Assembly: GCF_020524085.2 (NCBI RefSeq)
Contig: NZ_CP129016.1
Span: 2,536,001 to 2,600,000, forward strand
Source of the DNA: Halobacillus litoralis
Lineage (GTDB): Bacteria; Bacillota; Bacilli; Bacillales; Halobacillaceae
Length of the DNA stretch: 64,000 nucleotides
Reading direction: 5' to 3'
Shown here: piece by piece, positions 1-64,000 of the stretch
Numbering within the stretch: the first letter of the stretch is position 1
How the letters are laid out: each line of letters starts with the position of its first letter
Program-made: the position numbers and the translations under genes
Notes under the pieces: generated by a model
The model's input: the letters and a program-made list of their open reading frames with translations, nothing else
The model's database searches: none
Told to the model about the DNA's origin: nothing

Positions 1-936
1 ATGTCGTCATCAATGCCCTTTTCTACTCCTTCAATGAAATCGTCGCGAAAACAGCGATTGAAGTAGGGGTCCACTCGGTCGACCTGGGGGGCCACATCGG
101 TCACATTACCGATAAAGTGCTGGAGCTTGATGAACAGGCGAAAGAAGCCGGAGTGACGGTGATTCCGGATCTCGGTGTCGCTCCTGGTATGATCAACATC
201 CTATCAGGATACGGCGCAGGGAAGCTCGATAAACTAGAATCGATCCGCCTGTTCGTTGGAGGTATTCCAGTAAGGCCTGACCCACCGCTTGAGTACAACC
301 ACGTGTTTTCCATGGAAGGGTTGCTGGATCATTACTCCGATCCTTCAATGATCATCAGAGATGGAAAACTGCGGGAAGTCGAGTCGTTGACGGAAATCGA
401 GAACATCTATTTTGAACGCTTCGGTCCACTCGAAGCTTTCCATACTTCTGGCGGGACGTCGACGCTTTTAAAATCGTATCCGCACATCGACAGCCTCGAA
501 TACAAAACGATCCGCTATCCCGGCCATGCAGAGAAAATGAAGCTGCTCGTCGATCTCAACCTGACCGGAGCCGATCAAGTCGTCAATATTCGAGGAATGG
601 AAATCAAGACGAGGGAAGTGCTGCTGAAGAGCATCGATCCCCTTCTTGAGCTGAAGGATAAAGACGATGCCGTCCTGCTCCGGGTCATCGTCGGTGGAGA
701 GAAAGACGGGGTACGGAAAACTTGTGAGTATGAAATGGTCACCTATAAAGACAGGGCGACGAATGTCACCGCGATGGCCCGCGCAACAGCGAACACCATC
801 TCTGTCGTCGCTCAATTGATCGGGGGGAGGGACGATTACGAAACGGGGGGTATGCCCACCGGAAACGATCGTGCCAGGCGATGTGTATATTGATGAAATG
901 ATGAGACGCGGGGTTGTGATCAGAGAACAGGCGTAG
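1..936 (+). CDS. Saccharopine dehydrogenase family protein, 3' part, with a frameshift near its end
   Basis: The frame is already open at position 3, so the N-terminal NAD(P)-binding half lies outside the window. What remains is the catalytic/C-terminal half of a saccharopine dehydrogenase-like oxidoreductase (family known for lysine or polyamine metabolism). Recognisable stretches are 'SVDLGGHIG', '[17 protein letters not shown]', '[13 protein letters not shown]' and '[10 protein letters not shown]'. The uninterrupted frame stops at 893 with an atypical tail. Dropping one G from the six-G run at 845-850 gives '[18 protein letters not shown]' and a natural stop at 936, so the intact gene very probably ends there. 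The indel may be a sequencing error or a real lesion. Family assignment is firm; the exact substrate is not known. Confidence 0.8.
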
Positions 937-944
937 ATTTTATA

Positions 945-975
945 AAGACCGGACTTTGTCCGGTCTTATTCGTTT
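945..975 (+). terminator. Intrinsic terminator
   Basis: A perfect 10-bp stem (AAGACCGGAC / GTCCGGTCTT) with a 3-nt loop sits 9 bases after the restored stop at 936 and is followed by a T-rich stretch. Its position supports 936 as the true gene end. Confidence 0.85.
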
Positions 976-1237
976 TTGTGGTTTCATGTACAGTTTCCTG
1001 GTTGATTATTACCTGGTACACATAAACAAGCGCGAAGTACCACGTTTGATGCTCATACTTTCACATGTCCATTGAAATTTTTACATGGAGTTTAGGAATT
1101 AAAGAATGAAAACGGTTATCCTAGGGGTAAGCTGGACGGTTTGTTAAAGCTTTGTGAATAAAGCAACAAACGACAGATAATGAGTTTAAAAGAACGTATG
1201 ATTAGGTATGTATAATGAAAAACGGGGAGTGCGTATA

Positions 1238-1540
1238 GTGCATATAAATGGGATTGAGAACCTGAAGTTTCATAGTCAGTTGAGTTTGAAGCAAGTAGAG
1301 GATCGTGTCATCATAACGGCAGACTTTCCAAAAGAATTGCGGGTAGAACTAGGGATGAGAGAACCATTCTTGTACGTCACGCTTTATGTCAGGGGCGGCG
1401 AAAGAATAAAAATCATTGATGAAGACAATGCGACATTACACATTCCATCCAAAAAAGATTTCGACCAGAAAACCTACAATAAGATCATCAGTTTTGCCAA
1501 GGAGCATGCGAAGCAATTCCGTTCTGAAAGGATTCAATAG
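1238..1540 (+). CDS. Hypothetical protein, about 100 aa
   Basis: No family recognised. The frame is open from an ATG at 1208, but the better start is GTG 1238, which has GGGGAG 8 bases upstream. The protein is soluble-looking, with no signal or membrane segment. Alternating beta-like and charged stretches ('DRVIITADFPKEL', 'FLYVTLYVRGGERIKIID') are followed by a helical tail ('IISFAKEHAKQFRSERIQ'). It stands alone between terminators. Confidence 0.5.
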   Translation: MHINGIENLKFHSQLSLKQVEDRVIITADFPKELRVELGMREPFLYVTLYVRGGERIKIIDEDNATLHIPSKKDFDQKTYNKIISFAKEHAKQFRSERIQ

Positions 1541-1633
1541 CTAAGTTTTTCATACCATGGTCAAGCACTACTTTTGTAAACAGTTAAACCGTAAAACTAA
1601 ACAAAGATATTTCAGTTATTTTGAGAAAAACCA

Positions 1634-1685
1634 AACCAGTAATGCTCCCTTCCAAAAAGAGGAGAACATTACTGGTTATTTCATT
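1634..1685 (+). terminator. Hairpin terminator after the 1238-1540 gene
   Basis: Arms AACCAGTAATG (1634-1644) and CATTACTGGTT (1667-1677) are exactly complementary, with an inner CTCC/GGAG pairing, followed by ATTTCATTTAT. The tail is weak, so termination efficiency is uncertain. Confidence 0.6.
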
Positions 1686-1745
1686 TATCTCGAAACTGAG
1701 TCTTCCGCACACGAGCAGGTTAGTTGAAGACTCAGTTTCGAGATA
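1686..1745. repeat. Perfect 20-bp inverted repeat with 20-nt loop, related to the dispersed intergenic repeat
   Basis: The arm at 1686-1705 is the exact reverse complement of 1726-1745. The left arm (TATCTCGAAACTGAGTCTTC) matches the leading half of the dispersed repeat found at 2324, 2883, 5631 and elsewhere. No T-tract follows, so it does not look like an ordinary terminator. Confidence 0.8.
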
Positions 1746-1811
1746 TAGCTTATTTAATAAATAACTCTTGTCCGGGAATGTTAAATAAAAAAGTAAAAGG
1801 AGATCACATAT

Positions 1812-2264
1812 ATGTGGATCAATATAGTGATCGGTCTAGTTATTCCCTGGGTAACAATCGGTTATTTATTCAAAAAAAATCCAGTAGTAATCATATTGAT
1901 GTATCCACTAGGGGTAGCTACTGCATTTATGGGCAGTGATTGGGGTTTCGGACTTTTTTGGGAAGTTACTCCGACTTATGAGCAGAACCGTTCTTTGCCA
2001 GCGTTTCCTTTCAAAATCGGTTACTTGCCCCTATTGTCCGTTTTGTTTGGTTACATAAAAGCAAAGGAAATAGTCAAAACACCTCTGCTTATTATTTTAT
2101 TCACGATCATTACCGCTTTTATGGAACTTGTGGGGGTTTGGACGGGTAAAATTGTCTATTTTCATGGCTGGAACATTTTCTGGACACTTTTCATCTATTT
2201 ATTTGGGTTTATGGGAGTTGCCTTCTATATCAAAATACTTAAGAAGTATAAAATTTTAGAGTAG
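1812..2264 (+). CDS. CBO0543-type small multi-pass membrane protein
   Basis: A 150-aa protein with about five hydrophobic segments: residues 2-20, 24-42, a stretch before residue 80, 95-112 and 118-142. Length, the 'MYPLGVATAFMGSDWGFG' style and topology resemble the uncharacterised CBO0543 family of Bacillaceae. AAAAGGAGATC ends 7 bases before the ATG, which settles the start. Function is unknown. It is monocistronic, and a dispersed intergenic repeat follows it. Confidence 0.65.
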   Translation: MWINIVIGLVIPWVTIGYLFKKNPVVIILMYPLGVATAFMGSDWGFGLFWEVTPTYEQNRSLPAFPFKIGYLPLLSVLFGYIKAKEIVKTPLLIILFTIITAFMELVGVWTGKIVYFHGWNIFWTLFIYLFGFMGVAFYIKILKKYKILE

Positions 2265-2323
2265 AGATCTATTTCCCATTATAAAACGAGCTAGTGCAGG
2301 GGTAATGCTCTTTTAATGCAGGG

Positions 2324-2375
2324 TATCTCGAAAACAAGTCTTAAAGAAAAGGGGCTTCTTTGAAGAATTGAATAT
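2324..2375 (+). repeat. Dispersed intergenic repeat, copy 1
   Basis: Begins TATCTCGAAAACAAGTCTT, then AAAGGGGCTTCTTTGAAGAAT. It shares the consensus (roughly TATYTYGAAATCAAGTCTTC, then AACGGGGCGATT) with copies at 2883, 5631, 6956, 7807, 13839, 17515, 18567 and 21668. It lies between two co-directional genes and ends just before the ribosome binding site of the acetyltransferase at 2402. Confidence 0.7.
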
Positions 2376-2401
2376 ATCTAAGAGAGGGAGAGATAACAAA
2401 C

Positions 2402-2845
2402 GTGGAAAATGTTATAAAAGCCTTTGAAAATACAGAAATTGAAAGTTGTGTTGATCTGTACACTAAGATATTCAACTCCGAACCCTGGAATGAAGAATGG
2501 TCGTACGATATAGCGAAGGAAAAACTCACTGATTTGTACAACACTCCTAAGTTTTTAGGGTTGACGTTATATCAGGGAAGTGAATTAGTAGGTTTCATTG
2601 GTGAAAACAGGAAGCGAACTCCCAAAGGTATCGTGTTTTATATTGCTGAATTGTGTATTAACAATGATATACAAGGAAAAGGATTGGGGTCTTTGCTCTT
2701 AGAATCTCTAGAAGAACAGCTAAATAAAGATAAGGTTTCTAGCATTTATTTGATTACTTCAAATGGTGGACTTGCAGAACGTTTTTACATAAGAAAGAAT
2801 TACGAAATTAATGAGAATAGAGTTATCTTAAGAAAGGCTTTTTAA
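2402..2845 (+). CDS. GNAT family N-acetyltransferase
   Basis: A 147-aa single-domain GNAT fold. The acetyl-CoA-binding motif A is 'LCINNDIQGKGLGSLLLESL' (about residues 79-98), with 'FYIAEL' as the preceding strand and the C-terminal 'LAERFYIRKNYE' motif. The start is GTG 2402 with GGGAG upstream; the family is typically 140-150 aa. The acceptor substrate cannot be predicted. It stands alone between copies of the intergenic repeat. Confidence 0.85.
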   Translation: MENVIKAFENTEIESCVDLYTKIFNSEPWNEEWSYDIAKEKLTDLYNTPKFLGLTLYQGSELVGFIGENRKRTPKGIVFYIAELCINNDIQGKGLGSLLLESLEEQLNKDKVSSIYLITSNGGLAERFYIRKNYEINENRVILRKAF

Positions 2846-3215
2846 AGGATATTGGTATCATTGTTTTCTTTTATGTTCTAATTATCTCGAAATCAAGTCT
2901 TGAAGTAATGGGGGCTTTACTGCATGCAAGTGAAAGCATAGGTGCGAAATGGTGAATCGTTAAGAACTCGGTGTAGTCGATGGAATGATTGTAAGCATCA
3001 TATATCTTTAATCTAACTTTCCACTTTGATCTCTAAACACTCTATTTTATTCACGTTAGGTATTTTTTATCATCAACAAAATTACTTTTCGAAGAAGGTG
3101 TGGGAAACGTGGGGGCAGTAAGATAACACACAAGCAGTGATCTACTCGTTCTCTACTTTAACAAAAAACACAATTAACTGTCTTTCATGGAGAAAAAAGA
3201 GAAGTGTCATCATTT
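2846..3215. other. Intergenic stretch without a convincing gene; holds repeat copy 2 (2883-2925)
   Basis: TATCTCGAAATCAAGTCTTG at 2883 followed by GGGGGCTTTACTGCATGC is a clear copy of the dispersed repeat. I see no start/ribosome-binding-site combination and no protein-like frame in the rest. Confidence 0.6.
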
Positions 3216-3604
3216 TTAATCGATATGTCGAATAACAATCAAAACTTGAAAAGGATTTTTGGGATGGACAACCTTCTTGAAGTAAGTTAGATAAATACCG
3301 CGTCTTTTCGCAGTTATTTCTAATAGTGAAGTTTCGTTTAACATGGTTTTAGATAAATTCCCCGAATATATATTGGTCAGTAAAAAATGATAAAAACTAA
3401 TTAACATTTCGTTATTAAGTTCCTCATAGGAAGAATCGTTCAAATTTAGCCTCCTGACCAAAGGGGACCATGTTAAAATACTTTCCAGATGACACTCAAC
3501 TAAGTCCTCGACACTATATAACCATAACACTGCATCCATTTTATTAATAGAAGAAAAGAAAATTATTATTTAACGGATACGGATTTTTTTCTTCTGAATG
3601 ATTA

Positions 3605-4085
3605 ATAGATGGTTCAACCATTTCCATTATTGACCTCATAAGCAAAATCAGATGCTTGGTTTGGTGCGAACAGAGTAAAACACCCCGCAGAGAACTGGTA
3701 TTGACTCCAACTATAGGAAGCACCTTTAAAAAGACCCTGTAAGGACTCTCGAATTCGTTCATCATTAGGTAAATTATTCCACAAGTTGGCGTTTTGTGCC
3801 CAACTATAACATGCAAGCATGATCCCTGGACCACCCTCTCCAATATTGTGACTAGGACTATACGTATATCGGAGTGGTTAATCAGTAATGATATTTCCAA
3901 TGTTACCAGCTTCCCAAAACTTATATTTGAACTCTAATCCAACTTTTACAGATGAAGCTTCCACCTGTAATTTCATAAAATTTCAGGTCCTTATTGAAAA
4001 CTTTACGTACAAAATCTAACAAAATGTCTACAATTGATAATTCAGGAAATCCCTCAATTGGGTCATTACAAAGATAAAATAAAAG
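3605..4085 (-). pseudogene. Decayed flavin monoamine oxidase (amine oxidase family) remnant
   Basis: Reading the minus strand from about 4085 gives pieces of an FAD-dependent amine oxidase in the right order. They are 'ELSIVDILLDFVRK...KFYEITGG' (mid-protein helix), then 'KVGLEFKYKFWE', a stop within 'NIITD*PLRYTYSPSHN', then 'GGPGIMLACYSWAQNANLW', 'LPNDERIRESL' and 'GASYSWSQYQFSAGCFTLFAP'. The last motif is the family's GA-S-SW---PY--GAF-LF-P block. The segment between 'ITGG' and 'KVGLEF', some 100 residues in normal members, is deleted with a frame change, and the FAD-contacting C-terminus is absent. It is clearly non-functional. Confidence 0.75.
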
Positions 4086-4145
4086 ATCCTTAGTTATGAT
4101 GTAAGAATTGATTAGTGGGGAAGTTTATACACCGATATGTACAAC

Positions 4146-4170
4146 AAAAAAAGTGAGGTTAACCTCACTT
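4146..4170 (-). terminator. Terminator of the 4188-4346 gene
   Basis: A perfect 20-bp palindrome (AAGTGAGGTTAACCTCACTT, 4151-4170) is followed on the minus strand by a run of seven T. Confidence 0.8.
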
Positions 4171-4187
4171 TAAAACAGCTCCGTAGA

Positions 4188-4346
4188 TCAAGTTGTTTTA
4201 CTAATCTCTTCTAATGCTCTTTTATATAACTCAATTTGGTTATTTACCATTGTTTTTTGACATTCAGAAATAGGTGAATCGCTGTATAATCTCTCAAGTA
4301 TGGCGATTTCTCTTTGAAAAAGTAGCTTTTCGTCATATGACATCAT
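4188..4346 (-). CDS. Small hypothetical protein, 52 aa
   Basis: The frame is open further upstream, but AGGAGAG lies directly before tandem ATG codons at 4346 and 4343, giving 'MMSYDEKLLFQREIAILER...' with 52 residues. It is helical and charged with one Cys; no family recognised. A strong terminator follows. The true ribosome binding site and terminator argue for an expressed small gene. Confidence 0.55.
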   Translation of the reverse strand: MMSYDEKLLFQREIAILERLYSDSPISECQKTMVNNQIELYKRALEEISKTT

Positions 4347-4679
4347 TAGCTCTCCTGAAATTAGGACATAGGAGGCGCTTTCCCTTAGTGAGAACATAAT
4401 AAACCGAGTTTTAATTACAAGAGAACTATCTAAAATGACATTCAAAGAGGAATTCACCAAGTCTTAGATGAATCTACTGAATTATGCCGAAGGTGGCTAT
4501 TCCTTTGAAATACTTAAAACTTCCACATTCAGGCACTCTTTTCCAACATTCCATACTTATCAATCTAAGTTTGACACGATTTAGAGGAATCCATATATGA
4601 GAATTCACCCTTACGTATTTTATTATGAAGGGAATATGTTCTTTCTGTCGAATTAGTTCGATAGGAGGGAGGTGATGGA

Positions 4680-4838
4680 ATGCAGCACCCATCATCAAAG
4701 CTTGATTATCTTATTGTTTACTTGGAAACCCTTTCAAAAATTAAGAGCGGGGATGAAGAAACGTATCCTGCGTGGGTCAATGAAAAGATGCAACAAACAT
4801 GTCAACAGATTGAAGCCTTAAGTAAACAACTTTACTGA
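4680..4838 (+). CDS. Small hypothetical protein, 52 aa
   Basis: A strong AGGAGGGAGGTG precedes two out-of-frame ATG codons (4675 and 4680). The 4680 frame gives a protein-like product (begins 'MQHPSSKLDYLIVYLETLSK', ends 'QQIEALSKQLY'), whereas the 4675 frame is basic and non-protein-like. It is a helical, soluble, unknown protein, followed at once by a terminator. Confidence 0.6.
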   Translation: MQHPSSKLDYLIVYLETLSKIKSGDEETYPAWVNEKMQQTCQQIEALSKQLY

Positions 4839-4843
4839 ATTAT

Positions 4844-4870
4844 GGCATCCCATAACGGGGTGCTTTTTCA
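4844..4870 (+). terminator. Intrinsic terminator
   Basis: GCATCCC / GGGGTGC stem with a short loop and TTTTT, 6 bases after the stop at 4838. Confidence 0.75.
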
Positions 4871-5033
4871 TGCAAACAAAACTATTAAATAAATTGGTTC
4901 AAAGGGAAGGTGCTATGAACAGTTGACGCAATGGCTTTAAAAGGGAAGTAAAAGAAGTCTTTAATATAAAGTTTTCTCCTCCTCATATATAGAAGTTAAT
5001 ATATTCGTAAATTTTGGGAAGAGGTGGGCGTAA

Positions 5034-5591
5034 ATGAATATTAGTGATTCCATTAGAGTTGTAATTGGAGCAGGTGAACACTCAAATAATCCAAACTGGA
5101 TTGAAACTCAAGAATCTGAACTAGATCTATTAAATGTAGAGGATTGGAAGCGTAAGTTTGAAGAGAATTCCTTAGATGCATTATTAGCTGAACATGTGTG
5201 GGAGCACTTAACTTACCAAGAAGGAAAAGAAGCTGCTGTAAATTGTCTTACTTATTTAAAATCAAATGGCTACATCCGTTGTGCTGTTCCAGATGGTTAC
5301 TTTCCAGATGAAGAATATCAAGAAGGGGTTCAGGTTGGTGGCCCTGGACCGAGTGATCATCCTGCTGCTAGTCACAAAATTGTACATAACTACAAAACGC
5401 TAAGTGCCATGTTTGAAGAGGCTGGTTTTGAAGTGCGTCTCCTAGAGTATTGTAATGATGATGGCGAGTTCATATATAATGATTGGGATGAGAAACGAGG
5501 GTATATATATCGCTCAAAGAGATTTGATCATCGCAATAGAAATGGAAATTTAGGGTTTGTTTCGGTAATTGTGGACGCTGTAAAGCCTTAA
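5034..5591 (+). CDS. SAM-dependent methyltransferase-like protein (COG4627 type)
   Basis: A 185-aa protein resembling the small predicted SAM-dependent methyltransferases of COG4627. It carries 'LDALLAEHVWEHLTYQEG' (equivalent of the acidic motif and the 'hvlEHl' helix), 'LKSNGYIRCAVPDGYFPD' and the late 'FEEAGFEVRLLEYCNDDGEF' block. The usual glycine-rich motif I is reduced to 'IRVVIGAGEHSNNPNWIETQ', as is common in that family. GAGGTGGG precedes the ATG. Substrate unknown. Repeat copy 3 follows 40 bases after the stop. Confidence 0.7.
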   Translation: MNISDSIRVVIGAGEHSNNPNWIETQESELDLLNVEDWKRKFEENSLDALLAEHVWEHLTYQEGKEAAVNCLTYLKSNGYIRCAVPDGYFPDEEYQEGVQVGGPGPSDHPAASHKIVHNYKTLSAMFEEAGFEVRLLEYCNDDGEFIYNDWDEKRGYIYRSKRFDHRNRNGNLGFVSVIVDAVKP

Positions 5592-5630
5592 ACGGTAGAA
5601 AAGCATCTCATAAGGAGGTTTTTAGAAAAA

Positions 5631-5694
5631 TATTTTGAAATCAAGTCTTCAAGATAAGGGCCGATTATTCAATAAGAATAGTCGCCTTTTTTTT
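5631..5694 (+). repeat. Dispersed intergenic repeat, copy 3 (terminator-bearing)
   Basis: TATTTTGAAATCAAGTCTTC is followed by GGGCCGATTATT...AATAGTCGCC and eight T. The second half folds as a hairpin with a T-tract, so this copy may also terminate the methyltransferase transcript. Confidence 0.75.
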
Positions 5695-5840
5695 ATAATT
5701 TTAGGGAAGGAATGTGGAATGCGTGCTTGCTGAGTACTCTATTCTGCTTTTTTACTTATACAAATAAAAGGGGAAAAAATATCCTTTTGAAGAAGTGCTT
5801 ATAAAGAAGAAAAAATATTACTCAAAGGAGATTAAGAATA

Positions 5841-6320
5841 ATGGAAAAAATAAATTCTATAACTTTAGAAGGAGTAAAGGAATTTGCAAAGAAGAAGTTA
5901 GTTGGATTTCGTGTAGTTTGCGAAGATATGAGGGGTTATGGTAAACAGATCCCTGAGGCTTCCCTGTTATTAGAACGACGTAAATCTGAGATTAAACAAC
6001 TTGTTGAGCCAGTTAAACTTATTGGAGCTTTTAAAGCTCAAGAGAGATCAGAAGAAGACGATGGATACTGGGTCTGTTTCGAGGTTCATGAATTTGAAAA
6101 TATTCCTGAGGGTATGGTTCGTTTAGTTGTGCCAGCACAGAAGTATGCTGTTTTGAACTTTAAAGGGCATGCTTCAGAAATTTTCCAAGTATATACTCAT
6201 TTGCACAAATGGATTAGTGAGAATGGATATGAGAGAGTACCAGGAAAGTGGTCATTAGAAATTTATTCAAAATGGACGGAAAGTGAAGATAAAGTGGATC
6301 TTTGTGATCCGGTAATTTAG
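5841..6320 (+). CDS. GyrI-like / AraC-effector-binding domain protein
   Basis: A 159-aa stand-alone GyrI-like small-molecule-binding domain: 'KLVGFRVVCEDMRGYG' (first strand), 'IGAFKAQERSEEDDGYWVCFEV' and 'MVRLVVPAQKYAVLNFKGHASEIFQVYTHLHKWISENGYE' in family order, cited here only by pieces. There is no DNA-binding domain, so it is not itself a regulator of AraC type. AAAGGAGATTAAGAATA precedes the ATG. The ligand is unknown; relatives bind or modify cationic or drug-like molecules. It is monocistronic between repeat copies 3 and 4. Confidence 0.75.
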   Translation: MEKINSITLEGVKEFAKKKLVGFRVVCEDMRGYGKQIPEASLLLERRKSEIKQLVEPVKLIGAFKAQERSEEDDGYWVCFEVHEFENIPEGMVRLVVPAQKYAVLNFKGHASEIFQVYTHLHKWISENGYERVPGKWSLEIYSKWTESEDKVDLCDPVI

Positions 6321-6486
6321 TCGATAACGAAAATTGTAAAAGTGGAGTAGTGAGGAAGTAAATTGAATTATTATTCAATCCTATTCCAGTATAGGGGCTA
6401 TTCTTTAAAAGGGTTAAGAGTCTCTCTTAAATAACTATGCACAATTAAAGCACGAAATTGAATATAGTACAGGGAGGAAACAAGCT

Positions 6487-6915
6487 GTGATAAGTGTTGA
6501 AAAAAGACAAGTCGCTGAAAAATGGTTCAAAGAATATTTTACTAAAGGTAATTTAGAAATCTTGAATGAACTTACAACTGAAGACTTTGTTTTCCACTCC
6601 CACCAAGGTGAACATACAAAAGAAAAGATGAAGGAATTTATGGAATGGTATCAATCGGTTTTTCAAGAGGATGAATGGCAAATTAACGACCTAATAGAGC
6701 AGGAACAAAAGGTGGCGGTTCGTTATACTGGCTGGATGACTTATAAAGGTGGATGGTTTGATATACCATCGGAAGATCAACGGGTTAAGGAAACAGGTAT
6801 TATGATTTTTTATTTTAAAGGTGACAAGGTTGATGAACTATGGTGCGAAAACAGTGATGCAGCTATCTTATTTGATTTAGGTGCTTTGCAAAAAAATACT
6901 CATAAAGTTTTCTAG
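6487..6915 (+). CDS. SnoaL-like / ester cyclase-type NTF2-fold protein
   Basis: A 142-aa NTF2-like domain: N-terminal helix 'KRQVAEKWFKEYFTKGN', 'LTTEDFVFHSHQGEHTKEKM', 'WQINDLIEQEQKVAVRYTGW' and 'GIMIFYFKGDKVDELWCENSD'. This order fits the SnoaL-like polyketide-cyclase/ester-cyclase superfamily. GTG start at 6487 with AGGGAGG upstream. Activity cannot be assigned, since many members are non-enzymatic. It ends 40 bases before repeat copy 4. Confidence 0.7.
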   Translation: MISVEKRQVAEKWFKEYFTKGNLEILNELTTEDFVFHSHQGEHTKEKMKEFMEWYQSVFQEDEWQINDLIEQEQKVAVRYTGWMTYKGGWFDIPSEDQRVKETGIMIFYFKGDKVDELWCENSDAAILFDLGALQKNTHKVF

Positions 6916-6955
6916 GGACCATTCGAAATAGACATGAAAAGAGGAAATGACTTTG

Positions 6956-7011
6956 TATCTCAAATTCAAGTCTTCCGGTAACGGGGTCATTAGCTTAATA
7001 GGATAACAATC
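6956..7011 (+). repeat. Dispersed intergenic repeat, copy 4
   Basis: TATCTCAAATTCAAGTCTTC, then CGGTAACGGGGTCATTAGCTTAAT. It lies between the SnoaL-like gene and the kinase gene, in the same direction as both. Confidence 0.65.
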
Positions 7012-7028
7012 GAATGTAGGGGTGACAT

Positions 7029-7790
7029 ATGAACCTTGATGATATAGGGGAACCATTTGCAGTCGGTAATACAGCAAATATTTATCTTTTTGAGAACAAG
7101 ATCATAAAAGTATTCAATGATAACCTACCTGAGACGGAATCGATAAGTGAAGCATATAAACAAGAGTATGCTTATTCTTGTGGAATCCACGTTCCAAAAG
7201 TGTTGGACGTTATTAAAGTAGATGGTAAACAGGCCCTCTTGATGGAGTATATCCCTGGAAAAACAATAGGAGAAATCATATCACGTAATCCAGAACAAGA
7301 GGAACATTATATGAGTCTTACTATAGACATACAACAAAGAATTCATCAATGTGAAGGCCACTCTATTGAGCTTATGTCTGCAAAATTAAATCGACAAATA
7401 AAATTCGCTCCAAATTTAAAAAATAACCTCAAATCAATGTTATTAGATAAGTTAGATTCCATGCCCATTGAGAGAAGGCTTTGTCATGGAGACTATCACA
7501 TATATAATGTGATCATATCTGACAATAGAGCTGCAACTATAGATTGGGTGGATGCAAGTGTTGGAAATATCCGGGCTGATGTATGTAGGACTTATCTTTT
7601 ATATTCTCAGTTCTCACAGGAGATGGCGGACACGTATTTGCATCTATATTGTAAGAAGAGCGGCCTATCAAAATTTGAAATCTTAGAATGGACCCCTATT
7701 ATTGCTGCTGCCAGGCTTTCTGAATGTGTATCAACGGAAAGTTCTGATCGACTTCTCAGAATCGTCAATCATTATATTGAAGAAAATTAA
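7029..7790 (+). CDS. Aminoglycoside phosphotransferase / choline kinase-fold protein
   Basis: A 253-aa APH-family kinase-like protein. 'VGNTANIYLFENKIIKVF' forms the nucleotide-binding loop and Lys strand, 'ALLMEYIPGKTIGEII' the hinge, 'LCHGDYHIYNVII' the catalytic HGDxxxxN loop (about residues 157-169) and 'AATIDWVDASVGNIRAD' the metal-binding D loop. All key residues are present. It is close to the standard family length and preceded by GGGGTG. It may phosphorylate a small metabolite; a resistance role is not supported by context. Confidence 0.85.
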   Translation: MNLDDIGEPFAVGNTANIYLFENKIIKVFNDNLPETESISEAYKQEYAYSCGIHVPKVLDVIKVDGKQALLMEYIPGKTIGEIISRNPEQEEHYMSLTIDIQQRIHQCEGHSIELMSAKLNRQIKFAPNLKNNLKSMLLDKLDSMPIERRLCHGDYHIYNVIISDNRAATIDWVDASVGNIRADVCRTYLLYSQFSQEMADTYLHLYCKKSGLSKFEILEWTPIIAAARLSECVSTESSDRLLRIVNHYIEEN

Positions 7791-7806
7791 GGGTGTTTAA
7801 GAAGGT

Positions 7807-7865
7807 TATTTTGAATTCAAGTGTTCCACAAACGGTGGCGATTGCTCAATACTATATTAAGTTAT
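7807..7865 (+). repeat. Dispersed intergenic repeat, copy 5
   Basis: TATTTTGAATTCAAGTGTTC, then CACAAACGGTGGCGATTGCTCAATA, starting 17 bases after the kinase stop. Confidence 0.65.
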
Positions 7866-7885
7866 GTTCATATTGCTTCACAATG

Positions 7886-7916
7886 GCGCATTCCCTAATG
7901 CGTCTTTTTTTATCGA
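7886..7916 (+). terminator. Intrinsic terminator
   Basis: GCGCATT / AATGCGT stem with a CCCT loop followed by CTTTTTTT, closing the kinase transcript. Confidence 0.75.
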
Positions 7917-8064
7917 AGAACTTTTGTAAAAAAAGATCTCCCCCATATATCATAGAACTTATTACGATAAAGTCCTTTTACTTAACCTTTTTTCGAAAAA
8001 CATGGGACCTTTCTTTAAGAGAGCTCGTCTTAAGGTAAAGAAATAAAGAAAGTAGTGATATAGA

Positions 8065-8610
8065 TTGGAAAAAGAAAAGTTAGAGAAGGATGAAGATATT
8101 CTCAATGAATCGATCGAAGAGGTAATGAATTATATCATTGATGAGTATGGTGAAGAGATAAAGCGTCTTATTTTTACATATGTGAAGGATTATGCTAGCA
8201 CAGATGACATGTTTCAGGAATTTTTGATAAAGGTTTATAAAAAAATCAGTAGTTTTAAAAGGGAAGCAAAATTAAGATCTTGGCTTTATCGAATTGCTAT
8301 TAACACTTGTAAAGATTATTTGCGTTCCCCCATAAATCGCTTACTTGCCTTGAATGACACTCTATTTTCTGAAAAGGAGAAGTCTGCAGAGGAAATGGTA
8401 ATTCTAAAGGAAAATAACGTTCGTCTTGCGGAGGTTGTTCTTTCACTCCCCATTAAATATCGAGAAATTTTAGTATTACGATTTTATCAATCATTTAGTA
8501 TTCAACAAATTAGTGAAGCTCTAAATATGAAAGAGTCAACAGTTAAGACAAGAATCTCTAGAGGAAAGTCTAAACTCCGACAGAAACTGGGGGGAGATAT
8601 AAATGAATAA
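8065..8610 (+). CDS. ECF-type sigma-70 family RNA polymerase sigma factor
   Basis: A 181-aa ECF sigma factor. Region 2 is 'DDMFQEFLIKVYKKISSFK' followed by 'LRSWLYRIAINTCKDYLR' (DNA melting and -10 recognition); region 4 is 'LSLPIKYREILVLRFYQSFS' and the helix-turn-helix 'ISEALNMKESTVKTRISRGK'. The start is taken as TTG 8065; its ribosome binding site is weak, so a start a few codons later is possible. The stop overlaps the next gene by 8 bases, so the pair is translationally coupled. The partner is inferred to be its regulator. Confidence 0.85.
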   Translation: MEKEKLEKDEDILNESIEEVMNYIIDEYGEEIKRLIFTYVKDYASTDDMFQEFLIKVYKKISSFKREAKLRSWLYRIAINTCKDYLRSPINRLLALNDTLFSEKEKSAEEMVILKENNVRLAEVVLSLPIKYREILVLRFYQSFSIQQISEALNMKESTVKTRISRGKSKLRQKLGGDINE

Positions 8611-9937
8611 TCGCTTCAAGAAAGAGTTAGATCAATACATAGGTGAATTTCCTCTATTGAAGGAAGAGGACAGGACGAACTTTTTCGAAAGTATTCATGA
8701 TGGGAAACAGTATAAAAAGAAAGGAAGGTTAAAAAAATGGATAACTTCCATTTTGGTGTCCTTAGTGATCCTTTTTTCTGCTGGAGTTGCCGCGGCTTAT
8801 ACTCCTTTTATCAACAATTTAGTATCATTAGTCAGTCCTGAAACAGCTTTGCTATTGAAACCTATTGAAGAAACGACTGTGTATAACGACATCAAGATGG
8901 AGACAGTTGCTGCTATTAGCGATGATGAAATGGCAGTCATCTATGTAACACTACAAGATTTGTCTGGAGATCGTATTGACTCGACCCTTGACCTTTATAA
9001 CTTCTCAATGAGTGGTGCTCAAATGTTCAACAGCCAGGTTGTTGCTTTTGATGAAAAGACGAAAACAGCCACACTTAGAATTCAGGCGAATGGTGGAGAG
9101 GAACTCAACGGAGAAAAGGTTAATTTTCAAATTCAGTCATTCTTAAGTCACAAAGAAACACATGCATTTGAAGAACGATACATTTCCTCTCTCTTAAAAG
9201 AAGAAGCACAGGATACAGTATCACTCGATATGAACAATATACCTGGCGGGGGAGGCGAGTTGTATCGCTCGTTAAAGAGCCAAAAAACGATACAGGTTCT
9301 CCAACCCAAACCCTCAAATACCATGATTTTTAACAATGATTTTATGGAAGTAATGAATGTTGGAGTCATTGAAGATCGTTTACATGTTCAAGTTCGTTGG
9401 AACGAGGGATATGTTGATAGTCACGGTCAGTTAACACTTACAGATCAGACGGGGAGTAGTATGAAGTCCTCCAGTGTCCATTTTGGGTTTGATGGGAGCA
9501 AACCTACTTATGGCAGAGAATACACGGAGTACATTTTTAAGATAGGTAGTGATGACCATTTGAATTATGAACTAAGCGGTAATTTTGTGACATCAGGGTT
9601 ATATGAAGAAGGAGATTGGAGTACAACATTCAAATTACAATCAGAAGAATCATCATTGTTAGAAACGAAATTTGAAATGAGCCTGGGAGGGTGGACATCT
9701 AATCAATTAACGATTCATCCATTAGGAGTAACACTTCAGGGAGAAGGAGCCTTCAGTGAAGGAAACAAACCAAAGGTAGATATCAAGCTTAAAAATGATG
9801 AGATTGTGGCGCTTCATTCAAGTAAAGCCATTAACAAAAACGGACAGGTTATCATGAAGTTTGAGTCAGATCTACCTTTGAACCTTATAGAAATTGAGTC
9901 AGTAATTATTAATGGTACTGAAAAAATAATCAAGTAG
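8603..9937 (+). CDS. DUF4179 membrane protein, probable anti-sigma/signal-sensing partner
   Basis: 444 aa: a short cytoplasmic N-terminus (about 1-44), one transmembrane segment ('WITSILVSLVILFSAGVAAAY', about 45-66), then a large extracytoplasmic region beginning with the DUF4179 domain ('SDDEMAVIYVTLQDLSGDRID') and ending in beta-rich repeats. This layout, directly after an ECF sigma gene with overlapping ends, is typical of DUF4179 anti-sigma-like proteins. GGGGGAG precedes the ATG. Sequestration of the sigma factor is an inference. Confidence 0.8.
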   Translation: MNNRFKKELDQYIGEFPLLKEEDRTNFFESIHDGKQYKKKGRLKKWITSILVSLVILFSAGVAAAYTPFINNLVSLVSPETALLLKPIEETTVYNDIKMETVAAISDDEMAVIYVTLQDLSGDRIDSTLDLYNFSMSGAQMFNSQVVAFDEKTKTATLRIQANGGEELNGEKVNFQIQSFLSHKETHAFEERYISSLLKEEAQDTVSLDMNNIPGGGGELYRSLKSQKTIQVLQPKPSNTMIFNNDFMEVMNVGVIEDRLHVQVRWNEGYVDSHGQLTLTDQTGSSMKSSSVHFGFDGSKPTYGREYTEYIFKIGSDDHLNYELSGNFVTSGLYEEGDWSTTFKLQSEESSLLETKFEMSLGGWTSNQLTIHPLGVTLQGEGAFSEGNKPKVDIKLKNDEIVALHSSKAINKNGQVIMKFESDLPLNLIEIESVIINGTEKIIK

Positions 9938-9956
9938 TACGAACGAAGAAAGATAA

Positions 9957-9986
9957 AGAGCCAAGTTTTAGCTTGGCTCTTTTTTA
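9957..9986 (+). terminator. Terminator of the sigma/DUF4179 operon
   Basis: AGAGCCAAG / CTTGGCTCT stem with TTTTA loop and TTTTTTAT tail, 20 bases after the stop at 9937. Confidence 0.9.
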
Positions 9987-10155
9987 TCTGAAATTCTGCG
10001 ATAATGGCTAACTTCAAACTAGGTTGGCATAGTTAACTGGATAAAACACTGAAGAACTAGGACCTTTCCTTTTGAAAAGATCTTGAATCTTTTTTTGAAT
10101 CATGAGAGATGTTTTATTCTATTTAAAAAGGAAGGAGTTCTTTTTGTATTTCACT

Positions 10156-10218
10156 TTGACAAGCCCTAACCCTTCACTTATAATGATAATCGTTATCAAT
10201 GAAAACGGTTATCAATAA
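10156..10218 (+). promoter_or_regulatory. Sigma-A promoter overlapped by a Fur box
   Basis: TTGACA (10156-10161) and TATAAT (10179-10184) are spaced by exactly 17 bases. The Fur-type dyad TGATAATCGTTATCA (10184-10198) starts on the last base of the -10 box, and a second half-site (GGTTATCA) lies at about 10208. A repressor bound here would block initiation, so the iron permease gene downstream should be induced when iron is scarce. Confidence 0.9.
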
Positions 10219-10244
10219 TTTTATAGAGTGGAAGGGTTGGGAAT

Positions 10245-12653
10245 ATGAAGCGCTGTCTATCAAGTTTCATCCTCGTATTATTACTATTTATACTTACACC
10301 TAACGTGACTGGTGCAACAACCAGTCAGCCAGTTCAAGGTTTGCTTGTTCCGGTAGAAGAAGCGATGACTTATGCAAAGGCAGGTCAAACGACCGAAGCA
10401 GAACAAGAATTATCTGAATTTCATGAGAAGTGGGAAGAGGTTGAAGAGCAAATAGAAGAGTCTTCTCCAGAAGATTATGAAAAAATTGAGTCTGCAATGG
10501 TCAAAGCGGAAGCTCTGGCGCAAAGTGAGAATGCTGAAAAGTTAAGCGAGGCATTAGAAGCTTTGGAAGGAACGCTAAGGTCTTATGGAACAGAGGAAAG
10601 TGAGTCTTTCCGAAATGCCCCAGGAGCTAAAGCGCTTCTAGGATACGCACATGAGCTGGAAGAAGCGAAAGAGTCCGTCGAGTCAGGCGAATGGAAACTG
10701 GCGAAGCAAGAGTATGAGGAATTCCATGAAGGCTGGGAAGGCGTAGAGGATTCCGTTCGTGAAACGGACGCGGAAGCGTATGAAGCGATCGAAACGAATA
10801 TGAGCTTGGCACAGGCTTCCCTGGATGCTGGGTCTGATCCTGAGAAAGCGGAAAAGAACCTGGAGAAACTGATCGAATCGATTGATGGCTATGCCAAAGT
10901 GGACGAGGAACCAGCTTCTACCACAAAAGCCCCAGGAGCTAAAGCGCTTCTAGGATACGCACATGAGCTAGAAGAAGCGAAAGAGTCCGTCGAGTCAGGC
11001 GAATGGAAACTGGCGAAGCAAGAGTATGAGGAATTCCATGAAGGCTGGGAAGGCGTAGAGGATTCCGTTCGTGAAACGGACGCGGAAGCGTATGAAGCGA
11101 TCGAAACAAATATGAGCTTGGCACAGGCTTCCCTGGATGCTGGGTCTGATACTGAGAAAGCGGAAAAGAACCTAGAGAAACTGATCGAATCGATTGATGG
11201 CTATGCCAAAGTGGACGAGGAACCAGCTTCTACCACAAAAGCCCCAGGAGCTAAAGCGCTTCTAGGATACGCACATGAGCTAGAAGAAGCGAAAGAGTCC
11301 GTCGAGTCAGGCGAATGGAATGTGGCGAAGCAAGAGTATGAGGAATTCCATGAAGGCTGGGAAGGCGTAGAGGATTCCGTTCGTGAAACGGACGCGGAAG
11401 CGTATGAGGCGATCGAAACAAATATGGGATTGGCACAGGCTTCCCTGAATGCTGGATCCGATGCTGAAAAAGCAGAAAAAAATCTGGAGAAATTGATTGA
11501 GTCCATTCGGGCGTATGCAGAAGGTGAAGAGTCGGAAGCTGCTGGAGTTCCAGAACAAAAAGGAATCTCTACTTTAGTTTCTATCCTAGGTGAAGTTCAG
11601 ACAGCGATAGATTCTGGTGAAGCGGGATCAGCTGCTTTAGAGATGGAAGAATTCATATCTGTATGGCCGAGTATCGAAGGTGAAGTGAATACAAGATCTG
11701 TAGCGGTATATGAATCGATAGAAAACCAGATGACAGAAGCGCTTGGTCTACTATCCTCCACCCCTCCGAAAACAGAACAAGCACAGGAAGTTGTGGCCGA
11801 TATGAAAAATCAACTGACTTCTGTTGCTGAAGAGTCGAGCTATACGATGTGGGATGCAGCAATCATTCTGCTGCGGGAAGGTTTGGAAATCATTCTCGTT
11901 CTGTCTGCACTGCTGGCCTTCTTGAAATCAAGTGGAAATGAGAACAAAAGAAAGTGGATTTGGGGCGGCGCTGGAGCAGGTGTCGTAGCTAGTATCGGTC
12001 TGGCATTTATACTCACTTCAATTGTTTCCGCAACGGTATCTGCAGAGAACCGGGAGTTCATGGAAGGTATTACGGGACTGATAGCCGTTGTCCTCATGTT
12101 CACGGTAGGAGCTTGGCTGCATAAGAAATCCAATATTGAAAGTTGGAATTCGTTCATCCGTGAATCTGTAGGGTCGGCGATTGCCAAAGGAAGTTTATGG
12201 TCTTTGGCTGGTGTAGCATTCATAACTGTCGTTCGTGAAGGGGCGGAGACGATCATTTTCTATATGGGGATCATTTCTGATATTTCCATGGTCAGCTTCT
12301 TCACAGGCCTTGGAGTCGCGATCCTTATCCTTGTGGTCTTAGGGGTAGCCATTATGTACTTTAGTGTGAAAGTACCCGTGCGCGCGCTGTTTCTTGGCAT
12401 TACCGTGCTCATCTACTACTTGGCGTTCAAATTTACAGGTGAAAGTTTGCATGCCTTACAAGTCGTAGACAAACTTCCAGCGCACACTATTTCTGGTTTC
12501 CCAGAGGCTAACTTCTTAGGAATGTATCCGACTTGGGAAACAACGATTGCTCAAGCTGTTCTGCTTGCTATGATTGTCTTGCAGACGGTTCGTACAAAGA
12601 AAAATAATGAGTCTGCTTCGGAGCGAACGACTGCAAAAAAAGTGGCTCAATAA
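10245..12653 (+). CDS. FTR1/EfeU-family iron permease with five N-terminal extracellular repeats
   Basis: 802 aa. A signal peptide (about 1-24) is followed by an extracytoplasmic region to about residue 525, then seven or so membrane helices. Two FTR1 iron-binding motifs are present: 'LLREGLEIILVL' at the first helix and 'TVVREGAETIIF' further on. The outer region holds a divergent module (about 33-117), three near-identical 104-residue modules (from about 125, 229 and 333) each with 'EYEEFHEGWEGVEDSV' and 'EAYEAIETNM', and a divergent fifth (about 440-525). No separate EfeO or EfeB gene follows, so these helical acidic modules may take the EfeO-like iron-capture role (inference). A Fur box controls it. 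Confidence 0.9.
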   Translation: MKRCLSSFILVLLLFILTPNVTGATTSQPVQGLLVPVEEAMTYAKAGQTTEAEQELSEFHEKWEEVEEQIEESSPEDYEKIESAMVKAEALAQSENAEKLSEALEALEGTLRSYGTEESESFRNAPGAKALLGYAHELEEAKESVESGEWKLAKQEYEEFHEGWEGVEDSVRETDAEAYEAIETNMSLAQASLDAGSDPEKAEKNLEKLIESIDGYAKVDEEPASTTKAPGAKALLGYAHELEEAKESVESGEWKLAKQEYEEFHEGWEGVEDSVRETDAEAYEAIETNMSLAQASLDAGSDTEKAEKNLEKLIESIDGYAKVDEEPASTTKAPGAKALLGYAHELEEAKESVESGEWNVAKQEYEEFHEGWEGVEDSVRETDAEAYEAIETNMGLAQASLNAGSDAEKAEKNLEKLIESIRAYAEGEESEAAGVPEQKGISTLVSILGEVQTAIDSGEAGSAALEMEEFISVWPSIEGEVNTRSVAVYESIENQMTEALGLLSSTPPKTEQAQEVVADMKNQLTSVAEESSYTMWDAAIILLREGLEIILVLSALLAFLKSSGNENKRKWIWGGAGAGVVASIGLAFILTSIVSATVSAENREFMEGITGLIAVVLMFTVGAWLHKKSNIESWNSFIRESVGSAIAKGSLWSLAGVAFITVVREGAETIIFYMGIISDISMVSFFTGLGVAILILVVLGVAIMYFSVKVPVRALFLGITVLIYYLAFKFTGESLHALQVVDKLPAHTISGFPEANFLGMYPTWETTIAQAVLLAMIVLQTVRTKKNNESASERTTAKKVAQ
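10617..11510 (+). repeat. Three tandem 312-bp coding repeats
   Basis: Units start at 10617, 10929 and 11241 with exact 312-bp spacing and are almost identical at DNA level, including third codon positions. The third unit drifts in its last part (after about 11420). This indicates recent duplication or gene conversion within the iron permease gene. Confidence 0.95.
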
Positions 12654-12676
12654 TCACAAAGACTATACGATCAGAG

Positions 12677-12710
12677 GGTGCCCGCAGAATATGCTAGGGC
12701 ACCTTTTCTG
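12677..12710 (+). terminator. Terminator of the iron permease gene
   Basis: GGTGCCC / GGGCACC stem with 13-nt loop followed by TTTTCTG. Confidence 0.75.
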
Positions 12711-12917
12711 TTTGAATTTGAATCTATGAGAGTCATTCATATTTTATACATATTCGAGTCATAAACAAACGTGGGCGTTTGTGTAATAAGCAAAAACCTC
12801 CAAAAATGACTTCTGTAAAATTGGAAGTCCTTTTTATGGAAAGTATTAACACTAAACTTTAGCAGAGCCAAAAAAAAACGACTTTCTCGTTAAGAGACGG
12901 TCGGTTTTAAAGGTTTC

Positions 12918-13227
12918 TTATGCTTGAGTATTCTTCTTAGTAAATCGATTTCCAATGGTTACAGCAAGCGCTGCGAGGACAAGAAGTAATCCATTGCCCA
13001 CGATGACAAGACCTATCATTATTCCATACACCATACCCCAACCACCACTTGACTGCATCATAATGATACCCGTTAAAAGGCCAAGTATAACACCCGCAAT
13101 TGCCAGTAGAAGACCGGAAACCCATAAACGAAAACGTCCAGTTCTATACCACTTAATGGCGTAAAAGTTTGCTAGGACTAATAAAAAAAAAGAGAATGAT
13201 ATTAAGCGCTCCATCCAGATCGTTCAT
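12918..13227 (-). CDS. Small membrane protein (about 102 aa), frameshift in a 9-base homopolymer
   Basis: The reading frame from 13214 encodes three hydrophobic segments, but the only good ribosome binding site (AGGAGGG) serves an ATG at 13227 in another frame. The two frames join perfectly if the A9 run at 13183-13191 (T9 in the gene) has eight bases, giving 'MNDLDGALNIILFFLLVLAN'. So the gene probably starts at 13227. It could be a sequencing slip or, since a nine-base run near the start is a slippage hot spot, a phase-variable switch. Function unknown. Confidence 0.6.
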
Positions 13228-13235
13228 GAAATCCC

Positions 13236-13542
13236 TCCTAAATAAAATCCTATGTTTAATATAATGTATATAGGAAAATTTTCCAAATAAACTTTTACTG
13301 CACGAAATGACATTAGTAGTACTGTTTTTAATACCTGGGATTTCTGTTGGGGTGGATACCGGGTTATATCGTGTATGTCCTCTTTCATTCGATTCTTACA
13401 TAATCGGGGGGCTTATCTGCAGTAAAGATAAGTCTCTTTTTAGTGAAAAAGGTTTGAGTTCCTGGATTTGATTTGAAATAATTGGAATTATGTATAGGGT
13501 TACTGAATCAATAAACACGCGACCATTAATTAAGGAGGCACT
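13236..13542. other. Intergenic stretch with a divergent repeat copy and a hairpin
   Basis: No gene seen. ATTCGATTCTTACATAATCGG followed by GGGGCTTATCT at about 13388-13418 resembles a degenerate copy of the dispersed repeat. CTTATCT/AGATAAG (13412-13432) plus TCTCTTTTT could act as a terminator. Confidence 0.45.
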
Positions 13543-13820
13543 ATGAAGAAAAGATTATTAGCTATATCAGTAATTGTTAACCTGTTTTTTACTTGATCAA
13601 CGTACTTGCTGGTTTCGGAATCAGGTTGTCCAGTGTAATGAATGTTGTCTTGGGATTGATATTTGTAGTAAGCATTTTGGGGTCAATATTTTTCCTGATA
13701 CGAGCTAAACAACATTCAGGCTATCACCCTTATCTTTCACTTACGGTGCTTACATTAAGTATCGCTTCCTTTGGATGGTTTGCTTTTATTAATTATTTAT
13801 CATTAATCATGGGAGTGTAA
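13543..13820 (+). CDS. Small membrane protein (about 92 aa), frameshift in a T run
   Basis: AAGGAGG leads to ATG 13543, whose frame stops after 16 codons ('MKKRLLAISVIVNLFF'). One more T in the T6 run at 13585-13590 joins it to the frame that continues as 'YLINVLAGFGIRLSSVMN'. The restored product has three hydrophobic segments and resembles no family I can name. Because the start signal is excellent, I treat it as one gene with a single indel. Confidence 0.6.
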
Positions 13821-13838
13821 GGTCTCTTATAAGGTTGG

Positions 13839-13886
13839 GATCTTGAAGTCTAGTATTCAACTATCAGGGGCTTATCTTCAATAAAA
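13839..13886 (+). repeat. Dispersed intergenic repeat, copy 6 (divergent)
   Basis: GATCTTGAAGTCTAGTATTC, then AACTATCAGGGGCTTATCTTCAAT; same order and orientation as the other copies. Confidence 0.55.
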
Positions 13887-13942
13887 CGAAACTAATTATT
13901 GTACCCCAAGCGAATAATATATTTCTTATAGGGAGGAAATTT

Positions 13943-14131
13943 ATGACTTTTTACGTTTTACAAGTGTTGAGAGTCCTAGGGTTTATCATTGTAGGTAGTG
14001 GTCTGATTTTTCATATGCAAAGGACTTATGACATCGTGATCAATGGAATGTTATTAGGATTAATATTAATTGCGGCCACCACAATTTCTATTGAAAAGTT
14101 TTATGCCATTTATACTAATAGCAAAGAGTGA
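13943..14131 (+). CDS. Small two-helix membrane protein, 62 aa
   Basis: GGGAGGAAATTT precedes ATG 13943. The product has two hydrophobic segments (about residues 4-24 and 32-48) joined by 'HMQRTYDIVING', with a charged tail. No family recognised. It lies directly after a repeat copy, like its neighbours. Confidence 0.55.
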   Translation: MTFYVLQVLRVLGFIIVGSGLIFHMQRTYDIVINGMLLGLILIAATTISIEKFYAIYTNSKE

Positions 14132-14200
14132 CTATTGGATGTTTATTTAATTGGATGCTTTTTTCATGGATGAAACGAGCATGGTTAGAGGGGGATTCAG

Positions 14201-14742
14201 TTGTTTGATCTTTTCGAGGAGTTGAAATGAGGTAATCGGAAGCAAAGAAATGCATATAGAACCATTAAAGAACTGTGTATATTTGAAGAATTGAGTATGT
14301 ACAATCCTGTGCTTTGTGGGACTATTCCATTGGTATTGACGTAGATCATTCAGATCTGGACATTGTTATGGATGTAAAAGACTTTAAGACCTTTGAAAAA
14401 AAGCTAGTCGATCTTTATGGAAGCAAGCTAGGATTTACCTTGAAAAGAACATGTATAAGAAGTCGAGAAGTTATTAAGGCGAACTTCATGTCTAATAGCT
14501 TTGAATTAGAGTTGTTTGGTCAAGACCAACCTATTTATTGTCAGAACGCGTATTTACATATGATTATTGAATATAAACTTTTGAAAGATCATCCGTCCCT
14601 TAAAGATAAAGTGATTGAACTTAAAAGACAGGGGTATAAGACTGAACCCGCATTCTGTGAGCTATTGGGTATTGCTGGGGATCCATATGAGGGTTTGGTT
14701 CAACATGGAATTAAAGAAGGATTGATTAATCTGGATGGCTGA
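14201..14742 (+). pseudogene. DUF4269-type nucleotidyltransferase-like gene with an internal stop and a frameshift
   Basis: The intact second part (from about 14314) carries 'GIDVDHSDLDIVMDV', 'FELELFGQDQPIYCQNAYLH' and 'KTEPAFCELLGIAGDPYEGL', the signature order of DUF4269 (nucleotidyltransferase-fold) proteins. The missing N-terminus is found upstream: 'LFDLFEELK', a TGA at 14228-14230, 'GNRKQRNAYRTIKELCIFEEL' in two halves, then 'YNPVLCGTIP'. After this one base must be added at CC 14327-14328. A GAGGGGG ribosome binding site precedes TTG 14201. With both a stop and a frameshift it is probably a real pseudogene. Confidence 0.7.
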
Positions 14743-14797
14743 AGTTTTTTTATACTGGAGAGTTTTCCATTCACTTCAAATGGTATTAGTACAATAG

Positions 14798-14845
14798 AAA
14801 AGCGTATGAAATCAAGATTTAACAATCTGGTTTCATACGCTTTTT
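14798..14845. terminator. Bidirectional terminator
   Basis: A 14-bp perfect stem (AAAAGCGTATGAAA / TTTCATACGCTTTT) with a 19-nt loop lies between converging genes. Each strand has a T-rich end. Confidence 0.85.
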
Positions 14846-14898
14846 CACTTTTAGTTAGAAATGTGAAACAGGACTTTTAACCAAGCTTCTTTTTCATA

Positions 14899-16032
14899 TT
14901 ATTGAACAGCAGCCTGTACGTCGATTACTCCGTTTCCATAATAGAAGGAATCACCAAGAGGAACAGCTGTGTCAATCAATGTCTGACGGATCTGATCATT
15001 CGTCATAGTTGGATCATCTGCTAATAGTAAAGCAGCTGCCCCTGCGACATGCGGGCTTGCCATGGAAGTACCATTATAGCGATCATAATCATTACCTGGG
15101 ACAGAACTTAAAATATCAACACCAGGAGCCATCACTTCAAGTTCTTCTCCAACACTGGAAAATGAGGCTCTATTATTGGCACCGTCTACAGCACCGACAG
15201 CCATGGCTGCTGCATATTTTGCAGGATAACCGATGGTGTTTTTCTTCCCTCTAGACCCTTCATTACCAGCGGCAACTACGACCAATAAGCCTTGATCATC
15301 AGCATTGTTTACTGCTTGTTCTAGAGTGGCCGAACCACGGCTTCCTCCAAGACTCATGTTAATGATGTCCATGTCATTGCTAATGGCCCACTCAATTCCT
15401 TGAGCAATTCCACTGTAAGAACCGCTGCCTTCACTGCTTAATACTTTAACGGCATAGAGCTCAGTAGATGGTGCTACACCAAGCACACCTAGTGTATTAT
15501 CCACACCTGCAACCGTTCCAGCTACGTGGGTACCATGACCATTTCCATCCACTAAGGCGTTAGGTTCACCGCTGACAAAACTCTCTCCGCCAGTTACGTT
15601 CAAGTCTTCATGTGCTCCATCAATACCAGAGTCCAGGATGGCTACCTTTACACCATTTCCAGTCGTTCCTTGAGCTTGGACATCATCTGCATTAATGTGT
15701 GAGATTCCATAGGGCGTCGTTTGGCTCGTTGCCTGTGCGGTATGATCTTTCTCAACATAGGCGACATTAGGGTTGTTGGATAAGGCTTTTACTGCTTGTT
15801 CCGGCAGCTTGGCATGTACGACATTCATATATTTATATTCATGAAGTACTTTCCCACCCACGCCTTTGACGGCATTTTGGTTCACTTTTGATTTAAAACC
15901 AATTAAGTATTCTTCGACCTGTGCCTTTTGCTCATCCGCTTTTTCAACGGCAGCTTGGGCTATGTTATTGAATGAAAAGACTAAAGCAAACACTAACATA
16001 ATCCCGGCTACTTTCCACATGTGTTTACGCAT
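14899..16032 (-). CDS. Secreted subtilisin-type serine protease (peptidase S8)
   Basis: 377 aa from ATG 16032, chosen because AAGGAGG lies just upstream; a longer frame exists without support. There is a signal peptide (about 1-27, ending 'NNIAQA') and an I9-type propeptide (about 37-97, '[15 protein letters not shown]...VAYVEKD'). The mature S8 domain has catalytic Asp134 ('[10 protein letters not shown]'), His166 ('[11 protein letters not shown]'), oxyanion Asn257 ('AAGNEGS') and Ser323 ('[12 protein letters not shown]'). The size fits an AprE-like extracellular alkaline protease. It is monocistronic. It probably degrades external protein and pairs functionally with the secreted carboxypeptidase at 18.8 kb. 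Confidence 0.95.
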
Positions 16033-16173
16033 CGTATTCCTCCTTTGTTTTCTACCCAGAATTAATTTTAAATTCTGAATAGTGTTAATATTACGATAAC
16101 ACATGTGGTGTGACTGGTGTTTGGGAAATACGTATGCAAAAACAGGCGCTTAAAGGGGTTCTGGAGGTGCAGC

Positions 16174-16366
16174 TTGGGCAAGTTGAATCAAGGAATTGTT
16201 TATGAAGCGTCATTAATAGATGATAAGACATGCGAGTTTGGCGTTTTATGGGAAAAAGTATGTAGATTTAACTAGCGAATCTAATAAACGAAAAGAAATT
16301 TCAAAAAACACTGACATTATCTTTTGGAATACATTACCATTAGAAGTACAACAGTATAAGGAGTGA
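16174..16366 (+). CDS. Small unknown protein (about 63 aa), one-base frameshift
   Basis: GGAGGTG precedes TTG 16174, whose frame reads 'GKLNQGIVYEASLIDDKTCE' and onward, then stops. Removing one A from A5 at 16253-16257 joins it to 'YVDLTSESNKRKEISKNTDI' and a stop at 16366, one base before the next gene's ATG. Length arithmetic (193 bases = 64 codons + 1) fits a single inserted base. No family recognised. Confidence 0.45.
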
Positions 16367-17047
16367 ATGGTAGTGAAGAAGCCTAAAGTTATCTTAAATG
16401 TCTTTTCTTCTATAGATGGAAAAATTACAACGGCTCCGAAAAGGGACGTAGCGGAATGGACAGCAGCGGGTATTGATGGAGAAGCCCACGAAGTAACACA
16501 TCAACTATACGATGAGTTAGATTGTGATGGTTTAGTTTCAGGTAGCGAGAGTCTAATCGTATGGGGCGCGAATGGTGTAGAGTTGGAGAAGCCCATTTAC
16601 GAACCAAAAAAATCTAAAGCTTATATTGTATTCGATGGACGGGGGCGCATTGATTGGTCTCAAACAGAGGGATTATTAGTAGTTACCAGGGAAGATGTTT
16701 CGAAAAATTACACACAACAATTAGAAGAAAAGGGTATTCCCTATATTTTGGCAGGTACCGGTGCACACATAGACTTACCTCTAGCTCTACATAAATTACA
16801 CGAATTAGGATATAGAAGATTGGGGCTTAGCGGTGGTGGAGTAATAAATGGAGCATTCTTAAGGCAAGGTCTGATTGATGAAATAAGTTTAGTGATTGCC
16901 CCTTTAGCGATTGGTGGAACGACTACACCTTCGATTTTTGACTCAGAAGATTTAAAAGAATTAAAGGATGCGGCTAGGATAGAATTAAAAAATATGAAAA
17001 CTGTCGGTAATGGATCCGTTTGGCTTCACTATAAAGTAGTGAGTTAA
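16367..17047 (+). CDS. RibD C-terminal / dihydrofolate reductase family protein
   Basis: 226 aa with the RibD_C fold: 'KVILNVFSSIDGKIT' (N-terminal strand and loop), 'DGLVSGSESLIVWGANG', 'LVVTREDVSKNY', 'GYRRLGLSGGGVINGAFLRQ' (NADPH-binding glycine motif) and 'LIDEISLVIAPLAIGG'. It lacks the deaminase domain of RibD, so it is a stand-alone pyrimidine-reductase-like protein of uncertain substrate. AAGGAG precedes the ATG. It directly follows the small frameshifted gene and may be co-transcribed with it. Confidence 0.85.
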   Translation: MVVKKPKVILNVFSSIDGKITTAPKRDVAEWTAAGIDGEAHEVTHQLYDELDCDGLVSGSESLIVWGANGVELEKPIYEPKKSKAYIVFDGRGRIDWSQTEGLLVVTREDVSKNYTQQLEEKGIPYILAGTGAHIDLPLALHKLHELGYRRLGLSGGGVINGAFLRQGLIDEISLVIAPLAIGGTTTPSIFDSEDLKELKDAARIELKNMKTVGNGSVWLHYKVVS

Positions 17048-17184
17048 AAATTTATATTAGAGCATAAAAGTAAATAATGATCTAGGAGATATCTAGAACT
17101 CAAAGGAAATAGCTGCACAGTGGTTATCGTTTAGCCATTTGGTAGAAGATTGCACGGAACGTTTTTCTATAAAGGGGTGAAGTT

Positions 17185-17361
17185 ATGGGTTTTTGGTATT
17201 TTTTAATATTATTTATAGGAATATTTTTAGTTGTTAAAGGGCTGCGTGGGAATAAAAAAATCACCTTGGTAATTATAGGGCTGATAAGTATTTCGTTTTC
17301 AATATTTATGTTTACTCCAGGAAGTGATGAATTCATTGAGGAATTATTTCATTTGAATTAG
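17185..17361 (+). CDS. Small membrane protein, 58 aa
   Basis: AAAGGGGTGAAG precedes ATG 17185. The product has two hydrophobic stretches ('FWYFLILFIGIFLVV' and 'ITLVIIGLISISFSIFMF') separated by a basic loop, and an acidic tail. No family recognised. Confidence 0.6.
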   Translation: MGFWYFLILFIGIFLVVKGLRGNKKITLVIIGLISISFSIFMFTPGSDEFIEELFHLN

Positions 17362-17514
17362 AGTGTGGGAATTGATCGATGACTTATTACCTGACTGTTT
17401 CAGGTGAATTTGTTATAGGTCATACCTATCCCATGAATCCTTTAGCTATAGGAAGAAAGTATAATTAAATACAAAGACAAAATCAGTCCATTTTAATTAA
17501 GAGGGGATCCAGAT

Positions 17515-17580
17515 TATCTCAATATGAGTCTTACACAAACGGGCGATTCTTCATTTAGAGGAATCGTCCTTTCTTTATAC
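17515..17580 (+). repeat. Dispersed intergenic repeat, copy 7 (terminator-bearing)
   Basis: TATCTCAATATGAGTCTTAC, then ACAAACGGGCGATTCTTC...GGAATCGTCC and a T-rich tail. GGCGATTC/GAATCGTC forms a hairpin, as in copies 3 and 9. Confidence 0.7.
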
Positions 17581-17692
17581 TGGGATAGTTTGGGAAATTA
17601 ATCCTTTGGTAATAGAGTTCTATAGGACAGTTTATGGAGAATTCTTATGAAGGATATAGTGGAATGTAAGGCAGTGGGAGATGAAGTTATGT

Positions 17693-17875
17693 ATGAAGAC
17701 GATAATTTTTTTAATCATATTTATTCTAGCGATTACATTCGATAATCAAATCGCTACAATTATTCAAAAAACACTTAATATAAACTCATTTTCAGCAGGA
17801 GTTATTTACGTACTGACAGTTTCAGTGACTTTACTCATAGCTTTACTAATCCACAATAAACGAACGACAAAATAA
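17693..17875 (+). CDS. Small membrane protein, 60 aa
   Basis: GGGAG at 17676 better serves the second ATG (17693) than the one at 17681. Two hydrophobic segments ('IIFLIIFILAITF', 'GVIYVLTVSVTLLIALLI') end in a basic tail 'HNKRTTK'. Topology matches the neighbouring 58- and 62-aa membrane proteins; no family recognised. Confidence 0.5.
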   Translation: MKTIIFLIIFILAITFDNQIATIIQKTLNINSFSAGVIYVLTVSVTLLIALLIHNKRTTK

Positions 17876-18043
17876 CCGTAGCAAAAAACATGGGTTTCCA
17901 TACCACTTGGATTGGAATGGGGGTTTAATCTAGCAACGTGATAATTATTACCTACTCCTATATATAGAAAACAAATCCTACAAAAGTGATTTTTAAAAAA
18001 AGATATGACACCACACGTATCTCTTGAAAAAAAGGTGGATTTT

Positions 18044-18553
18044 ATGGAAATTAGAGTTGAGGAACTAAGATTAGAAGATGCAGAAGCAGTATTGAATTTT
18101 GAAAAAGAAAATAGAACCTACTTTGAAAAAATGGTACCAAGTCGAGGTGATAACTATTATAACTTTGACCATTTCATGATGCGCCACAAAGAATTATTAG
18201 ATGAACAGAGAAAAAAGTTATCTTACTTTTATTTGATAAGAAGAACGAATGGCGAAATCTTAGGAAGGATTAACTTAGTAGACATAGACATATCTCAACA
18301 TTCAGGGCACATCGGATATCGAGTGGGTGAAAAACATACAGGGCAAGGGGTTGCAGATAGGGCTTTACATATTCTGATGAATCATTTGAGTAGGGGTGGT
18401 TTCACTAAAATCTTCGCTAAAACAACAAATAATAATATGGCGTCACAAAAAGTCCTGGAGAAAAATGGATTTAAGAAGGGAGAAGAAAGTGACAATGAAT
18501 TTGTTATGAATGGCGAAAAATTGAAATTTGTAAATTACATATGGGCTATATAA
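18044..18553 (+). CDS. GNAT N-acetyltransferase, RimJ/RimL type
   Basis: 169 aa from ATG 18044, supported by AAGGTGG 6 bases upstream. It carries 'ILGRINLVDIDISQHSGHIGYRV' (split here across the typical beta strands), 'GEKHTGQGVADRALHILMNH' (acetyl-CoA motif) and 'NNNMASQKVLEKNGFKK'. Typical RimJ/RimL-like architecture; the protein or small-molecule target is unknown. Confidence 0.85.
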   Translation: MEIRVEELRLEDAEAVLNFEKENRTYFEKMVPSRGDNYYNFDHFMMRHKELLDEQRKKLSYFYLIRRTNGEILGRINLVDIDISQHSGHIGYRVGEKHTGQGVADRALHILMNHLSRGGFTKIFAKTTNNNMASQKVLEKNGFKKGEESDNEFVMNGEKLKFVNYIWAI

Positions 18554-18566
18554 CGCCTCATTAAAC

Positions 18567-18612
18567 CGACTCAGTACTGCGTCTCCAACAGGCGGGGGCG
18601 ATTATTTAATGA
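18567..18612 (+). repeat. Dispersed intergenic repeat, copy 8 (divergent)
   Basis: CGACTCAGTACTGCGTCTCC, then AACAGGCGGGGGCGATTATTTAAT. The GGGGCGATTATT core is the best-preserved part. Confidence 0.5.
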
Positions 18613-18658
18613 AAGCTTGTGGAGAACTCTTAAGTTTCTCGGCAAGCTTTATTTTTAG
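18612..18658 (+). terminator. Intrinsic terminator
   Basis: AAAGCTTG (18612-18619) pairs with CAAGCTTT (18643-18650), with an inner GAGAAC/GTTTCTC pairing, followed by ATTTTT. Confidence 0.75.
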
Positions 18659-18826
18659 GTTAAATGAATAACTGGAAGATCGGACAAGGGAGGTCGGATA
18701 GAATAAAACTTTAACTGATTAACGTAGTACAAAAGCACTCCCTTTAAACAGTAGAATCTGTTCATACAGTTTCTGTTACTAATGGTATAAACTAGTAATT
18801 ATATCTTTTTGACTAGGGGGTAAATA

Positions 18827-21217
18827 ATGAAAAAAACAGTCATGACTGGTTTGGCAGCCATTACGATGCTTGCTACGCCTCTAATGGCCTTAGCGGAAGC
18901 GCCTGAATGGCACAATGTCAACGTGAATGAAACACTGCAGGAGGAAGATGGCAGTCCTTTTAACAGTGAAAACTATGATTTCACGAAGTACTCGAAGGTG
19001 GACGAAAAACTACAGGAAATTGCAAAAGGTAGTAACCGGATTACAGTGGAAAATTCAGCGGAATCTTCCGGCGGACACGACCTTTATACAGTAACCATTT
19101 CCGATCCAACGGCCAAAGGAAAATATGGGTACCAAAAATCGTTGCGACAGAAGATGTTCAAGAACCCTGATAAAGCACAGGCTTTCCTTGAAAAACATCC
19201 TGATTTTAAAGTGCCAGTGATGATTAATGCGTCTATTCATGGCACCGAGTTTGTGGGGTCAGATGCTGCGCTGCAGTTGATTGAGCGTTTTGCGACAGCG
19301 GATGATCAGCAAACGAAGGAGCTGCTTGAAAATCATATTCTTATTTTTAATGTGGTCGCGAATCCTGACGGCCGGATCGATGCGACACGTTTTAACAGCA
19401 ACGGCATTGACTTGAACCGCGATTTCATTACACAGTCTCAAGCGGAAACCAAGCATACTGTGGAGTTGATCAAAGAGTGGAACCCTATGGTCTTCCTTGA
19501 TCTGCATGGATATGTGAAAAGCTATGGCGGGGATGATCATCCAGGTTTAATCGAGCCTTGTACCCCACCGCACAATCCGAACTACGAATATGATTTATTC
19601 TCGAAGTGGGCGCTCGATCAGGCGGAAGCCATGGAAGGAAGCATTGTAGAAAACCGGGCAGATTACGACAATACTTCAAGCGTCGATTATCAGTCGATGA
19701 CAGGTACATATATTCCGCAGCGGGATGATGAGGCAGGCTGGGATGATTATCCACCGATTTTCACACCGATGTATGCCATGTATCACGGGGCTTATGGGTA
19801 CACACTTGAAGCACCGACGAATGATTGGGATGGGGTCCAATGGCATTATGATGCGGTTATGGGAGCCCTCGAATTTTCCAATGATAACAAAGAACAAATG
19901 ATCAAAGACCAAATTGAAGTATTCAAACGGGGCATCCAATTTGATCACCCTTACCATACGGAAGGATTCTTCCCGGAAGCGTACATTTTACCCGTCGATG
20001 AAACAGACCCGACGGCAACTGAAAAAGCAGTTGAGCATCTGATGTTCAATGATATTGATGTCTCCGAGTCGAAGAAATCATTCGAATATGAGGGCGTCTC
20101 GTACCCGGCAGGAACGTATATCGTAGACATGAGCCAGGCGAAAGCTGGACTTGCGAACACGATGCTGTGGGATGGGGAGGATATTACCGACATCACACCA
20201 TCGATGTATGATATTTCTGCCTGGAATTTACCAGAATTGTGGGGCTTTGAAGCGGTAGAGGTTGAAGCGGACAGCTCCTTTGATGTTAAGACGAACGAAG
20301 TGAAGAAAGTAAAAGCGGATGGGGAGTTAACCGGAAACGGTCCCTATGTGATTCCTAACTCTTCTGTAAAAGCTGTTCATCTTGTGAATACTTTGGTGGA
20401 GAATGGGTTTAAAGTGACCATGGATGGTGAGCGTTTCTATGTGGATGCCGACAAGTCGCCTGAACTGAGAAAACTTGTGGAGGCCTCCGGCATTACCGTC
20501 AAATCGACCGAGACTGTTGATGGTGAACCATTAACTTCTCAAAAAGTAACGATTTTAAAAGACGGAGGTATGAACAAAGCTCAATCCCACGCAGGCACCC
20601 TTTTAGCTTTGGAGCGATTAGGTTTTGATGTTCAGGAAATCACACCAAGAGAACTGGCAGAACAAGGATTAGGAGATACAGATGTCTTTTTCTACAGTGG
20701 CACATCTAACTTGATTTCCTATAACAATTGGGCTCCGAACGCTGAATTCGGGCTCGAAACGGAGGCCCAGTATCAGGCTTTTAAAGAAAATGTCGACTCC
20801 TTCGTTGAAGAGGGCGGAAAATATATTGCAGTTGGAGCTGGCGCCTCCGATGCCGCGAAGCAACTGGGGCTGACGGATGTGACTGTTCATAAAGGCGGCT
20901 ACAATAGTAATGGAATCGTCCGAGTGAATTACGATTCTAGTTCCCTGACTTCTGGTTATGGAGCAACCGATTATGGTTTCGTCTACCGCCCTGTTTGGTA
21001 TACGGATGTGGAAGAAACAGATGTCTATGCTACTTTTAAAGATAGCAGTAACTTCTTTATGGCGGGACACTGGGAAGACCGCACGGATGCCCAAGGGCAG
21101 GCGGTCATCATTAAGGAAAAGGAACAGGATGTAACGCTTATTGGACTTGAAGCAGGCTTCCGTGATCACACAGATTACTTATTCCGCCTGTTCTCGAACG
21201 CCATTTATAACAAATAG
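18827..21217 (+). CDS. Secreted M14-family zinc carboxypeptidase, 796 aa
   Basis: A signal peptide (about 1-23, 'TPLMALAEA') is followed by an M14 domain. The zinc ligands are His138 and Glu141 ('NASIHGTEFVGS') and His227 ('FLDLHGYV'). Substrate-positioning residues are in 'NPDGRIDATRFNSNGIDLNRDF' (given in two halves) and the catalytic Glu328 is in 'YGYTLEAPTND'. Beyond about residue 380 is a long C-terminal region, including a Rossmann-like part ('GGMNKAQSHAGTLLALERLG'), seen in large extracellular M14 enzymes. GGGGGT lies before the ATG. It likely trims C-terminal residues from external peptides, complementing the subtilisin at 14.9 kb. Confidence 0.9.
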   Translation: MKKTVMTGLAAITMLATPLMALAEAPEWHNVNVNETLQEEDGSPFNSENYDFTKYSKVDEKLQEIAKGSNRITVENSAESSGGHDLYTVTISDPTAKGKYGYQKSLRQKMFKNPDKAQAFLEKHPDFKVPVMINASIHGTEFVGSDAALQLIERFATADDQQTKELLENHILIFNVVANPDGRIDATRFNSNGIDLNRDFITQSQAETKHTVELIKEWNPMVFLDLHGYVKSYGGDDHPGLIEPCTPPHNPNYEYDLFSKWALDQAEAMEGSIVENRADYDNTSSVDYQSMTGTYIPQRDDEAGWDDYPPIFTPMYAMYHGAYGYTLEAPTNDWDGVQWHYDAVMGALEFSNDNKEQMIKDQIEVFKRGIQFDHPYHTEGFFPEAYILPVDETDPTATEKAVEHLMFNDIDVSESKKSFEYEGVSYPAGTYIVDMSQAKAGLANTMLWDGEDITDITPSMYDISAWNLPELWGFEAVEVEADSSFDVKTNEVKKVKADGELTGNGPYVIPNSSVKAVHLVNTLVENGFKVTMDGERFYVDADKSPELRKLVEASGITVKSTETVDGEPLTSQKVTILKDGGMNKAQSHAGTLLALERLGFDVQEITPRELAEQGLGDTDVFFYSGTSNLISYNNWAPNAEFGLETEAQYQAFKENVDSFVEEGGKYIAVGAGASDAAKQLGLTDVTVHKGGYNSNGIVRVNYDSSSLTSGYGATDYGFVYRPVWYTDVEETDVYATFKDSSNFFMAGHWEDRTDAQGQAVIIKEKEQDVTLIGLEAGFRDHTDYLFRLFSNAIYNK

Positions 21218-21233
21218 CAATACGGTAGGTCCA

Positions 21234-21283
21234 CCACCTTCAGTCAACCAGATTATGGATGACTGAGGGTGTTCTTTTTTTGG
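21234..21283 (+). terminator. Terminator of the carboxypeptidase gene
   Basis: CACCTTCAGTCA / TGACTGAGGGTG stem with a 13-nt loop and a TTCTTTTTTT tail. Confidence 0.85.
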
Positions 21284-21378
21284 TTTCTGAAATCGAAGAA
21301 AGGTGTGGTCCTCTTGATTAAGGGTTTTATATTATTTTGTAGATTGGAATAAACTATCTCCATAAAGGAGCTGGTAGC

Positions 21379-21642
21379 GTGGATGTTAACGGGAAAATAA
21401 TTCGGGGAGAGTTTGATCGAATCAATGACGAATTTGTACTGAATCAAGTGAAGCACTTTACGACTCAATCCACCCTTAATAAAGACCAATTGGAGATCAT
21501 TTATGACTATTTGAATAATCATAAAGATGAAGAAGATGGTCAAATCCTTACGTTGAATGAACAGATGATTGTTCGGTTGAGTCAGGAAGAGTCGAGTCAG
21601 TTTATAGAAGACTTAAACCAGATTCGTGGATTGTACCAATAA
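21379..21642 (+). CDS. Hypothetical protein, 87 aa
   Basis: GTG start at 21379 behind AAAGGAGCTGG. It is an acidic, helical, soluble protein ('STLNKDQLEIIYDYLNNH', 'EESSQFIEDLNQIRGLYQ'). No family recognised; no Cys, no signal peptide. A repeat copy with terminator follows 25 bases later. Confidence 0.6.
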   Translation: MDVNGKIIRGEFDRINDEFVLNQVKHFTTQSTLNKDQLEIIYDYLNNHKDEEDGQILTLNEQMIVRLSQEESSQFIEDLNQIRGLYQ

Positions 21643-21667
21643 ACAAGTTCCTATCATATTTAGATTT

Positions 21668-21732
21668 TATCTAGAACTATAATCTTCAACAAAAGGCGGC
21701 GATTGTAAAACATAGACAATCGCTTTTTTTAT
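21668..21732 (+). repeat. Dispersed intergenic repeat, copy 9 (terminator-bearing)
   Basis: TATCTAGAACTATAATCTTC, then AACAAAAGGCGGCGATTGT...ACAATCGC and seven T. GCGATTGT/ACAATCGC is a perfect 8-bp stem. Confidence 0.7.
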
Positions 21733-22004
21733 TTTAGAAGGGTATTTGTGTAATAGAGCACCTAGAGTGTAAATATTTTATTCATGTCCCGGAGTTTTTA
21801 ATTGTGGATAAAAATGGAAGAGGTTATCATTTTTTGAAGAAGAAGCTGGGAATGTTCCTTTGAGACATACGTGTGGTCCTTCTTCATTAAGTTAGACATA
21901 GGGAATGTCTGAAGGTAATCAACTGTTTTCTTGCCATTGAAAGTTTAAGATGAAATTCATTCAAGAGGAACAAGTTTGGGATTTTCGTTGGAAATATAAA
22001 CGAC
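21733..22004. other. Intergenic stretch, no gene seen
   Basis: AT-rich and without a supported start. A weak resemblance to the dispersed repeat (GAAATTCATTCAAG near 21954) is too poor to call. Confidence 0.4.
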
Positions 22005-22040
22005 TCCGCCTTTCCTTAAGGGCGGTTTTTTATTTTGTAG
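22005..22040. terminator. Hairpin terminator at the end of the DUF3189 gene
   Basis: CCGCCTTTCC/GGGCGG-type stem followed by TTTTTTATTTT on the plus strand, overlapping the last codons of the minus-strand gene. It may serve both directions. Confidence 0.5.
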
Positions 22041-22540
22041 GCTTTATTTTCAAGAACGATCACATCCTGGTCATAAGAATCATGAGCCGTCTTTTTTGTA
22101 TGATTGACCAACTCCCCTATCAGAGGATGACATTTTTGCGCCCCTTTTATTAACAGAGGAACGCCGAGTGAATCTATACCCAATCCACGCGATAACCCTC
22201 CACCGATTGACATAACGAAAGGGACAGTAGGTGAAGTGTTGGAGAATACGATTTTTTCCTGGATGTCCAAGAGTGCGAATAGTACAAAACAAAGTTCTTT
22301 TAATGCGGGGACAACGATTTTTGAGTTTTTCCTACCCAGGGTATACACGTGATCTCCATCATGATCTTGTCCATGGTAGATCAATTTTCCGGCATCTTTT
22401 TTAGTGAGTTCATTAAAGAAAGGGATTTCTAATACTTGTTCATCGCTCAATTTTTGTCCTTGCTTAATATAACCCAAGTGATAAGCGGCAGCTATGGAAG
22501 TGGTATGAGTTCCAGCATAGTCATTGTAAATATATATCAT
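22016..22540 (-). CDS. DUF3189 family protein
   Basis: 174 aa from ATG 22540, fixed by AAAGGAGAGGG directly upstream. The N-terminal 'MIYIYNDYAGTHTTSIAAAY' is the DUF3189 hallmark, and 'LIYHGQDHDGDHVYTLGRKN' follows. The phosphate-binding-like first loop suggests a nucleotide- or phosphate-binding fold, but no function is established. It is divergent from the membrane protein at 22614, sharing a 73-base intergenic region. Confidence 0.75.
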   Translation of the reverse strand: MIYIYNDYAGTHTTSIAAAYHLGYIKQGQKLSDEQVLEIPFFNELTKKDAGKLIYHGQDHDGDHVYTLGRKNSKIVVPALKELCFVLFALLDIQEKIVFSNTSPTVPFVMSIGGGLSRGLGIDSLGVPLLIKGAQKCHPLIGELVNHTKKTAHDSYDQDVIVLENKAYKIKNRP

Positions 22541-22613
22541 AAATCCCTCTCCTTTCATTCATACTAAATTTAGGTGGCATATTATAAGGATGTGCCAGGA
22601 GGAGGAATTATAT

Positions 22614-22904
22614 TTGGAAGAATTTCCGATCATCCACACAAATGTTTGGGATGCCGTTATTGCTGTCCCTTCCGTCATTATACTTACTGAGTTAATCAAA
22701 ATATTTCTTAAGCCTTCAAAAGGATGGGTGCCAAGCATTGCGAACGTTCTGGGATTAGGTATTTCTATATTTATTGCACACAAAAGTAATTTATCGGCCG
22801 GGATATTCATGGGTCTTTTTTATGGGAATGCAGCAGTCGGAGGCTATGCTTCTATCAAGACATCTTTGCAGGTGTTAAGGGAAAAGAGAAAAAATAATGA
22901 TTAA
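22614..22904 (+). CDS. Small membrane protein, 96 aa
   Basis: The open frame begins at 22590, but AGGAGGAGG at 22598 points to TTG 22614. There are two or three hydrophobic segments ('AVIAVPSVIILTELIKIFL', 'ANVLGLGISIFIAH', 'GIFMGLFYGNAAVGGYASI') and a strongly basic tail. Size and topology are holin-like, but no phage genes are nearby, so I leave the function open. Confidence 0.6.
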   Translation: MEEFPIIHTNVWDAVIAVPSVIILTELIKIFLKPSKGWVPSIANVLGLGISIFIAHKSNLSAGIFMGLFYGNAAVGGYASIKTSLQVLREKRKNND

Positions 22905-22964
22905 AAATACACGGACTCTTTTAATCTGAATACGATAGATGTAAACACAAAGGGATGTGGATTT

Positions 22965-23210
22965 GTGCCGCTATCTTTAGTTTTCAACCAAATTGTAGTA
23001 AATGCACTAAATGAAAACGGAACGATTGCAACGGGTCAAGTTAACCAACCTGATTGGACATGGCAAGGAAAGAATAATAACGCTGCAGGTATTACAGTAG
23101 GATTCTTTGTAGCTGCAAATACGATCAATAATTTAATTGACAATGATGTAGCAGACGCGAATACATCGAATCCTGAAGTAAGCAATCCTCAGCCAAACGT
23201 CCAATATTAA
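22965..23210 (+). CDS. Small protein, 81 aa, faintly GerPA/GerPF-like
   Basis: GTG start at 22965. The product has 'GQVNQPDWTWQGKNNNAAG' and 'FFVAANTINNLIDNDVADAN'. The end loosely resembles the 'NTFDSDVADQ' region of spore germination GerPA/GerPF proteins, but the N-terminus does not match well. I am not confident in the resemblance. Terminator downstream. Confidence 0.5.
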   Translation: MPLSLVFNQIVVNALNENGTIATGQVNQPDWTWQGKNNNAAGITVGFFVAANTINNLIDNDVADANTSNPEVSNPQPNVQY

Positions 23211-23318
23211 AGGGTATTCAAATATGTAAATGGAAACATTTGAGTGTTGCCTGATCTAGGAAATGATAACGTATTCCAATGAATTTTGATGACTCAAAAT
23301 AGGAACCTGGACTTATAG

Positions 23319-23370
23319 AGCACGATGAACGGACGACAACGTTATGTCCATTCATCGTGCTTTTGTTCTA
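23319..23370 (+). terminator. Intrinsic terminator
   Basis: AGCACGATGAA (23319 on) pairs with TTCATCGTGCT (to 23361), followed by TTTGTTCTATTT. Confidence 0.75.
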
Positions 23371-23436
23371 TTTATCGTAATGATGTTTGGTCCATACTCC
23401 TCCAGGGAAAATGGGGCATATTCGGAGGTGCAGCTT

Positions 23437-24144
23437 ATGAAAAAACATCGAAAATGGTGGATCGGATTGCTCGTATTGGTTGCCATCAGCCTTGGAGTGT
23501 TTGGATTCCAATCATCCATGTCTCATCAACAGGAAGAACAAATCGTCGCTCTCGGTGATTCATTGACTTACGGAGTGGGAGATGAAAGTGGCCATGGGTA
23601 TGTCGAGAATTTACAACAATGGTTCGATAAAAATCACGACGATCCCGTCACCGTTGATAATTATGCCATACCAGGTCAGCAGAGTGATGGAATGCTCGGC
23701 CAAATGAATGAAGCAGCCGTATTGAAATCGATTGAACATGCGGATTATATTCTATTTTTTATCGGAATGAACGATATCATCAAAAGTAATGGAGGGGATC
23801 TTTCTCCATTACATGAAGATAAAATCGCCATTGGGAAAAAGGATTATGAGAAGAATGTCAAAACGATACTGGATCAGATCCGTGAGAAGAATCCGGAGGC
23901 ACCGATATTATTTCTCGGTTTATACAACCCATATCCGGACAAACCTGATATCGGTCAAATCATCAAAGGCTGGAACACAACGAGTCAGTCGATCATAGAG
24001 CCTTATGAGAATGTCACGTTTATCCCAACGAACGATTTGTATGAAGAAAAGTCCTCGCGCTATTTCAGTGATGAAGTCCATTTGAATGAACAAGGGTACG
24101 AGAAGCTGACGGTGCGAATCATCAAAGCCTATGATTTCAAATAG
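23437..24144 (+). CDS. SGNH/GDSL-family hydrolase, YpmR-like
   Basis: 235 aa from ATG 23437 (GGAGGTG upstream; longer frames lack support). An N-terminal membrane anchor or uncleaved signal ('WWIGLLVLVAISLGVFGF') is followed by GDSL blocks: I 'IVALGDSLTYGVGDESGHGY' (Ser nucleophile), III 'FFIGMNDIIKSNGG' and V 'YFSDEVHLNEQGYEKL' (Asp and His). All catalytic blocks are present. It is similar in layout to B. subtilis YpmR, an extracytoplasmic lipase/esterase-like protein of unknown substrate. Confidence 0.85.
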   Translation: MKKHRKWWIGLLVLVAISLGVFGFQSSMSHQQEEQIVALGDSLTYGVGDESGHGYVENLQQWFDKNHDDPVTVDNYAIPGQQSDGMLGQMNEAAVLKSIEHADYILFFIGMNDIIKSNGGDLSPLHEDKIAIGKKDYEKNVKTILDQIREKNPEAPILFLGLYNPYPDKPDIGQIIKGWNTTSQSIIEPYENVTFIPTNDLYEEKSSRYFSDEVHLNEQGYEKLTVRIIKAYDFK

Positions 24145-24150
24145 GGCAAT

Positions 24151-24186
24151 AAAAAAAGGGCTTCCTTGTGAGGAAGTCCTTTTTGA
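24151..24186. terminator. Bidirectional terminator
   Basis: GGGCTTCCT/AGGAAGTCC stem with a TGTG loop, flanked by A7 and T5, between converging genes. Confidence 0.85.
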
Positions 24187-24192
24187 TGGATT

Positions 24193-24561
24193 TTAACTGG
24201 AGAATATTCCTCCCAATTGGAAGCCGGTCCAGGCTAAAGCAATCCCAAGCGTGTAGCTGAGGACGGTATACAGGACGAAAATCTTCCAGTTCTTCTTGAA
24301 GCGAAGCTGGACCGATTCCAACTTGAAGGTAGAAAAGGTCGTAAAAGCACCGAGAATACCTGTGCCTAAGAAGAGCACCGAGAAATTGGAGAGATCAAGA
24401 CCTGTGAGAAGCCCGAGTGTAAAAGAGCCGAGCAGGTTGACAAAAAGGGTGGCAACAGGGAGAGTGGAGACTGTACGTTTACTGATCCATTGGCTGATTC
24501 CATAGCGTAGGATCGCTCCTATGAACCCGCCCGCACCAACAAGCAAGAGTTTAGAGAGCAT
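24193..24561 (-). CDS. crcB: Fluoride exporter CrcB/Fluc, subunit 2
   Basis: 122 aa with four membrane helices. CrcB motifs: 'GAGGFIGAILRYGI', 'NLLGSFTLGLLTG' and 'GILGAFTTFSTF' (the phenylalanine/threonine-rich pore helix). It begins at the last base of the upstream crcB stop (ATG/TGA-type overlap at 24561), so the two are translationally coupled. Paired CrcB proteins of about 120 aa are known to form antiparallel heterodimeric fluoride channels; here that is inferred from the pair. Confidence 0.93.
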   Translation of the reverse strand: MLSKLLLVGAGGFIGAILRYGISQWISKRTVSTLPVATLFVNLLGSFTLGLLTGLDLSNFSVLFLGTGILGAFTTFSTFKLESVQLRFKKNWKIFVLYTVLSYTLGIALAWTGFQLGGIFSS

Positions 24562-24935
24562 CAGGAAGCCCTCCTTTTTCCAAGGGTGAAACCGAGCATA
24601 GATAAGGCTAACCCACCGAAAATGCTTATGGCTATGTAAAGGAGGCTGAGGACCACATCTCCACGTTCATAGAGCGAAACGGCGTCCATACTCAGGGTGG
24701 AGAATGTCGTGTACGACCCGACCAGCCCTGTACCGAGAGCTGCTTTCCATTTTGAAGAAAGGGAAAACTTCTCGACGATTCCCATCGTAAACCAGGCCAG
24801 AAGAAAGCTCCCGGTCAAATTTACTGTCAGCGTCGAATACGGAAACCACTGGTCAGGCGCCTTCAGCCATTCGCCGATCAGAAACCGAAGGGATGCGCCG
24901 ATCATCCCACCTATTCCGACATAAAAATAAATCAT
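24561..24935 (-). CDS. crcB: Fluoride exporter CrcB/Fluc, subunit 1
   Basis: 124 aa with four helices and motifs 'GIGGMIGASLRFLIGEWL', 'NLTGSFLLAW' and 'GLVGSYTTFSTLSMDAV'. AGGAGG lies upstream of the ATG. I looked for a fluoride riboswitch in the leader (24936-25060) and see no convincing one, so regulation is open. Confidence 0.93.
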   Translation of the reverse strand: MIYFYVGIGGMIGASLRFLIGEWLKAPDQWFPYSTLTVNLTGSFLLAWFTMGIVEKFSLSSKWKAALGTGLVGSYTTFSTLSMDAVSLYERGDVVLSLLYIAISIFGGLALSMLGFTLGKRRAS

Positions 24936-25063
24936 TCCACAAACCTCCTACAAATCTAATCGTTATTATATAGACTTTCGGAGTAATTTAAAAGGAATGC
25001 TTTTTTTACACGGCAAGAAGCCTTATAATTTACATAATAGTACCAAACGAAAGAGGGTTACGC

Positions 25064-26203
25064 ATGATACGGAGAATTTTGAAGAACATAGATTTTACCA
25101 TCCTATTCGCTGTATTGGCTTTGTCTGCTTTCGGTACGGTGATGGTGTACAGTGCCAGTATGGTCAGTGGTGTCATGGTTTACGAAGTAACCCCTGATTA
25201 CTTTTTCAACAGGCAGTTGATGTCATGGGGAATTGGTTTGATTGCCCTATTCCTTGGGATCATCTTTCCTTACAAAAACTATCGAAGACTGTTCAAGCTG
25301 ATTCTGCTTGGAACCGTCATCCTTCTTGCCGCAGTCTTTGTATTCGGACATACGTCCAACAATGCCCAATCATGGCTTCCGATTCCTGGACTTGGAAAAT
25401 TCCAGCCGGCTGAATTGGCCAAGATGTCCTTGATCATTTACATGGCGACCATTTTCACGAAAAAGAGTGGGTATATTGAAGATTTCACGAGAGCGCTGTT
25501 GCCGCCGATCATTTTGATGATGCTGGTCGTAGCGATGATTTTGAAACAGCCGGATTTAGGGACAGCCCTGATTGCCCTCGCGGTATCCGGACTGATCATC
25601 ATGTCGAGCGGATTAAAGAAGGTCCACCTCTTTTCCATGATCGGGATTGCTCTTGCAGGGGCGATCTTCATGTACAATTTCGGTCTCAGTGAAGAGCAAC
25701 TCTCCCGTTTCGACGGTGCCTATCAACCGTTCGAATACGCCGATGATGCCGGGTACCAGCTGATCAACTCTTACCTTGCGATCCATAATGGAGGGTTGTT
25801 CGGCACAGGACTTGGTGCTGGCGTACAGAAACTCGGATACTTACCTGAAGCCCATACCGACTTTATCATGGCCGTCATTGCCGAAGAGTTAGGCGTAGTC
25901 GGTGTCGGTGTGGTGTTGTTGTTACTTGGTTTGATCGTGCTGCGTGGTTTCTATGTCAGTATGGAAAGCCATGACACGTTCGGCCGCCTGCTTGCCATCG
26001 GGGTCTCCGGTTTAATCGGGATCCAGGCGATTGTCAACCTTGGTGGTTTGACCGGCTTGTTACCGCTGACGGGGGTACCGCTTCCGTTTGTCAGTTATGG
26101 AGGAACATCGCTGCTCATGATGATGTTTTCTGCAGGAATTCTGATCAACATCCATGCCATATCAAAAATTAAAAAAGATCAGGAGCAGAAAGCAGCCGCC
26201 TAA
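25064..26203 (+). CDS. FtsW/RodA/SpoVE family peptidoglycan glycosyltransferase
   Basis: 379 aa with about ten membrane helices. SEDS-family landmarks: 'FGTVMVYSASMVSG' (helix 1), 'QPAELAKMSLIIYMA' (helix 4 region), 'LKQPDLGTALIALAVSG' (with the conserved Asp), 'LPEAHTDFIMAVIAEELGVV' and 'GLTGLLPLTGVPLPFVSYGG'. Such enzymes polymerise lipid II with a partner class B PBP. No PBP gene lies nearby, so whether it serves division (FtsW), elongation (RodA) or the spore (SpoVE) cannot be settled here. Terminator directly after. Confidence 0.92.
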   Translation: MIRRILKNIDFTILFAVLALSAFGTVMVYSASMVSGVMVYEVTPDYFFNRQLMSWGIGLIALFLGIIFPYKNYRRLFKLILLGTVILLAAVFVFGHTSNNAQSWLPIPGLGKFQPAELAKMSLIIYMATIFTKKSGYIEDFTRALLPPIILMMLVVAMILKQPDLGTALIALAVSGLIIMSSGLKKVHLFSMIGIALAGAIFMYNFGLSEEQLSRFDGAYQPFEYADDAGYQLINSYLAIHNGGLFGTGLGAGVQKLGYLPEAHTDFIMAVIAEELGVVGVGVVLLLLGLIVLRGFYVSMESHDTFGRLLAIGVSGLIGIQAIVNLGGLTGLLPLTGVPLPFVSYGGTSLLMMMFSAGILINIHAISKIKKDQEQKAAA

Positions 26204-26208
26204 GCGAA

Positions 26209-26238
26209 GAACGTCACCGATAAAGGTGGCGTTTTTTG
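26209..26238 (+). terminator. Terminator of the FtsW-family gene
   Basis: AACGTCACC/GGTGGCGTT stem, 6-nt loop, then TTTTTGTT. Confidence 0.85.
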
Positions 26239-26284
26239 TTGTGGCGCTTATCTTGTGGTCAGAGAATATGTGTGCCTCGGCAAA

Positions 26285-26389
26285 GAGTGGCCGAGTCGCG
26301 CCAAAGGATGGGTGAAACGCGCTAAAGAGTGCTCGAGTCGCGCTAAAGGACGGTTGAACCGCGCCAAAGGGAAGATGGAATACTCCAAA
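26285..26389 (+). repeat. Intergenic array of five 21-bp units
   Basis: Units start at 26285, 26306, 26327, 26348 and 26369. Each contains a CGCGCYAAA-type end (GTCGCGCCAAA, AACGCGCTAAA and so on); the fifth is degenerate. Odd and even units differ in a paired way. A 66-codon frame crosses it ('SRAKGWVKRAKECSSRAKGR'), but it has no ribosome binding site and looks like a by-product of the repeats. Confidence 0.8.
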
Positions 26390-26685
26390 GAGCAGCAGTG
26401 GATAGCCCTAAAGAAGACCGTCACTTTAGGTCGAGAAAATTGCATAAAACAATAAGATAAATACTCCATGTGAATAGCATACAAATGTTTTCAACTATTG
26501 AAGGGAACTCGAAACGAATTTCTGAAAATACTGAAACGTAACCGCACTCTCATTCGTTAGTATAATAAGCAGGCATTTTAAGAACTTTATCAAATGATAT
26601 ATAGCGGTGACTATATTGGTTGAGATCTTGAACGATGATAAGCGGATAGATGTTTTTCAAACCATAAAGGGAAGGAGTGGCGCTG

Positions 26686-26982
26686 GTGGATATACTTATT
26701 TTCCTAATACTTATCACTCCATTTTTGCTCATAGGATATTTTGCATACAAATCTTCTGGATATCAGAAAGGCAATATCGTCATGCACCTGGATGAATGGT
26801 ACAAAGATCATAATAGTTATATCAAAGCTATTGAGAAAGAATTGAAAAAACAAGGGAAAATGGTGACTTGCCATGGAAAGTTCAAATTTGAGATTGATGG
26901 AAAACCATACACCTTGCATCCACAAATCGTCACAGTTGCCCGCGTTCCGACGCAGCGAACAATATTAATCCCTGATAAATAA
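26686..26982 (+). CDS. Small membrane-anchored protein, about 98 aa
   Basis: GAAGGAG supports GTG 26686. One N-terminal transmembrane helix ('ILIFLILITPFLLIGYFAY') is followed by a soluble domain ('VMHLDEWYKDHNSYIKAIEK', 'CHGKFKFEIDGKPYTLHPQI'). No family recognised. Confidence 0.6.
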   Translation: MDILIFLILITPFLLIGYFAYKSSGYQKGNIVMHLDEWYKDHNSYIKAIEKELKKQGKMVTCHGKFKFEIDGKPYTLHPQIVTVARVPTQRTILIPDK

Positions 26983-27149
26983 TCGTTTATTTTTTGTAGA
27001 AAAACAAATGGAACCTAATGCAAGACAAGGCTGTATATTATTTCAAAATCGTTAGTTTAAAGTGCAATAGACTATAGTAGATAAAGAGAACAAGAGAGGA
27101 AAACAGAACGTATTTTTCTTCAATCGTGAGAATAACAAGGAGGGATCTT

Positions 27150-27260
27150 ATGAATTTTATCATTGCCATAGCGATGATTGTAGCCCCCGCGATGTTTTTA
27201 ATTTACTGGGGAAAATCAGGTTTCGATTTTGGCGGGAGAAAGGATGACGATGCAGAGTAG
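27150..27260 (+). CDS. Tiny membrane protein, 36 aa
   Basis: A strong AAGGAGGG sits 5 bases before ATG 27150. The product is one membrane helix ('FIIAIAMIVAPAMFLIYW') followed by 'GKSGFDFGGRKDDDAE'. Small single-helix proteins with acidic tails are common regulators of membrane complexes; nothing more specific can be said. Confidence 0.6.
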   Translation: MNFIIAIAMIVAPAMFLIYWGKSGFDFGGRKDDDAE

Positions 27261-27392
27261 CTGGCTCGTTCTTCACCCTTTTTACTGGAAACGTTTATGA
27301 GGAGCACTATGTCCAACAGTACAGTTTGGCTGGTCGCTCGCAGGAATGCGCCCGAATCGCTGAGCGTTCAGCGACTATCATGGAGGTGAATC

Positions 27393-27884
27393 ATGAGGGT
27401 ACGAAAAGCAAGGCATGAAGATGTTCCAGCAATTGCAAAGGTCCATGTGGATGCATGGCTGGATACCTACCGAGGACTAGTGCCTGATGCTTACTTGAAC
27501 CGGATGAGTTATGAAAAGAGAGAACGTCTATGGGAAAAGAATATGGAAACCTCTCACATTTTTGTGGTGGAGGACGAAGTGTATGGGGTTTTCGGTTTTG
27601 CCACATGGGAAAATCGTTCCTCTTTCGGAGGTTATGATTCAGAGTTGAGCTCACTTTACATCCAGGAAAAGTTTCATCAGCTTGGTGCAGGGAGCGCTTT
27701 GCTATCGGCCGTCTTCCGTGACATCTCAGAAAAAAGGCACCACAGCATGATTGTCAAAGTACTCTCAGAAAACCCTGCATGTAAGTTCTATGAAGCAAAA
27801 GGTGCAGTAAAGGTGAAAGAGGTTACGATTACGATCGAAGAAGAATCGCTGGATGAAACGATTTACGCTTGGGAATTAATTTGA
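27393..27884 (+). CDS. GNAT family N-acetyltransferase
   Basis: 163 aa, complete GNAT: 'VRKARHEDVPAIAKVHVDAW' (N-terminal helix), 'LSSLYIQEKFHQLGAGSALL' (motif A, acetyl-CoA site) and 'VLSENPACKFYEAKGAVKVK' (motif B). GGAGGTG precedes the ATG. The typical 'W-D-TY-G-vPD-YL' head is present ('WLDTYRGLVPDAYL'), as in many Bacillus small-molecule acetyltransferases. Confidence 0.88.
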   Translation: MRVRKARHEDVPAIAKVHVDAWLDTYRGLVPDAYLNRMSYEKRERLWEKNMETSHIFVVEDEVYGVFGFATWENRSSFGGYDSELSSLYIQEKFHQLGAGSALLSAVFRDISEKRHHSMIVKVLSENPACKFYEAKGAVKVKEVTITIEEESLDETIYAWELI

Positions 27885-27937
27885 TTAACCATATTAATAT
27901 TATGTAAACTTATCGTGGATAAAACTTCATAGATTAA

Positions 27938-27978
27938 CAATAAAGAAGTGGTACTTGATCCACTTCTTTATTGTTTTA
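27938..27978. terminator. Bidirectional terminator
   Basis: Perfect 14-bp stem CAATAAAGAAGTGG / CCACTTCTTTATTG with 8-nt loop, between converging genes. Confidence 0.88.
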
Positions 27979-28365
27979 ACGGATCACAATATCAATTTCA
28001 TCCGTATCCAAAGTTTTGACGTCATTCTTTAACACCAGTTTCGTTTGAAGAAGGTATGTCGTTTCCGGATCATCCAACTCCACCGCATCCGGGAGAACGA
28101 AATGGAATGGATACTCACTTTCTTCTTTGGGATCAAGTTCACGGTTCATTAACACCGTCGTTACGGGTTGTAAGAGGCTTGGTTTTTCTCCCGCTTTTCT
28201 TTTCATCAAGTCACATTCAAGCCGCTGAATGATCTGCTGATTCAATCCGCCGATCAAATGGAAAGATCCGGTCACTTTTTCTCCTGGTGCATATTCTGTC
28301 TTAGGTAGAACCAAGTCGACCTTGGGCAGGCCGGGTCCGAACCAGTTGAATAGCTTCGCTAACAT
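27976..28365 (-). CDS. Spo0M-like sporulation-control / arrestin-fold protein (short form)
   Basis: 129 aa from ATG 28365 (AAGGAGG upstream). 'VDLVLPKTEYAPGEKVTGSF' and 'IIQRLECDLMKRKAG' match the start of the Spo0M arrestin-like domain. Known Spo0M is about twice this length, so this is a single-domain member or a half. The role in sporulation is by analogy only. Confidence 0.7.
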   Translation of the reverse strand: MLAKLFNWFGPGLPKVDLVLPKTEYAPGEKVTGSFHLIGGLNQQIIQRLECDLMKRKAGEKPSLLQPVTTVLMNRELDPKEESEYPFHFVLPDAVELDDPETTYLLQTKLVLKNDVKTLDTDEIDIVIR

Positions 28366-28570
28366 GGTCAAAGCCTCCTTATCTCCATCGTTCAAGACCG
28401 CAGGTAAACGCCGAGTCTGGAACTCTATCATTTCCATTTATAGTTGTATCATATTCGAGCGTGTACATCCCGTCAATCTTTTTTCGAAAATTCAGCAATC
28501 GACCATAAATCGCTTTCTTAGAGGTTAATCTTGGAAAAAATCTATGGTAAAGTAATCAAGGAGGAATCAA

Positions 28571-28825
28571 ATGGATGGACTGATAAATTTGGTTGATTAT
28601 TTGTTTTCCAATAAAAAAGCACTCATTTATACGACATTCGTTCATAAGGAATACTATAAAGTTGCATCAAAACTGTCTGCAGAGGGAGTGAAATACCGGG
28701 TCGCCACCGTCAGCAACACGTCCTCTGCAGGTGCACCGGTTTTCAATAATGATTACAGCGTAGAATTCAAATTTTATGTAAGAAAAGTCGATCGCCACAT
28801 AGCGGAAGAAGCAATCCATAGATAG
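28571..28825 (+). CDS. Hypothetical protein, 84 aa
   Basis: AAGGAGG precedes the ATG. It is a soluble alpha/beta-looking product ('KALIYTTFVHKEYYKVASKL', 'EFKFYVRKVDRHIAEEAIH') resembling small DUF2007-like phosphate-sensor folds in style, but I cannot name the family. First gene of a two-gene unit with 28838. Confidence 0.6.
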   Translation: MDGLINLVDYLFSNKKALIYTTFVHKEYYKVASKLSAEGVKYRVATVSNTSSAGAPVFNNDYSVEFKFYVRKVDRHIAEEAIHR

Positions 28826-28837
28826 GAGATAAGTAAA

Positions 28838-29092
28838 ATGGCAAAAAAATACTGGGCTGGCATTTTATTTTTTATCAGCGGCGTCATCCTTTATGGTTTT
28901 ACATCGGTGGGGGCGGTCGTTTACTTGTCCTTCATCGAGGGTTGGAGCAATCCTCCGGGGAAGTATTGGAGTGCGGTTCTCGAGGGAGGGCTTCTATTTC
29001 CGATGATCTTCAGTTGGATTCTCATGGGGCTTGGTATTCTCTTTATGTTTTCGAAGGAATTGAAGACGATGTACATTCGCCTGAGCAATTAA
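28838..29092 (+). CDS. Small membrane protein, 84 aa
   Basis: Two hydrophobic segments ('AGILFFISGVILYGFTSVGA', 'LLFPMIFSWILMGLGILFMF') with a basic end. ATAGGAGATAAG precedes the ATG, 12 bases after the upstream stop, so it is co-transcribed with it. Family unknown. Confidence 0.65.
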   Translation: MAKKYWAGILFFISGVILYGFTSVGAVVYLSFIEGWSNPPGKYWSAVLEGGLLFPMIFSWILMGLGILFMFSKELKTMYIRLSN

Positions 29093-29093
29093 A

Positions 29094-29126
29094 AAGAGCC
29101 GGGAGAGAATCCCGGCCCGCTTTTAT
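29094..29126. terminator. Bidirectional terminator
   Basis: GCCGGGA / TCCCGGC stem with GAGAA loop, flanked by AAAAAGA and CGCTTTT, between converging genes. Confidence 0.8.
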
Positions 29127-29740
29127 GTGAAAATGCCGAACGGTTTCCCGATAGGCAGCGTGACTTTTCCAAAATGGACATTCAAGACACTTGCTGCGGA
29201 ACCGTAAAAGCTCATGATCGCAATCATTAGTTCAGCTACGGCTGCTACCATATGCGTGGCATGTGGAGCAATTCCGAGTGTGGACAGGGAAAGGCCGATG
29301 AACAAGAAGTCGATCAAAACAAAAATGATGAACAATACTTTGTTCGTTTCCATAGCGCCGACCGTCATGAAAATGGAGAAAATCAGGTAACCGATGTAGG
29401 CGATGCCCAGTTGATGGGGATCCACCGCTTGGGATGCTGCTTCTCCGAAGACTCCAAAGTCGATGAGCCAGGACGTTCCGACACCGAACCAGAAGAGTCC
29501 GAAAGCGGCAAACGCCGTGGTTCCGAAGGTGTTGTTATGCTTTGCATCCTGAATGGCTGCGAACAGCTGGGCAAGCCCTCCGAGGAAAATTGCCCATGGA
29601 AGAATGAAAGATACCCCGTCTGTCCATCCAAGCTTGGCTGAAGATGCCACAAGTGTAACCATAGCGAGTCCAAAAAGTCCGATCGCGGAAGGGTCTGCTG
29701 TTGTCATTTGTACCCGTTGCGTCGTTGTTGATTGATTCAT
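29123..29740 (-). CDS. GPR1/FUN34/YaaH (SatP) family acetate transporter
   Basis: 205 aa with six membrane helices. The family's N-terminal signature appears as 'ADPSAIGLFGLAMVTL' (variant of NPAPLGL), followed by 'AIFLGGLAQLFAAIQDAKHN', 'GTTAFAAFGLFWFGVGTSW' and 'AYIGYLIFSIFMTVGAMETN'. AGGAGGGAT precedes the ATG. Members move acetate or succinate; the direction and substrate here are inferred. Confidence 0.9.
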   Translation of the reverse strand: MNQSTTTQRVQMTTADPSAIGLFGLAMVTLVASSAKLGWTDGVSFILPWAIFLGGLAQLFAAIQDAKHNNTFGTTAFAAFGLFWFGVGTSWLIDFGVFGEAASQAVDPHQLGIAYIGYLIFSIFMTVGAMETNKVLFIIFVLIDFLFIGLSLSTLGIAPHATHMVAAVAELMIAIMSFYGSAASVLNVHFGKVTLPIGKPFGIFT

Positions 29741-29861
29741 AGATGATCCCTCCTAAAAAACATACTTGTCTAATTTACATAAAAAATAGAAGGCATGCAA
29801 TGAGTTTTTTCATGTAAGCGAAACTTTCATAGATTTCAAAGGGAAGGAGAGGAAGTGGAAG

Positions 29862-30487
29862 ATGTTCCAGCATGTCATTTCAAATGAAGAAGAGCTTCGG
29901 GCCATCACAGGTGAACCGAGTGAACTTGTGAAAAACAAGGGGATCCACCACTTGGATGAGGGCTGCAAACAGTTCATCAGACAATCACCATTCTTGACGC
30001 TTGCGACTTCGGATGCAGAGGGGAATTGTGACGTGTCCCCACGCGGGGATGAAAAGGGTTTTGTTCACATTTTGAATGAACAGACACTTATTATTCCTGA
30101 GAGAACTGGAAACAAGCGGATGGATTCAATGAAGAATCTGCTATCAAATCCTCATGCAGGGTTGATCTTTTTTTATACCAGGAATGGAGGAGACGCTGCG
30201 GGTCAATGGCAGGGCGTGCATCGTGGCAGATAAGGATCTTCTTGAAAAAATGGCACATCGGGGAAAAGTTCCTTCCCCTCGGGATCGCCATAGAAGTCCA
30301 GGAATGCTTCATCCATTGCGCTAAAGCCTTCAAGCGTTCAGGTTTATGGGACCCCGGCACATGGCTTGCAAAAGAAGAACGTCCATCCGCTGCAAAAATG
30401 CTGGCGGAACATGCGAAGCTTCCTGAGCTGGATGAGGAAGCGGTCATCAGGCGTTTAAATGAAAGTTACAGAAAACGACTTTATTGA
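29862..30487 (+). CDS. Pyridoxamine 5'-phosphate oxidase-like FMN-binding protein, two homopolymer indels
   Basis: The first frame ('GCKQFIRQSPFLTLATSDAE', 'DVSPRGDEKGFVHILNEQTL', 'RMDSMKNLLSNPHAGLIFF') and a second frame ('LGIAIEVQECFIHCAKAFKR', 'SGLWDPGTW') are the two halves of one PPOX-fold flavoprotein of about 205 aa (MSMEG_1061 type). They join through 'PGMEETLRVNGRACIVADKD' in a third frame if T7 at 30168-30174 loses one T and C4 at 30275-30278 loses one C. Two one-base excesses in one gene point to base-calling error more than decay. GGAGAGGAAG precedes the start. Confidence 0.8.
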
Positions 30488-30501
30488 GAGGTGTGGGGAA
30501 T

Positions 30502-31053
30502 ATGGATTTTCAAGAATTAGAAACCGACCGCTTGAAGCTGATCGAGATTACGGATGAATATATTGACAGCTACTATGCCATCATGTCGAAGGATGAGGTC
30601 ACGAAGTATTATGGAATGCCTTCCCTCACTGAACGTGAACAAGCGGAAAACATCGTCCGCTCATTCCGGGACAACTTTGCAGTGAAAAAGAGTATGCGCT
30701 GGGGGATCATTTGGAAAGAGACGAATACCTTCATCGGTACAGTCGGTTTGAACAACTGGAGTCCTCATAGCAGGAAGGCGGAAGTCGGTTATGAACTCGC
30801 CCCGTCCTTCTGGCGGAAAGGGATCACATCAGAAGCTGTATTCGCTGTTATGGAATATGCGTTTCGTGAGTTGGGTCTTTACAGGCTCGGGGCCGTGACT
30901 TTCCCTCAAAACAATGCTTCCTCAGGATTGTTGAAAAGACTGGGATTTAAAAAGGAAGGGGTTTTGAGAGGGTACCTCTTCCAGGACGACCAAAATCATG
31001 ATGCGTTCATGTTTTCCCGCTTGCAGGAAGAGTACTTACAGGAAGAATTCTGA
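30502..31053 (+). CDS. GNAT N-acetyltransferase, RimJ/RimL type
   Basis: 183 aa from ATG 30502 (GAGGTGTGGGG upstream). 'LETDRLKLIEITDEYIDSYY', 'NWSPHSRKAEVGYELAPSFW', 'RKGITSEAVFAVMEYAF' (motif A) and 'FPQNNASSGLLKRLGFKKEG' are the standard order for ribosomal-protein-type acetyltransferases. Its stop overlaps the next start (TGATG), so a short operon begins here, running to about 32191. Confidence 0.88.
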   Translation: MDFQELETDRLKLIEITDEYIDSYYAIMSKDEVTKYYGMPSLTEREQAENIVRSFRDNFAVKKSMRWGIIWKETNTFIGTVGLNNWSPHSRKAEVGYELAPSFWRKGITSEAVFAVMEYAFRELGLYRLGAVTFPQNNASSGLLKRLGFKKEGVLRGYLFQDDQNHDAFMFSRLQEEYLQEEF

Positions 31054-31235
31054 TGGAAATCAATCGTTTCTTCCTCATGTTCGCTACGACGATGATGTTG
31101 ATTTTTGGAGGCGTTTTCTCTTTTCGCTATCTTAGCAGTGGAGAATACCTTTTCTCTCATCTGCTGAGCGCTTTAGCAGGTCTCCTTCTTCTTATCATCG
31201 CACTCCTTTGGAGGCAAAAGAACAAAGAAAGGTGA
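31053..31235 (+). CDS. Small two-helix membrane protein, 60 aa
   Basis: The start ATG overlaps the preceding stop. Two helices ('FFLMFATTMMLIFGGVFSF' and 'LLSALAGLLLLIIALLW') are followed by a basic tail. Family unknown. Confidence 0.6.
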   Translation: MEINRFFLMFATTMMLIFGGVFSFRYLSSGEYLFSHLLSALAGLLLLIIALLWRQKNKER

Positions 31236-31244
31236 TTCATACAT

Positions 31245-31679
31245 ATGTGGAAATTTCTTTTTTGGGTACTTGGCGTAGGTCTTGTCTTCGGTGGGGGTTA
31301 CATCGTTGGAATCGTCACATCAGATGACCCCTCCTATCAAATTACGATCCAGGAAGAAGGGGGAGAAAGCCAGCCACCAAATGGGGCGGTTCTTACAGAT
31401 GTCGACCAACCAGCAAAAATGGATTCCATGCTTGGCATTCTTCTCGATAAACAACCCGCTGAAGGGGTGTCGGTGAATATAAATGAACCGGATGCCTATC
31501 TGAAACTGATGAGCCCGCAAAGGTCGATCGGATTGACGAATCACAGGTTATGGTTCACGGAAGATGGAGCGGTTTTGGCTGAAGAACGAAACGGCACATG
31601 GCAGGATGCTGTCTTTTTCACGATTTCAGAAAGGGATGCATCGTATATACAATCACTGATGGAGGAAGAGGAAGAGTAG
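31245..31679 (+). CDS. Membrane-anchored hypothetical protein, 144 aa
   Basis: N-terminal anchor ('FLFWVLGVGLVFGGGYIVGI'), then an extracytoplasmic domain ('LKLMSPQRSIGLTNHRLWF', 'VFFTISERDASYIQSLM') ending in a run of Glu. GAAAGG upstream. No family recognised; part of the small operon. Confidence 0.6.
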   Translation: MWKFLFWVLGVGLVFGGGYIVGIVTSDDPSYQITIQEEGGESQPPNGAVLTDVDQPAKMDSMLGILLDKQPAEGVSVNINEPDAYLKLMSPQRSIGLTNHRLWFTEDGAVLAEERNGTWQDAVFFTISERDASYIQSLMEEEEE

Positions 31680-31680
31680 C

Positions 31681-31917
31681 TTGGAGATCGAAAAGCTTCG
31701 CGGACCCATTTATTTTCTCGGCGTCTGTCTCCTGTTCGCCGGATGTGCCGCTTCTAGCGGGAATGAAGGTCCATCCTTTCAACAACAGGATTATTCTTAT
31801 GAGCTGGAAGGCATAAACCAGGAACTTCAGATGCTGAGGCAGGAAGTCGAAATATTGAACGAACAATTGTCAGAGGACGAGTCAAGTGAACGCACAGGGA
31901 CAAAGCGAACCTACTAA
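31681..31917 (+). CDS. Small probable lipoprotein with coiled coil, 78 aa
   Basis: TTG start at 31681, 2 bases after the previous stop. 'YFLGVCLLFAGCAASSG' carries a lipobox (LFAGC, Cys about residue 22). The rest is a short heptad-like helix ('LEGINQELQMLRQEVEILNE'). Such small lipoproteins may tether or brace envelope proteins; function unknown. Confidence 0.6.
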   Translation: MEIEKLRGPIYFLGVCLLFAGCAASSGNEGPSFQQQDYSYELEGINQELQMLRQEVEILNEQLSEDESSERTGTKRTY

Positions 31918-31933
31918 ACATGGAGGGATCGAC

Positions 31934-32191
31934 ATGAAGAGCGAATTCAAGCGTTATTTTTGGAAGCGGTTCTGGTTGATTTTTGTACCCCTTTATCTCA
32001 TGGCCATTGGTAACGAAAGCTACATTGTCTCAAATCCTCTGACAGAATTAGAGGATTATGGATCCTTTCTATATTTCATCGTCTTCTATTTCGTCGGTTA
32101 TGGAGCGATTACAGCCGGAATCCTTCATCTATTATGGCGGGGTGGCAGGAAAATGGGAACTTTGAACCGTGAAGAAAAGGTAAGAGAGTAG
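31934..32191 (+). CDS. Small membrane protein, 85 aa
   Basis: GGAGGGATC supports ATG 31934 rather than the longer frame. Two hydrophobic segments ('FWLIFVPLYLMAIG', 'GSFLYFIVFYFVGYGAITAG') lie between basic ends. Unknown family. Confidence 0.6.
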   Translation: MKSEFKRYFWKRFWLIFVPLYLMAIGNESYIVSNPLTELEDYGSFLYFIVFYFVGYGAITAGILHLLWRGGRKMGTLNREEKVRE

Positions 32192-32239
32192 AGCCCTGAT
32201 GACTGCATTTCTTTTTACTGATAGAGAGGAGGGGGAGCT

Positions 32240-32779
32240 TTGTATTTTCCGCCAATAGAAACAGAACGTCTCCATCTGGTGAACGTGAGTCAGAAGCATA
32301 CGAATTTCATTTTCAAACACTTCAGTGACAGCAAAGTTTGTGAGTATCTGTATGATGAAGAAGACTTGAAGACTTATGATCAGGCTCAAGCATTAGTAGA
32401 TTGGTTCGCAAATCCTGAAGAAAAAGGGTACAACCGCTGGGTATTGGAAAGTAAAGAGATGGGCGGGGTTCCTGTCGGGACATGTGGTTTCCATTTATGG
32501 GACCGTCAGAATCGGATGGCGGAAATCGGATATGACCTCTTTCCTGACTATTGGGGTAAGGGGCTGATGAAAGAGGCTTTGGTGGCCTGCATCAACAGCG
32601 GCTTTCAAAACATGAATCTGAATCGTATCCATGCTTATGTAGCGGTGGAGAACCAGCGTTCCTCCGCTTTGTTAAAACGATTAGGTTTCACTTGTGAAGG
32701 CATTTTCAGGGATAAGCATTACTATCAAGGCAACTATTACGACCATTATACCTATTCCTTGCTCCGTAGAGAGTGGTAA
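32240..32779 (+). CDS. GNAT N-acetyltransferase, RimJ/RimL type
   Basis: 179 aa, TTG start behind GAGGAGGGGGAG. 'IETERLHLVNVSQKHTNFIF', 'GTCGFHLWDRQNRMAEIGYD', 'LFPDYWGKGLMKEALVACIN' (motif A) and 'VAVENQRSSALLKRLGFTCE' are all present. It is a close structural analogue of the acetyltransferase at 30502 but not a recent duplicate. Confidence 0.88.
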   Translation: MYFPPIETERLHLVNVSQKHTNFIFKHFSDSKVCEYLYDEEDLKTYDQAQALVDWFANPEEKGYNRWVLESKEMGGVPVGTCGFHLWDRQNRMAEIGYDLFPDYWGKGLMKEALVACINSGFQNMNLNRIHAYVAVENQRSSALLKRLGFTCEGIFRDKHYYQGNYYDHYTYSLLRREW

Positions 32780-32890
32780 GGTGGACCGATCATGAGGGGA
32801 AAAAGCCTAGTTGGACAAGGGTGAAGCTGGATGAAAAATAGATAAAAGCATTCCCCTTTACATAATCCATGTCCTGTTATAAGATGTAAT

Positions 32891-32905
32891 TCGTAATCGT
32901 TACTA
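32891..32905 (+). promoter_or_regulatory. Zur-type operator 1
   Basis: TCGTAATCGTTACTA closely fits the Bacillus Zur box (TCGTAATnATTACGA). It lies just downstream of a possible promoter (TTTACA near 32866 and TATAAG near 32887). Confidence 0.8.
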
Positions 32906-32914
32906 TTAATTCGG

Positions 32915-32960
32915 ATTAGGTTTCGCTCTCTAGAAACAGGAGCGTCCTATTTTTTTTATT
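32915..32960 (+). terminator. Hairpin with T8 between the two Zur boxes
   Basis: TAGG...CGCTC pairs with GAGCG...CCTA, followed by eight T. It sits between operator 1 and operator 2, 45 bases before the S14 gene, so it would end transcripts from the upstream promoter unless overridden. Confidence 0.7.
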
Positions 32961-32970
32961 CGTTTTTAAA

Positions 32971-32985
32971 TCGTAATCATTACTA
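32971..32985 (+). promoter_or_regulatory. Zur-type operator 2
   Basis: TCGTAATCATTACTA, 20 bases before the start of the S14 gene and next to its ribosome binding site (GAAAGGTG). Confidence 0.85.
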
Positions 32986-33005
32986 ATATAGAAAGGTGTG
33001 AAGAT

Positions 33006-33275
33006 ATGGCTAAAAAGTCAAAAGTAGCAAAAGAGAAGAAACGTCAGGCCATGGTGCAAAAATATGCAGCCTTGCGTAAAGAGTTGAAGGAAAAAGGCGA
33101 CTACGAAGCGTTAAGGAAACTACCGAGAGATTCCTCCCCCACACGCCTGACCGGCCGCTGTGAAGTAACCGGAAGACCGCGGGGTTACATGCGGAAATTC
33201 AACATGTCCCGCATTACCTTCAGAGGTTACGCCCACAAAGGCCAAATCCCAGGCGTGAAAAAATCCAGTTGGTGA
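33006..33275 (+). CDS. rpsN: Alternative (zinc-independent) 30S ribosomal protein S14
   Basis: 89 aa: '[14 protein letters not shown]' start, '[20 protein letters not shown]' core and '[20 protein letters not shown]' end. It lacks the CxxC...CxxC zinc ribbon of the short housekeeping S14 (type Z), so it is the C-minus paralogue (YhzA/RpsN2 type) that replaces it when zinc is limiting. Two Zur boxes upstream match the known Zur control of this gene in Bacillus. Confidence 0.95.
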
Positions 33276-33383
33276 TTCTAAGTGTGGAGACACCTTGGTA
33301 GATGCGACAAGCATAAGCAAAATCACGTCGTGGCGGTTTATGTAGTTGCTTCATAATTGAATAAGAACAACACATTCAAAGAT

Positions 33384-33413
33384 AAAAAGCTTGGGATATC
33401 CCAAGCTTTTTGT
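33384..33413 (+). terminator. Terminator of the S14 gene
   Basis: AAAAAGCTTGGGATATCCCAAGCTTTTT, a near-perfect palindrome with T5 tail, about 110 bases after the stop. Confidence 0.8.
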
Positions 33414-33501
33414 GTGTTCATAGTTTTGTTCATTTATTCGTTTGTTATGGATGCTACGAAAACGTATGTTATTTAAGCTGCAGTTTATAGTTTTCTCCCC
33501 A

Positions 33502-33690
33502 TTAATCGTATATTGAATCCCTTTTTTCATCTGTGATAGAGCCGTTTCTTTCTTTCAACATTTCTAACTCAATTTGTTTCTCTTTCAAGTCAATTTCTCT
33601 TAGTTTTTGCTTATGGTTCAAATTATTCTTATGAGCATAATAAGCTAGAGAAAATGCAACAATTAACGGTAACCAGAGCCAATCCAACAT
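33502..33690 (-). CDS. Small membrane-anchored coiled-coil protein, 62 aa
   Basis: AGGTGG supports ATG 33690. One N-terminal helix ('WLWLPLIVAFSLAYYAHK') is followed by a charged helix ('KLREIDLKEKQIELEMLKER'). Shape resembles small envelope scaffold proteins; family unknown. Confidence 0.6.
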   Translation of the reverse strand: MLDWLWLPLIVAFSLAYYAHKNNLNHKQKLREIDLKEKQIELEMLKERNGSITDEKRDSIYD

Positions 33691-33865
33691 TATTTCCACC
33701 TCTCGTTCGTTAACTATAAATGTAATTCATTATACCCGCTTAATTTTCTAGTCGTACATATACATATAGTTCTTTACCATATATTTTACCACATAATTGT
33801 TTAATTCCTTGAATTTATTAAACAGACCAAAATCGTATCTTCAATTACAATTACAAGTAAAAGAA

Positions 33866-33913
33866 CACAGTAAATCACATACACGAACAAAAACAACCCT
33901 GTGATTTACTGTG
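33866..33913 (-). terminator. Hairpin after the methyltransferase gene
   Basis: Perfect 13-bp arms CACAGTAAATCAC (33866-33878) and GTGATTTACTGTG (33901-33913) with 22-nt loop; TTCTTTTAC follows on the minus strand. Confidence 0.7.
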
Positions 33914-33978
33914 CTAAAAGATACTATTTACTTTGTTTCTCCACGATAACGGAACTCCTTATCCTATTTTCGGAGCGC

Positions 33979-34590
33979 CTACTTTTTACATACAGCGACA
34001 CCCAAAGGATAATAGACGCCTTCTCTCGGAGGCTCAATGGTAACGCCGCGCTGATTATAGATTTCTTTTTCAGAAAAGCCCTCGAACAATTCCTCGAATT
34101 CCTCTGGTGTCAGTTGAAAATAATGGAAAGGCTGCCCGCATTCGTAATCCCTTCCTTCACCGAATGGAGTGGAGAGGATAAGCGTGCCGCCTGGATTCAA
34201 TAAATCATACATACGCTTTACGAACAAACGGTCATCTTTGACATGTTCGATCGTTTCGAAACTGAGAATCGTATCAAACGTCCCGATTTCCTCTGGCAGA
34301 GAAGCATCCATCGCATCTCCCTGTTTGAAAGTGAGCAGAGGATGATAATAGTTGTGAACCGCATATTGCAATGTTTCCTCGCAAATATCCATGCCTATGA
34401 TTTCATCGATTTTCTCTTTTGTTTCTTTCGCTATTTTAAGACTTCCATAGCCGGTGCCACACGCGAGATCCAGTACCCTTCCTTCTACATAAGGAGTGGA
34501 AAACACATACCGTGCAATGTGCTCGAGAAGCATGTTGTTCATTGGATCCATTTGTTTCGGTATGACCCGTTCGCCCGTATCTTCTAACAT
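33979..34590 (-). CDS. Class I SAM-dependent methyltransferase
   Basis: About 203 aa from ATG 34590 ('MLEDTGERVIPKQ', the usual head of this family); the frame is open to 34641 but without a ribosome binding site. Motif I 'GRVLDLACGTGYGSLKIAKE', acidic loop 'IIGMDICEETLQYA', motif II 'GTFDTILSFETIEHVKDD' and 'LLNPGGTLILSTPFGEGRDY' complete a class I fold. It is close to proteins often found near glycan-modifying genes; target unknown. Confidence 0.85.
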   Translation of the reverse strand: MLEDTGERVIPKQMDPMNNMLLEHIARYVFSTPYVEGRVLDLACGTGYGSLKIAKETKEKIDEIIGMDICEETLQYAVHNYYHPLLTFKQGDAMDASLPEEIGTFDTILSFETIEHVKDDRLFVKRMYDLLNPGGTLILSTPFGEGRDYECGQPFHYFQLTPEEFEELFEGFSEKEIYNQRGVTIEPPREGVYYPLGVAVCKK

Positions 34591-34695
34591 AAACCATTCA
34601 CCGCTTTGTCTGATTTTTCTTACTTTTGGCCAGTATAACATAGTCTGAAATTACAGATGGGTCATGACAAGTCCGTTCATAGGAAAGAGAGACGT

Positions 34696-35220
34696 TTAAG
34701 AGGCACTGTCCTTGGTTTGCTGCTGACTTTTGAGATGGCGGATCGTCTTCAACAAATCCTCTGCACAAGCCCTGCCGAAGGGACCCGTCTGTTTTTGCTG
34801 ATAAAGCAATTCTCCCCTGTGGTTGATCAGGAAGAAAGCAGGCTCTCCGAAAGTACTGACTCCTTCTTTGGAAGTTGTTGCATGTTCCGTAAATACTCCG
34901 AATGCTTCAATGATAGAAAGGAATTCATCGGATAAAACGGGGAACGTGAGGTTTTCTTTTTCCGTCATACGGCTCAATTCCGCCAGGTTTTCTGCTGCAA
35001 TCCCCAGGACCGTAACATGTTCACTTGTAAATTCGCTGAGTTGGTCCTCCATCTGATTTAAAAAGCGTATGCACTCCGGCGACCATGACCCTCGGAAGAA
35101 AACGATCATATGCCAGCAATCTTTATGGACTTCCTGATGGGACTCTAACAAAAACTGTTCTCCAGTGACGGTAGGTAAAATAAAATTCGGAACACGATCC
35201 CCGAGCCTCAACTCAGACAT
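34696..35220 (-). CDS. Peroxiredoxin-like (AhpC/TSA redoxin) protein
   Basis: 174 aa with thioredoxin-like fold: 'LGDRVPNFILPTVTGEQF' head, 'MIVFFRGSWSPECIRFLNQ' active-site region, 'VTVLGIAAENLAELSRM', 'FPVLSDEFLSIIEAFGV' and 'GEPAFFLINHRGELLYQQ'. The active site keeps one Cys (SPEC) where thioredoxin-like relatives have CPYC, so it is a one-Cys form at this position. GGAGAGGAGGAG precedes the ATG. Confidence 0.8.
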   Translation of the reverse strand: MSELRLGDRVPNFILPTVTGEQFLLESHQEVHKDCWHMIVFFRGSWSPECIRFLNQMEDQLSEFTSEHVTVLGIAAENLAELSRMTEKENLTFPVLSDEFLSIIEAFGVFTEHATTSKEGVSTFGEPAFFLINHRGELLYQQKQTGPFGRACAEDLLKTIRHLKSQQQTKDSAS

Positions 35221-35450
35221 AGCTGCTCCTCCTCTCCTGTAGGTACTTCTTCAAGATAATCCAACCGCTCGTTAGTTGTGACTGTCCTTTAACGCTTTAA
35301 TTATATGGATCATGAAGATAGAAAAACGGTCTTTTCCTTTAGATTAACCAAATTTTAAGATAATTATAATAAATGGACGAATGCATATGAAACTTTTGTT
35401 ATTTTCAGCCGTATACACAAAGAAAGAGGTAAGAGGAAAGAGGGTTACAG

Positions 35451-35858
35451 ATGAACATGGAAAGAGAGCTATATGAGGAAGCAAAAGAACTGGTACAACA
35501 TAGATACCCGAGCGGGTGGGGAGGAGCGGCAGCGATAAGGATCGAAGACGGAACCATCCTCACCAGTATCGCTCCGGATGTCATCAATGATGCTGTGAAT
35601 CTTTGCATGGAAACAGGGGCGATCCTTGAAGCCCATAAGCGGAACCAGCGGGTCACGCATTCCCTTTGCATCGCCCGGGACGATGAGAAATCCTCAGTTA
35701 AAGTGTTGTCACCTTGCGGGATTTGTCAAGAGCGGTTGTTTTACTGGGGAGATGATGTGAAAGTCGCTGTCACCCATGAAGGTGAAGACCTTCTATTTAA
35801 AACACTTGCTGAAGTCCAGCCCCATCACTGGTCGAGAGCCTATGAGGGAGAAGAATGA
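35451..35858 (+). CDS. Cytidine deaminase-like / blasticidin-S deaminase-like protein
   Basis: 135 aa. The zinc site is 'NLCMETGAILEAHK' (Cys-x-Glu) and 'LSPCGICQERLFYWG' (PCxxC), giving three Cys ligands and the catalytic Glu. 'YPSGWGGAAAIRIEDGTIL' replaces the usual start. The layout resembles small cytidine deaminases and blasticidin-S deaminases; substrate not certain. It overlaps the next gene by 4 bases (ATGA). Confidence 0.8.
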   Translation: MNMERELYEEAKELVQHRYPSGWGGAAAIRIEDGTILTSIAPDVINDAVNLCMETGAILEAHKRNQRVTHSLCIARDDEKSSVKVLSPCGICQERLFYWGDDVKVAVTHEGEDLLFKTLAEVQPHHWSRAYEGEE

Positions 35859-36369
35859 ACCTTCAAATCCGGGATCAGAATTTGCAGGTATTGAAAAGAT
35901 GGGCAGGTGAATCCATTCAAGAAATTCAGTCTGGCTTCTTCCATATGTATTTGGATGATTTTAAGAATCAAAGTTTCACCAGTAGTGAAACGCTCGTGCT
36001 TATGAATGCACCGAACGGTACCTCGTTTTTGGGATCGAATCTGATTTGACGCCTGATTTTGAAGATGTTTGGCAGATTACCGTCAGTGAACAGCAAACAC
36101 CCAGCCCGCTTTCCTATGAGGAGAGGGCAGGTACTGCGCAGGCCACTCGTTCTTCAGGGGTGTCTTTGTTTAGTACCGTCGAAAGTATTGAGATTTATCA
36201 AAAGAACATAGATTCGTTTAATTTCGACTATGCCCTGGTGTTCACGATGAGCAATGGGGAGAGGTTTTGTATAGCTGGTGACACGTTCAGGTTCTGGGTG
36301 AGTTTTCATCCAGAACGGATAAAAGAGAAGCTTGCCGATTGCTCTGTGCGGTGGAAATGTAAAGCATAG
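35855..36369 (+). CDS. Unknown protein, about 171 aa, one-base frameshift
   Basis: The first frame runs to 36049 and a second from before 36046 to 36369. They join if the T5 run at 36026-36030 has one more T, reading 'NGTSFFGIESDLTPDFEDVW'. The start overlaps the deaminase stop, so both are co-expressed. The second part has 'FDYALVFTMSNGERFCIAGD' and 'FRFWVSFHPERIKEKL'. No family recognised. Confidence 0.6.
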
Positions 36370-36493
36370 AAACGTAGATTTGAAAGTTGGGAACCCATCG
36401 TGTTTCTTGCTAGTATCCTCCAAACTGAGATTGGAATGGGATTTTTGAATAGCTTGAACAAGCTTATCATTCTATCCGTGAAGTATGGCCTAC

Positions 36494-36598
36494 TTATCAG
36501 TGGGTTAGAGGAATTTATCACCGACTTTTGCTTTTTTTTCGGTGGGTTTTGCACTTTTATCAGTCGCTTTTGCCATTTTATCGGTGACTTTATAAAGA
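36494..36598 (+). repeat. Intergenic array of five 21-bp units
   Basis: Units start at 36494, 36515, 36536, 36557 and 36578, each beginning TTATC or TTTTC with a following GGTG, CCGAC or GTCGC core and CTTTTGC. The region 36370-36757 otherwise holds no gene. The spanning frame of 7-residue periodicity is a by-product. Confidence 0.8.
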
Positions 36599-36757
36599 CT
36601 ATAAAAGTAAATCTAATATCCTAGCATTTTTTAACAAAATATGACTATAAACCCATGTCAGTATTTTCAATTTATTCCATACATGGTACGCTTTTAGTAA
36701 GAATACAACGGAGAGCGCTGTCATTGTGTGCTCGAATTCGCAGAAAGGTGAGACATC

Positions 36758-37126
36758 GTGAAGAAATTACTTGTCGTTCTTTTACTCTTAGTCGTGGGTT
36801 GCAGTGTAGCAGGGAAAGACGTCAATGCATTTGATGGTCAAGTGACAGCAGTCAAAGTCGGCGGTCTGGAAGTCGAGTGCTCCTCAGCAGTGCAAGGGGA
36901 AGAGGAGGCAGACACGGAAGAAGGATGGCCCTGCCTCGTTCTCGTTCCTCATGATACTCCTGTCCATACAAATGATGGCGAGAACTTAAATATGGAAACG
37001 TTCAGAGAGCAGGCGAGAGAGGAGGAGCTTCTCAAAATCCGAGTGAAGCTCAGGGAAAGCACAGAGATCACGGAAGATCCAGAAACCAGGAAAGTGACAG
37101 CAGAGGAAATCACAGTCCTTGAATAG
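36758..37126 (+). CDS. Lipoprotein, 122 aa, DUF3221-like
   Basis: GAAAGGTG before the start. Lipobox 'LLLLVVGCSVAG' (Cys about residue 15), then a small beta-rich domain ('FDGQVTAVKVGGLEVECSS', 'LLKIRVKLRESTEITEDPET'), resembling secreted OB-fold-like DUF3221 proteins; that similarity is weak. Start of a run of small envelope genes. Confidence 0.6.
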   Translation: MKKLLVVLLLLVVGCSVAGKDVNAFDGQVTAVKVGGLEVECSSAVQGEEEADTEEGWPCLVLVPHDTPVHTNDGENLNMETFREQAREEELLKIRVKLRESTEITEDPETRKVTAEEITVLE

Positions 37127-37154
37127 AGGTCATACATATACTTGGGTTGTTTTC

Positions 37155-37571
37155 ATGAAAAGACTTTTGTTCCATCTGGGGTTTGCTGTATTTCTCATCG
37201 CCGCGATGATGGGGCTGCTGAGCATCCGCGGAGGACTTGTGGATCAGGCGGAGAAGGAATTCGACGTCGTGCCTCTGATGATTTTTGATTTTATCTTCCC
37301 GGTCGTCTTCGGGATGTTATTCGCTCTACCTTTTTTATGGCGCAGATATAAAGAAGGTCGATGGAAAGGTTTCACATGGCCCGAGTTCATCGGTATCGGT
37401 GTACCGAGCCTTTTCGTAACCTTATCGCACTGGTTGTTTTACACGAACTTCCCGATGAATCCAGTGACGAAGTTTTTTGCGATGCATGCGATCAATGGTC
37501 CCCTTCTTTTCGCGTTCATTTTTGGCTTCACCTTGATTTATTCGATTAGAAAAAGGGAAGATGCAGAATGA
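37155..37571 (+). CDS. Membrane protein, about 138 aa
   Basis: Four hydrophobic segments ('LLFHLGFAVFLIAAMMGLL', 'VPLMIFDFIFPVVFGMLFAL', 'FIGIGVPSLFVTLSHWLFY', 'AINGPLLFAFIFGFTLIY'). ATG 37155 is chosen; the ribosome binding site is weak and the frame opens at 37119. Family unknown. Overlaps the next gene by 4 bases. Confidence 0.6.
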   Translation: MKRLLFHLGFAVFLIAAMMGLLSIRGGLVDQAEKEFDVVPLMIFDFIFPVVFGMLFALPFLWRRYKEGRWKGFTWPEFIGIGVPSLFVTLSHWLFYTNFPMNPVTKFFAMHAINGPLLFAFIFGFTLIYSIRKREDAE

Positions 37572-37909
37572 AAGGCATTTATATAGGGATGCTTGTAGCT
37601 ATATTCCTTCTTTCTGCCTGTTCTCCCGGAGCAGGCGAGGGAGGACTTTTGAACCTTGGGCAGGTGCTCAGCATGAATCCTGATGCTGACTATGTAGAAT
37701 TGGAAAATGGGGAAGTCTACACGCATGGAGCTGAGTGGGTCAATGAGAAGAACCTGACGAAAGGGGAAAGAATCGCAGAAGTTGAAAAAGGGATGGCGAG
37801 CGACCTTCCCGCAGGAACCGCCCTATATGAATCGGAAGAAATCCCTGCTATATTGATAGCGGTATATGACGGAAAAACGAAACGTTATCATCTGGCTATG
37901 GGGGAGTAG
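37568..37909 (+). CDS. Lipoprotein, 113 aa
   Basis: Lipobox 'AIFLLSACSPGAG' (Cys about residue 18). Followed by 'YVELENGEVYTHGAEWVNEK' and 'PAILIAVYDGKTKRYHLAMG', a small beta-type domain. ATG overlaps the upstream stop. Family unknown. Confidence 0.65.
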   Translation: MKGIYIGMLVAIFLLSACSPGAGEGGLLNLGQVLSMNPDADYVELENGEVYTHGAEWVNEKNLTKGERIAEVEKGMASDLPAGTALYESEEIPAILIAVYDGKTKRYHLAMGE

Positions 37910-37922
37910 AAGGAGGAAAACA

Positions 37923-38672
37923 TTGTCTATGCAAGAGAAAGTGGCACTTGTAACAGGAGGCTCCAAAGGTCTTGGTAAGGGAATAGCTCAAAATCTGGCG
38001 GCTTCTGGTGTGACGGTGATGATCAATTACAATCGTGATCAGGAGTCGGCGGATGGAGTCGTTCATCAAATCCGTGAAAATGGCGGTCAAGCTTTCGCCA
38101 TCCAAGCCGATGTGACGAAAGAGGAAGAGGTGGACAGGCTGGTACGAGAAGCAGAACAACAAGCGGGCCGCCCAGTCAGTATCGTCGTAAACAATGCCAC
38201 AGGTCCGCAACCCGAATATTCCCTAGAAGAAGTGACTTGGGACGATTATCTCGATCAGCTGCTGTTTACGACAAAGGCTCCGCTATTGCTGACAAAAGCC
38301 GTCCTTCCTTCAATGAAGGAAGAAAAATGGGGGCGGATCATCAATATCGGAAGCGAAGTCGTCGAACTCGGCAATGCGCATTTTTCCAATTATGTAACGG
38401 CGAAGTCAGCGGTCGTCGGCATGACGCGTTCTTGGGCCAGTGAACTCGGGGAGCATGGCATTACGGTCAATGCCGTCCATCCTGGCTTTACACCTGTTGA
38501 ACGTCACGGAGAAGTATCAGAAGAGACAAAAGCTTCTTACCTTAAGGATGTTCCTTTGAAAAGGATGGGGGAGCCGCACGACATCGCGAATGCTGTCCGT
38601 TTCTTAAGCAGCGATGATGCATCATTCATTACAGGTCAGAACATCAGTGTCAATGGAGGGAAAACATTTTAG
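37923..38672 (+). CDS. Short-chain dehydrogenase/reductase (3-oxoacyl-ACP reductase-like)
   Basis: About 249 aa; AAGGAGG points to TTG 37923 (ATG 37929 is the alternative). NAD(P) motif 'ALVTGGSKGLGKGIAQNLA', 'VNNATGPQPE' (NNAG variant), Ser/Tyr/Lys catalytic region 'IINIGSEVVELG...NYVTAKSAVVGM' and 'SSDDASFITGQNISVNGGKT' at the end. A FabG-like reductase acting alone rather than in a fatty-acid operon. Confidence 0.88.
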   Translation: MSMQEKVALVTGGSKGLGKGIAQNLAASGVTVMINYNRDQESADGVVHQIRENGGQAFAIQADVTKEEEVDRLVREAEQQAGRPVSIVVNNATGPQPEYSLEEVTWDDYLDQLLFTTKAPLLLTKAVLPSMKEEKWGRIINIGSEVVELGNAHFSNYVTAKSAVVGMTRSWASELGEHGITVNAVHPGFTPVERHGEVSEETKASYLKDVPLKRMGEPHDIANAVRFLSSDDASFITGQNISVNGGKTF

Positions 38673-38689
38673 AGGGGTGTGTGATTGGG

Positions 38690-39625
38690 ATGAACAAAGA
38701 GACGGTGACACGCACGAGCAAATGGATCAAAAGGAACGCACGACCACTGGAAGCGGCCCGTTGGCATGCGTTGATGGAGGGCGGTTTGAAGAGTGAAGTC
38801 ATCCATTACATACGCGCCTTCCAAAACGAAGATGGAGGGTTCGGTCACGGCATCGAACCGGACTTTTGGCTGCCGCAATCTTCTCCAATGGCGACATGGG
38901 CTGCCGGTCAGTATTTGTACGAATTGGATGTCGCTTCTAAAGAGCGTGTCGTCCTTGATATGCTCTCCTACCTGTTGGAGATGTACGATGAAGAGACAGG
39001 CATGTGGCCCTCGGTCCTTCCTGAACATAACCATCACCCCCATGCTCCGTGGTGGCATTGGAAAGAAGGCGTCCAGGAAAATTGGATGTTCAACCCCGCA
39101 GCGGAACTAGCCGGTTTTCTCATCCACTGGTCGTATGAAGACAGTGAAGGGGCGAAAACGGGATGGGCGAGTGTAGAAAAAGCCGTCGCCCATTTAATGG
39201 CGGTCGATTTGATGGACTTTCATGAAGTCAACTGTTTTCAACGGTTGATGAATGTGCTGTTCCGTCATAAGGACAAAGTCGCTGTCCATACCCCTTTTAC
39301 ATTCGAAGAAGTGAATGCTAAAACGGTCCTGCTTGCTGAGAGGTGCATAGAGAAAGATCCGCAGAGTTGGGGCAGCAGCTACAAACCACTGCCTCTCGAT
39401 CTCATCCATTCACCGAAACATATCCTGGCTGAAAAGCACCCGAGACTGCTGAAGGAAAACCTGGACTTTTACTTGGAAACGATGAACGAAGAAGGTGTCT
39501 GGGACATCTCGTGGGATTGGGGAGATGACTCTGAAGCTTTCGCCGTCAGCAAAAGGCAGTGGCAGGGGATCTTAGCCGTGGATCGCTATCAGAAATTGAA
39601 AGCCTTCGGCCGTTTGCCGGAGTGA
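38690..39625 (+). CDS. Alpha/alpha-toroid (prenyltransferase/terpene-cyclase-like) protein
   Basis: 311 aa from ATG 38690 (GTG 38681 is possible). 'IRAFQNEDGGFGHGIEPDFW' is a QxxDGGFG repeat typical of alpha/alpha barrels, with 'MATWAAGQYLYELDV', 'PAAELAGFLIHWSYED' and 'WDISWDWGDDSEAFAVSKRQ' as further helices. No catalytic DxDD motif of cyclases is visible, so an enzymatic role is uncertain. Confidence 0.7.
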   Translation: MNKETVTRTSKWIKRNARPLEAARWHALMEGGLKSEVIHYIRAFQNEDGGFGHGIEPDFWLPQSSPMATWAAGQYLYELDVASKERVVLDMLSYLLEMYDEETGMWPSVLPEHNHHPHAPWWHWKEGVQENWMFNPAAELAGFLIHWSYEDSEGAKTGWASVEKAVAHLMAVDLMDFHEVNCFQRLMNVLFRHKDKVAVHTPFTFEEVNAKTVLLAERCIEKDPQSWGSSYKPLPLDLIHSPKHILAEKHPRLLKENLDFYLETMNEEGVWDISWDWGDDSEAFAVSKRQWQGILAVDRYQKLKAFGRLPE

Positions 39626-39654
39626 TGAGGGCGATGGAAAGAAGGAGAAAAGAA

Positions 39655-40128
39655 ATGAAAATCGTAGACTTGAAGCACCTATCCACCGAAGAGAAGGTGG
39701 ATTTTTTTCATACCCATTGGTGTGGCACAAAGATGGTCTTTTCGAGCGGCGTTTATGAATGCACGGATTTAGACGGCTTTGCTGCAGTGGAAAATGAAAA
39801 GATCCTAGGGTTGATTACCTATGTGAAAAAAGAGAGGGAGTGTGAAATCATCTCCCTCGACAGTCTGGTAGAAAACAAAGGCATCGGAACGTCGCTCATC
39901 CAGGCGGTAGAGGCTGAAGTGGAGCGGATGGATTGTCATTTCATCCGTGTCATTACGACGAACGACAATGTAAGAGCCCTCGCATTCTATCAAAAACGCG
40001 GGTTCCGTATGACTGAAATCTTACACGATGCCGTCCAGCGTGCCCGTGAAATCAAGCCGGAGATTCCGACCATCGGTAATCATGGCATCCCGATCGTTGA
40101 TGAACTTTTATTGGAAAAGGAGATTTGA
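39655..40128 (+). CDS. GNAT family N-acetyltransferase
   Basis: 157 aa from ATG 39655 (AAGGAG upstream). 'CEIISLDSLVENKGIGTSLI' (motif A) and 'VITTNDNVRALAFYQKRGFR' (motif B) are clear. The C-terminal 'PEIPTIGNHGIPIVDELLLE' is a known variant tail in this subgroup. 4 bases before the next start, suggesting one transcript. Confidence 0.85.
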   Translation: MKIVDLKHLSTEEKVDFFHTHWCGTKMVFSSGVYECTDLDGFAAVENEKILGLITYVKKERECEIISLDSLVENKGIGTSLIQAVEAEVERMDCHFIRVITTNDNVRALAFYQKRGFRMTEILHDAVQRAREIKPEIPTIGNHGIPIVDELLLEKEI

Positions 40129-40132
40129 TTGG

Positions 40133-40408
40133 ATGCGGACGTGGCAGTTGGTAGGTACACTTCTCGTTGTAACTGGACCTGTGCTCATCCTCTCTGGTGT
40201 GCAGAATACGTTGCTCGTCCTCTCGCTGATGGTGCCGGGGGTTCTGATCCTGATGGTGAATGCACTTTTACAGAAAAATGAGACGAGCTTAAGGTGCAGG
40301 CTGGGGCTTCATACATATGAGCGCGTGAGTTGGAAAGAAGATGGCCCTGGGGAAATCATTGAATGCCAGCGATGCAAAAGAAGAAAAGAAGTGATGAGAG
40401 GCTTTTAA
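40133..40408 (+). CDS. Small membrane protein with a C-terminal CxxC, 91 aa
   Basis: AAAAGGAGATTTG upstream of ATG 40133. Two helices ('LVGTLLVVTGPVLILSG', 'LLVLSLMVPGVLILMVNALL') and a cytoplasmic tail with 'SLRCRLGLHTYERV' and 'IIECQRCKRRKEV', a minimal zinc-ribbon-like element. Family unknown. Confidence 0.6.
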   Translation: MRTWQLVGTLLVVTGPVLILSGVQNTLLVLSLMVPGVLILMVNALLQKNETSLRCRLGLHTYERVSWKEDGPGEIIECQRCKRRKEVMRGF

Positions 40409-40450
40409 TATAGAGATTAGGATTCATAAAGGAATAAAGGAGGCGTGGGC

Positions 40451-40813
40451 ATGAAAGGTTTGTTAATCAAAGAGCCATGGATCGAGATGATCTTGAATGG
40501 AGAAAAGACGTGGGAAATCCGTGGCACGAACACGAAGCAGAGAGGGACGATCGGGTTGATAAAAAGCGGCTCCGGTCATGTATTCGGAACGGTGGATATC
40601 AAGGACAGCAAACTATTGACGAAAGAAGAATATGAGAAGAGCACACATTTGCATGGCATTCAGGAAGAGGATTGTCAGCCGATGCCATACAAGCGTACCT
40701 ATGCATGGGAGCTAGGGAATCCGGTCCTCTATGAAGAACCGATCCCCTATACTCATCCACTTGGAGCCGTCATCTGGGTGGACTTGGACAAGGCGATGAA
40801 GGCGGAAGTTTAA
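40451..40813 (+). CDS. ASCH domain protein
   Basis: 120 aa, AAGGAGGCG upstream. 'LLIKEPWIEMILNGEKTWEI' and 'RGTIGLIKSGSGHVFGTVDI' are the ASCH-domain signature (PUA-like RNA-binding or small-ligand fold). Similar proteins can bind RNA or hydrolyse modified nucleosides; the actual role is unknown. Confidence 0.85.
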   Translation: MKGLLIKEPWIEMILNGEKTWEIRGTNTKQRGTIGLIKSGSGHVFGTVDIKDSKLLTKEEYEKSTHLHGIQEEDCQPMPYKRTYAWELGNPVLYEEPIPYTHPLGAVIWVDLDKAMKAEV

Positions 40814-40828
40814 TCATCTACATACGGA

Positions 40829-40866
40829 AAAAGCCCATCTCTCCCTAAGAGAGATGGGCTTTCGCT
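40829..40866. terminator. Bidirectional terminator
   Basis: AAGCCCATCTCTC / GAGAGATGGGCTT with loop CCTAA, between converging genes. Confidence 0.88.
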
Positions 40867-42629
40867 TATCTTGGAATCCATATTTTCGAAAAATCGAAGT
40901 GACCGAACGACTGAAACCTGACGTCCTGGATCATCGGGTGGAACGTGCGGACTTTTACAGGATGGTATTGGAAAACCAACAGGTGCTGCTTTCGTATGTA
41001 CGTTTCAATCTCGTCCATGACCTGCTCTCGTCCTTCATACGTTTCCTGACTTTTGAAATCCTCGAGTTTGTCATGGATCCACTGCAATCCCCAATCCGGG
41101 AAAAAGCGCCGGAAGAAGAGGTTTTTATTATAAAAAGCTCCTAAAAAAGAGAGGTGGGGGTCGAGTGAGGACACTTCTCCCATGAAGATCAAATCCACGT
41201 CTTCGCTCATGTCTTCGGTATAGAAATTGGAAAAGTTGAAGGGATGCCGCTCGAAATGGATGCCGTACTCCGCTCCGCTTTCCTCGAGCCATTCCGCTTC
41301 TTTCACTGCACTAGGAAATTCAAGATGAAACAGCTTCAACGGTTCTCCCGAATAGCCGGATTTTTTCAACAGCTCTGGAATCAATGCGCTCTTTTTCTCC
41401 AAGTGTGTGGATCGTTTTGGCGTGAAGCTGCTGGCTTCTACATACTGATGATCACCAGCCGGTTCAGTCGGATCTCCGAAGGCGCGCCAGCCGAAAGCGT
41501 CCGCCATTCTTCCGATATCGAGAAAGTGGTAGATCGCTTCCCGGAAATGAGGGTCCTGGACGATGTTGTCTTTATGAAAATTGAACGTCAGGAAGCGGAA
41601 ACCGGTCTCGACTTCTTGCTTCTCGGCAGGATTCACATCTTCTCCGTCTGCCACTGTGAAATTGATGATGCTCGCCGCTTCCTGGGAAACTTTGAAAAAT
41701 TGGACCTCATCAAGTAACGGACGTTCTTTGAAATACCCGTCGAAAGCGGCGAGGACGAGCTTGTTCTCTGTGTGCTCTTTCAAGTAAAAAGGTCCGGTTC
41801 CGATCCACTCGTGTTCATTGAAGGGCGTTCCGGAAGGGAGGATGCACAAATTCGATGCCGCCATGTATCTTGGGAAAAATGGGTTCGATTCGTCCAAATG
41901 AATGATGACTTTATAACGGCTTGGACTATCAATGCTCCGGATGCCTTCTGTCAGCCAGGACGTGGAGGCTTCCGTGTTCATTGCTCTCGATAATGTGGAT
42001 TGGACATCCTCACTCGTCAGCTCTTCGTCATTATGGAACCGCACTCCTTTACGTAAATAGAACGTCCACGTCCTGGACGAGTCATCGACTTCCACATGAT
42101 GCGCGATATGTGGGAGAATCTCATCCTTTTCCGCATCATATTTCAGCAGCGGATCACCGAGCTGTTCAATCAGATGGGCTTCGAACGTGATCGAAACTTC
42201 CAGTGGATCGAGGGTCGTCAGTGACCGTGCGATGAAAGCATGGAGCACGTCTTTCGGACTGCTCTGCTCCCTGTAGCTGAACATTTTGCGGATATCATAG
42301 GACGCTTTGGCGATCCATGACTTCGGGATCGGCAGGCGCAGCAGATGGGCCGCTTCATCCAGCTCGTCCCGCTCGACACACGCGGTGACGAAATCCTCCA
42401 CTTCCTTTTGGAACGGTTTCGGAAAAAGGAGGGTGGACCGTTTTCCGCGCCCTTTGCCGGGAATGTACGTCAGCTTTCCATTCGCTTCTAGATCCTTCAA
42501 AATTCTCTTCGCATTTTTTTGTGAGCAATACCAAACGGCTTCAAGCTCCTGCAGTTTGAATGCGATCGTTTGGGCTGCTTCTCGTTCATACAGGTGGGCC
42601 CTCAGTGAAAAATACCGTTCGTCAAGCAT
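40866..42629 (-). CDS. SgrR-type transcriptional regulator
   Basis: 587 aa from ATG 42629, fixed by AGGAGG upstream. The N-terminal winged-helix region ('TIAFKLQELEAVWYCSQKNA', 'LKDLEANGKLTYIPGKGRG') is followed from about residue 130 by a peptide/solute-binding-protein-like domain ('LDPLEVSITFEAHLIEQLGD', 'GVRFHNDEELTSEDVQSTLS', 'WIGTGPFYLKEHTENKLVLA'). This HTH plus SBP_bac_5 fusion defines SgrR-like regulators, which sense a small solute. It is divergent from the MFS gene it most likely controls. Confidence 0.88.
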   Translation of the reverse strand: MLDERYFSLRAHLYEREAAQTIAFKLQELEAVWYCSQKNAKRILKDLEANGKLTYIPGKGRGKRSTLLFPKPFQKEVEDFVTACVERDELDEAAHLLRLPIPKSWIAKASYDIRKMFSYREQSSPKDVLHAFIARSLTTLDPLEVSITFEAHLIEQLGDPLLKYDAEKDEILPHIAHHVEVDDSSRTWTFYLRKGVRFHNDEELTSEDVQSTLSRAMNTEASTSWLTEGIRSIDSPSRYKVIIHLDESNPFFPRYMAASNLCILPSGTPFNEHEWIGTGPFYLKEHTENKLVLAAFDGYFKERPLLDEVQFFKVSQEAASIINFTVADGEDVNPAEKQEVETGFRFLTFNFHKDNIVQDPHFREAIYHFLDIGRMADAFGWRAFGDPTEPAGDHQYVEASSFTPKRSTHLEKKSALIPELLKKSGYSGEPLKLFHLEFPSAVKEAEWLEESGAEYGIHFERHPFNFSNFYTEDMSEDVDLIFMGEVSSLDPHLSFLGAFYNKNLFFRRFFPDWGLQWIHDKLEDFKSQETYEGREQVMDEIETYIRKQHLLVFQYHPVKVRTFHPMIQDVRFQSFGHFDFSKIWIPR

Positions 42630-42642
42630 CGATACACCTCCT

Positions 42643-42677
42643 AAAAGGGGACAGATTTTTCTAAATTGTACCCTTTT
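42643..42677. promoter_or_regulatory. Candidate operator between the SgrR-type regulator and the MFS gene
   Basis: AAAAGGGGACA and TGTACCCTTTT form an inverted repeat (10 of 11 matches) with a 13-base spacer in the divergent intergenic region. Its position fits autoregulation plus control of the transporter. Confidence 0.5.
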
Positions 42678-42726
42678 TACCCCTTTTTGGAAAGTCCATA
42701 ATAGAAGGAACAAAGGGGGAGGTCAC

Positions 42727-43993
42727 ATGTTCAAAGAATTGCATCCCAACATCCGGATCCGCATTTATACATCATTTCTCAGCCGGGTTGTAGGAGCCGC
42801 TGTGTTTCCATTCATGGCCATCTATTTTACAAAAGAAATCAATGCGACGGTGGCAGGCGTTCTGCTGCTGATTCAAGTCGCGGCTCAGTTCCTGACGGGT
42901 CTTTATGGCGGGTACTTAGCAGATATCATCGGCCGGAAACGCTTGATGGTGACAGGGGAGGTCCTGAAGCTAGCAGCTTTCATCGGCATGTTCCTAGCGA
43001 ACTCTCCGTGGTTCCAATCCGCATGGGTGACGTTTTTCATGCTGCTGCTCATCGGAATAGCCGGAGGTCTTGTGAACCCCGCGGCCGAGGCGATGCTCAT
43101 CGATGTCAGCACGAAAGATTCTCGGGCGTTCATGTATGCGATCAACTACTGGGCGATCAACATGTCGATGATGATCGGACTCATGATCGGCGGCTGGTTT
43201 TTTGAGAGGAACCTGTTCGAATTGATCGCTGTCCTCCTAGGGATCAGCTTGTTGACGCTCTGGATGACGAGTACGAAAATCACAGATACATACGTCGTGA
43301 GCGAAGAGAAAGTGAGGGAAGGGTACGGACTGAAGCCGGTTTTGAAAAATTACAGCCTCGTCATGAAAGACATCCCGTTCCTCGCGTTCACAATCGGCGG
43401 GATTGCGATCTTAGGCATCGAATTCCAGCGCAACAATTTCATTTCCGTCCGTCTCGAACAGGACATCGCATCAAACATGATGGACCTTTTCGGACTGTTT
43501 TCTTTCGAACTGGACGGCATCCGGCTGCTCAGCCTGCTGACGGTCGCAAATACCTTGTTCATCGTTCTGTTCACATCACTTTTCTCAAGATGGATCAAAG
43601 GGAAAAGAGAAGAACCGATCATGTATGCCGGCTTCGCCTTGTTCGGACTGGGCTATGCTTTTCTTGCGTTCAGTAATCACATCCCCAGGGCTCTTCATCG
43701 CTGTCATCGTCCTTTCGATCGGTGAATTGCTGTATGTCCCGACAAGACAGTCGATCCTTGCCGATATCGTCGATGATACGCGCCGGGGAGCTTATATGGC
43801 TTTCAACGGCCTGGTCTTCCAGTTCGGAAAAATCCTCGGAGCCTTGGGAATCATCATCGGGAATGTCATCGGAGGGTACGGCATGGCTGTGCTTTATGTC
43901 GGACTCGTGTTTGTAGGCATCCACTTTTCCAGAATGGCGATTCGGCGTAGGAAATCACCGGAAGAAATCGTCCTTGAGGCGAGTGGTTCATAA
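42727..43993 (+). CDS. MFS efflux transporter, one-base frameshift
   Basis: 421 aa restored, from ATG 42727 (GGGGGAGG upstream). MFS landmarks: 'YGGYLADIIGRKRLMV' (motif A after helix 2), 'VNPAAEAMLIDVSTKDSRAF' and 'YVPTRQSILADIVDDTRRGA'. The first frame breaks at about 43690; deleting one C from C4 at 43683-43686 restores 'SNHIPGLFIAVIVLSIGE' and runs to 43993. Twelve helices are then complete. Divergent from an SgrR-type regulator, as for sugar- or drug-efflux pumps; substrate unknown. Confidence 0.85.
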
Positions 43994-44002
43994 GAAGGGA
44001 AG

Positions 44003-44037
44003 ACAGGAGAGGGAATCCTCTCCTGTCTTTTTTTTGG
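44003..44037 (+). terminator. Terminator of the MFS gene
   Basis: GACAGGAGAGG / CCTCTCCTGTC with GAAT loop and T8. Confidence 0.92.
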
Positions 44038-44128
44038 ATAATTTAAGATGAATTGCTAATATTTTGAAACGTAGAGCCTTACTCTTCCGTATGGAATGAG
44101 TAAGAGTAATAAAACGGAGGGGTAGTTT

Positions 44129-44674
44129 ATGGAAATGATCAAAAAATATCTAAAGCCAATATTCTTGGTTGGCATCCTACTATTATCTGTAGGCTGCACC
44201 AATTCGGAAGACGCAGAGACCAATGCAGAAGAAAACGGAAGCGAAGAAAACATTCGTACGGTTCTACAACATAAGTTTACGGGTCCCAATGAGGAGCAGG
44301 AAAAGATTATCAAAGGGTATGATGGAGACATCGAAAAGTCAGTCAAGGCGTTGAGTGATTACTACATGGAACACTTCAAACCCTATATGAGTGAACGTTT
44401 TTTTGAGGATTATGTAGTAAATACGAACCAGGCCATGACTTTCCTCCGCATGGCATACCCTGATTATCAGATGGAAGTCGAAGACATAGATATGGAGGAA
44501 AAAGAAAACTATTACACCTTCACAATGAACGTATCCTATACGGATAATAGTAGTGAGGAAAGTAAAACGATGAATGTAAAAGGGCATGCACAAACGAATG
44601 AAGACGATCAATTATCGAGTATAAAATTTAGTAACTTCGAAGAGATTCGCACTTCCTTAGAAGGAAAAGAATAG
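44129..44674 (+). CDS. Lipoprotein, 181 aa
   Basis: AACGGAGGGG upstream. Lipobox 'GILLLSVGCTNSED' (Cys about residue 23) followed by an acidic linker and an NTF2-like-looking domain ('VKALSDYYMEHFKPYMSERF', 'YTFTMNVSYTDNSSEESKTM'). Acidic surface typical of halophile exported proteins. Function unknown. Confidence 0.7.
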   Translation: MEMIKKYLKPIFLVGILLLSVGCTNSEDAETNAEENGSEENIRTVLQHKFTGPNEEQEKIIKGYDGDIEKSVKALSDYYMEHFKPYMSERFFEDYVVNTNQAMTFLRMAYPDYQMEVEDIDMEEKENYYTFTMNVSYTDNSSEESKTMNVKGHAQTNEDDQLSSIKFSNFEEIRTSLEGKE

Positions 44675-44683
44675 ACAATAGCA

Positions 44684-44716
44684 AACAGCCCCCGGCTAAA
44701 AACCGGAGGCTGTTTC
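44684..44716. terminator. Bidirectional terminator
   Basis: AAACAGCC / GGCTGTTT with inner CCGG/CCGG pairing, between the converging lipoprotein and ykoC genes. Confidence 0.8.
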
Positions 44717-44738
44717 ATGTTACAGCTGTCCATCATAC

Positions 44739-45500
44739 CTAGGAAAAGTAACCGAAATAGACCGAGACCGCAATCGTCGCCCCGAGCATCCCGAACATCA
44801 TCACCGGGAAAAGCCAGTCTTTCCGCTGCACCTTCATCGGACGGTAAAACGTGCGGGCCTTCGCACCAGTGAATCCTTTCGATTCCATCGCAATCGCTGT
44901 TCGTTCCGCTTTCCGTATCGCACCGGCCAGGAGGGGAATCGCGAACCGTTGATACTGAAGAAGTTTTTCCTTCCACGAATCCGGCCGGTTGACCCCGCGG
45001 ATGCGGTGCGCCGCACGAATCTGTTGGAATTCTGTCTTCAACATCGGGAGAAAGCGATACCCGGCCAGCACGCCGTAAGCGATTTTCGGTGGCAGCTTCA
45101 ACTGTTGGATCAAACTCAAGATGAAATGGACCATGTTTGTCGTGAAAAGGAACAGCAGCGACAAACTGGCAAACGCAAGGACCCTCAGACCCAGAGCCGT
45201 CGCTGTCCAAATGTCTTCCGTTGGGAACTTCATCCCGAGGAATGAAACGGTTTCGGAAGTCGCGGAGGCGGTGTCCGAAAAGACGATCGTCGTCCAGAAC
45301 ATCCCGAAAGCGAACAGAGTGAACGGAATGAAATAATACAGGTAGTATCTTTTTTTGAATGTCCCGAACAGGAAGGTGACAAGGACGGTCCACACGATGT
45401 AGAGCAAAGGCGTGACCGGATCGAATACGAAAGCGAGGAGGAAGACGGTACCGATGATCGTCAAAGCTTTGACGGTCGGATTCAAGTCATGAAGAAACAT
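44739..45500 (-). CDS. ykoC: ECF transporter T component (EcfT-type), YkoC
   Basis: 253 aa, integral membrane. 'FLHDLNPTVKALTIIGTVFL' head, EcfT coupling motif 'IRAAHRIRGVNR' and 'AIRKAERTAIAMESKGFTG' (second Ala-Arg-x-x-x-Gly motif). It links the ATPase to the substrate subunit. Last gene of ykoFEDC, starting 14 bases inside ykoD. Confidence 0.92.
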   Translation of the reverse strand: MFLHDLNPTVKALTIIGTVFLLAFVFDPVTPLLYIVWTVLVTFLFGTFKKRYYLYYFIPFTLFAFGMFWTTIVFSDTASATSETVSFLGMKFPTEDIWTATALGLRVLAFASLSLLFLFTTNMVHFILSLIQQLKLPPKIAYGVLAGYRFLPMLKTEFQQIRAAHRIRGVNRPDSWKEKLLQYQRFAIPLLAGAIRKAERTAIAMESKGFTGAKARTFYRPMKVQRKDWLFPVMMFGMLGATIAVSVYFGYFS

Positions 45501-47109
45501 ACGCAGTCTCCTCTCGCTTCAAAACGGCTCGCTTCCATTGTTCTCTCGGAGGCAGTTCCAGGTTTTGGTCGGCCAAATCTGGACGAGCCCAGAGTTCTTC
45601 CGGCTGACCATCGAAACTGAGTTCGCCTTCGTTCATGACCAGCACTCTTGTCGCGTATTTGTCCACGAGCTCCATATCATGCGTGATCATGACGATCGTC
45701 GTCCCGTTTTCATGTTTTTCTTTCAAGAGCGACATCAAATCTGAGGTCGACTTTTCATCCTGCCCGAACGTCGGTTCATCAAGGAAAAGCATACTCTGAT
45801 CTTCGACAATCATCGTTGCGACACTCAAACGCCGTTTCTGTCCCTGGCTGAGAAGGAAAGGATGCTGATCCTCCAATCCATCCAGCCGGCAGAACTTCAG
45901 TGTTTCTTCGACGATCCTGGTCCATTCCGCTTCCTTCATTCCTGCATGCCGGAGACTGAAGGCGACTTCCTCATAGACGGTATCCGTAATGAACTGGTGT
46001 TCCGGGTTCTGGAAGACATACCCGATCTCATGCCGCATTTCATTCTCTTTCCATTTCTTCAAGGAGCGGCCGTGCAGGGAAACCGTCCCCTTGCTCGGAG
46101 GCTGGATGCCCGCAAGGATTCTCGATAAGGAAGATTTCCCGCTCCCGTTTTCCCCGACGATCGCCACCCATTCCCCCTCATGAAAAGTGACATGGATGTT
46201 TTGCAAAATCGACTTCCAGTGCACATCCTCTGCTTTCAACAACACTTTCCCAACAGATTCTGATGGAGGGTTTTCTGGTGAAGCACAGGCCGGCATTTCT
46301 CTGATGTGAAGCGGGTAGGGAGGCGTCCATTCCTGTTCCAGAGCTGTCCTTGTTGCGTAATGAAGCTGGATGCCCATCTCATGAATGTCCCGGGCGTAGG
46401 TTTTCAAGTGGTCGTGAAGCGGACCATCGTGGGCGATCTCTCCCTTTTCATTGATGATGAGGACCCGTTCCAACAAGTCGAGCCAGCCTTCCAGCTTATG
46501 CTCGATGACAAGCAGGGTGAAAGACCGTTGCTCTTTCAAATTTTTCAAAAGATCGATGAATTCCTGCCTCGCCACCGGATCCAAATTCGCTGTCGGTTCA
46601 TCGAGAATCAGCACTTCAGCCTCCATCGCAAGGATGCAGGCAAGAGCGACTTTCTGCTTCTGACCGCCGGAAAGCTCGGAGATGTTCGCCGTTTTGTAAG
46701 CTTCCATCCCGACTGAGCGTAAAGCCGTATCTACTTTTTTTACCATCGATTTATAAGGGGTATTCAAGTTTTCAAGCCCGAAGGCTACTTCATCTTCAAC
46801 GGTGATCATGCAGAACTGCGTCTCCGGATCTTGGAAAACGACGCCGACATTCTGCGCCATTTCACCGGCGGGGTAGGCGTCGGTCCTCTGTCCTTTCACA
46901 TGGACTTCTCCCTCCATGGAACCGTCAAGTTCCCTCGGGTAGAGACCGTTCAAACAGTGGGTGAGTGAGCTTTTCCCCGACCCACTCGGACCCAGGATCA
47001 GCATGTTTTCTCCTTTTTCGATGGAAAAATTCAGACAGGACAGCACTGGTTTCTGCCTTTCCTCATAATGGAGGGTGAGATCCTCGACGCGTATCACTTC
47101 CTGACTCAT
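45487..47109 (-). CDS. ykoD: ECF transporter ATPase, fused double ABC, YkoD
   Basis: 540 aa with two ATP-binding cassettes in one chain. First: Walker A 'LGPSGSGKSSLTH' (about 36), signature 'LSGGQKQKVALA', Walker B 'VLILDEPTANLD'. Second: 'VGENGSGKSSLSR' (about 318), signature 'LSQGQKRRLSVA' (Gly to Gln variant) and 'MLFLDEPTFGQD'. The double-length ATPase is characteristic of YkoD-like ECF systems. 4-base overlap with ykoE. Confidence 0.93.
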   Translation of the reverse strand: MSQEVIRVEDLTLHYEERQKPVLSCLNFSIEKGENMLILGPSGSGKSSLTHCLNGLYPRELDGSMEGEVHVKGQRTDAYPAGEMAQNVGVVFQDPETQFCMITVEDEVAFGLENLNTPYKSMVKKVDTALRSVGMEAYKTANISELSGGQKQKVALACILAMEAEVLILDEPTANLDPVARQEFIDLLKNLKEQRSFTLLVIEHKLEGWLDLLERVLIINEKGEIAHDGPLHDHLKTYARDIHEMGIQLHYATRTALEQEWTPPYPLHIREMPACASPENPPSESVGKVLLKAEDVHWKSILQNIHVTFHEGEWVAIVGENGSGKSSLSRILAGIQPPSKGTVSLHGRSLKKWKENEMRHEIGYVFQNPEHQFITDTVYEEVAFSLRHAGMKEAEWTRIVEETLKFCRLDGLEDQHPFLLSQGQKRRLSVATMIVEDQSMLFLDEPTFGQDEKSTSDLMSLLKEKHENGTTIVMITHDMELVDKYATRVLVMNEGELSFDGQPEELWARPDLADQNLELPPREQWKRAVLKREETAYVSS

Positions 47110-47684
47110 GCCGCGTGCTTCCTTCGGTGTTCTTTTCCGAGAGCGAAGCTTGAAAGGACACCTGTCTTCGCTAGGGCGTCACTGAGTGCTTTGCCTGCGA
47201 CACCGGAGATGATGGCGCCGCTGATGATGCGGGTGATGAACATGGCGAGGACGTACCCTGTACTGAGTGCTGCGTAGCCGGAAAGGAAGTAACCCCAGAC
47301 GAAGCTGAACACCGCAGCCATCACCCCGGCAAGCATGAGGGTGAACAGGTCATAACGCTTGTACCTCGTCATGGCGAAGGCAGACTCTGCCCCGAGCCCC
47401 TGGATCATCCCTGAAACAAGAAGCATCGGACCGACCGCATTGCCGAGCAGTACTTCGACCGCGGCCGCAATCGTTTCGGATAAAAACGCAGCACCGGGTT
47501 TGCGGATGATGTAAGCGGCGATGATCGATACGATGAACCAGATACCAAAGATGAGATCATAGCCGATCGGTCCGAAAAAGCCGACGAGGATTTTCCCGAC
47601 CGGAAGGAAGGCCAAGTACACGACCGCAAAGACGACAGATAGGACGGACATGACGACGATTTCTTTCAGTTTCCAGCTGTTCAT
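47106..47684 (-). CDS. ykoE: ECF transporter S component, YkoE
   Basis: 192 aa with about six helices; 'WKLKEIVVMSVLSVVFAVVY', 'IGYDLIFGIWFIVSIIAAYI' and 'MIQGLGAESAFAMTRYKRYD' fit the YkoE substrate-binding membrane subunit. It binds thiamine or its hydroxymethylpyrimidine part (from B. subtilis work). Overlaps both neighbours by 4 bases. Confidence 0.92.
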   Translation of the reverse strand: MNSWKLKEIVVMSVLSVVFAVVYLAFLPVGKILVGFFGPIGYDLIFGIWFIVSIIAAYIIRKPGAAFLSETIAAAVEVLLGNAVGPMLLVSGMIQGLGAESAFAMTRYKRYDLFTLMLAGVMAAVFSFVWGYFLSGYAALSTGYVLAMFITRIISGAIISGVAGKALSDALAKTGVLSSFALGKEHRRKHAA

Positions 47685-48283
47685 GAGTGCTCATCCTTAT
47701 GAGAAGGGCTGTTGGCAGAGACCGTTACGGTCATCACGGTATGAGAAGATCCGCTCGCTTCCGTCTCCCTGAACACATCCTCAAGTCCTGTGAAAATGTC
47801 GCGCGTATCCCCGTCGAGGCGGGTGGAATAGTGGGCAGGAGTGACTTCGACGCCTTTTTCTTTCATCGCTTCGATCTGACGGTAAATCGTGTCCATATAA
47901 TCGCCGCCACCCATCGGATACAGGGAGAACTTCGCCGCAATGCGCTGTTCGATGTCCTTGGATTGTGGCTTGTTCAATACTTCCTCTGATTCATCCATAT
48001 GGACATCTCCGGACGAATCTCCCGGACAGCCGATGGAAAAAGTCCCTTGAAAAGCGACATGGACGCCCGTTTTCGCAATATGTAACAGAATCGCTTCGGT
48101 GACATCGAAGACGTGCTCCATCCGGCCGCGCACCGTCGTTGTGACGTCGTCCGTTTTCATCCACACTTTCGAGCTGTCCACCTCACGTAAGCTCGCTTTG
48201 ATATAATCCACGAAGTTGTCCGACATCGGGTGCACGGAAAAAGAGCACCCCGCGATTCTTGAAGTTCCACAGTTGTTTTCCAT
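47681..48283 (-). CDS. ykoF: Thiamine/HMP-binding protein YkoF
   Basis: 200 aa from ATG 48283 (AAAGGAGGAATT upstream). Two ACT/MTH1187-like ferredoxin-fold repeats: 'RIAGCSFSVHPMSDNFVDYI' with 'TVRGRMEHVFDVTEAILLHI', and 'AAKFSLYPMGGGDYMDTIYR' with 'STRLDGDTRDIFTGLEDVFR'. YkoF is a soluble thiamine-binding protein that works with YkoEDC. First gene of the operon behind a TPP riboswitch. Confidence 0.93.
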   Translation of the reverse strand: MENNCGTSRIAGCSFSVHPMSDNFVDYIKASLREVDSSKVWMKTDDVTTTVRGRMEHVFDVTEAILLHIAKTGVHVAFQGTFSIGCPGDSSGDVHMDESEEVLNKPQSKDIEQRIAAKFSLYPMGGGDYMDTIYRQIEAMKEKGVEVTPAHYSTRLDGDTRDIFTGLEDVFRETEASGSSHTVMTVTVSANSPSHKDEHS

Positions 48284-48310
48284 TTCTAATTCCTCCTTTT
48301 TTTGAGCACA

Positions 48311-48337
48311 AAAAAACTGCATCCCACGGGAATGCAG
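48311..48337 (-). terminator. Riboswitch-controlled terminator before ykoF
   Basis: ACTGCATTCCCGTGGGATGCAGT then T7 on the minus strand, 50 bases upstream of the ykoF start and 48 bases after the TPP aptamer: the expression platform. Confidence 0.88.
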
Positions 48338-48384
48338 TCTACCAATCATAAAGGAAGAACCAGTCAGGTCCTTGTGAATGACGA

Positions 48385-48475
48385 CCGCACTTCCCCACGC
48401 TAGTATTATCTAGTTCGGGTTCCAAGGGTCGGAATTTCTCCTCTCAGCCGCTTCAAGCAGCTCCCCTAGTGCAAA
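48385..48475 (-). promoter_or_regulatory. TPP riboswitch (THI element)
   Basis: On the minus strand the aptamer reads CACTAGGGGAGCTG, then GGCTGAGAGG, then GACCCTTGGAACCCGAACT, AGATAATACTAGCGTGGGGA and AGTG, in the order P1-P2-P3-P4. The CTGAGA and ACCCTT..GAACC..GATAATGC-like cores are conserved. With the downstream terminator it should switch off ykoFEDC when thiamine pyrophosphate is plentiful. Confidence 0.95.
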
Positions 48476-48556
48476 ACGCGTATGCAGTTCTTGTCCATTG
48501 CTTCCATCGTAGCCGAGAGTCATAGATTTGTAAACCATCTTTTTCTAGAAAATAAA

Positions 48557-48592
48557 AGGACCGGTTCCCCCAGAGGGCGGACCCGGTCCATG
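48557..48592 (-). terminator. Terminator of the 48595-48825 gene
   Basis: GGACCGG / CCGGTCC stem, then TTTTATTTT on the minus strand. Confidence 0.75.
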
Positions 48593-48594
48593 CC

Positions 48595-48825
48595 TTATGC
48601 TTTCGACAAGCGCAACTTCATTACGTTCTGATTTATGAAACAATCAATATACGGTACGCGTTCATAAGGATAATAAGTGACGGAGGTCGGCGTCAATTCC
48701 ATTAGTTGATACAGGTCCTCCGTGGAAGCCACATCATTCAACACTAATTGGACGTCTTCACCAGTCAACGAGGAGAACTTGGCCGAAGTGTAACCTTCAT
48801 TTTTCATAAATTGGAGTAAATCCAT
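48595..48825 (-). CDS. Hypothetical protein, 76 aa
   Basis: ATAAGGAGACT precedes the ATG. A small alpha/beta-like soluble protein ('YTSAKFSSLTGEDVQLVLND', 'VASTEDLYQLMELTPTSVTY'). No family recognised; own terminator. Confidence 0.6.
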   Translation of the reverse strand: MDLLQFMKNEGYTSAKFSSLTGEDVQLVLNDVASTEDLYQLMELTPTSVTYYPYERVPYIDCFINQNVMKLRLSKA

Positions 48826-48974
48826 AGTAGTCTCCTTATTATCTGACCTTGAACATTAAATTTTCCCTGAATAGCAAATCTTGAAACATAAATCTTTAAA
48901 AATCAATTGGCGACAACTCTCTAACTGCTATTCTACTATAATAAGAGGTAGGAAGGAAGCAAAGAATTTCGACA

Positions 48975-49004
48975 ATAAAACAGGCGCTTCGCCGCGCCTG
49001 TTCG
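48975..49004 (-). terminator. Terminator of the DUF420 gene
   Basis: ACAGGCGC / GCGCCTGT with TTCGCC loop and TTTTATTG on the minus strand. Confidence 0.8.
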
Positions 49005-49008
49005 TTCT

Positions 49009-49530
49009 TCAATAATAAGGGGAAATCATCAAGTAGACGATGACTCCGGTAAGACTGACATACAGCCATAACGGCATCGTCCATCGTGCGATTTTCCGGT
49101 GCTTGTCGACCTTCATCGCAAGCCCGCGGAACAATGTAAGCAGGGCAAGAGGCACGATGAGTGCAGCCAGTACGATATGGGTGATCAAAATGAAATAGTA
49201 GATCCCAGCAACAATTCCTTCACCGCCGAACGATGTCGACTCCGCCATCGAATGGTACGTCAGGTACGAAACAAGGAAAAGAGCCGTCGACGTGAAAGCA
49301 GCGAAAATGAAACGCTTGTGCCATTTCACGTTTTTTCTGATGATCATGAACAGCGCCGCCGTCAGGAAAACGAACGTAAAGGAATTCAAGACCGCATTCA
49401 GGAGGGGAAGGAGTTTAATATTGAACCCGAGATCCCCGTCAACATTCGGTAAAAACAATAAGGCCACAACGATAAGGTTAATGGCGATGGAAAGCCCCAC
49501 GACCCATGGGACGTAATTGAATTTATTCAT
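49009..49530 (-). CDS. DUF420 membrane protein (YozB/CtaM type)
   Basis: 173 aa with five helices: 'VVGLSIAINLIVVALLFLP', 'LPLLNAVLNSFTFVFLTAAL', 'RKNVKWHKRFIFAAFTSTAL', 'YFILITHIVLAALIVPLALL' and 'RKIARWTMPLWLYVSLTGVI'. Conserved His/Asn residues (NAVLN, WHKR, YHS, THI, KHRKIAR) match DUF420 proteins, of which staphylococcal CtaM assists heme-copper oxidase maturation. No oxidase genes are adjacent, so the role is by family. Confidence 0.85.
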   Translation of the reverse strand: MNKFNYVPWVVGLSIAINLIVVALLFLPNVDGDLGFNIKLLPLLNAVLNSFTFVFLTAALFMIIRKNVKWHKRFIFAAFTSTALFLVSYLTYHSMAESTSFGGEGIVAGIYYFILITHIVLAALIVPLALLTLFRGLAMKVDKHRKIARWTMPLWLYVSLTGVIVYLMISPYY

Positions 49531-49806
49531 GGTATCGATCCTTTCTCAAAACTCTTTATATAGAATCCTAGTTAAGTATAAAGAAAGTGAGGGGAGAATG
49601 CTATGACAGAAAACGCACAATTTGTCGAATGAGCACATCCGTTTGAAAGATCTCCGGGAATTTGGTCGTAGGCAGGGATGAAAGAAGAAAAGGCGTTGAC
49701 AAAGAGATGGGGCAAAAGCTCCATCTCTTTTTCGTCGTTCTGGGTGAATGGGCAAACCGATGACGACGAAAACCCATAGGATACTACACAGAAAGGAGGG
49801 ACTTCT
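49531..49806. terminator. Intergenic stretch with a terminator-like hairpin (49698-49736)
   Basis: AAAGAGATGG..GC / GCTCCATCTCTTT followed by TTCG, with no gene seen around it. A TTGACA at about 49697 overlaps the hairpin and need not be a promoter. Confidence 0.5.
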
Positions 49807-50232
49807 ATGTCTGAAAGAAACTTGTTCCTCAGATTCATAGGCACAGGCCTTGAACTTATCGTATCCGGCTTCCTCGCCATCCTCTACACAGCAACACAGG
49901 ACACAGGCCGCGGATTCGATCCGAACCCCGTCTTTTGGAAAGCCTTCATCATCATCCATGTAGCCCTTCTCATTGTCATTCCGCTACTTGCGAAAGGGAG
50001 GACGATCGGCATGCTGTTGACGCACCTCACCATCGAAACGAATTCAGGCAAGCCGCTGAACATCATGCAGATTTTCATCCGTGTCATTCTGGGGTTCGGT
50101 CCGGTCATCCTTACCCAGGGAATGTGGTACTGGATTTCATTCGTCACCGGTTTGATGGATTCGAAAGGGAGAGGGTGGAGTGAGATCATCTCTTTTACGA
50201 CGATCAAATGGAAAGAGCCTCCGTTGGAATAA
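49807..50232 (+). CDS. RDD-family-like membrane protein
   Basis: 141 aa; AAAGGAGGG precedes the ATG. Three helices with 'RFIGTGLELIVSGFLAILY' in place of the RDD segment, 'GRTIGMLLTHLTIETNSGKP' (typical 'qTlGkk' loop) and 'FIRVILGFGPVILTQGMWYW'. The Arg-Asp-Asp motif itself is degenerate (RF-GT-LE), so this is a divergent member. Function unknown. Confidence 0.65.
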   Translation: MSERNLFLRFIGTGLELIVSGFLAILYTATQDTGRGFDPNPVFWKAFIIIHVALLIVIPLLAKGRTIGMLLTHLTIETNSGKPLNIMQIFIRVILGFGPVILTQGMWYWISFVTGLMDSKGRGWSEIISFTTIKWKEPPLE

Positions 50233-50237
50233 GAGGC

Positions 50238-50534
50238 TCAGGCTACCGCGGCTTTCCGGTATCGGAACAGGCGTGCCCCTATAAAAATGAATGTGATCAA
50301 CACAAGGATCCACATCGCATCACGGTAAGTAGAATAGGATAGGGACTGGATCCAGTCATGATAAAGTTCAAGGGCGAGCCAGCCGATAGGGAAGATTGGT
50401 GCCGCTTTTGCATAGGAAGCGTTCAGCACCGCCTTTCCTTCTTCCGTTTTTCCCTTCCTGCCCCAAGTAAAGCGTAAAAGATACACGAGCGTTACTAGGA
50501 AGATCGGGGTCAAAAAAAGCCCTCCAAACATCAT
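50238..50534 (-). CDS. Membrane protein, 98 aa
   Basis: AAAGGAGAAAT supports ATG 50534. Three hydrophobic segments ('FLTPIFLVTLVYLLRFTW', 'AAPIFPIGWLALELYHDW', 'DAMWILVLITFIFIGARLF'). Convergent with the RDD-like gene; 5 bases separate them, with no clear terminator. Unknown family. Confidence 0.6.
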   Translation of the reverse strand: MMFGGLFLTPIFLVTLVYLLRFTWGRKGKTEEGKAVLNASYAKAAPIFPIGWLALELYHDWIQSLSYSTYRDAMWILVLITFIFIGARLFRYRKAAVA

Positions 50535-50579
50535 ATTTATTTCTCCTTTCTTATCTATTGGTTTGATCCAAGGATTCAC

Positions 50580-51178
50580 CCAAGGGATTTCTTTGTCTTT
50601 TTAGGCTACTGTTAAAGTACTGGCTAAGGTGATATCTACAGTCATGATAATAACCTCAGATAGAGAATCCTAATGAGCAGGAGATCCGTTCGATTTTTCA
50701 ACAGATTATACGTTCTTTTGAGCTGGAAGGTTTCATGAATTCCTGAATATTCCTGTTTTTTATGGAAAGGAAATCCGGTCCGGGGTAACCAAGTGACAAA
50801 CGTAAACACGAGGAAGATGATGTTCAAAGTCTTTACTATTAGAAGATAGGCGAATAGTTTAAAAGATTAGGTGATGAACAACGCGTAAGCATGGTTAATG
50901 AATACATAAGTATTGCTTTTTATGGTCAGCTATACCATCCCGGATCCTTACGTATACGTTCGACGTTAATCGATCAGAACTAGTGAAACATAAAGCACCT
51001 GCATTCTATCAAATTATAGACGCTTAGGCTTTTTTCTATTCCTATCAAGTTCCATTTATCTGCATGATCCAACTGTAGCTGAAGAAGCGGTGGATAATTT
51101 TACCTAGTAGGCTGTCGAACAGGCACCCACTACATTCTTGCATACGATGATAGTAAAAAGTATTAAGAGAGTGATAGT
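50580..51178. other. About 600 bp without a convincing gene before the spore-surface cluster
   Basis: No frame with a ribosome binding site. Short open frames on both strands look accidental. GCATACGATGATA at about 51140-51152 contains a CATACGAT that resembles the -10 element of sporulation SigE/SigK promoters and lies about 30 bases before the start at 51179; this is suggestive only. Confidence 0.4.
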
Positions 51179-52955
51179 ATGTATAACAAACAATACAAGG
51201 AGTGCTGTAACTATTGTGGATTAGCACTATGCTGCTGCCGATGCGGTCCTCATCCACCTAAATGTTCGAAGCGCTCTAAAGGGTACTTTCTTTGCTGTAT
51301 GACATGTAAAAAGGGACCGTGCTGTTGCATGTGCCATTTTGGAATACAAAACACTTACCCTTTGTGCCAAGGCTGCAGGCTTCCTGTCTGTTGCTGTAAG
51401 AAAGCATCACCATTTCCTCCTAAACCGATTGTATGTCCGCCTTCTAGATTCAAAAAGATATTCATACAGGATGGGCAGGATCAATTTTTAGGGGAACAAG
51501 TCCAGAACCAGGCTCAGGCTCATGGAGATCAGGGTGGCCAATTGCAGGGGCCTCAAGTACAGAGGTTAAGACAAGAACATGGAGACCAAGGGAGGGCAAG
51601 CGCAAGGTCCTCAACAACAAAGGCTCAGACAGGAACACGGAGATCAGGGAGGGCAGGCCTTAGGTCCTCAACAACAAAGACTTAGACAGGAACACGGAGA
51701 TCAAGGAGGGCAGGCTTTAGGTCCTCAGCAACAAAGGCTGAGACAGGAACACGGAGATCAGGGAGGGCAGGCTTTAGGCCCTCAGCAACAAAGGCTGAGA
51801 CAGGACCATGGAGATCAGGGAGGGCAGGCGCAAGGACCTCAACAACAAAGGCTGAGACAGGACCACGGAGATCAAGGGGGCCAGGCGCAAGGACCTCAAC
51901 AACAAAGATTGAGACAGGAACACGGAGATCAGGGAGGGCAATTGCTGGGCCCTCAAGACCAAAAGCAAAAACAACAACACGGAGATCAAGGGCAAACGCT
52001 TGAACCACAGGTCCAGAATCAAGAGCACGGAGATCAAGGGCAAACACTTGAACCGCAGGTCCAGAATCAAGAACATGGTGATCAAGGACAAATCCTTGGG
52101 CCGCAGCTTCAGAACCAGGAGCATGGCGATCAGGAACAAGGTCCTCAAATCATCGATGGTCATACCAATACATCACCGCTAAACAACGCTCAATCCATTG
52201 ATACGTCTGTAAGTGGCGTCACCGTTAATGTGACCACGAACTGTAAGAGTGATATGGAATGTAGTGCAAAGGATGAGTGTGACGAGTGTGATGACTGTGA
52301 AAGAAAAGGAAGAAAATGCAAAATGGATAGGAAGTCAAAGAAAAATAAGCGGAAAGGATTGTGTGAAAAGGATTGTGACTGCTGTACGCAGGCGCTGTCC
52401 GATTTATTAGATGAGATTCGTATCTCTCAGCAGGCGGATATCTCTGGTAACCCTATCGATATATATTTAACCACGCCTCAAATGGATGGTCCGGTAACCC
52501 CTCCAGTGGGAAGTCCAGGTTGGACCATTACAAACGTTGTGGAATGTTCAACTGTAACATTTAAGGACGCAGTACAAGATGCGGTCATTCCAAACACCAC
52601 CACTCAACTTTGTAAGGTTGCAGGGATTAGTGCTGACAGTACTGCAACTACACCCGAGTTCTTTCAGTTCCTATTAGATCTGGCGAATACGTGTGATAGT
52701 GATTCAGATTTAGATTGTGACTGTGACTGCTGTGCGAATGGGATTGGCGAGGGGCTTGCGTGTACCACAAGATTCGGAATTGAAGTAGATGTGAACATTG
52801 AAGGTCAGGATAGCCCGATAGAAGAATTATTTGTGAAAAGTATATGTGACTGCTTAGTCTTTTTTGTGGATGATCTGAATGATCCTACGGTTATCTATGT
52901 GTTTACTTTATGTTCGGTTACTGGGTACACGGTCCCTACTCAGTCACTAGGATAA
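51179..52955 (+). CDS. Cys-rich, Gln-rich repeat protein, candidate spore coat/exosporium protein; one-base frameshift
   Basis: About 591 aa once joined. Residues 1-90 are Cys-rich ('CCNYCGLALCCCRCG', 'CCMTCKKGPCCCMC', 'CQGCRLPVCCCKK'). Next come seven 19-residue repeats (H-G-D-Q-G-G-Q-x-x-G-P-Q-Q-Q-R-L-R type) and three to four 16-residue repeats ('HGDQGQTLEPQVQNQE'). The C-terminal domain has more Cys clusters ('CDECDDCERKGRKC', 'KDCDCCTQALSDLL', 'DCDCDCCANGIG'). The first frame breaks at 51590: the second repeat starts 58 bases after the first instead of 57, so one extra base (GGG at 51590-51592) is certain relative to its sister units. Composition suggests a disulfide-crosslinked outer spore layer protein (inference). 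Confidence 0.75.
51571..51970 (+). repeat. Seven 57-bp tandem coding repeats
   Basis: Units begin at 51571, 51629, 51686, 51743, 51800, 51857 and 51914 (ACAGGAACACGGAGATCA or close variants). All steps are 57 bases except the first, which is 58. Confidence 0.95.
51975..52140 (+). repeat. 48-bp tandem coding repeats
   Basis: Three to four units of CACGGAGATCAAGGGCAAAC type, 16 codons each, directly after the 57-bp array and sharing its HGDQG core. Confidence 0.85.
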
Positions 52956-52993
52956 ACAATGATTAAATCCTTTAAAGCGTAGAAAGTGAAGAA

Positions 52994-53025
52994 AAAAACA
53001 TCCCTCTTATGGAGGGATGTTTAAT
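52994..53025. terminator. Bidirectional terminator
   Basis: AAACATCCCTC / GAGGGATGTTT with a 5-nt loop, between converging genes. Confidence 0.85.
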
Positions 53026-53054
53026 TATGCGAAGAAATCACTGTGGCTTATTTT

Positions 53055-53465
53055 TTAATTCTTTTGGTCCGATGAATCGTCTTCGGATTTGTTAATTTGG
53101 GAAGATAACTGTTCCATAGTCTCATTGAGCTTTTTCATTTGTTCAGACAATCCATGAAGAAGGGCAGGCAGCTCTTCTTTTGCTTCCTGTATAGGTTGCA
53201 CGTTTTCTTCATTGATGGAGTATTCACGGCCGTTTATTTTAATAGTATTTGATTTTTGTTGCACGCCTGTTTGGTCTGCCATTTTGTTAGCTTCATTGAT
53301 TTTCTTTTTCAATACATCCTTTTGATCTTTCATCAATTTTTTAAAATCAGAATTGAAACCTCTCATTAGTTTATTGATACCCTCTGTAATTTCTTTCTGC
53401 TTTTCTAAAGCTTCATCAACTATTTTGTTTTGATCATTATTCTCATTGGGAGTGTTCTCACTCAT
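53055..53465 (-). CDS. Coiled-coil protein, 136 aa
   Basis: ATG 53465 chosen for AGGTGG upstream. Long amphipathic helices ('KQKEITEGINKLMRGFNSDF', 'LMKDQKDVLKKKINEANKMA', 'GLSEQMKKLNETMEQLSSQI') surround a short beta-like insert ('NTIKINGREYSIN'). No family recognised. Monocistronic. Confidence 0.6.
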   Translation of the reverse strand: MSENTPNENNDQNKIVDEALEKQKEITEGINKLMRGFNSDFKKLMKDQKDVLKKKINEANKMADQTGVQQKSNTIKINGREYSINEENVQPIQEAKEELPALLHGLSEQMKKLNETMEQLSSQINKSEDDSSDQKN

Positions 53466-53586
53466 AATATCCACCTCTATCATTTTTAGTGTACTTATCC
53501 ATATTTTATGTCCTGCATAAGAAGGCGTGTGGGTTTTACAGAGTGCGAACTTGGCCGAAGGAATGTAACTTCTAGAAAAGGAAAAA

Positions 53587-53625
53587 GTACGAATGGGGAG
53601 CGTTTGAAACCCGCTCCATTCGTAC
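53587..53625 (-). terminator. Terminator of the 53633-55078 gene
   Basis: GTACGAATGG(G)GAGCG pairs with CGCTCCATTCGTAC around TTTGAAACC; CTTTTTCC follows on the minus strand. Confidence 0.8.
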
Positions 53626-53632
53626 CTTCTGT

Positions 53633-55078
53633 TTACTGAGGAGGTCTGTAATTATATTTTAAAGGGTTGAAGACAGTTCCGCCTTGTTCCGCATTTTGGT
53701 ATCTCTGCTGTTGTTGTCGTGCCAATGCACTTGGATTTGTTCTCGCCTTGTTTCGTTCAGGCTGTTTAGACAACGCAGGTTGAACATTTTGATGTTGTTT
53801 CAGAAATTGGTTGTTTGTTGGTGAACCATAACTTTGTGGTCGGGGAGCCTCCTGCTGTTTTATTTGCCTTGTTTCTCTATTTGTCTTCACTGCATTCGCT
53901 TGGTTCAGGGTTCGTAGCTTTTCCATTTCTAATTTTAATTTAGCTTCTATCTCTTGTTGTAATCTAGCTTCCATCTCCTGAATGAAAGCCTCTTCGTTCT
54001 CACTCAAATCATAGATTAGTTTTTTTACTTCATTGATTTGATTCTCGGAAGTTGTCAACCTTGAGGCAAGTTCTTTGTTGGATTGATTCGTCTGTTCTAA
54101 CTCCTGTTCTATTTGTTTCATGTAGGATTGTTTAGAGGTAGAGGTCGATTCTTCAAATTGATGGATGAGGTCTCTAAGTTGAATGAATCTTTCGTCGAAA
54201 TCCAATAACTTTGAATGGATGTCCTGGGTGGTTTCTAATTCCTTTTTCTCATTCTCTGCAATCATGCTGATGTAATAAGATTCTTTCTCTTTAAACGCGA
54301 GTATCGTTTTCTTAAGCTCATGGACAAGGTCTTTTTGCTCGGTCAGTTCTTTTTCCAGATGTTCGACCTTCAATTCTAAAGGGCTTTTGTCAGGGGCTTC
54401 ATCATTCAGGGTCCAAAAGTTCTTGAACACTTCCATCCACGTCCTTTTTGTTTCATTTTCAGATTTTTCATCATCGGAGAATTGTTTTCCGCTGATGGGA
54501 TATACAGGTAATGCTTCCTCATAAACCCGAGGCTGTGGATTTGAGGAACTGCTAGCGTGAAGTGATTGAATGCTCCGATTTTGTTCAAGAATCGTTGCGT
54601 TCAGTTCTTCGATTTTATTTTTATATTTTGTAATGATCCCGTCTTTTTGTCTTAACTTATATCGATATTCTTTGTTTGAAGCACGGAGGAGAAAGAGTTG
54701 CTGCTCCAACACTTTTATTTGTCGCTTTAGCATTTCATCCTCATCCTGCCATGTATAGGATAGAGGGAAGAGATGGGGGGAAGAGCGGCTCGGATCTGTT
54801 GTTTTAGTTTGTTCAGACATGACATGTTGTTTTTCAAGAGGGGTTCGTTGGATTCGATCCTGCTCCAACTTTTTCAGTTCTTGTAATAGGTCACCAAGCA
54901 GCAGCTGCTTTAGTTTGCTATTCCATTCCTGAATTTTTTCGGTTCTCTCTGTCATTTGTTTTTTTATTTGCTGGAGCTTACCGTGGGAGGAGGATAATTG
55001 CTTATTCACCGTATGAATCATTTGTTTAAAATTGCTGTTATCATCATTGAAGTTATGGAAAACAATGTTATTTTTCAT
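53633..55078 (-). CDS. Large coiled-coil protein, 481 aa
   Basis: GGAGGATGAAGG precedes the ATG. After a short head ('NNIVFHNFNDDNSNFKQMIH') nearly all of residues 20-400 is heptad-rich helix ('LEQQLFLLRASNKEYRYKLR', 'LEKELTEQKDLVHELKKTIL', 'IEQELEQTNQSNKELASRL'). The C-terminal 80 residues are Gln/Asn/Pro/Arg-rich and disordered. Not recognisable by family; resembles scaffold proteins such as spore-coat morphogenetic or filament proteins. Sits in the candidate spore-surface cluster. Confidence 0.65.
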   Translation of the reverse strand: MKNNIVFHNFNDDNSNFKQMIHTVNKQLSSSHGKLQQIKKQMTERTEKIQEWNSKLKQLLLGDLLQELKKLEQDRIQRTPLEKQHVMSEQTKTTDPSRSSPHLFPLSYTWQDEDEMLKRQIKVLEQQLFLLRASNKEYRYKLRQKDGIITKYKNKIEELNATILEQNRSIQSLHASSSSNPQPRVYEEALPVYPISGKQFSDDEKSENETKRTWMEVFKNFWTLNDEAPDKSPLELKVEHLEKELTEQKDLVHELKKTILAFKEKESYYISMIAENEKKELETTQDIHSKLLDFDERFIQLRDLIHQFEESTSTSKQSYMKQIEQELEQTNQSNKELASRLTTSENQINEVKKLIYDLSENEEAFIQEMEARLQQEIEAKLKLEMEKLRTLNQANAVKTNRETRQIKQQEAPRPQSYGSPTNNQFLKQHQNVQPALSKQPERNKARTNPSALARQQQQRYQNAEQGGTVFNPLKYNYRPPQ

Positions 55079-55207
55079 CCTTCATCCTCCTCAGGTGGTG
55101 CATGCTATTATAGATATATGTAGAATTTTGTAAGAAGTGTATCGTGTGGAAAAATGTAAAGGGAGGGAGCGACCCCTGCCCCTTTTCAGCAAGCTGAACC
55201 CATATCA

Positions 55208-56548
55208 TTAATCCTCAAACGTAACACAACCTTCTATTTTTAGTTCATCTTCTGGTACATCTGCTCCTTCAGCCTCAATGGTATTCCCGGCGATGTCCGT
55301 GAGAGTAAGGGTGTATTCACCAGCATTACCAAGACCAGTATCTATTACAAGCTCAAAAGATACACGGCGATTAAGAAGACTATTATCCTTGAATTTCAAC
55401 CATCCCTGCCCTGTAACTGTCATAGAAGAGTCTCCGGATTCATCGATATTACAAACTTCAGGTAGATCAAATGTTGTAGCTTTGAATGTAAAGCTGTAAT
55501 CCGGGTCTCGTGGGGTTCTCAAGTCTTTAAAGGTATAGCGCAGTGTACTTCCAGATAACGTACAGTTATTACAGATATTCGTATGCAATGTCGTCATGTT
55601 GTCAATACCATCAGGTGCTCCATTAAAACCGGTAAATGCTACTTCCTGACCAGTCAACATCGTCATCGCCCATGCTTGACAGTCACAGTTTTGACGAGGG
55701 AATATATCAGGACATTGCTCTGGAAATGTGATTTCCGGACATTCTACACGGTCTTTAACTTTGATGTCATTTGGACGTGGAGAACAGAATTTGCCCCAGA
55801 CTTCCAGTTTTACTTCCGCTGCCACCTGTATCTCCTTACAAATCTCCAACTTAAGCTGAACCATATTTCCGAACAGAACCCTTTCGGTTGGTCTGCAGAC
55901 AATTTGAGTGATTTTACAAGTGATATTGAATTCATTTAAGGGAGCAGGGATGCAGAGCGCATATTCATCTTCGAATTGGATAGGGGTTTCGAAGGTACAT
56001 AGGAGTTTGTTTTTCGTTTCGTCGAATATTTTAACCGTTACCCATAGTGTCCAAAGGATTCGGACAACTCCAGGAGTACCATTTTCAATTTCAAGGATCT
56101 CGCAATCAATCTTCTTTTTCTTAGGATGCCGTCTTTTCTCATTTTCCTTATCACTATGGTCTTTGCAATCCTTGTTCCACTCATTTTTACATTTTTTGCA
56201 CTAGGGGTCCTTGCATGGCCATGGATGGTGATAGTCCTTGTAATCATGGTTTCCCTTTGGAGGGGAATGAGGAGGATGGGGGTCTTCTTCTATTTCATCT
56301 GCTTGTGAAGGGTCATAAAAATCCGGAGCTTCACATTCCACCCTGAGGTTGTGATGTTTTTTTAAAGCTTCCTCGACTTTCTCGCGACACGATTCTTTAC
56401 AATACGATCCATCCGGGATCACCGTTTTATTCTTATAGGTATTGACGTCGGTCACCCAATCATAAACTTTTTCTACTCGAATACATTCCGGCATGACACT
56501 GTTGTTTATTAATCGATCTTGGTTGTTCTGATGATCAGAAGAAGTCAT
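55208..56548 (-). pseudogene. KVYDW-family Cys-rich protein, interrupted by one in-frame TAG
   Basis: The minus strand reads without frame change from ATG 56548 (AAAGAGGTG upstream) to 55208, except for a single TAG at 56203-56201 ('PCKDP*CKKCKNEWNKD'). The N-terminus has 'CIRVEKVYDWVTDV', the middle 'NITCKITQIVCRPTERVLFG' and the C-terminus 'DIFPRQNCDCQAWAMTM', each matching the intact genes at 58232 and 60162. An His/Asp/Pro-rich stretch near the stop is unique to this copy. Reading through would give 446 residues. A nonsense mutation, a sequencing error and true readthrough are all possible. Confidence 0.75.
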
Positions 56549-56636
56549 GACAAACACCTCTTTAATGAATTACTTACGATTAGGCTATTCAACTAGTAAA
56601 AAAAGGTGTTAGCCTATCTTCCACTTTTGAGACATG

Positions 56637-56665
56637 AAAAAAAGGAGAGGGGTTCTCTCCTTCAG
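56637..56665 (-). terminator. Terminator of the 56805-58049 gene
   Basis: GGAGAG / CTCTCC with loop, then T7 on the minus strand. Confidence 0.75.
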
Positions 56666-56804
56666 ATGTAAGCAATTAGAACACTGACATTAAAATTTAT
56701 AAAAAGGGGTTACTTTGATGTTACTCTGAATCACTTGTCATTTGTCACTGCATATATATGAGGGAACTAAGAACAACGATGAGCTCTCGCATTTTATCTA
56801 TAAA

Positions 56805-58049
56805 TTAGAATGAAAAGGCGATGCGGTTATTAGAAGGAAAGCGATGTTTTCCTTGATTCAAATAGATAAAACCATCGATCGCTATATTGGTCGTTTCAGC
56901 AGAGGGACGAAGGACGATTTGGAAGTTACGTAAACCTTCTTCTGTGCCAGGTGGAATCTCCATAGCTTGGATAGGGGCTATCCAATATTCCCCTTTGTCT
57001 TTCACTTTTTTCATCCAGTCATCATACACATATCTCCACCCCGTACCTCCGGATTGGTTTTGGACACTCATCGTATCCACCATGGATGGAGGAACGATTT
57101 TGCCACTGAAGTCCACGCTGTTCACGGGATCCTTCTTAATACAAATGATCGGATTTTCTAATGTTGCCGTTCCTGTATTTTTTATAATAAAACTTCCATT
57201 GATCAGATACTCGTTATCTTCATCCTCTGGTTCTGGGGGGATGACGGTGTAGTCGAAAAATCCTTCTGCTTTCGTTTCTTTTTGAGTCTGGGTGGGTGGA
57301 GGTGAAAATGCCTGAGATTCCACACTTTCTTTCCGATCATTCTTGGGATTTTCCACTTTGGATTTAACTTCTTTCTTATCGACTTTTGGTTCCTCTTTTG
57401 CGTCTTTCGTGTATCCCTCCAATAAGTTTTTCAACCAGTGTTTTTGTAGGTCTAAAGGAAGGTAAGGAACCGTACTCGTTGTATGTTGGTCCGTATAATA
57501 TTGCAGGATGGCCCTAGTCAATCCTTCTGAAATGAGGTTCATAAAATCATTCTCTCGTTCATAAGGGGTAGGGATTTTAACGACAAGATACGGAACATCA
57601 TGCTTATCCTGATGGCTTTTCTTAAACTGTGTCGATCTTGTATCGAGTTTTAATTCTTTGTTCAAGTAATTTTTAAATTTGATGTCTAAGGACGAATGAT
57701 ATTCAATCAGCAGTGCATACTCGTCTGAAACTTCTTTCCGATGGTGGAACTCAATGATTAGATCAGGTTTTATCGATAGATCAGAGTCCAATCGAACGCT
57801 GAATCCGAATGATTCTAAACCCCCGTAAAGATCTTCTTTCACCCGTTTAATAGAAGGAGATAATTTTGGATTGCTCGTGGATAGGTCAATGGTGTGCTTC
57901 CTTAAAGCAGGCATGAATTCAATTTGTTTATTATCCCGGTGATGGTTTGAACGTAGTCCATGTCTTTCGCAGAACATAGAAAACCCGGATAAGGAAGATT
58001 TAGAAAGTCTTCCTATAACGACTCCATCAAATAGAACCTCTGTGAACAT
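56805..58049 (-). CDS. Unrecognised protein X, 414 aa
   Basis: GGGAGGGC precedes the ATG. Two parts joined by a Lys/Glu/Pro-rich linker (about 205-260). The N-terminal half ('MFTEVLFDGVVIGRLSKSSL', 'IKPDLIIEFHHRKEVSDEYA', 'LISEGLTRAILQYYTD') faintly resembles an amidase-like alpha/beta domain, lacking clear zinc ligands. The C-terminal half ('GSFIIKNTGTATLENPIICI', 'MSVQNQSGGTGWRYVYDDWM') looks beta-sandwich-like. It is divergent from the KVYDW gene at 58232; a 5' fragment of a second copy survives at about 59775-59985. Confidence 0.65.
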   Translation of the reverse strand: MFTEVLFDGVVIGRLSKSSLSGFSMFCERHGLRSNHHRDNKQIEFMPALRKHTIDLSTSNPKLSPSIKRVKEDLYGGLESFGFSVRLDSDLSIKPDLIIEFHHRKEVSDEYALLIEYHSSLDIKFKNYLNKELKLDTRSTQFKKSHQDKHDVPYLVVKIPTPYERENDFMNLISEGLTRAILQYYTDQHTTSTVPYLPLDLQKHWLKNLLEGYTKDAKEEPKVDKKEVKSKVENPKNDRKESVESQAFSPPPTQTQKETKAEGFFDYTVIPPEPEDEDNEYLINGSFIIKNTGTATLENPIICIKKDPVNSVDFSGKIVPPSMVDTMSVQNQSGGTGWRYVYDDWMKKVKDKGEYWIAPIQAMEIPPGTEEGLRNFQIVLRPSAETTNIAIDGFIYLNQGKHRFPSNNRIAFSF

Positions 58050-58231
58050 GTGCAGCCCTCCCTGTATGGCATGGCAAACCTATTCTCAAAAAATAGTAAC
58101 CTATGGAAATTTAATAATTTTATAGGCAAAGGTTGATTTATAACAGAAGCGTGTATATCGCCCGTAACAGCGGCAACCTCCTTTCATAATATGTTAGTGC
58201 AAATATTATATTGCAGGAAGGATGAATACTA

Positions 58232-59440
58232 TTGTTAGAAAAGCCAATTAAAGGATCGCAACTGACTCCGAACAATGTCCAGGAGGAATGTGTGCGCGTC
58301 CAGAAAGTGTACGACTGGGTCGTTGATGCTGTTTCTAGAGATGATCGAATCACTGTGCCTGAAGAATGTCAAGCGGCGATCGATTTAGCTGTTGCAGAGG
58401 GGAGAATTCCGCTTGATGTAACATGTGAGGCGCCTGAAGTTCCGCCTTTGTTCCCGCTGATTCCAAAACCACAGCCGGACCCGTCGGGAGATGCATTCTG
58501 TGTCATTTCCGCGAACATTGAACGCCCGAAAACGGTTTATGTGGGTGGAGTACCTGTAGAGGTAGCCGTCATTAAAGCTGTATTCCGTGTTTTGCCGACT
58601 GTCACGGTCAGAGACAGCAATGGAGATATCATCTGTGAGTTCATGCCGGCCATCACGCAAAGCAAAAAGATTGCTGTATGTCTGCCAGAACCATTGACAA
58701 GAGATAATATCCTTTGCCGCATCACTCAAATCACTTGTGATGAGAACTTCCTTGAGGATGCGCCGGGCGGAGAATTGGATCTTCAGCTGGATGTTACGAT
58801 CTGCTTCGAAATCCAAGTTGAAGCGGAAGTGAAATTAGAGATCTGGGCGAAGTTCTGTCACCCACGTGAGAATGACATCAGAGTTAAAGACCGTGTGGTA
58901 TGTCCGGAATTCACATTCCCAGAGCAGTGTCCTGATTTGTTCCCTCGTCAGAACTGTGACTGTCAAGCCTGGGCAATGACCATGCAGGAAAACCAATCGG
59001 TAACCTTCACTGGTTTTGATGGTAGTGACCAACCAGATGAAAATACGACAAACATGACAACTTTGAATGCAAATATCTGTAATAACTGTACGCTATCAGG
59101 AAGTACGCTACGCTATACGTTTAGAGATTTGGATGATTCAGATTCGGTTGATTATAGTTTCACATTCAAAGCCAAGACTTTTGATCAGCCAACGTGTACC
59201 GACGATGACCCTGCTGTCCCAGTAGCAATGACAATTACTGGTCAGGGATGGTTGAAATTCCAAGACGAAACAAATAACCTTCTCAATCGACGAGTGAATT
59301 ACACACTTGAAATTCAGAATGGCGAATATATGCTTACTTTAACGGATGTCTCTGGAAATACAATCGTTGCACTAGGAGAAACTGTACCAGAAGATGAACT
59401 GAAAGTAGAAGATTGTGTTACTTTCCAGGATCTTGATTAA
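58232..59440 (+). CDS. KVYDW-family protein, copy 1, candidate spore-surface protein
   Basis: 402 aa, start TTG 58232 with AGGAAGG 10 bases upstream (a nearby ATG at 58222 is out of frame and reads 9 codons). N-terminal 'EECVRVQKVYDWVVDAVSR', then a domain with 'CVISANIERPKTVYVGGVPV' and 'ILCRITQITCDENFLEDAPG' (paired Cys), 'CFEIQVEAEVKLEIWAKFCH', 'LFPRQNCDCQAWAMTM' and a beta-rich C-terminal domain ('ICNNCTLSGSTLRYTF', 'MTITGQGWLKFQDE'). No signal peptide. Residues 1-250 are almost identical to the copy at 60162, while the end diverges. The Cys pattern recalls DUF3794/SipL-like spore proteins, but I cannot make that firm. Confidence 0.65.
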   Translation: MLEKPIKGSQLTPNNVQEECVRVQKVYDWVVDAVSRDDRITVPEECQAAIDLAVAEGRIPLDVTCEAPEVPPLFPLIPKPQPDPSGDAFCVISANIERPKTVYVGGVPVEVAVIKAVFRVLPTVTVRDSNGDIICEFMPAITQSKKIAVCLPEPLTRDNILCRITQITCDENFLEDAPGGELDLQLDVTICFEIQVEAEVKLEIWAKFCHPRENDIRVKDRVVCPEFTFPEQCPDLFPRQNCDCQAWAMTMQENQSVTFTGFDGSDQPDENTTNMTTLNANICNNCTLSGSTLRYTFRDLDDSDSVDYSFTFKAKTFDQPTCTDDDPAVPVAMTITGQGWLKFQDETNNLLNRRVNYTLEIQNGEYMLTLTDVSGNTIVALGETVPEDELKVEDCVTFQDLD

Positions 59441-59454
59441 GAATTAAATGATCA

Positions 59455-59487
59455 GTAAAGGTGCGAAAAATATTCGCACCTTTTTAT
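59455..59487 (+). terminator. Terminator of KVYDW copy 1
   Basis: AAAGGTGCGA / TCGCACCTTT stem followed by TTATTATTT. Confidence 0.85.
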
Positions 59488-59574
59488 TATTTAGAAGAAA
59501 TGCAAAATTAAGGATTATATAAAATAGTCACTATTTAGATCTTATATGATAATCATCTAAGGTTAATAGATCGG

Positions 59575-59985
59575 AAACAGCCTTTTATTCAAGTGTTCAA
59601 TCGATAAATCACCACAAAGATTACTACATAGCAAAGAATGATTGAAATGAACGGCAAAAAGCCTCCGGTAAACATCTCCAGAGCATAGCCCCCATGTGCT
59701 CAAAAGGACGGAGCACAACAACCTCTGTCCTTTTCACCCCCCTTTTTCTTCAGTTTGAGTACTTCGTTCCTTCCATTTAATAGAAGGAAATGAATCCTGA
59801 TTTATCTTGGATAGATCGATGGTATGTTTCCTTAAAGCAGGGACGAATTCAATTTTATTCTTATCTTGGTCATGTTTCGAACGCAGTCTCTGTTTATCAC
59901 AGAACATAGAAAACCCGGACACGGAAGAATGAGAGAGTCTTCCTATAACCTCTCCGTCAAATAGAACCTCAGTGAATATGTGCAG
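59575..59985 (-). pseudogene. Chimeric remnant: 5' end of gene X fused to 3' end of gene Y
   Basis: On the minus strand 59985-59775 matches the start of gene X ('GFSMFCDKQRLRSKHDQD', 'PALRKHTIDLSKINQDSFPS') and 59770-59575 matches the end of gene Y ('RNEVLKLKKKG', 'HFNHSLLC'-like). The join falls at TTTAATAGAAGG, present in gene X and nearly so in gene Y. The gene X start codon has become ATA, and the gene Y part is frameshifted. It is the junction scar of the tandem duplication. Confidence 0.85.
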
Positions 59986-60161
59986 CCCTCCCTGAATTGC
60001 GTGGCAAACCTATTCTCGAAAAATAGTAACTTATGGAAATAAAATAATTTTATAGGCAATGGTTGATTTAGAACAGAGTCGTGTATAACGCACGTAACAG
60101 CGACACCCTCCTTACATAATATGTTAATGAAAATATTGTATTGCAGGAAGGATGAATACTA

Positions 60162-61364
60162 TTGTTAGAAAAGCCAATTAAAGGATCGCAACTGACTCCG
60201 AACAATGTTCAGGAGGAATGTGTGCGCGTCCAGAAAGTTTATGACTGGGTCGTCGACGCTGTTTCCAGAGATGATCGAATCACTGTGCCTGAAGAATGTC
60301 AAGCTGCTATCGATTTAGCTGTGGAAGAGGGGAGAATTCCGCTTGATGTAACATGTGAAGCGCCTGAAGTTCCGCCTTTGTTCCCGCTGATTCCAAAACC
60401 ACAGCCGGACCCGTCGGGAGATGCGTTCTGTGTCATTTCCGCGAACATTGAACGTCCGAAAACGGTCTATGTGGATGGAGTACCTGTAGAGGTAGCTGTC
60501 ATTAAAGCTGTATTCCGAGTTTTGCCGACTGTCACGGTCAGAGACAGCAATGGAGATATCATCTGTGAGTTCATGCCGGCTATCACGCAAAGCAAAAAGA
60601 TTGCTGTTTGTTTGCCAGAACCATTGACAAGAGATAATATCCTTTGCCGTATTACTCAAATCACTTGTGATGAGAACTTCCTTGAGGATGCGCCGGGCGG
60701 AGAATTGGATCTTCAGCTGGATGTTACGATCTGCTTCGAAATCCAAGTCGAAGCGGAAGTGAAACTAGAGATCTGGGCGAAGTTCTGTCATCCACGTGAA
60801 AATGACATCAGAGTCAAAGACCGTGTGGTATGTCCGGAATTCAGATTCCCAGAGCAGTGTCCTGATTTGTTCCCGCGTCAAAACTGTGACTGTCAAGCAT
60901 GGGCTATGACCATGCAGGATAACCAAATGGTTACCCTTACCGGTACAGCTGGTAGCGTATCCCCGATGCCGAACATGACAACCTTGCACGCTAATATCTG
61001 TAATAACTGCACGCTCGCTGGAAGTACTCTTCGTTATACGTTCAAGGATTTACAAGATACAGGTGCAAACGATGTTGATTACAGTTTCACATTCAAAGCC
61101 AAGTCCTTTGATCAGCCGGAATGTGACGACACAGACCCTACAGCCCCTGTAATGACAATTACTGGTCAGGGATGGCTGAAATTTGATGACGAAACTAATA
61201 ATCTCCTTAATCGACGAGTGAATTACACACTTGAAATTCAAAATGGGGAATATATGCTTACTCTTACGGATGTCGCTGGAAACACAGCTGTAGCAACAGG
61301 AACATCTGTACCGGCAGACGAGCTTATAGTTGAGGATTGCGTTACTTTCCAGGATCTTGATTAA
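60162..61364 (+). CDS. KVYDW-family protein, copy 2, candidate spore-surface protein
   Basis: 400 aa, TTG start with the same upstream context as copy 1. Nearly identical to copy 1 up to about residue 250 ('LFPRQNCDCQAWAMTM'). It then differs in a segment of about 50 residues ('QMVTLTGTAGSVSPMPNMTT' against 'SVTFTGFDGSDQPDENTTNM') before converging again at 'TITGQGWLKF' and 'LLNRRVNYTLEIQNGEYMLT'. The variable patch lies in the beta-rich C-terminal domain, as expected for an exposed surface. Confidence 0.7.
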   Translation: MLEKPIKGSQLTPNNVQEECVRVQKVYDWVVDAVSRDDRITVPEECQAAIDLAVEEGRIPLDVTCEAPEVPPLFPLIPKPQPDPSGDAFCVISANIERPKTVYVDGVPVEVAVIKAVFRVLPTVTVRDSNGDIICEFMPAITQSKKIAVCLPEPLTRDNILCRITQITCDENFLEDAPGGELDLQLDVTICFEIQVEAEVKLEIWAKFCHPRENDIRVKDRVVCPEFRFPEQCPDLFPRQNCDCQAWAMTMQDNQMVTLTGTAGSVSPMPNMTTLHANICNNCTLAGSTLRYTFKDLQDTGANDVDYSFTFKAKSFDQPECDDTDPTAPVMTITGQGWLKFDDETNNLLNRRVNYTLEIQNGEYMLTLTDVAGNTAVATGTSVPADELIVEDCVTFQDLD

Positions 61365-61379
61365 AAAGTTAAAGGATAA

Positions 61380-61411
61380 GAAAGGTGCAAAATTTATTCG
61401 CACCTTTTCTT
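61380..61411 (+). terminator. Terminator of KVYDW copy 2
   Basis: AAAGGTGC / GCACCTTT stem with AAAATTTATTC loop, then TCTTG; equivalent to the copy-1 terminator. Confidence 0.8.
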
Positions 61412-61504
61412 GTTAAAAGAATGCACTTAATAAAAAACATTGGGTAAAAAGAATGATTCTACATATTAAACACAATGTAGATGTTATACGAAAACCACTT
61501 AAGA

Positions 61505-62125
61505 TTAATAGACCGGAAACAACCTTTCATTCAAGTCTTCAATTGATAAATCTCCACAAAGATGGCTGCATAGTAAAGAATGATTGAAATGAATAGCGAA
61601 AAGTCTCCTGTAAACATCTCCAGACATAGCCTTCATGTGCTCAGAAGGATGGAGTACTAACACCTCAGTCTTTTTCACCCCTTTCTTTTTCAGTTTAAGT
61701 ACTTCGTTTCTTCCATCTAATAAAACACATTTCACAGGAATCGGAGGATATGACGCTATAAAAATCTTTTCATTAACTACCTCGGCTGTTGAACTGTCTG
61801 GAAAAAGCTTCAGTGAAGGATCAAGACGATTCAGCGGTATTTCTTCCGGTTCAATGTTATTTTTTTCTGTAAGGTATCGTGCTTTGGAGAGGCTCCATTT
61901 CATTTTATAAAAGTCATTATTCCCGACCGGTACCTTAATTTCAATTTGTGGGGATTTATCGACTATAAAAGGAGAGTTTTCAGCCTCCTTTAATTGATGC
62001 TTGTAATAGGCCAGAATATCTTCAAGGTTTGAAGGGGTGTGTACGATCTTCCGTCCATTCTGCCGGAGGAGCTTTTTCATATATTCAACAGACAAGAACT
62101 CATCCAATTTATAAATGTCCTGCAT
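61505..62125 (-). CDS. Unrecognised protein Y, 206 aa
   Basis: AAAGGAGTGAGAT upstream. Head 'MQDIYKLDEFLSVEYMKKLL', middle 'IEIKVPVGNNDFYKMKWSLS' and 'LKLFPDSSTAEVVNEKIF', end 'MSGDVYRRLFAIHFNHSLLC'. Soluble, with few Cys. No family recognised. Its 3' end was copied into the duplication scar at 59575. Probably belongs to the spore-surface cluster. Confidence 0.65.
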   Translation of the reverse strand: MQDIYKLDEFLSVEYMKKLLRQNGRKIVHTPSNLEDILAYYKHQLKEAENSPFIVDKSPQIEIKVPVGNNDFYKMKWSLSKARYLTEKNNIEPEEIPLNRLDPSLKLFPDSSTAEVVNEKIFIASYPPIPVKCVLLDGRNEVLKLKKKGVKKTEVLVLHPSEHMKAMSGDVYRRLFAIHFNHSLLCSHLCGDLSIEDLNERLFPVY

Positions 62126-62368
62126 GATCTCACTCCTTTACTAATAAAACGTTCTACAATTATATGAAGGAAAAATTCCGCATATGATTTTCATGAAAAT
62201 TTGTCAGAACAGAGGGATATGTCCATCCCTTATCCTATGCCGGTGAATAAGATAATCATAGGAAGGTTTATTAAAGAAGAACTCACAGAAGCACGAAACA
62301 ACCTGCATCGAATTATAATGAAGTAAACCTTTTCATACACTCTGAATTTGAAGAAAGGGAGTGGACTT

Positions 62369-62922
62369 TTGACACCAGAAGATTTCAATGAACTCTTCCA
62401 GAAACGCAGAAGAGTTCCTGCAGGTCGAAACAGAACCCAAAAGAAACCCAGGCAACTCTCCACAACGCAACCAACAAGAAAAAAAGGGGGCTGCGGCTGC
62501 GGAAGAAGAAGCTGATAGCGGTCGGGTGATTTATATTCATCACCAGTGTTATGAAAAAATGATTGCCCATTGCCGACGAGAACTGCCTTTTGAGGCATGC
62601 GGACTTTTTTTCTGGAAGCGATGGCCGTAATCACACCCATTGGGAAATGGAGAGCATTGTAAAAAGCCCCGTTTCCTTTGAAATGGATGTTAACGAAATT
62701 AGAGAAGTGTTTAGGTGGATGGATCGTAATGATGAAACGTTGACAGGGATCTATCACTCTCATCCAACAGCAGCACCACATCCTTCCGTGGACGATATAA
62801 GGAACGCCTATTATCCAAATGCTGCTTATTTCATCGTATCCTTCGCTTATAAAGAACCTGTAGTCAAATGCTTTTATATTCGGGATGCTAAGGTGATCCC
62901 GCTAATCATAAAACCATATTAA
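62369..62922 (+). CDS. JAMM/MPN (JAB) metallopeptidase, two homopolymer indels
   Basis: 183 aa restored. AAAGGGAG precedes TTG 62369 ('TPEDFNELFQKRRRVPAGRN'). One excess base in A7/G5 at 62479-62490 and one in T7 at 62605-62611 must be removed; the total of 554 bases then equals 184 codons. The JAMM zinc site is complete: Glu in 'RELPFEACGLFSGSDG' and His-x-His-x10-Asp in 'GIYHSHPTAAPHPSVDD'. Bacterial JAMM proteases cleave near a Gly-rich or Cys end of a partner protein; the substrate here is unknown. Last complete gene of the cluster. Confidence 0.8.
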
Positions 62923-62937
62923 TACGTTTAACCTGTT

Positions 62938-62972
62938 AGGCCTGAAGTTTGGAAAGCTTCAGGCTTTTTACG
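62938..62972 (+). terminator. Terminator of the JAMM gene
   Basis: GCCTGAAG / CTTCAGGC around TTTGGAAAG, then TTTTTACG. Confidence 0.85.
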
Positions 62973-63040
62973 TTCTTTGAAAGCTGGAATTCTTCATGTT
63001 TATTTTTCTGAGACATAAAATTGAGTAGAGGAATGGAGCG

Positions 63041-63121
63041 ATGAAGATGAATAAACCTGGTGAAGAACAACAAGGGGGATGGCAGGATGAAGAGGAGAAC
63101 TCAGGTTTCTTCTACAAGTAA
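63041..63121 (+). CDS. Possible 26-aa leader peptide overlapping the next gene
   Basis: AGGAATGGAG precedes ATG 63041; the frame ('MKMNKPGEEQQGGWQDEE', ends 'SGFFYK') overlaps the next gene's start by 35 bases in another frame. It may be a coupling leader or chance. Confidence 0.35.
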   Translation: MKMNKPGEEQQGGWQDEEENSGFFYK

Positions 63122-64000
63122 AATGTCCCACATGGAGCTTCAGCAATTGGTCATCCATTTAAAGTCTGAACTTTCCAGATATAAAACGAAGGAAATAGAT
63201 CATCAAACGATGAATCAGACCGTTGAAAAAATAACAAAGGAGAACAAGCAGCTTCTTCACGAAATTCAGAAGTTAAGAGGAATCATCGGTGATGGGAATG
63301 ATGGAAACTGGGCGATGAAGTTAGTGGAGAAAAACAATCGTTTAACGAAAGATGTTGCTGCACTGAAGCGTGAAATTCAAGAAAAAGAGAGTGCTCATCA
63401 AACTTTGACCGACACACTTGAAGATGTGAATTATCAATATATAAAGGCATTAAAGGATAAGGAGCGGCTGAAAGATCAGCAAAGAGAATTAAAGAACCAA
63501 CTCGCCGACTTGAAGGAAGTTCAAGCTGAACATACAAGAGAGATGGAGGATGCAACTAGCGAATTAGTCAAACAAAGGAGTGAAAATACCGCATGGAAAG
63601 TGAAAGGGTCGCTTTTGGAAAAAGAACTGGGAGTATTGAAAAAAGAGTATGAAGCGGTTCTAGATGAAAATCATGAGCAGAACAGCAGGATAATTCAATT
63701 ACAAGAAGACCATGAAAAGTTAAGTCAAAAGATGGAAGAACAAGCGAACATGGACGTTCAATATAAAGAAAACATACAGCGGTACATGATGCGTGAACAG
63801 CAGTTAGAACGTGAGGTTGATCAGTTAAGAGAAGCCTCCAATCAAGATAAAGCGCACTTGGAGGAAAGTCTACAAAAACAAAGGGAAGAGAATGAAAGAT
63901 TACAAAATGATAGAAAGCAATATAAAACGGAAGTGTCAAAAACAAAAGAGAAATATGAAACGCTTCTTACACAAAATGCAAAGCACCAACAAACGTTGAA
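63087..64000 (+). CDS. Coiled-coil protein, at least 304 aa, runs off the window
   Basis: GGGGGATGG upstream of ATG 63087; the frame is open to base 64000 without a stop. After 'MKRRTQVSSTSKMSHMELQQ' it is heptad-rich throughout ('LKREIQEKESAHQTLTDTLE', 'LLEKELGVLKKEYEAVLDEN', 'REQQLEREVDQLREASNQDK'). Highly charged, Cys-free, no signal. Similar in style to the 481-aa protein at 53633; the pair may form the fibrous part of the same structure (inference). Confidence 0.7.
   Translation, partial: MKRRTQVSSTSKMSHMELQQLVIHLKSELSRYKTKEIDHQTMNQTVEKITKENKQLLHEIQKLRGIIGDGNDGNWAMKLVEKNNRLTKDVAALKREIQEKESAHQTLTDTLEDVNYQYIKALKDKERLKDQQRELKNQLADLKEVQAEHTREMEDATSELVKQRSENTAWKVKGSLLEKELGVLKKEYEAVLDENHEQNSRIIQLQEDHEKLSQKMEEQANMDVQYKENIQRYMMREQQLEREVDQLREASNQDKAHLEESLQKQREENERLQNDRKQYKTEVSKTKEKYETLLTQNAKHQQTL

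Follow-up and report, generated by a model that had tools for sequence, protein, structure and literature searches.

A recurrent, putatively spore-surface gene cassette, duplicated and in part decayed, in Halobacillus litoralis

Positions 51179 to 64000 of the window (the whole stretch of 64,000 nucleotides of Halobacillus litoralis DNA analysed here, contig NZ_CP129016.1) carry a duplicated and partly decayed copy of a cassette that recurs in endospore-forming Bacilli. In the relatives, this cassette comprises a JAMM metallopeptidase, a small GCGC-tailed peptide, a coil often ending in FNPFK, KVYDW proteins, protein X and a long coiled coil. Its regular parts are one or more KVYDW/BMQ_0737-domain proteins, X and a coiled coil, which bears the FNPFK-type tail where the cassette is of the long form, while JAMM is found in many loci and the GCGC-tail peptide in some loci only. 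The window holds counterparts of every part and, in addition, a tandem duplication; the frames of KVYDW-1, JAMM and a Cys-rich gene are broken. We estimate a probability of about two in three that the cassette directs a two-step assembly, in the mother cell, of the spore's outermost protein layer.

The family of the KVYDW proteins has already been described. KVYDW-2 (58232..59440, + strand) and KVYDW-3 (60162..61364, + strand), which are 90% identical, scored 114.1 and 113.6 bits against NF052457 (BMQ_0737 family morphogenetic spore coat protein), above its curated cut-off of 71. KVYDW-1 (55208..56557, − strand) reached 94.4 bits when its frame of about 450 codons was read across a single in-frame TAG at 56201-56203; scored alone, its two pieces gave 28.4 and 59.4 bits. 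A fourth KVYDW protein lies beyond the window end. A sequence-only reading of this DNA had recognised the KVYDW paralogues, which are indeed present, but had considered them part of an undescribed locus, and for this family that view has to be abandoned. In excerpts of the literature, BMQ_0737-GFP is located with the proteins that lie outermost on B. megaterium spores, and the title of a 2014 paper calls BMQ_0737 crucial to the outermost layers of these spores; the same excerpts make no mention of partners of the B. megaterium protein. Our literature search found no report on the genomic company of BMQ_0737-family genes, and a fold search with a model of KVYDW gave no clear match to any solved fold. 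The KVYDW domain also occurs within proteins bearing HYR, SBBP or CarboxypepD_reg domains. Because some KVYDW proteins carry such extra modules (HYR, beta-propeller, CarboxypepD_reg repeats), the domain may be what anchors them for display at the surface.

Of 398 Bacilli genomes, 62 matched BMQ_0737, and Spo0A was found in 61 of these versus 325 of the 398 overall (Fisher p 3e-5, the genomes being related); in the one exception, G047, Spo0A was not matched at the limit used. Protein X, traced by its C-terminal domain, follows the family closely. Both were found in 60 of these genomes, BMQ_0737 only in 2, X only in 2 and neither in 334 (Fisher p 3e-66, again among related genomes). In 57 of 58 loci with both genes, selected via one or the other of them, the gap between the two was at most 1.13 kb, and it was 4.7 kb in the remaining one.

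X (56805..58049, − strand) is predicted to consist of an amidase-fold domain, a disordered linker and an Ig-like C-terminal domain. A Pfam scan of X returned no match, and the C-terminal domain is covered by neither a Pfam nor an NCBIfam model. The predicted fold is that of Amidase_3 (N-acetylmuramoyl-L-alanine amidase), but the zinc-binding His/Glu/His and the catalytic Glu were not found conserved. Between residues 45 and 195, no His column reached half of the rows, the best being 10/25 at residue 117. Glu columns were seen at residues 132 (21/25), 171 (15/25), 105 (11/23) and 69 (10/23), and a Glu may lie near one of the amidase sites, residues having been assigned to these sites by their order along the fold and not by measurement. 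The domain is predicted to be an amidase fold devoid of conserved zinc ligands.

Through X we found 32 named loci, in genera that we take to be endospore-forming. KVYDW genes were present in 31 of them, JAMM in 22, coils of clusters C7/C12 in 20 and the long coiled coil in 16; genes resembling glycosyltransferases were present in 26. Such genes, and others resembling those for sugar-nucleotide enzymes, are frequent neighbours of the cassette. This bears on the idea that ordinary, diverse coat genes came together by chance, their common motifs and neighbours reflecting hitchhiking. The very narrow distribution of Y and CC1 would fit such an origin, as would the three broken genes of the region, but the partners and, with variations, their order recur over many genera, and the co-occurrence of X and BMQ_0737 is almost complete. 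Recurrence thus speaks against chance for X, KVYDW, the long coiled coil and JAMM, while chance still stands for CC1, the Cys-rich gene and in part Y; as an account of the whole locus we hold it to be very improbable.

Promoter-like sites are consistent with expression in the mother cell. Consensus patterns for SigE and SigK were used with spacing set for this analysis, and upstream counts refer to dereplicated regions, with expectation and maximum from 60 shuffles. Upstream of KVYDW genes, SigK-like sites were found in 15/35 regions (0.78 expected, shuffle maximum 3). Upstream of X, SigE-like sites were found in 9/44 (1.68 expected, maximum 5) and SigK-like sites in 6/44 (0.72 expected, maximum 3). 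The coil showed a narrow excess of SigE-like sites (8/34, with 1.32 expected and a maximum of 7), and the three SigE-like sites upstream of the long coiled coil equalled the shuffle maximum of 3. JAMM (0/23) and F3 (0/14), which lie downstream in operons, had no SigE- or SigK-like sites. A SigK-like excess was seen for the other genes of the same regions too (11/162, with 2.55 expected and a maximum of 7). Upstream of KVYDW and X, sites typical of the SigE/SigK mother-cell regulon are thus clearly more frequent than chance; of the promoters anticipated before each gene, those of the coil are borne out narrowly and those of the long coiled coil do not rise above shuffles.

In the window, SigE-like sites precede X (58098..58123, − strand, offset −74), Y (62159..62185, − strand, offset −60) and the small peptide and JAMM (62315..62341, + strand, offset −54). 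SigK-like sites precede KVYDW-2 (58167..58192) and KVYDW-3 (60097..60122), both on the + strand at offset −65 and matching the looser pattern only, with the last A missing; a SigK-like site also lies upstream of CC1. The window scan reported no SigE- or SigK-like site upstream of KVYDW-1 or CC2. Sigma-70-like sites numbered 19 in the region, fewer than in shuffles (28.3, sd 5.0). Taken with the BMQ_0737 matches and the Spo0A association, the upstream enrichment supports the earlier proposal that the locus encodes spore-surface proteins produced in the mother cell. The accompanying claim that each gene has its own terminator was not upheld: stem-loops of at least nine pairs follow CC1, X, KVYDW-2, Y (between KVYDW-3 and Y) and JAMM, with a sixth inside KVYDW-1, and the terminator-like total in the region was 11 versus 9.9 (sd 3.0) in shuffles. 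Since stem-loops follow some genes only, a terminator is not proper to every gene.

Both coiled-coil-like proteins and the further long coiled coil reported earlier were confirmed. CC2 (53633..55078, − strand) is a coiled-coil protein with the C-terminal tail FNPLKY, and from this tail and hhalign we take it to correspond, probably, to the cassette coil that ends in FNPFK. FNPFK-type tails were found in 21/22 coils of clusters C7/C12 versus 6/497 other proteins, CC2 being among the six. In hhalign, CC2 gave 96% with cluster C7 over 59 columns of coil and <1% with C12; phmmer gave no match of CC2 to either cluster and BLAST did not join it to them. None of 17 F5 coils had the FNPFK tail, these coils ending in a different Phe-rich tail; both tail patterns were defined only after the tails had been seen. 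The long coiled coil, LC (63087..64000, + strand), carries the N-terminal motif LQQLVIHLKSELSRY and continues beyond the window end; the second long coiled coil of the cassette begins with a motif of the type LQQKIIHxKSEL.

The JAMM gene (62526..62922, + strand) is preceded by a separate gene (62369..62515, + strand) for a small, basic peptide of about 50 residues with the tail GGCGCGRR; the starts of these two genes and of LC were chosen in this analysis. The C-terminal piece of JAMM scored 48 bits against PF14464 (JAMM / Prok-JAB), passing the cut-off of 25, but in this assembly the frame is broken inside a T-run near 62605, and the window holds no intact single frame with the Glu, HxH and SxxD. 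This pattern was present in 39/41 JAMM sequences, the exceptions being one late start and the window piece. The PF14464 cut-off was passed in 22/61 relatives. Three of these matches, in G050, G051 and G053, had 25.8-26.4 bits and frames 232-260 codons long; they were attributed to a different JAB family and left out. The remaining 19 were all at the cassette, in 19/33 X-positive versus 0/28 X-negative genomes (Fisher p 4e-7). By profile search, JAMM was absent in 14/33 X-positive relatives, and a Lysinibacillus plasmid that carries the cassette yielded no JAMM within the 16.6 kb covered. Its earlier grouping with spore-surface genes is thus seen again in the same cassette of many relatives.

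JAMM and the GCGC-tail peptide could instead form a separate conjugation, sulfur-carrier or defence pair that merely lies beside coat genes. The best NCBIfam match of one cassette JAMM is indeed desampylase, at 58.6 bits and below its cut-off of 130, two gave matches to JAB models of PADLOC (E down to 1.3e-8), and the end of the peptide is rich in Gly and Cys. However, the cassette-type JAMM was found in the 61 relatives only with X and BMQ_0737, a protein ending in an FNPFK-type tail is encoded in each of the 22 named loci with JAMM, inspection of the cluster examples by eye revealed no E1-, E2- or ThiF-like protein, and the peptide is short and basic. A separate pair therefore appears quite improbable to us, and we retain JAMM as a part of the cassette.

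The Cys-rich, Gln-rich tandem-repeat protein gene (51179..52955, + strand) and CC1 (53055..53483, − strand), a small coiled-coil-like protein, form a separate module that adjoins the cassette; this departs from the single set proposed earlier, as both recur apart from KVYDW genes. The Cys-rich gene, with 57-bp tandem units at 51524-51940, is one frame broken within the repeat and was listed as two overlapping ORFs. The genes of the earlier inventory (Cys-rich repeat protein, X, Y and JAMM) are all present, with frames and gene calls amended. Relatives of the Cys-rich gene were found in 3/60 other genomes (G018, G013 and G053), and CC1, which adjoins it here and in G018, in 2/61 genomes with the own genome counted. 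In G013 and G053, the Cys-rich relative directly precedes two Enas-like genes each, which favours the view that the locus makes endospore appendages of the Ena type, with KVYDW proteins as pilins or fibre anchors. Against this, PF13157 had no match at E 0.1 in the ten window ORFs scanned, G013 and G053 have no KVYDW gene, and the Cys-rich gene lies outside the cassettes of the relatives, being elsewhere in G018. An Enas search of the own genome (family and one protein query) also gave no match, though neither query matched any genome and the search thus had no positive control. In G018, no Enas-like gene was seen near the Cys-rich relative within the 19 kb fetched. We consider an appendage locus unlikely.

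Y (61505..62125, − strand) appears to be a rare accessory protein, with relatives in two other cassette loci (L095, Bacillus sp. V3B; L096, Niallia endozanthoxylica), where it lies beside glycosyltransferase-like genes. None was found in the genomes of 60 other relatives, and a separate homologue search with Y returned only Y itself. Between KVYDW-2 and KVYDW-3, remnants of Y (59566-59691) and X (59773-59979) adjoin on the − strand (59566..59979) and probably are leftovers of a duplication followed by deletion. Their position suggests that an X-KVYDW-Y unit was duplicated.

In the assembly that we favour, SigE would first direct synthesis of X, the coil, the small peptide and JAMM, and these would build a scaffold on the spore as it develops. 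X would join this scaffold by its amidase-fold and Ig-like domains, the former perhaps retaining a groove for glycan or peptide without catalysis. Under SigK, KVYDW-domain proteins would then be produced in bulk, dock on the scaffold and become linked into a shell by their conserved cysteines. The role of JAMM would be to trim or release one of the scaffold proteins, the likeliest being one encoded in the same operon, either the coil or the GCGC peptide; this step may have been lost in the H. litoralis genome, provided that the frame break does not stem from the assembly. Localisation, cross-linking and the JAMM substrate are points that we infer. A further-reaching version, in which a SigE-made scaffold combines a dead cell-wall amidase fused to an Ig-like domain with coils whose C-terminal FNPFK-type tags serve for docking, and in which processing or release of these by a dedicated JAMM isopeptidase licenses polymerisation of SigK-made KVYDW anchor-domain proteins and their display of varied adhesin-like modules, an undescribed two-stage machine, is possible but doubtful; if true, it would put a bacterial JAMM at work in spore morphogenesis.

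Little is known of outer spore layers outside B. subtilis and the B. cereus group. The cassette provides a gene list with defined partners over many genera, among them Brevibacillus, Cytobacillus, Lysinibacillus and Halobacillus, and its presumed role in assembling a spore shell can be tested by deletions. It would be unexpected for coat assembly to involve a JAMM peptidase and an amidase that seems to be catalytically dead, and the KVYDW domain could anchor proteins displayed on spores.

In the Bacillus cereus group, the exosporium (with BclA, ExsY and other proteins) is an outermost, glycosylated, Cys-rich shell, and the layer that the cassette would build is comparable to it. On the Lysinibacillus plasmid, KVYDW, X, F3, F2 and F5 lie beside a gene annotated as exosporium glycoprotein BclB-related, but the profile scan of the ten window ORFs reported no match to an exosporium family. 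To the Enas appendages (PF13157) the link is the Enas-like neighbours, in two genomes, of relatives of the adjoining Cys-rich gene. X shares its predicted fold with Amidase_3 amidases such as AmiC2, Rv3717 and CwlD, whereas its inferred zinc and catalytic positions vary. With Prok-JAB/JAMM peptidases such as desampylase and Cap3, the cassette JAMM has in common the passed Pfam cut-off and the E/HxH/SxxD pattern; unlike them, it is linked to coat genes, has no recognised ubiquitin-like partner and is frame-broken here. The closest known relative of the KVYDW proteins in these comparisons is BMQ_0737 of Bacillus (Priestia) megaterium QM B1551, whose family model is matched by KVYDW-2 and KVYDW-3. 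Unlike in B. megaterium, three copies lie in the window and one more beyond it, KVYDW-2 is divergent from X, and in KVYDW-2 and KVYDW-3 the family profile stops at residue 238 of about 400 and is followed by a further beta domain.

The sequence-only reading had called this a candidate undescribed spore-surface locus; "undescribed" fails for the KVYDW paralogues, since they belong to a known coat-protein family: KVYDW-2 and KVYDW-3 score 114.1 and 113.6 bits against the NCBIfam profile NF052457 (BMQ_0737), whose cut-off is 71. The family's recurrent partner set, here called the cassette (a JAMM peptidase, a small peptide with a GCGC tail, a coil, KVYDW, X and a long coil), was not found described in the literature searched. 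Among the 120 of 186 KVYDW relatives that were listed, most without an organism name, the named ones fall in genera that we take to be spore-forming. Spo0A was matched in 61 of 62 BMQ_0737-positive genomes versus 325 of 398 Bacilli overall (Fisher p 3e-5, the genomes being related to one another); the exception is G047, which gave no Spo0A match at the limit applied.

The co-occurrence of KVYDW and X was borne out: among 398 Bacilli genomes, 60 carry both, two BMQ_0737 alone (G086 and G253, both with matches below the cut-off) and two X alone (G424 and G089), several of the X matches containing internal stops. In 61 relatives X was matched in 33 and BMQ_0737 in 34, the only difference being G034, whose BMQ_0737 match is below the cut-off. 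X is a near-constant partner of BMQ_0737. Its C-terminal domain is the best conserved part; before it, the long form of X has a predicted amidase-fold domain and the short form a stretch resembling a coiled coil. Neither Pfam nor NCBIfam gave a match above a cut-off for X or for one representative each of the protein clusters F2, F3, F5, F25 and F32 and the small peptide; the F2 representative gave generic coiled-coil matches only.

ORFs were clustered across 35 regions, that of the window and 34 others drawn from 32 relatives, all selected by X or KVYDW matches; KVYDW was present in 34, X in 34, the long coil (LC) type in 21, F3 in 18, JAMM in 17 and the F5 coil in 17. A second set, which shares at least two contigs with the first (L105 = L037, L120 = L040), comprised 32 named loci from a scan with alignment A2, with KVYDW in 31, JAMM in 22, C7/C12 coils in 20 and LC in 16, and, labelled by eye, glycosyltransferase-like genes in 26 and sugar-nucleotide-like genes in 21. 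Their genera, all presumably endospore formers, include Alkalihalobacillus, Niallia, Cytobacillus, Rossellomorea, Brevibacillus, Melghirimyces, Halobacillus, Thermoactinomyces, Salibacterium, Metabacillus, Neobacillus, Alteribacillus, Pontibacillus and Sutcliffiella, among others. In the common long-type order (L098, L114, L119, L124) JAMM, coil and KVYDW lie on one strand, followed by X and LC on the other; the arrangement differs in L118 and L121-L123, and in Brevibacillus loci a glycosyltransferase-like gene separates KVYDW from X, most of these loci giving no LC match. The short type has JAMM and F5 on one strand and KVYDW, X, F3 and F2 on the other. In L051, L052, L053 and L061 the short-type cassette has a gene of a surface-carbohydrate biosynthesis family nearby (F29; one member scanned by profile, TIGR04396). 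A Lysinibacillus fusiformis plasmid (L127, NZ_CP130332.1) carries KVYDW, X, F3, F2 and F5 next to a gene annotated as exosporium glycoprotein BclB-related, with no JAMM seen within 16.6 kb. The same five are present on a plasmid record labelled Stenotrophomonas rhizophila (L126, CP065518.1), which matches a L. fusiformis plasmid at 95-96% identity along 12 kb and is probably misassigned; CP031730.1 is a second record of this kind.

The window genes (bases 2536001-2600000 of a 3.9-Mb contig) correspond to this set, their order changed by duplication. Reading 51179-64000 from left to right, the Cys-rich repeat gene and the coil CC1 are followed by the coil CC2 (-), KVYDW-1 (-), X (-), KVYDW-2 (+), remnants of Y and X (-), KVYDW-3 (+), Y (-), the small peptide gene (+), JAMM (+) and LC (+). 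Beyond the window end, after about 850 bases, starts the gene of a fourth KVYDW protein (L035:14853-17015; 720 codons), which has a Gly-rich N-terminus and HYR domains. We read the adjoining remnants at 59566-59979 as the trace of a tandem duplication of X-KVYDW-Y followed by deletion. The only relatives found for Y are those of Bacillus sp. V3B and of Niallia endozanthoxylica, each within a cassette locus and immediately preceding a glycosyltransferase-like gene; 60 other relatives' genomes gave none. Three frames are broken in this assembly: the Cys-rich gene inside its 57-bp repeat, KVYDW-1 by a single in-frame TAG and JAMM in a T-run. Assembly error is possible, because a major-facilitator gene at 42307-43993 also seems split across two ORFs.

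Two short motifs link the coils to the cassette at the level of sequence. The first, [FIV][ND]Px[KR] among the C-terminal 25 residues, a pattern set after looking so that the contrast is descriptive, occurs in 21 of 22 C7/C12 coils versus 6 of 497 other proteins, the six (L107, L120, L122, CC2, L038 and L040, with L120 and L040 from one genome) being cassette-locus ORFs left unlabelled by clustering. In the relatives' regions it was found in 7 of 517 proteins (CC2, L038, L039, L040 and three F32 proteins). None of the 17 F5 coils of the short type has it; these end Phe-rich in a different way. The F32 proteins (L041, L044, L046) adjoin KVYDW and have NPFK-type C-terminal motifs; profile comparison did not support a relation to the X N-domain. 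The second motif, LQQxxIHxKSEL, starts both LC and F2 (hhalign 94.5%, 51 columns) and by pattern is found in C5 (16/18), F2 (16/18), F21 (2/4), C7 (1/11) and the X-type F1 (3/33). Relatives of the small peptide (62369-62515) that have a TPE-LYR-like start and the GCGC tail occur in L038, L039, L094, L114 and L119, between coil and JAMM in L114, L119 and L038; other loci share the tail but not the start, and the tail pattern also matches noise-like ORFs.

Upstream regions were searched with simple patterns built on the SigK and SigE consensus sequences, and counted again after dereplication at 60% identity. SigK sites preceded 32 of 70 KVYDW genes (1.3 expected) and SigE sites 13 (3.0 expected); for X these were 13 (0.9) and 15 (1.8) of 65, for coils 2 (0.8) and 11 (1.5) of 40, for LC 3 and 3 of 33, and for other genes 14 (4.3) and 10 (9.1) of 341, with none before 36 JAMM and 18 F3 genes. 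Dereplicated, SigK and SigE counts were 15 and 5 of 35 for KVYDW (best shuffle for SigE, 7), 6 and 9 of 44 for X, 1 and 3 of 28 for LC and 11 and 7 of 162 for other genes; coils kept SigE in 8 of 34. In the window itself, where a looser pattern was applied, SigK-like sites lie upstream of KVYDW-2, KVYDW-3 and the Cys-rich gene (each lacking the last A) and of CC1. SigE-like sites lie upstream of X, of Y and of the small peptide/JAMM pair. KVYDW-1 and CC2 had no site listed, and for LC there is a -10-like site alone.

Relatives of the Cys-rich protein occur in 3 of 60 other genomes (loci L137, L138, L139). In G018 its gene and CC1 (51179-53483 in the window) recur as a convergent pair, and the 19 kb of sequence taken from there contain nothing Enas-like. 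In G013 and G053, both without KVYDW, the relative directly precedes two genes each that resemble the endospore appendage family Enas, three of the four matching PF13157 (40.8, 30.6 and 27.2 bits; cut-off 22) and the fourth assigned by sequence. Because of these neighbors the window gene may encode an appendage-associated protein adjoining the cassette. No Enas gene was found in its own genome by searches that had no positive control.

The KVYDW domain may be an anchor module, since it is also found with other modules: at the C-terminal end, or close to it, in a frame holding 23 CarboxypepD_reg repeats (L128:7279-13932; 2217 codons in the fetched region and 3197 when the genome was searched), likewise in a frame with SBBP propeller repeats, and after the HYR domains of the fourth copy. 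A spore-surface role of the cassette is likely, and its mechanism is a proposal. In B. megaterium the BMQ_0737-GFP layer was located with the outermost proteins (PMC4656864).
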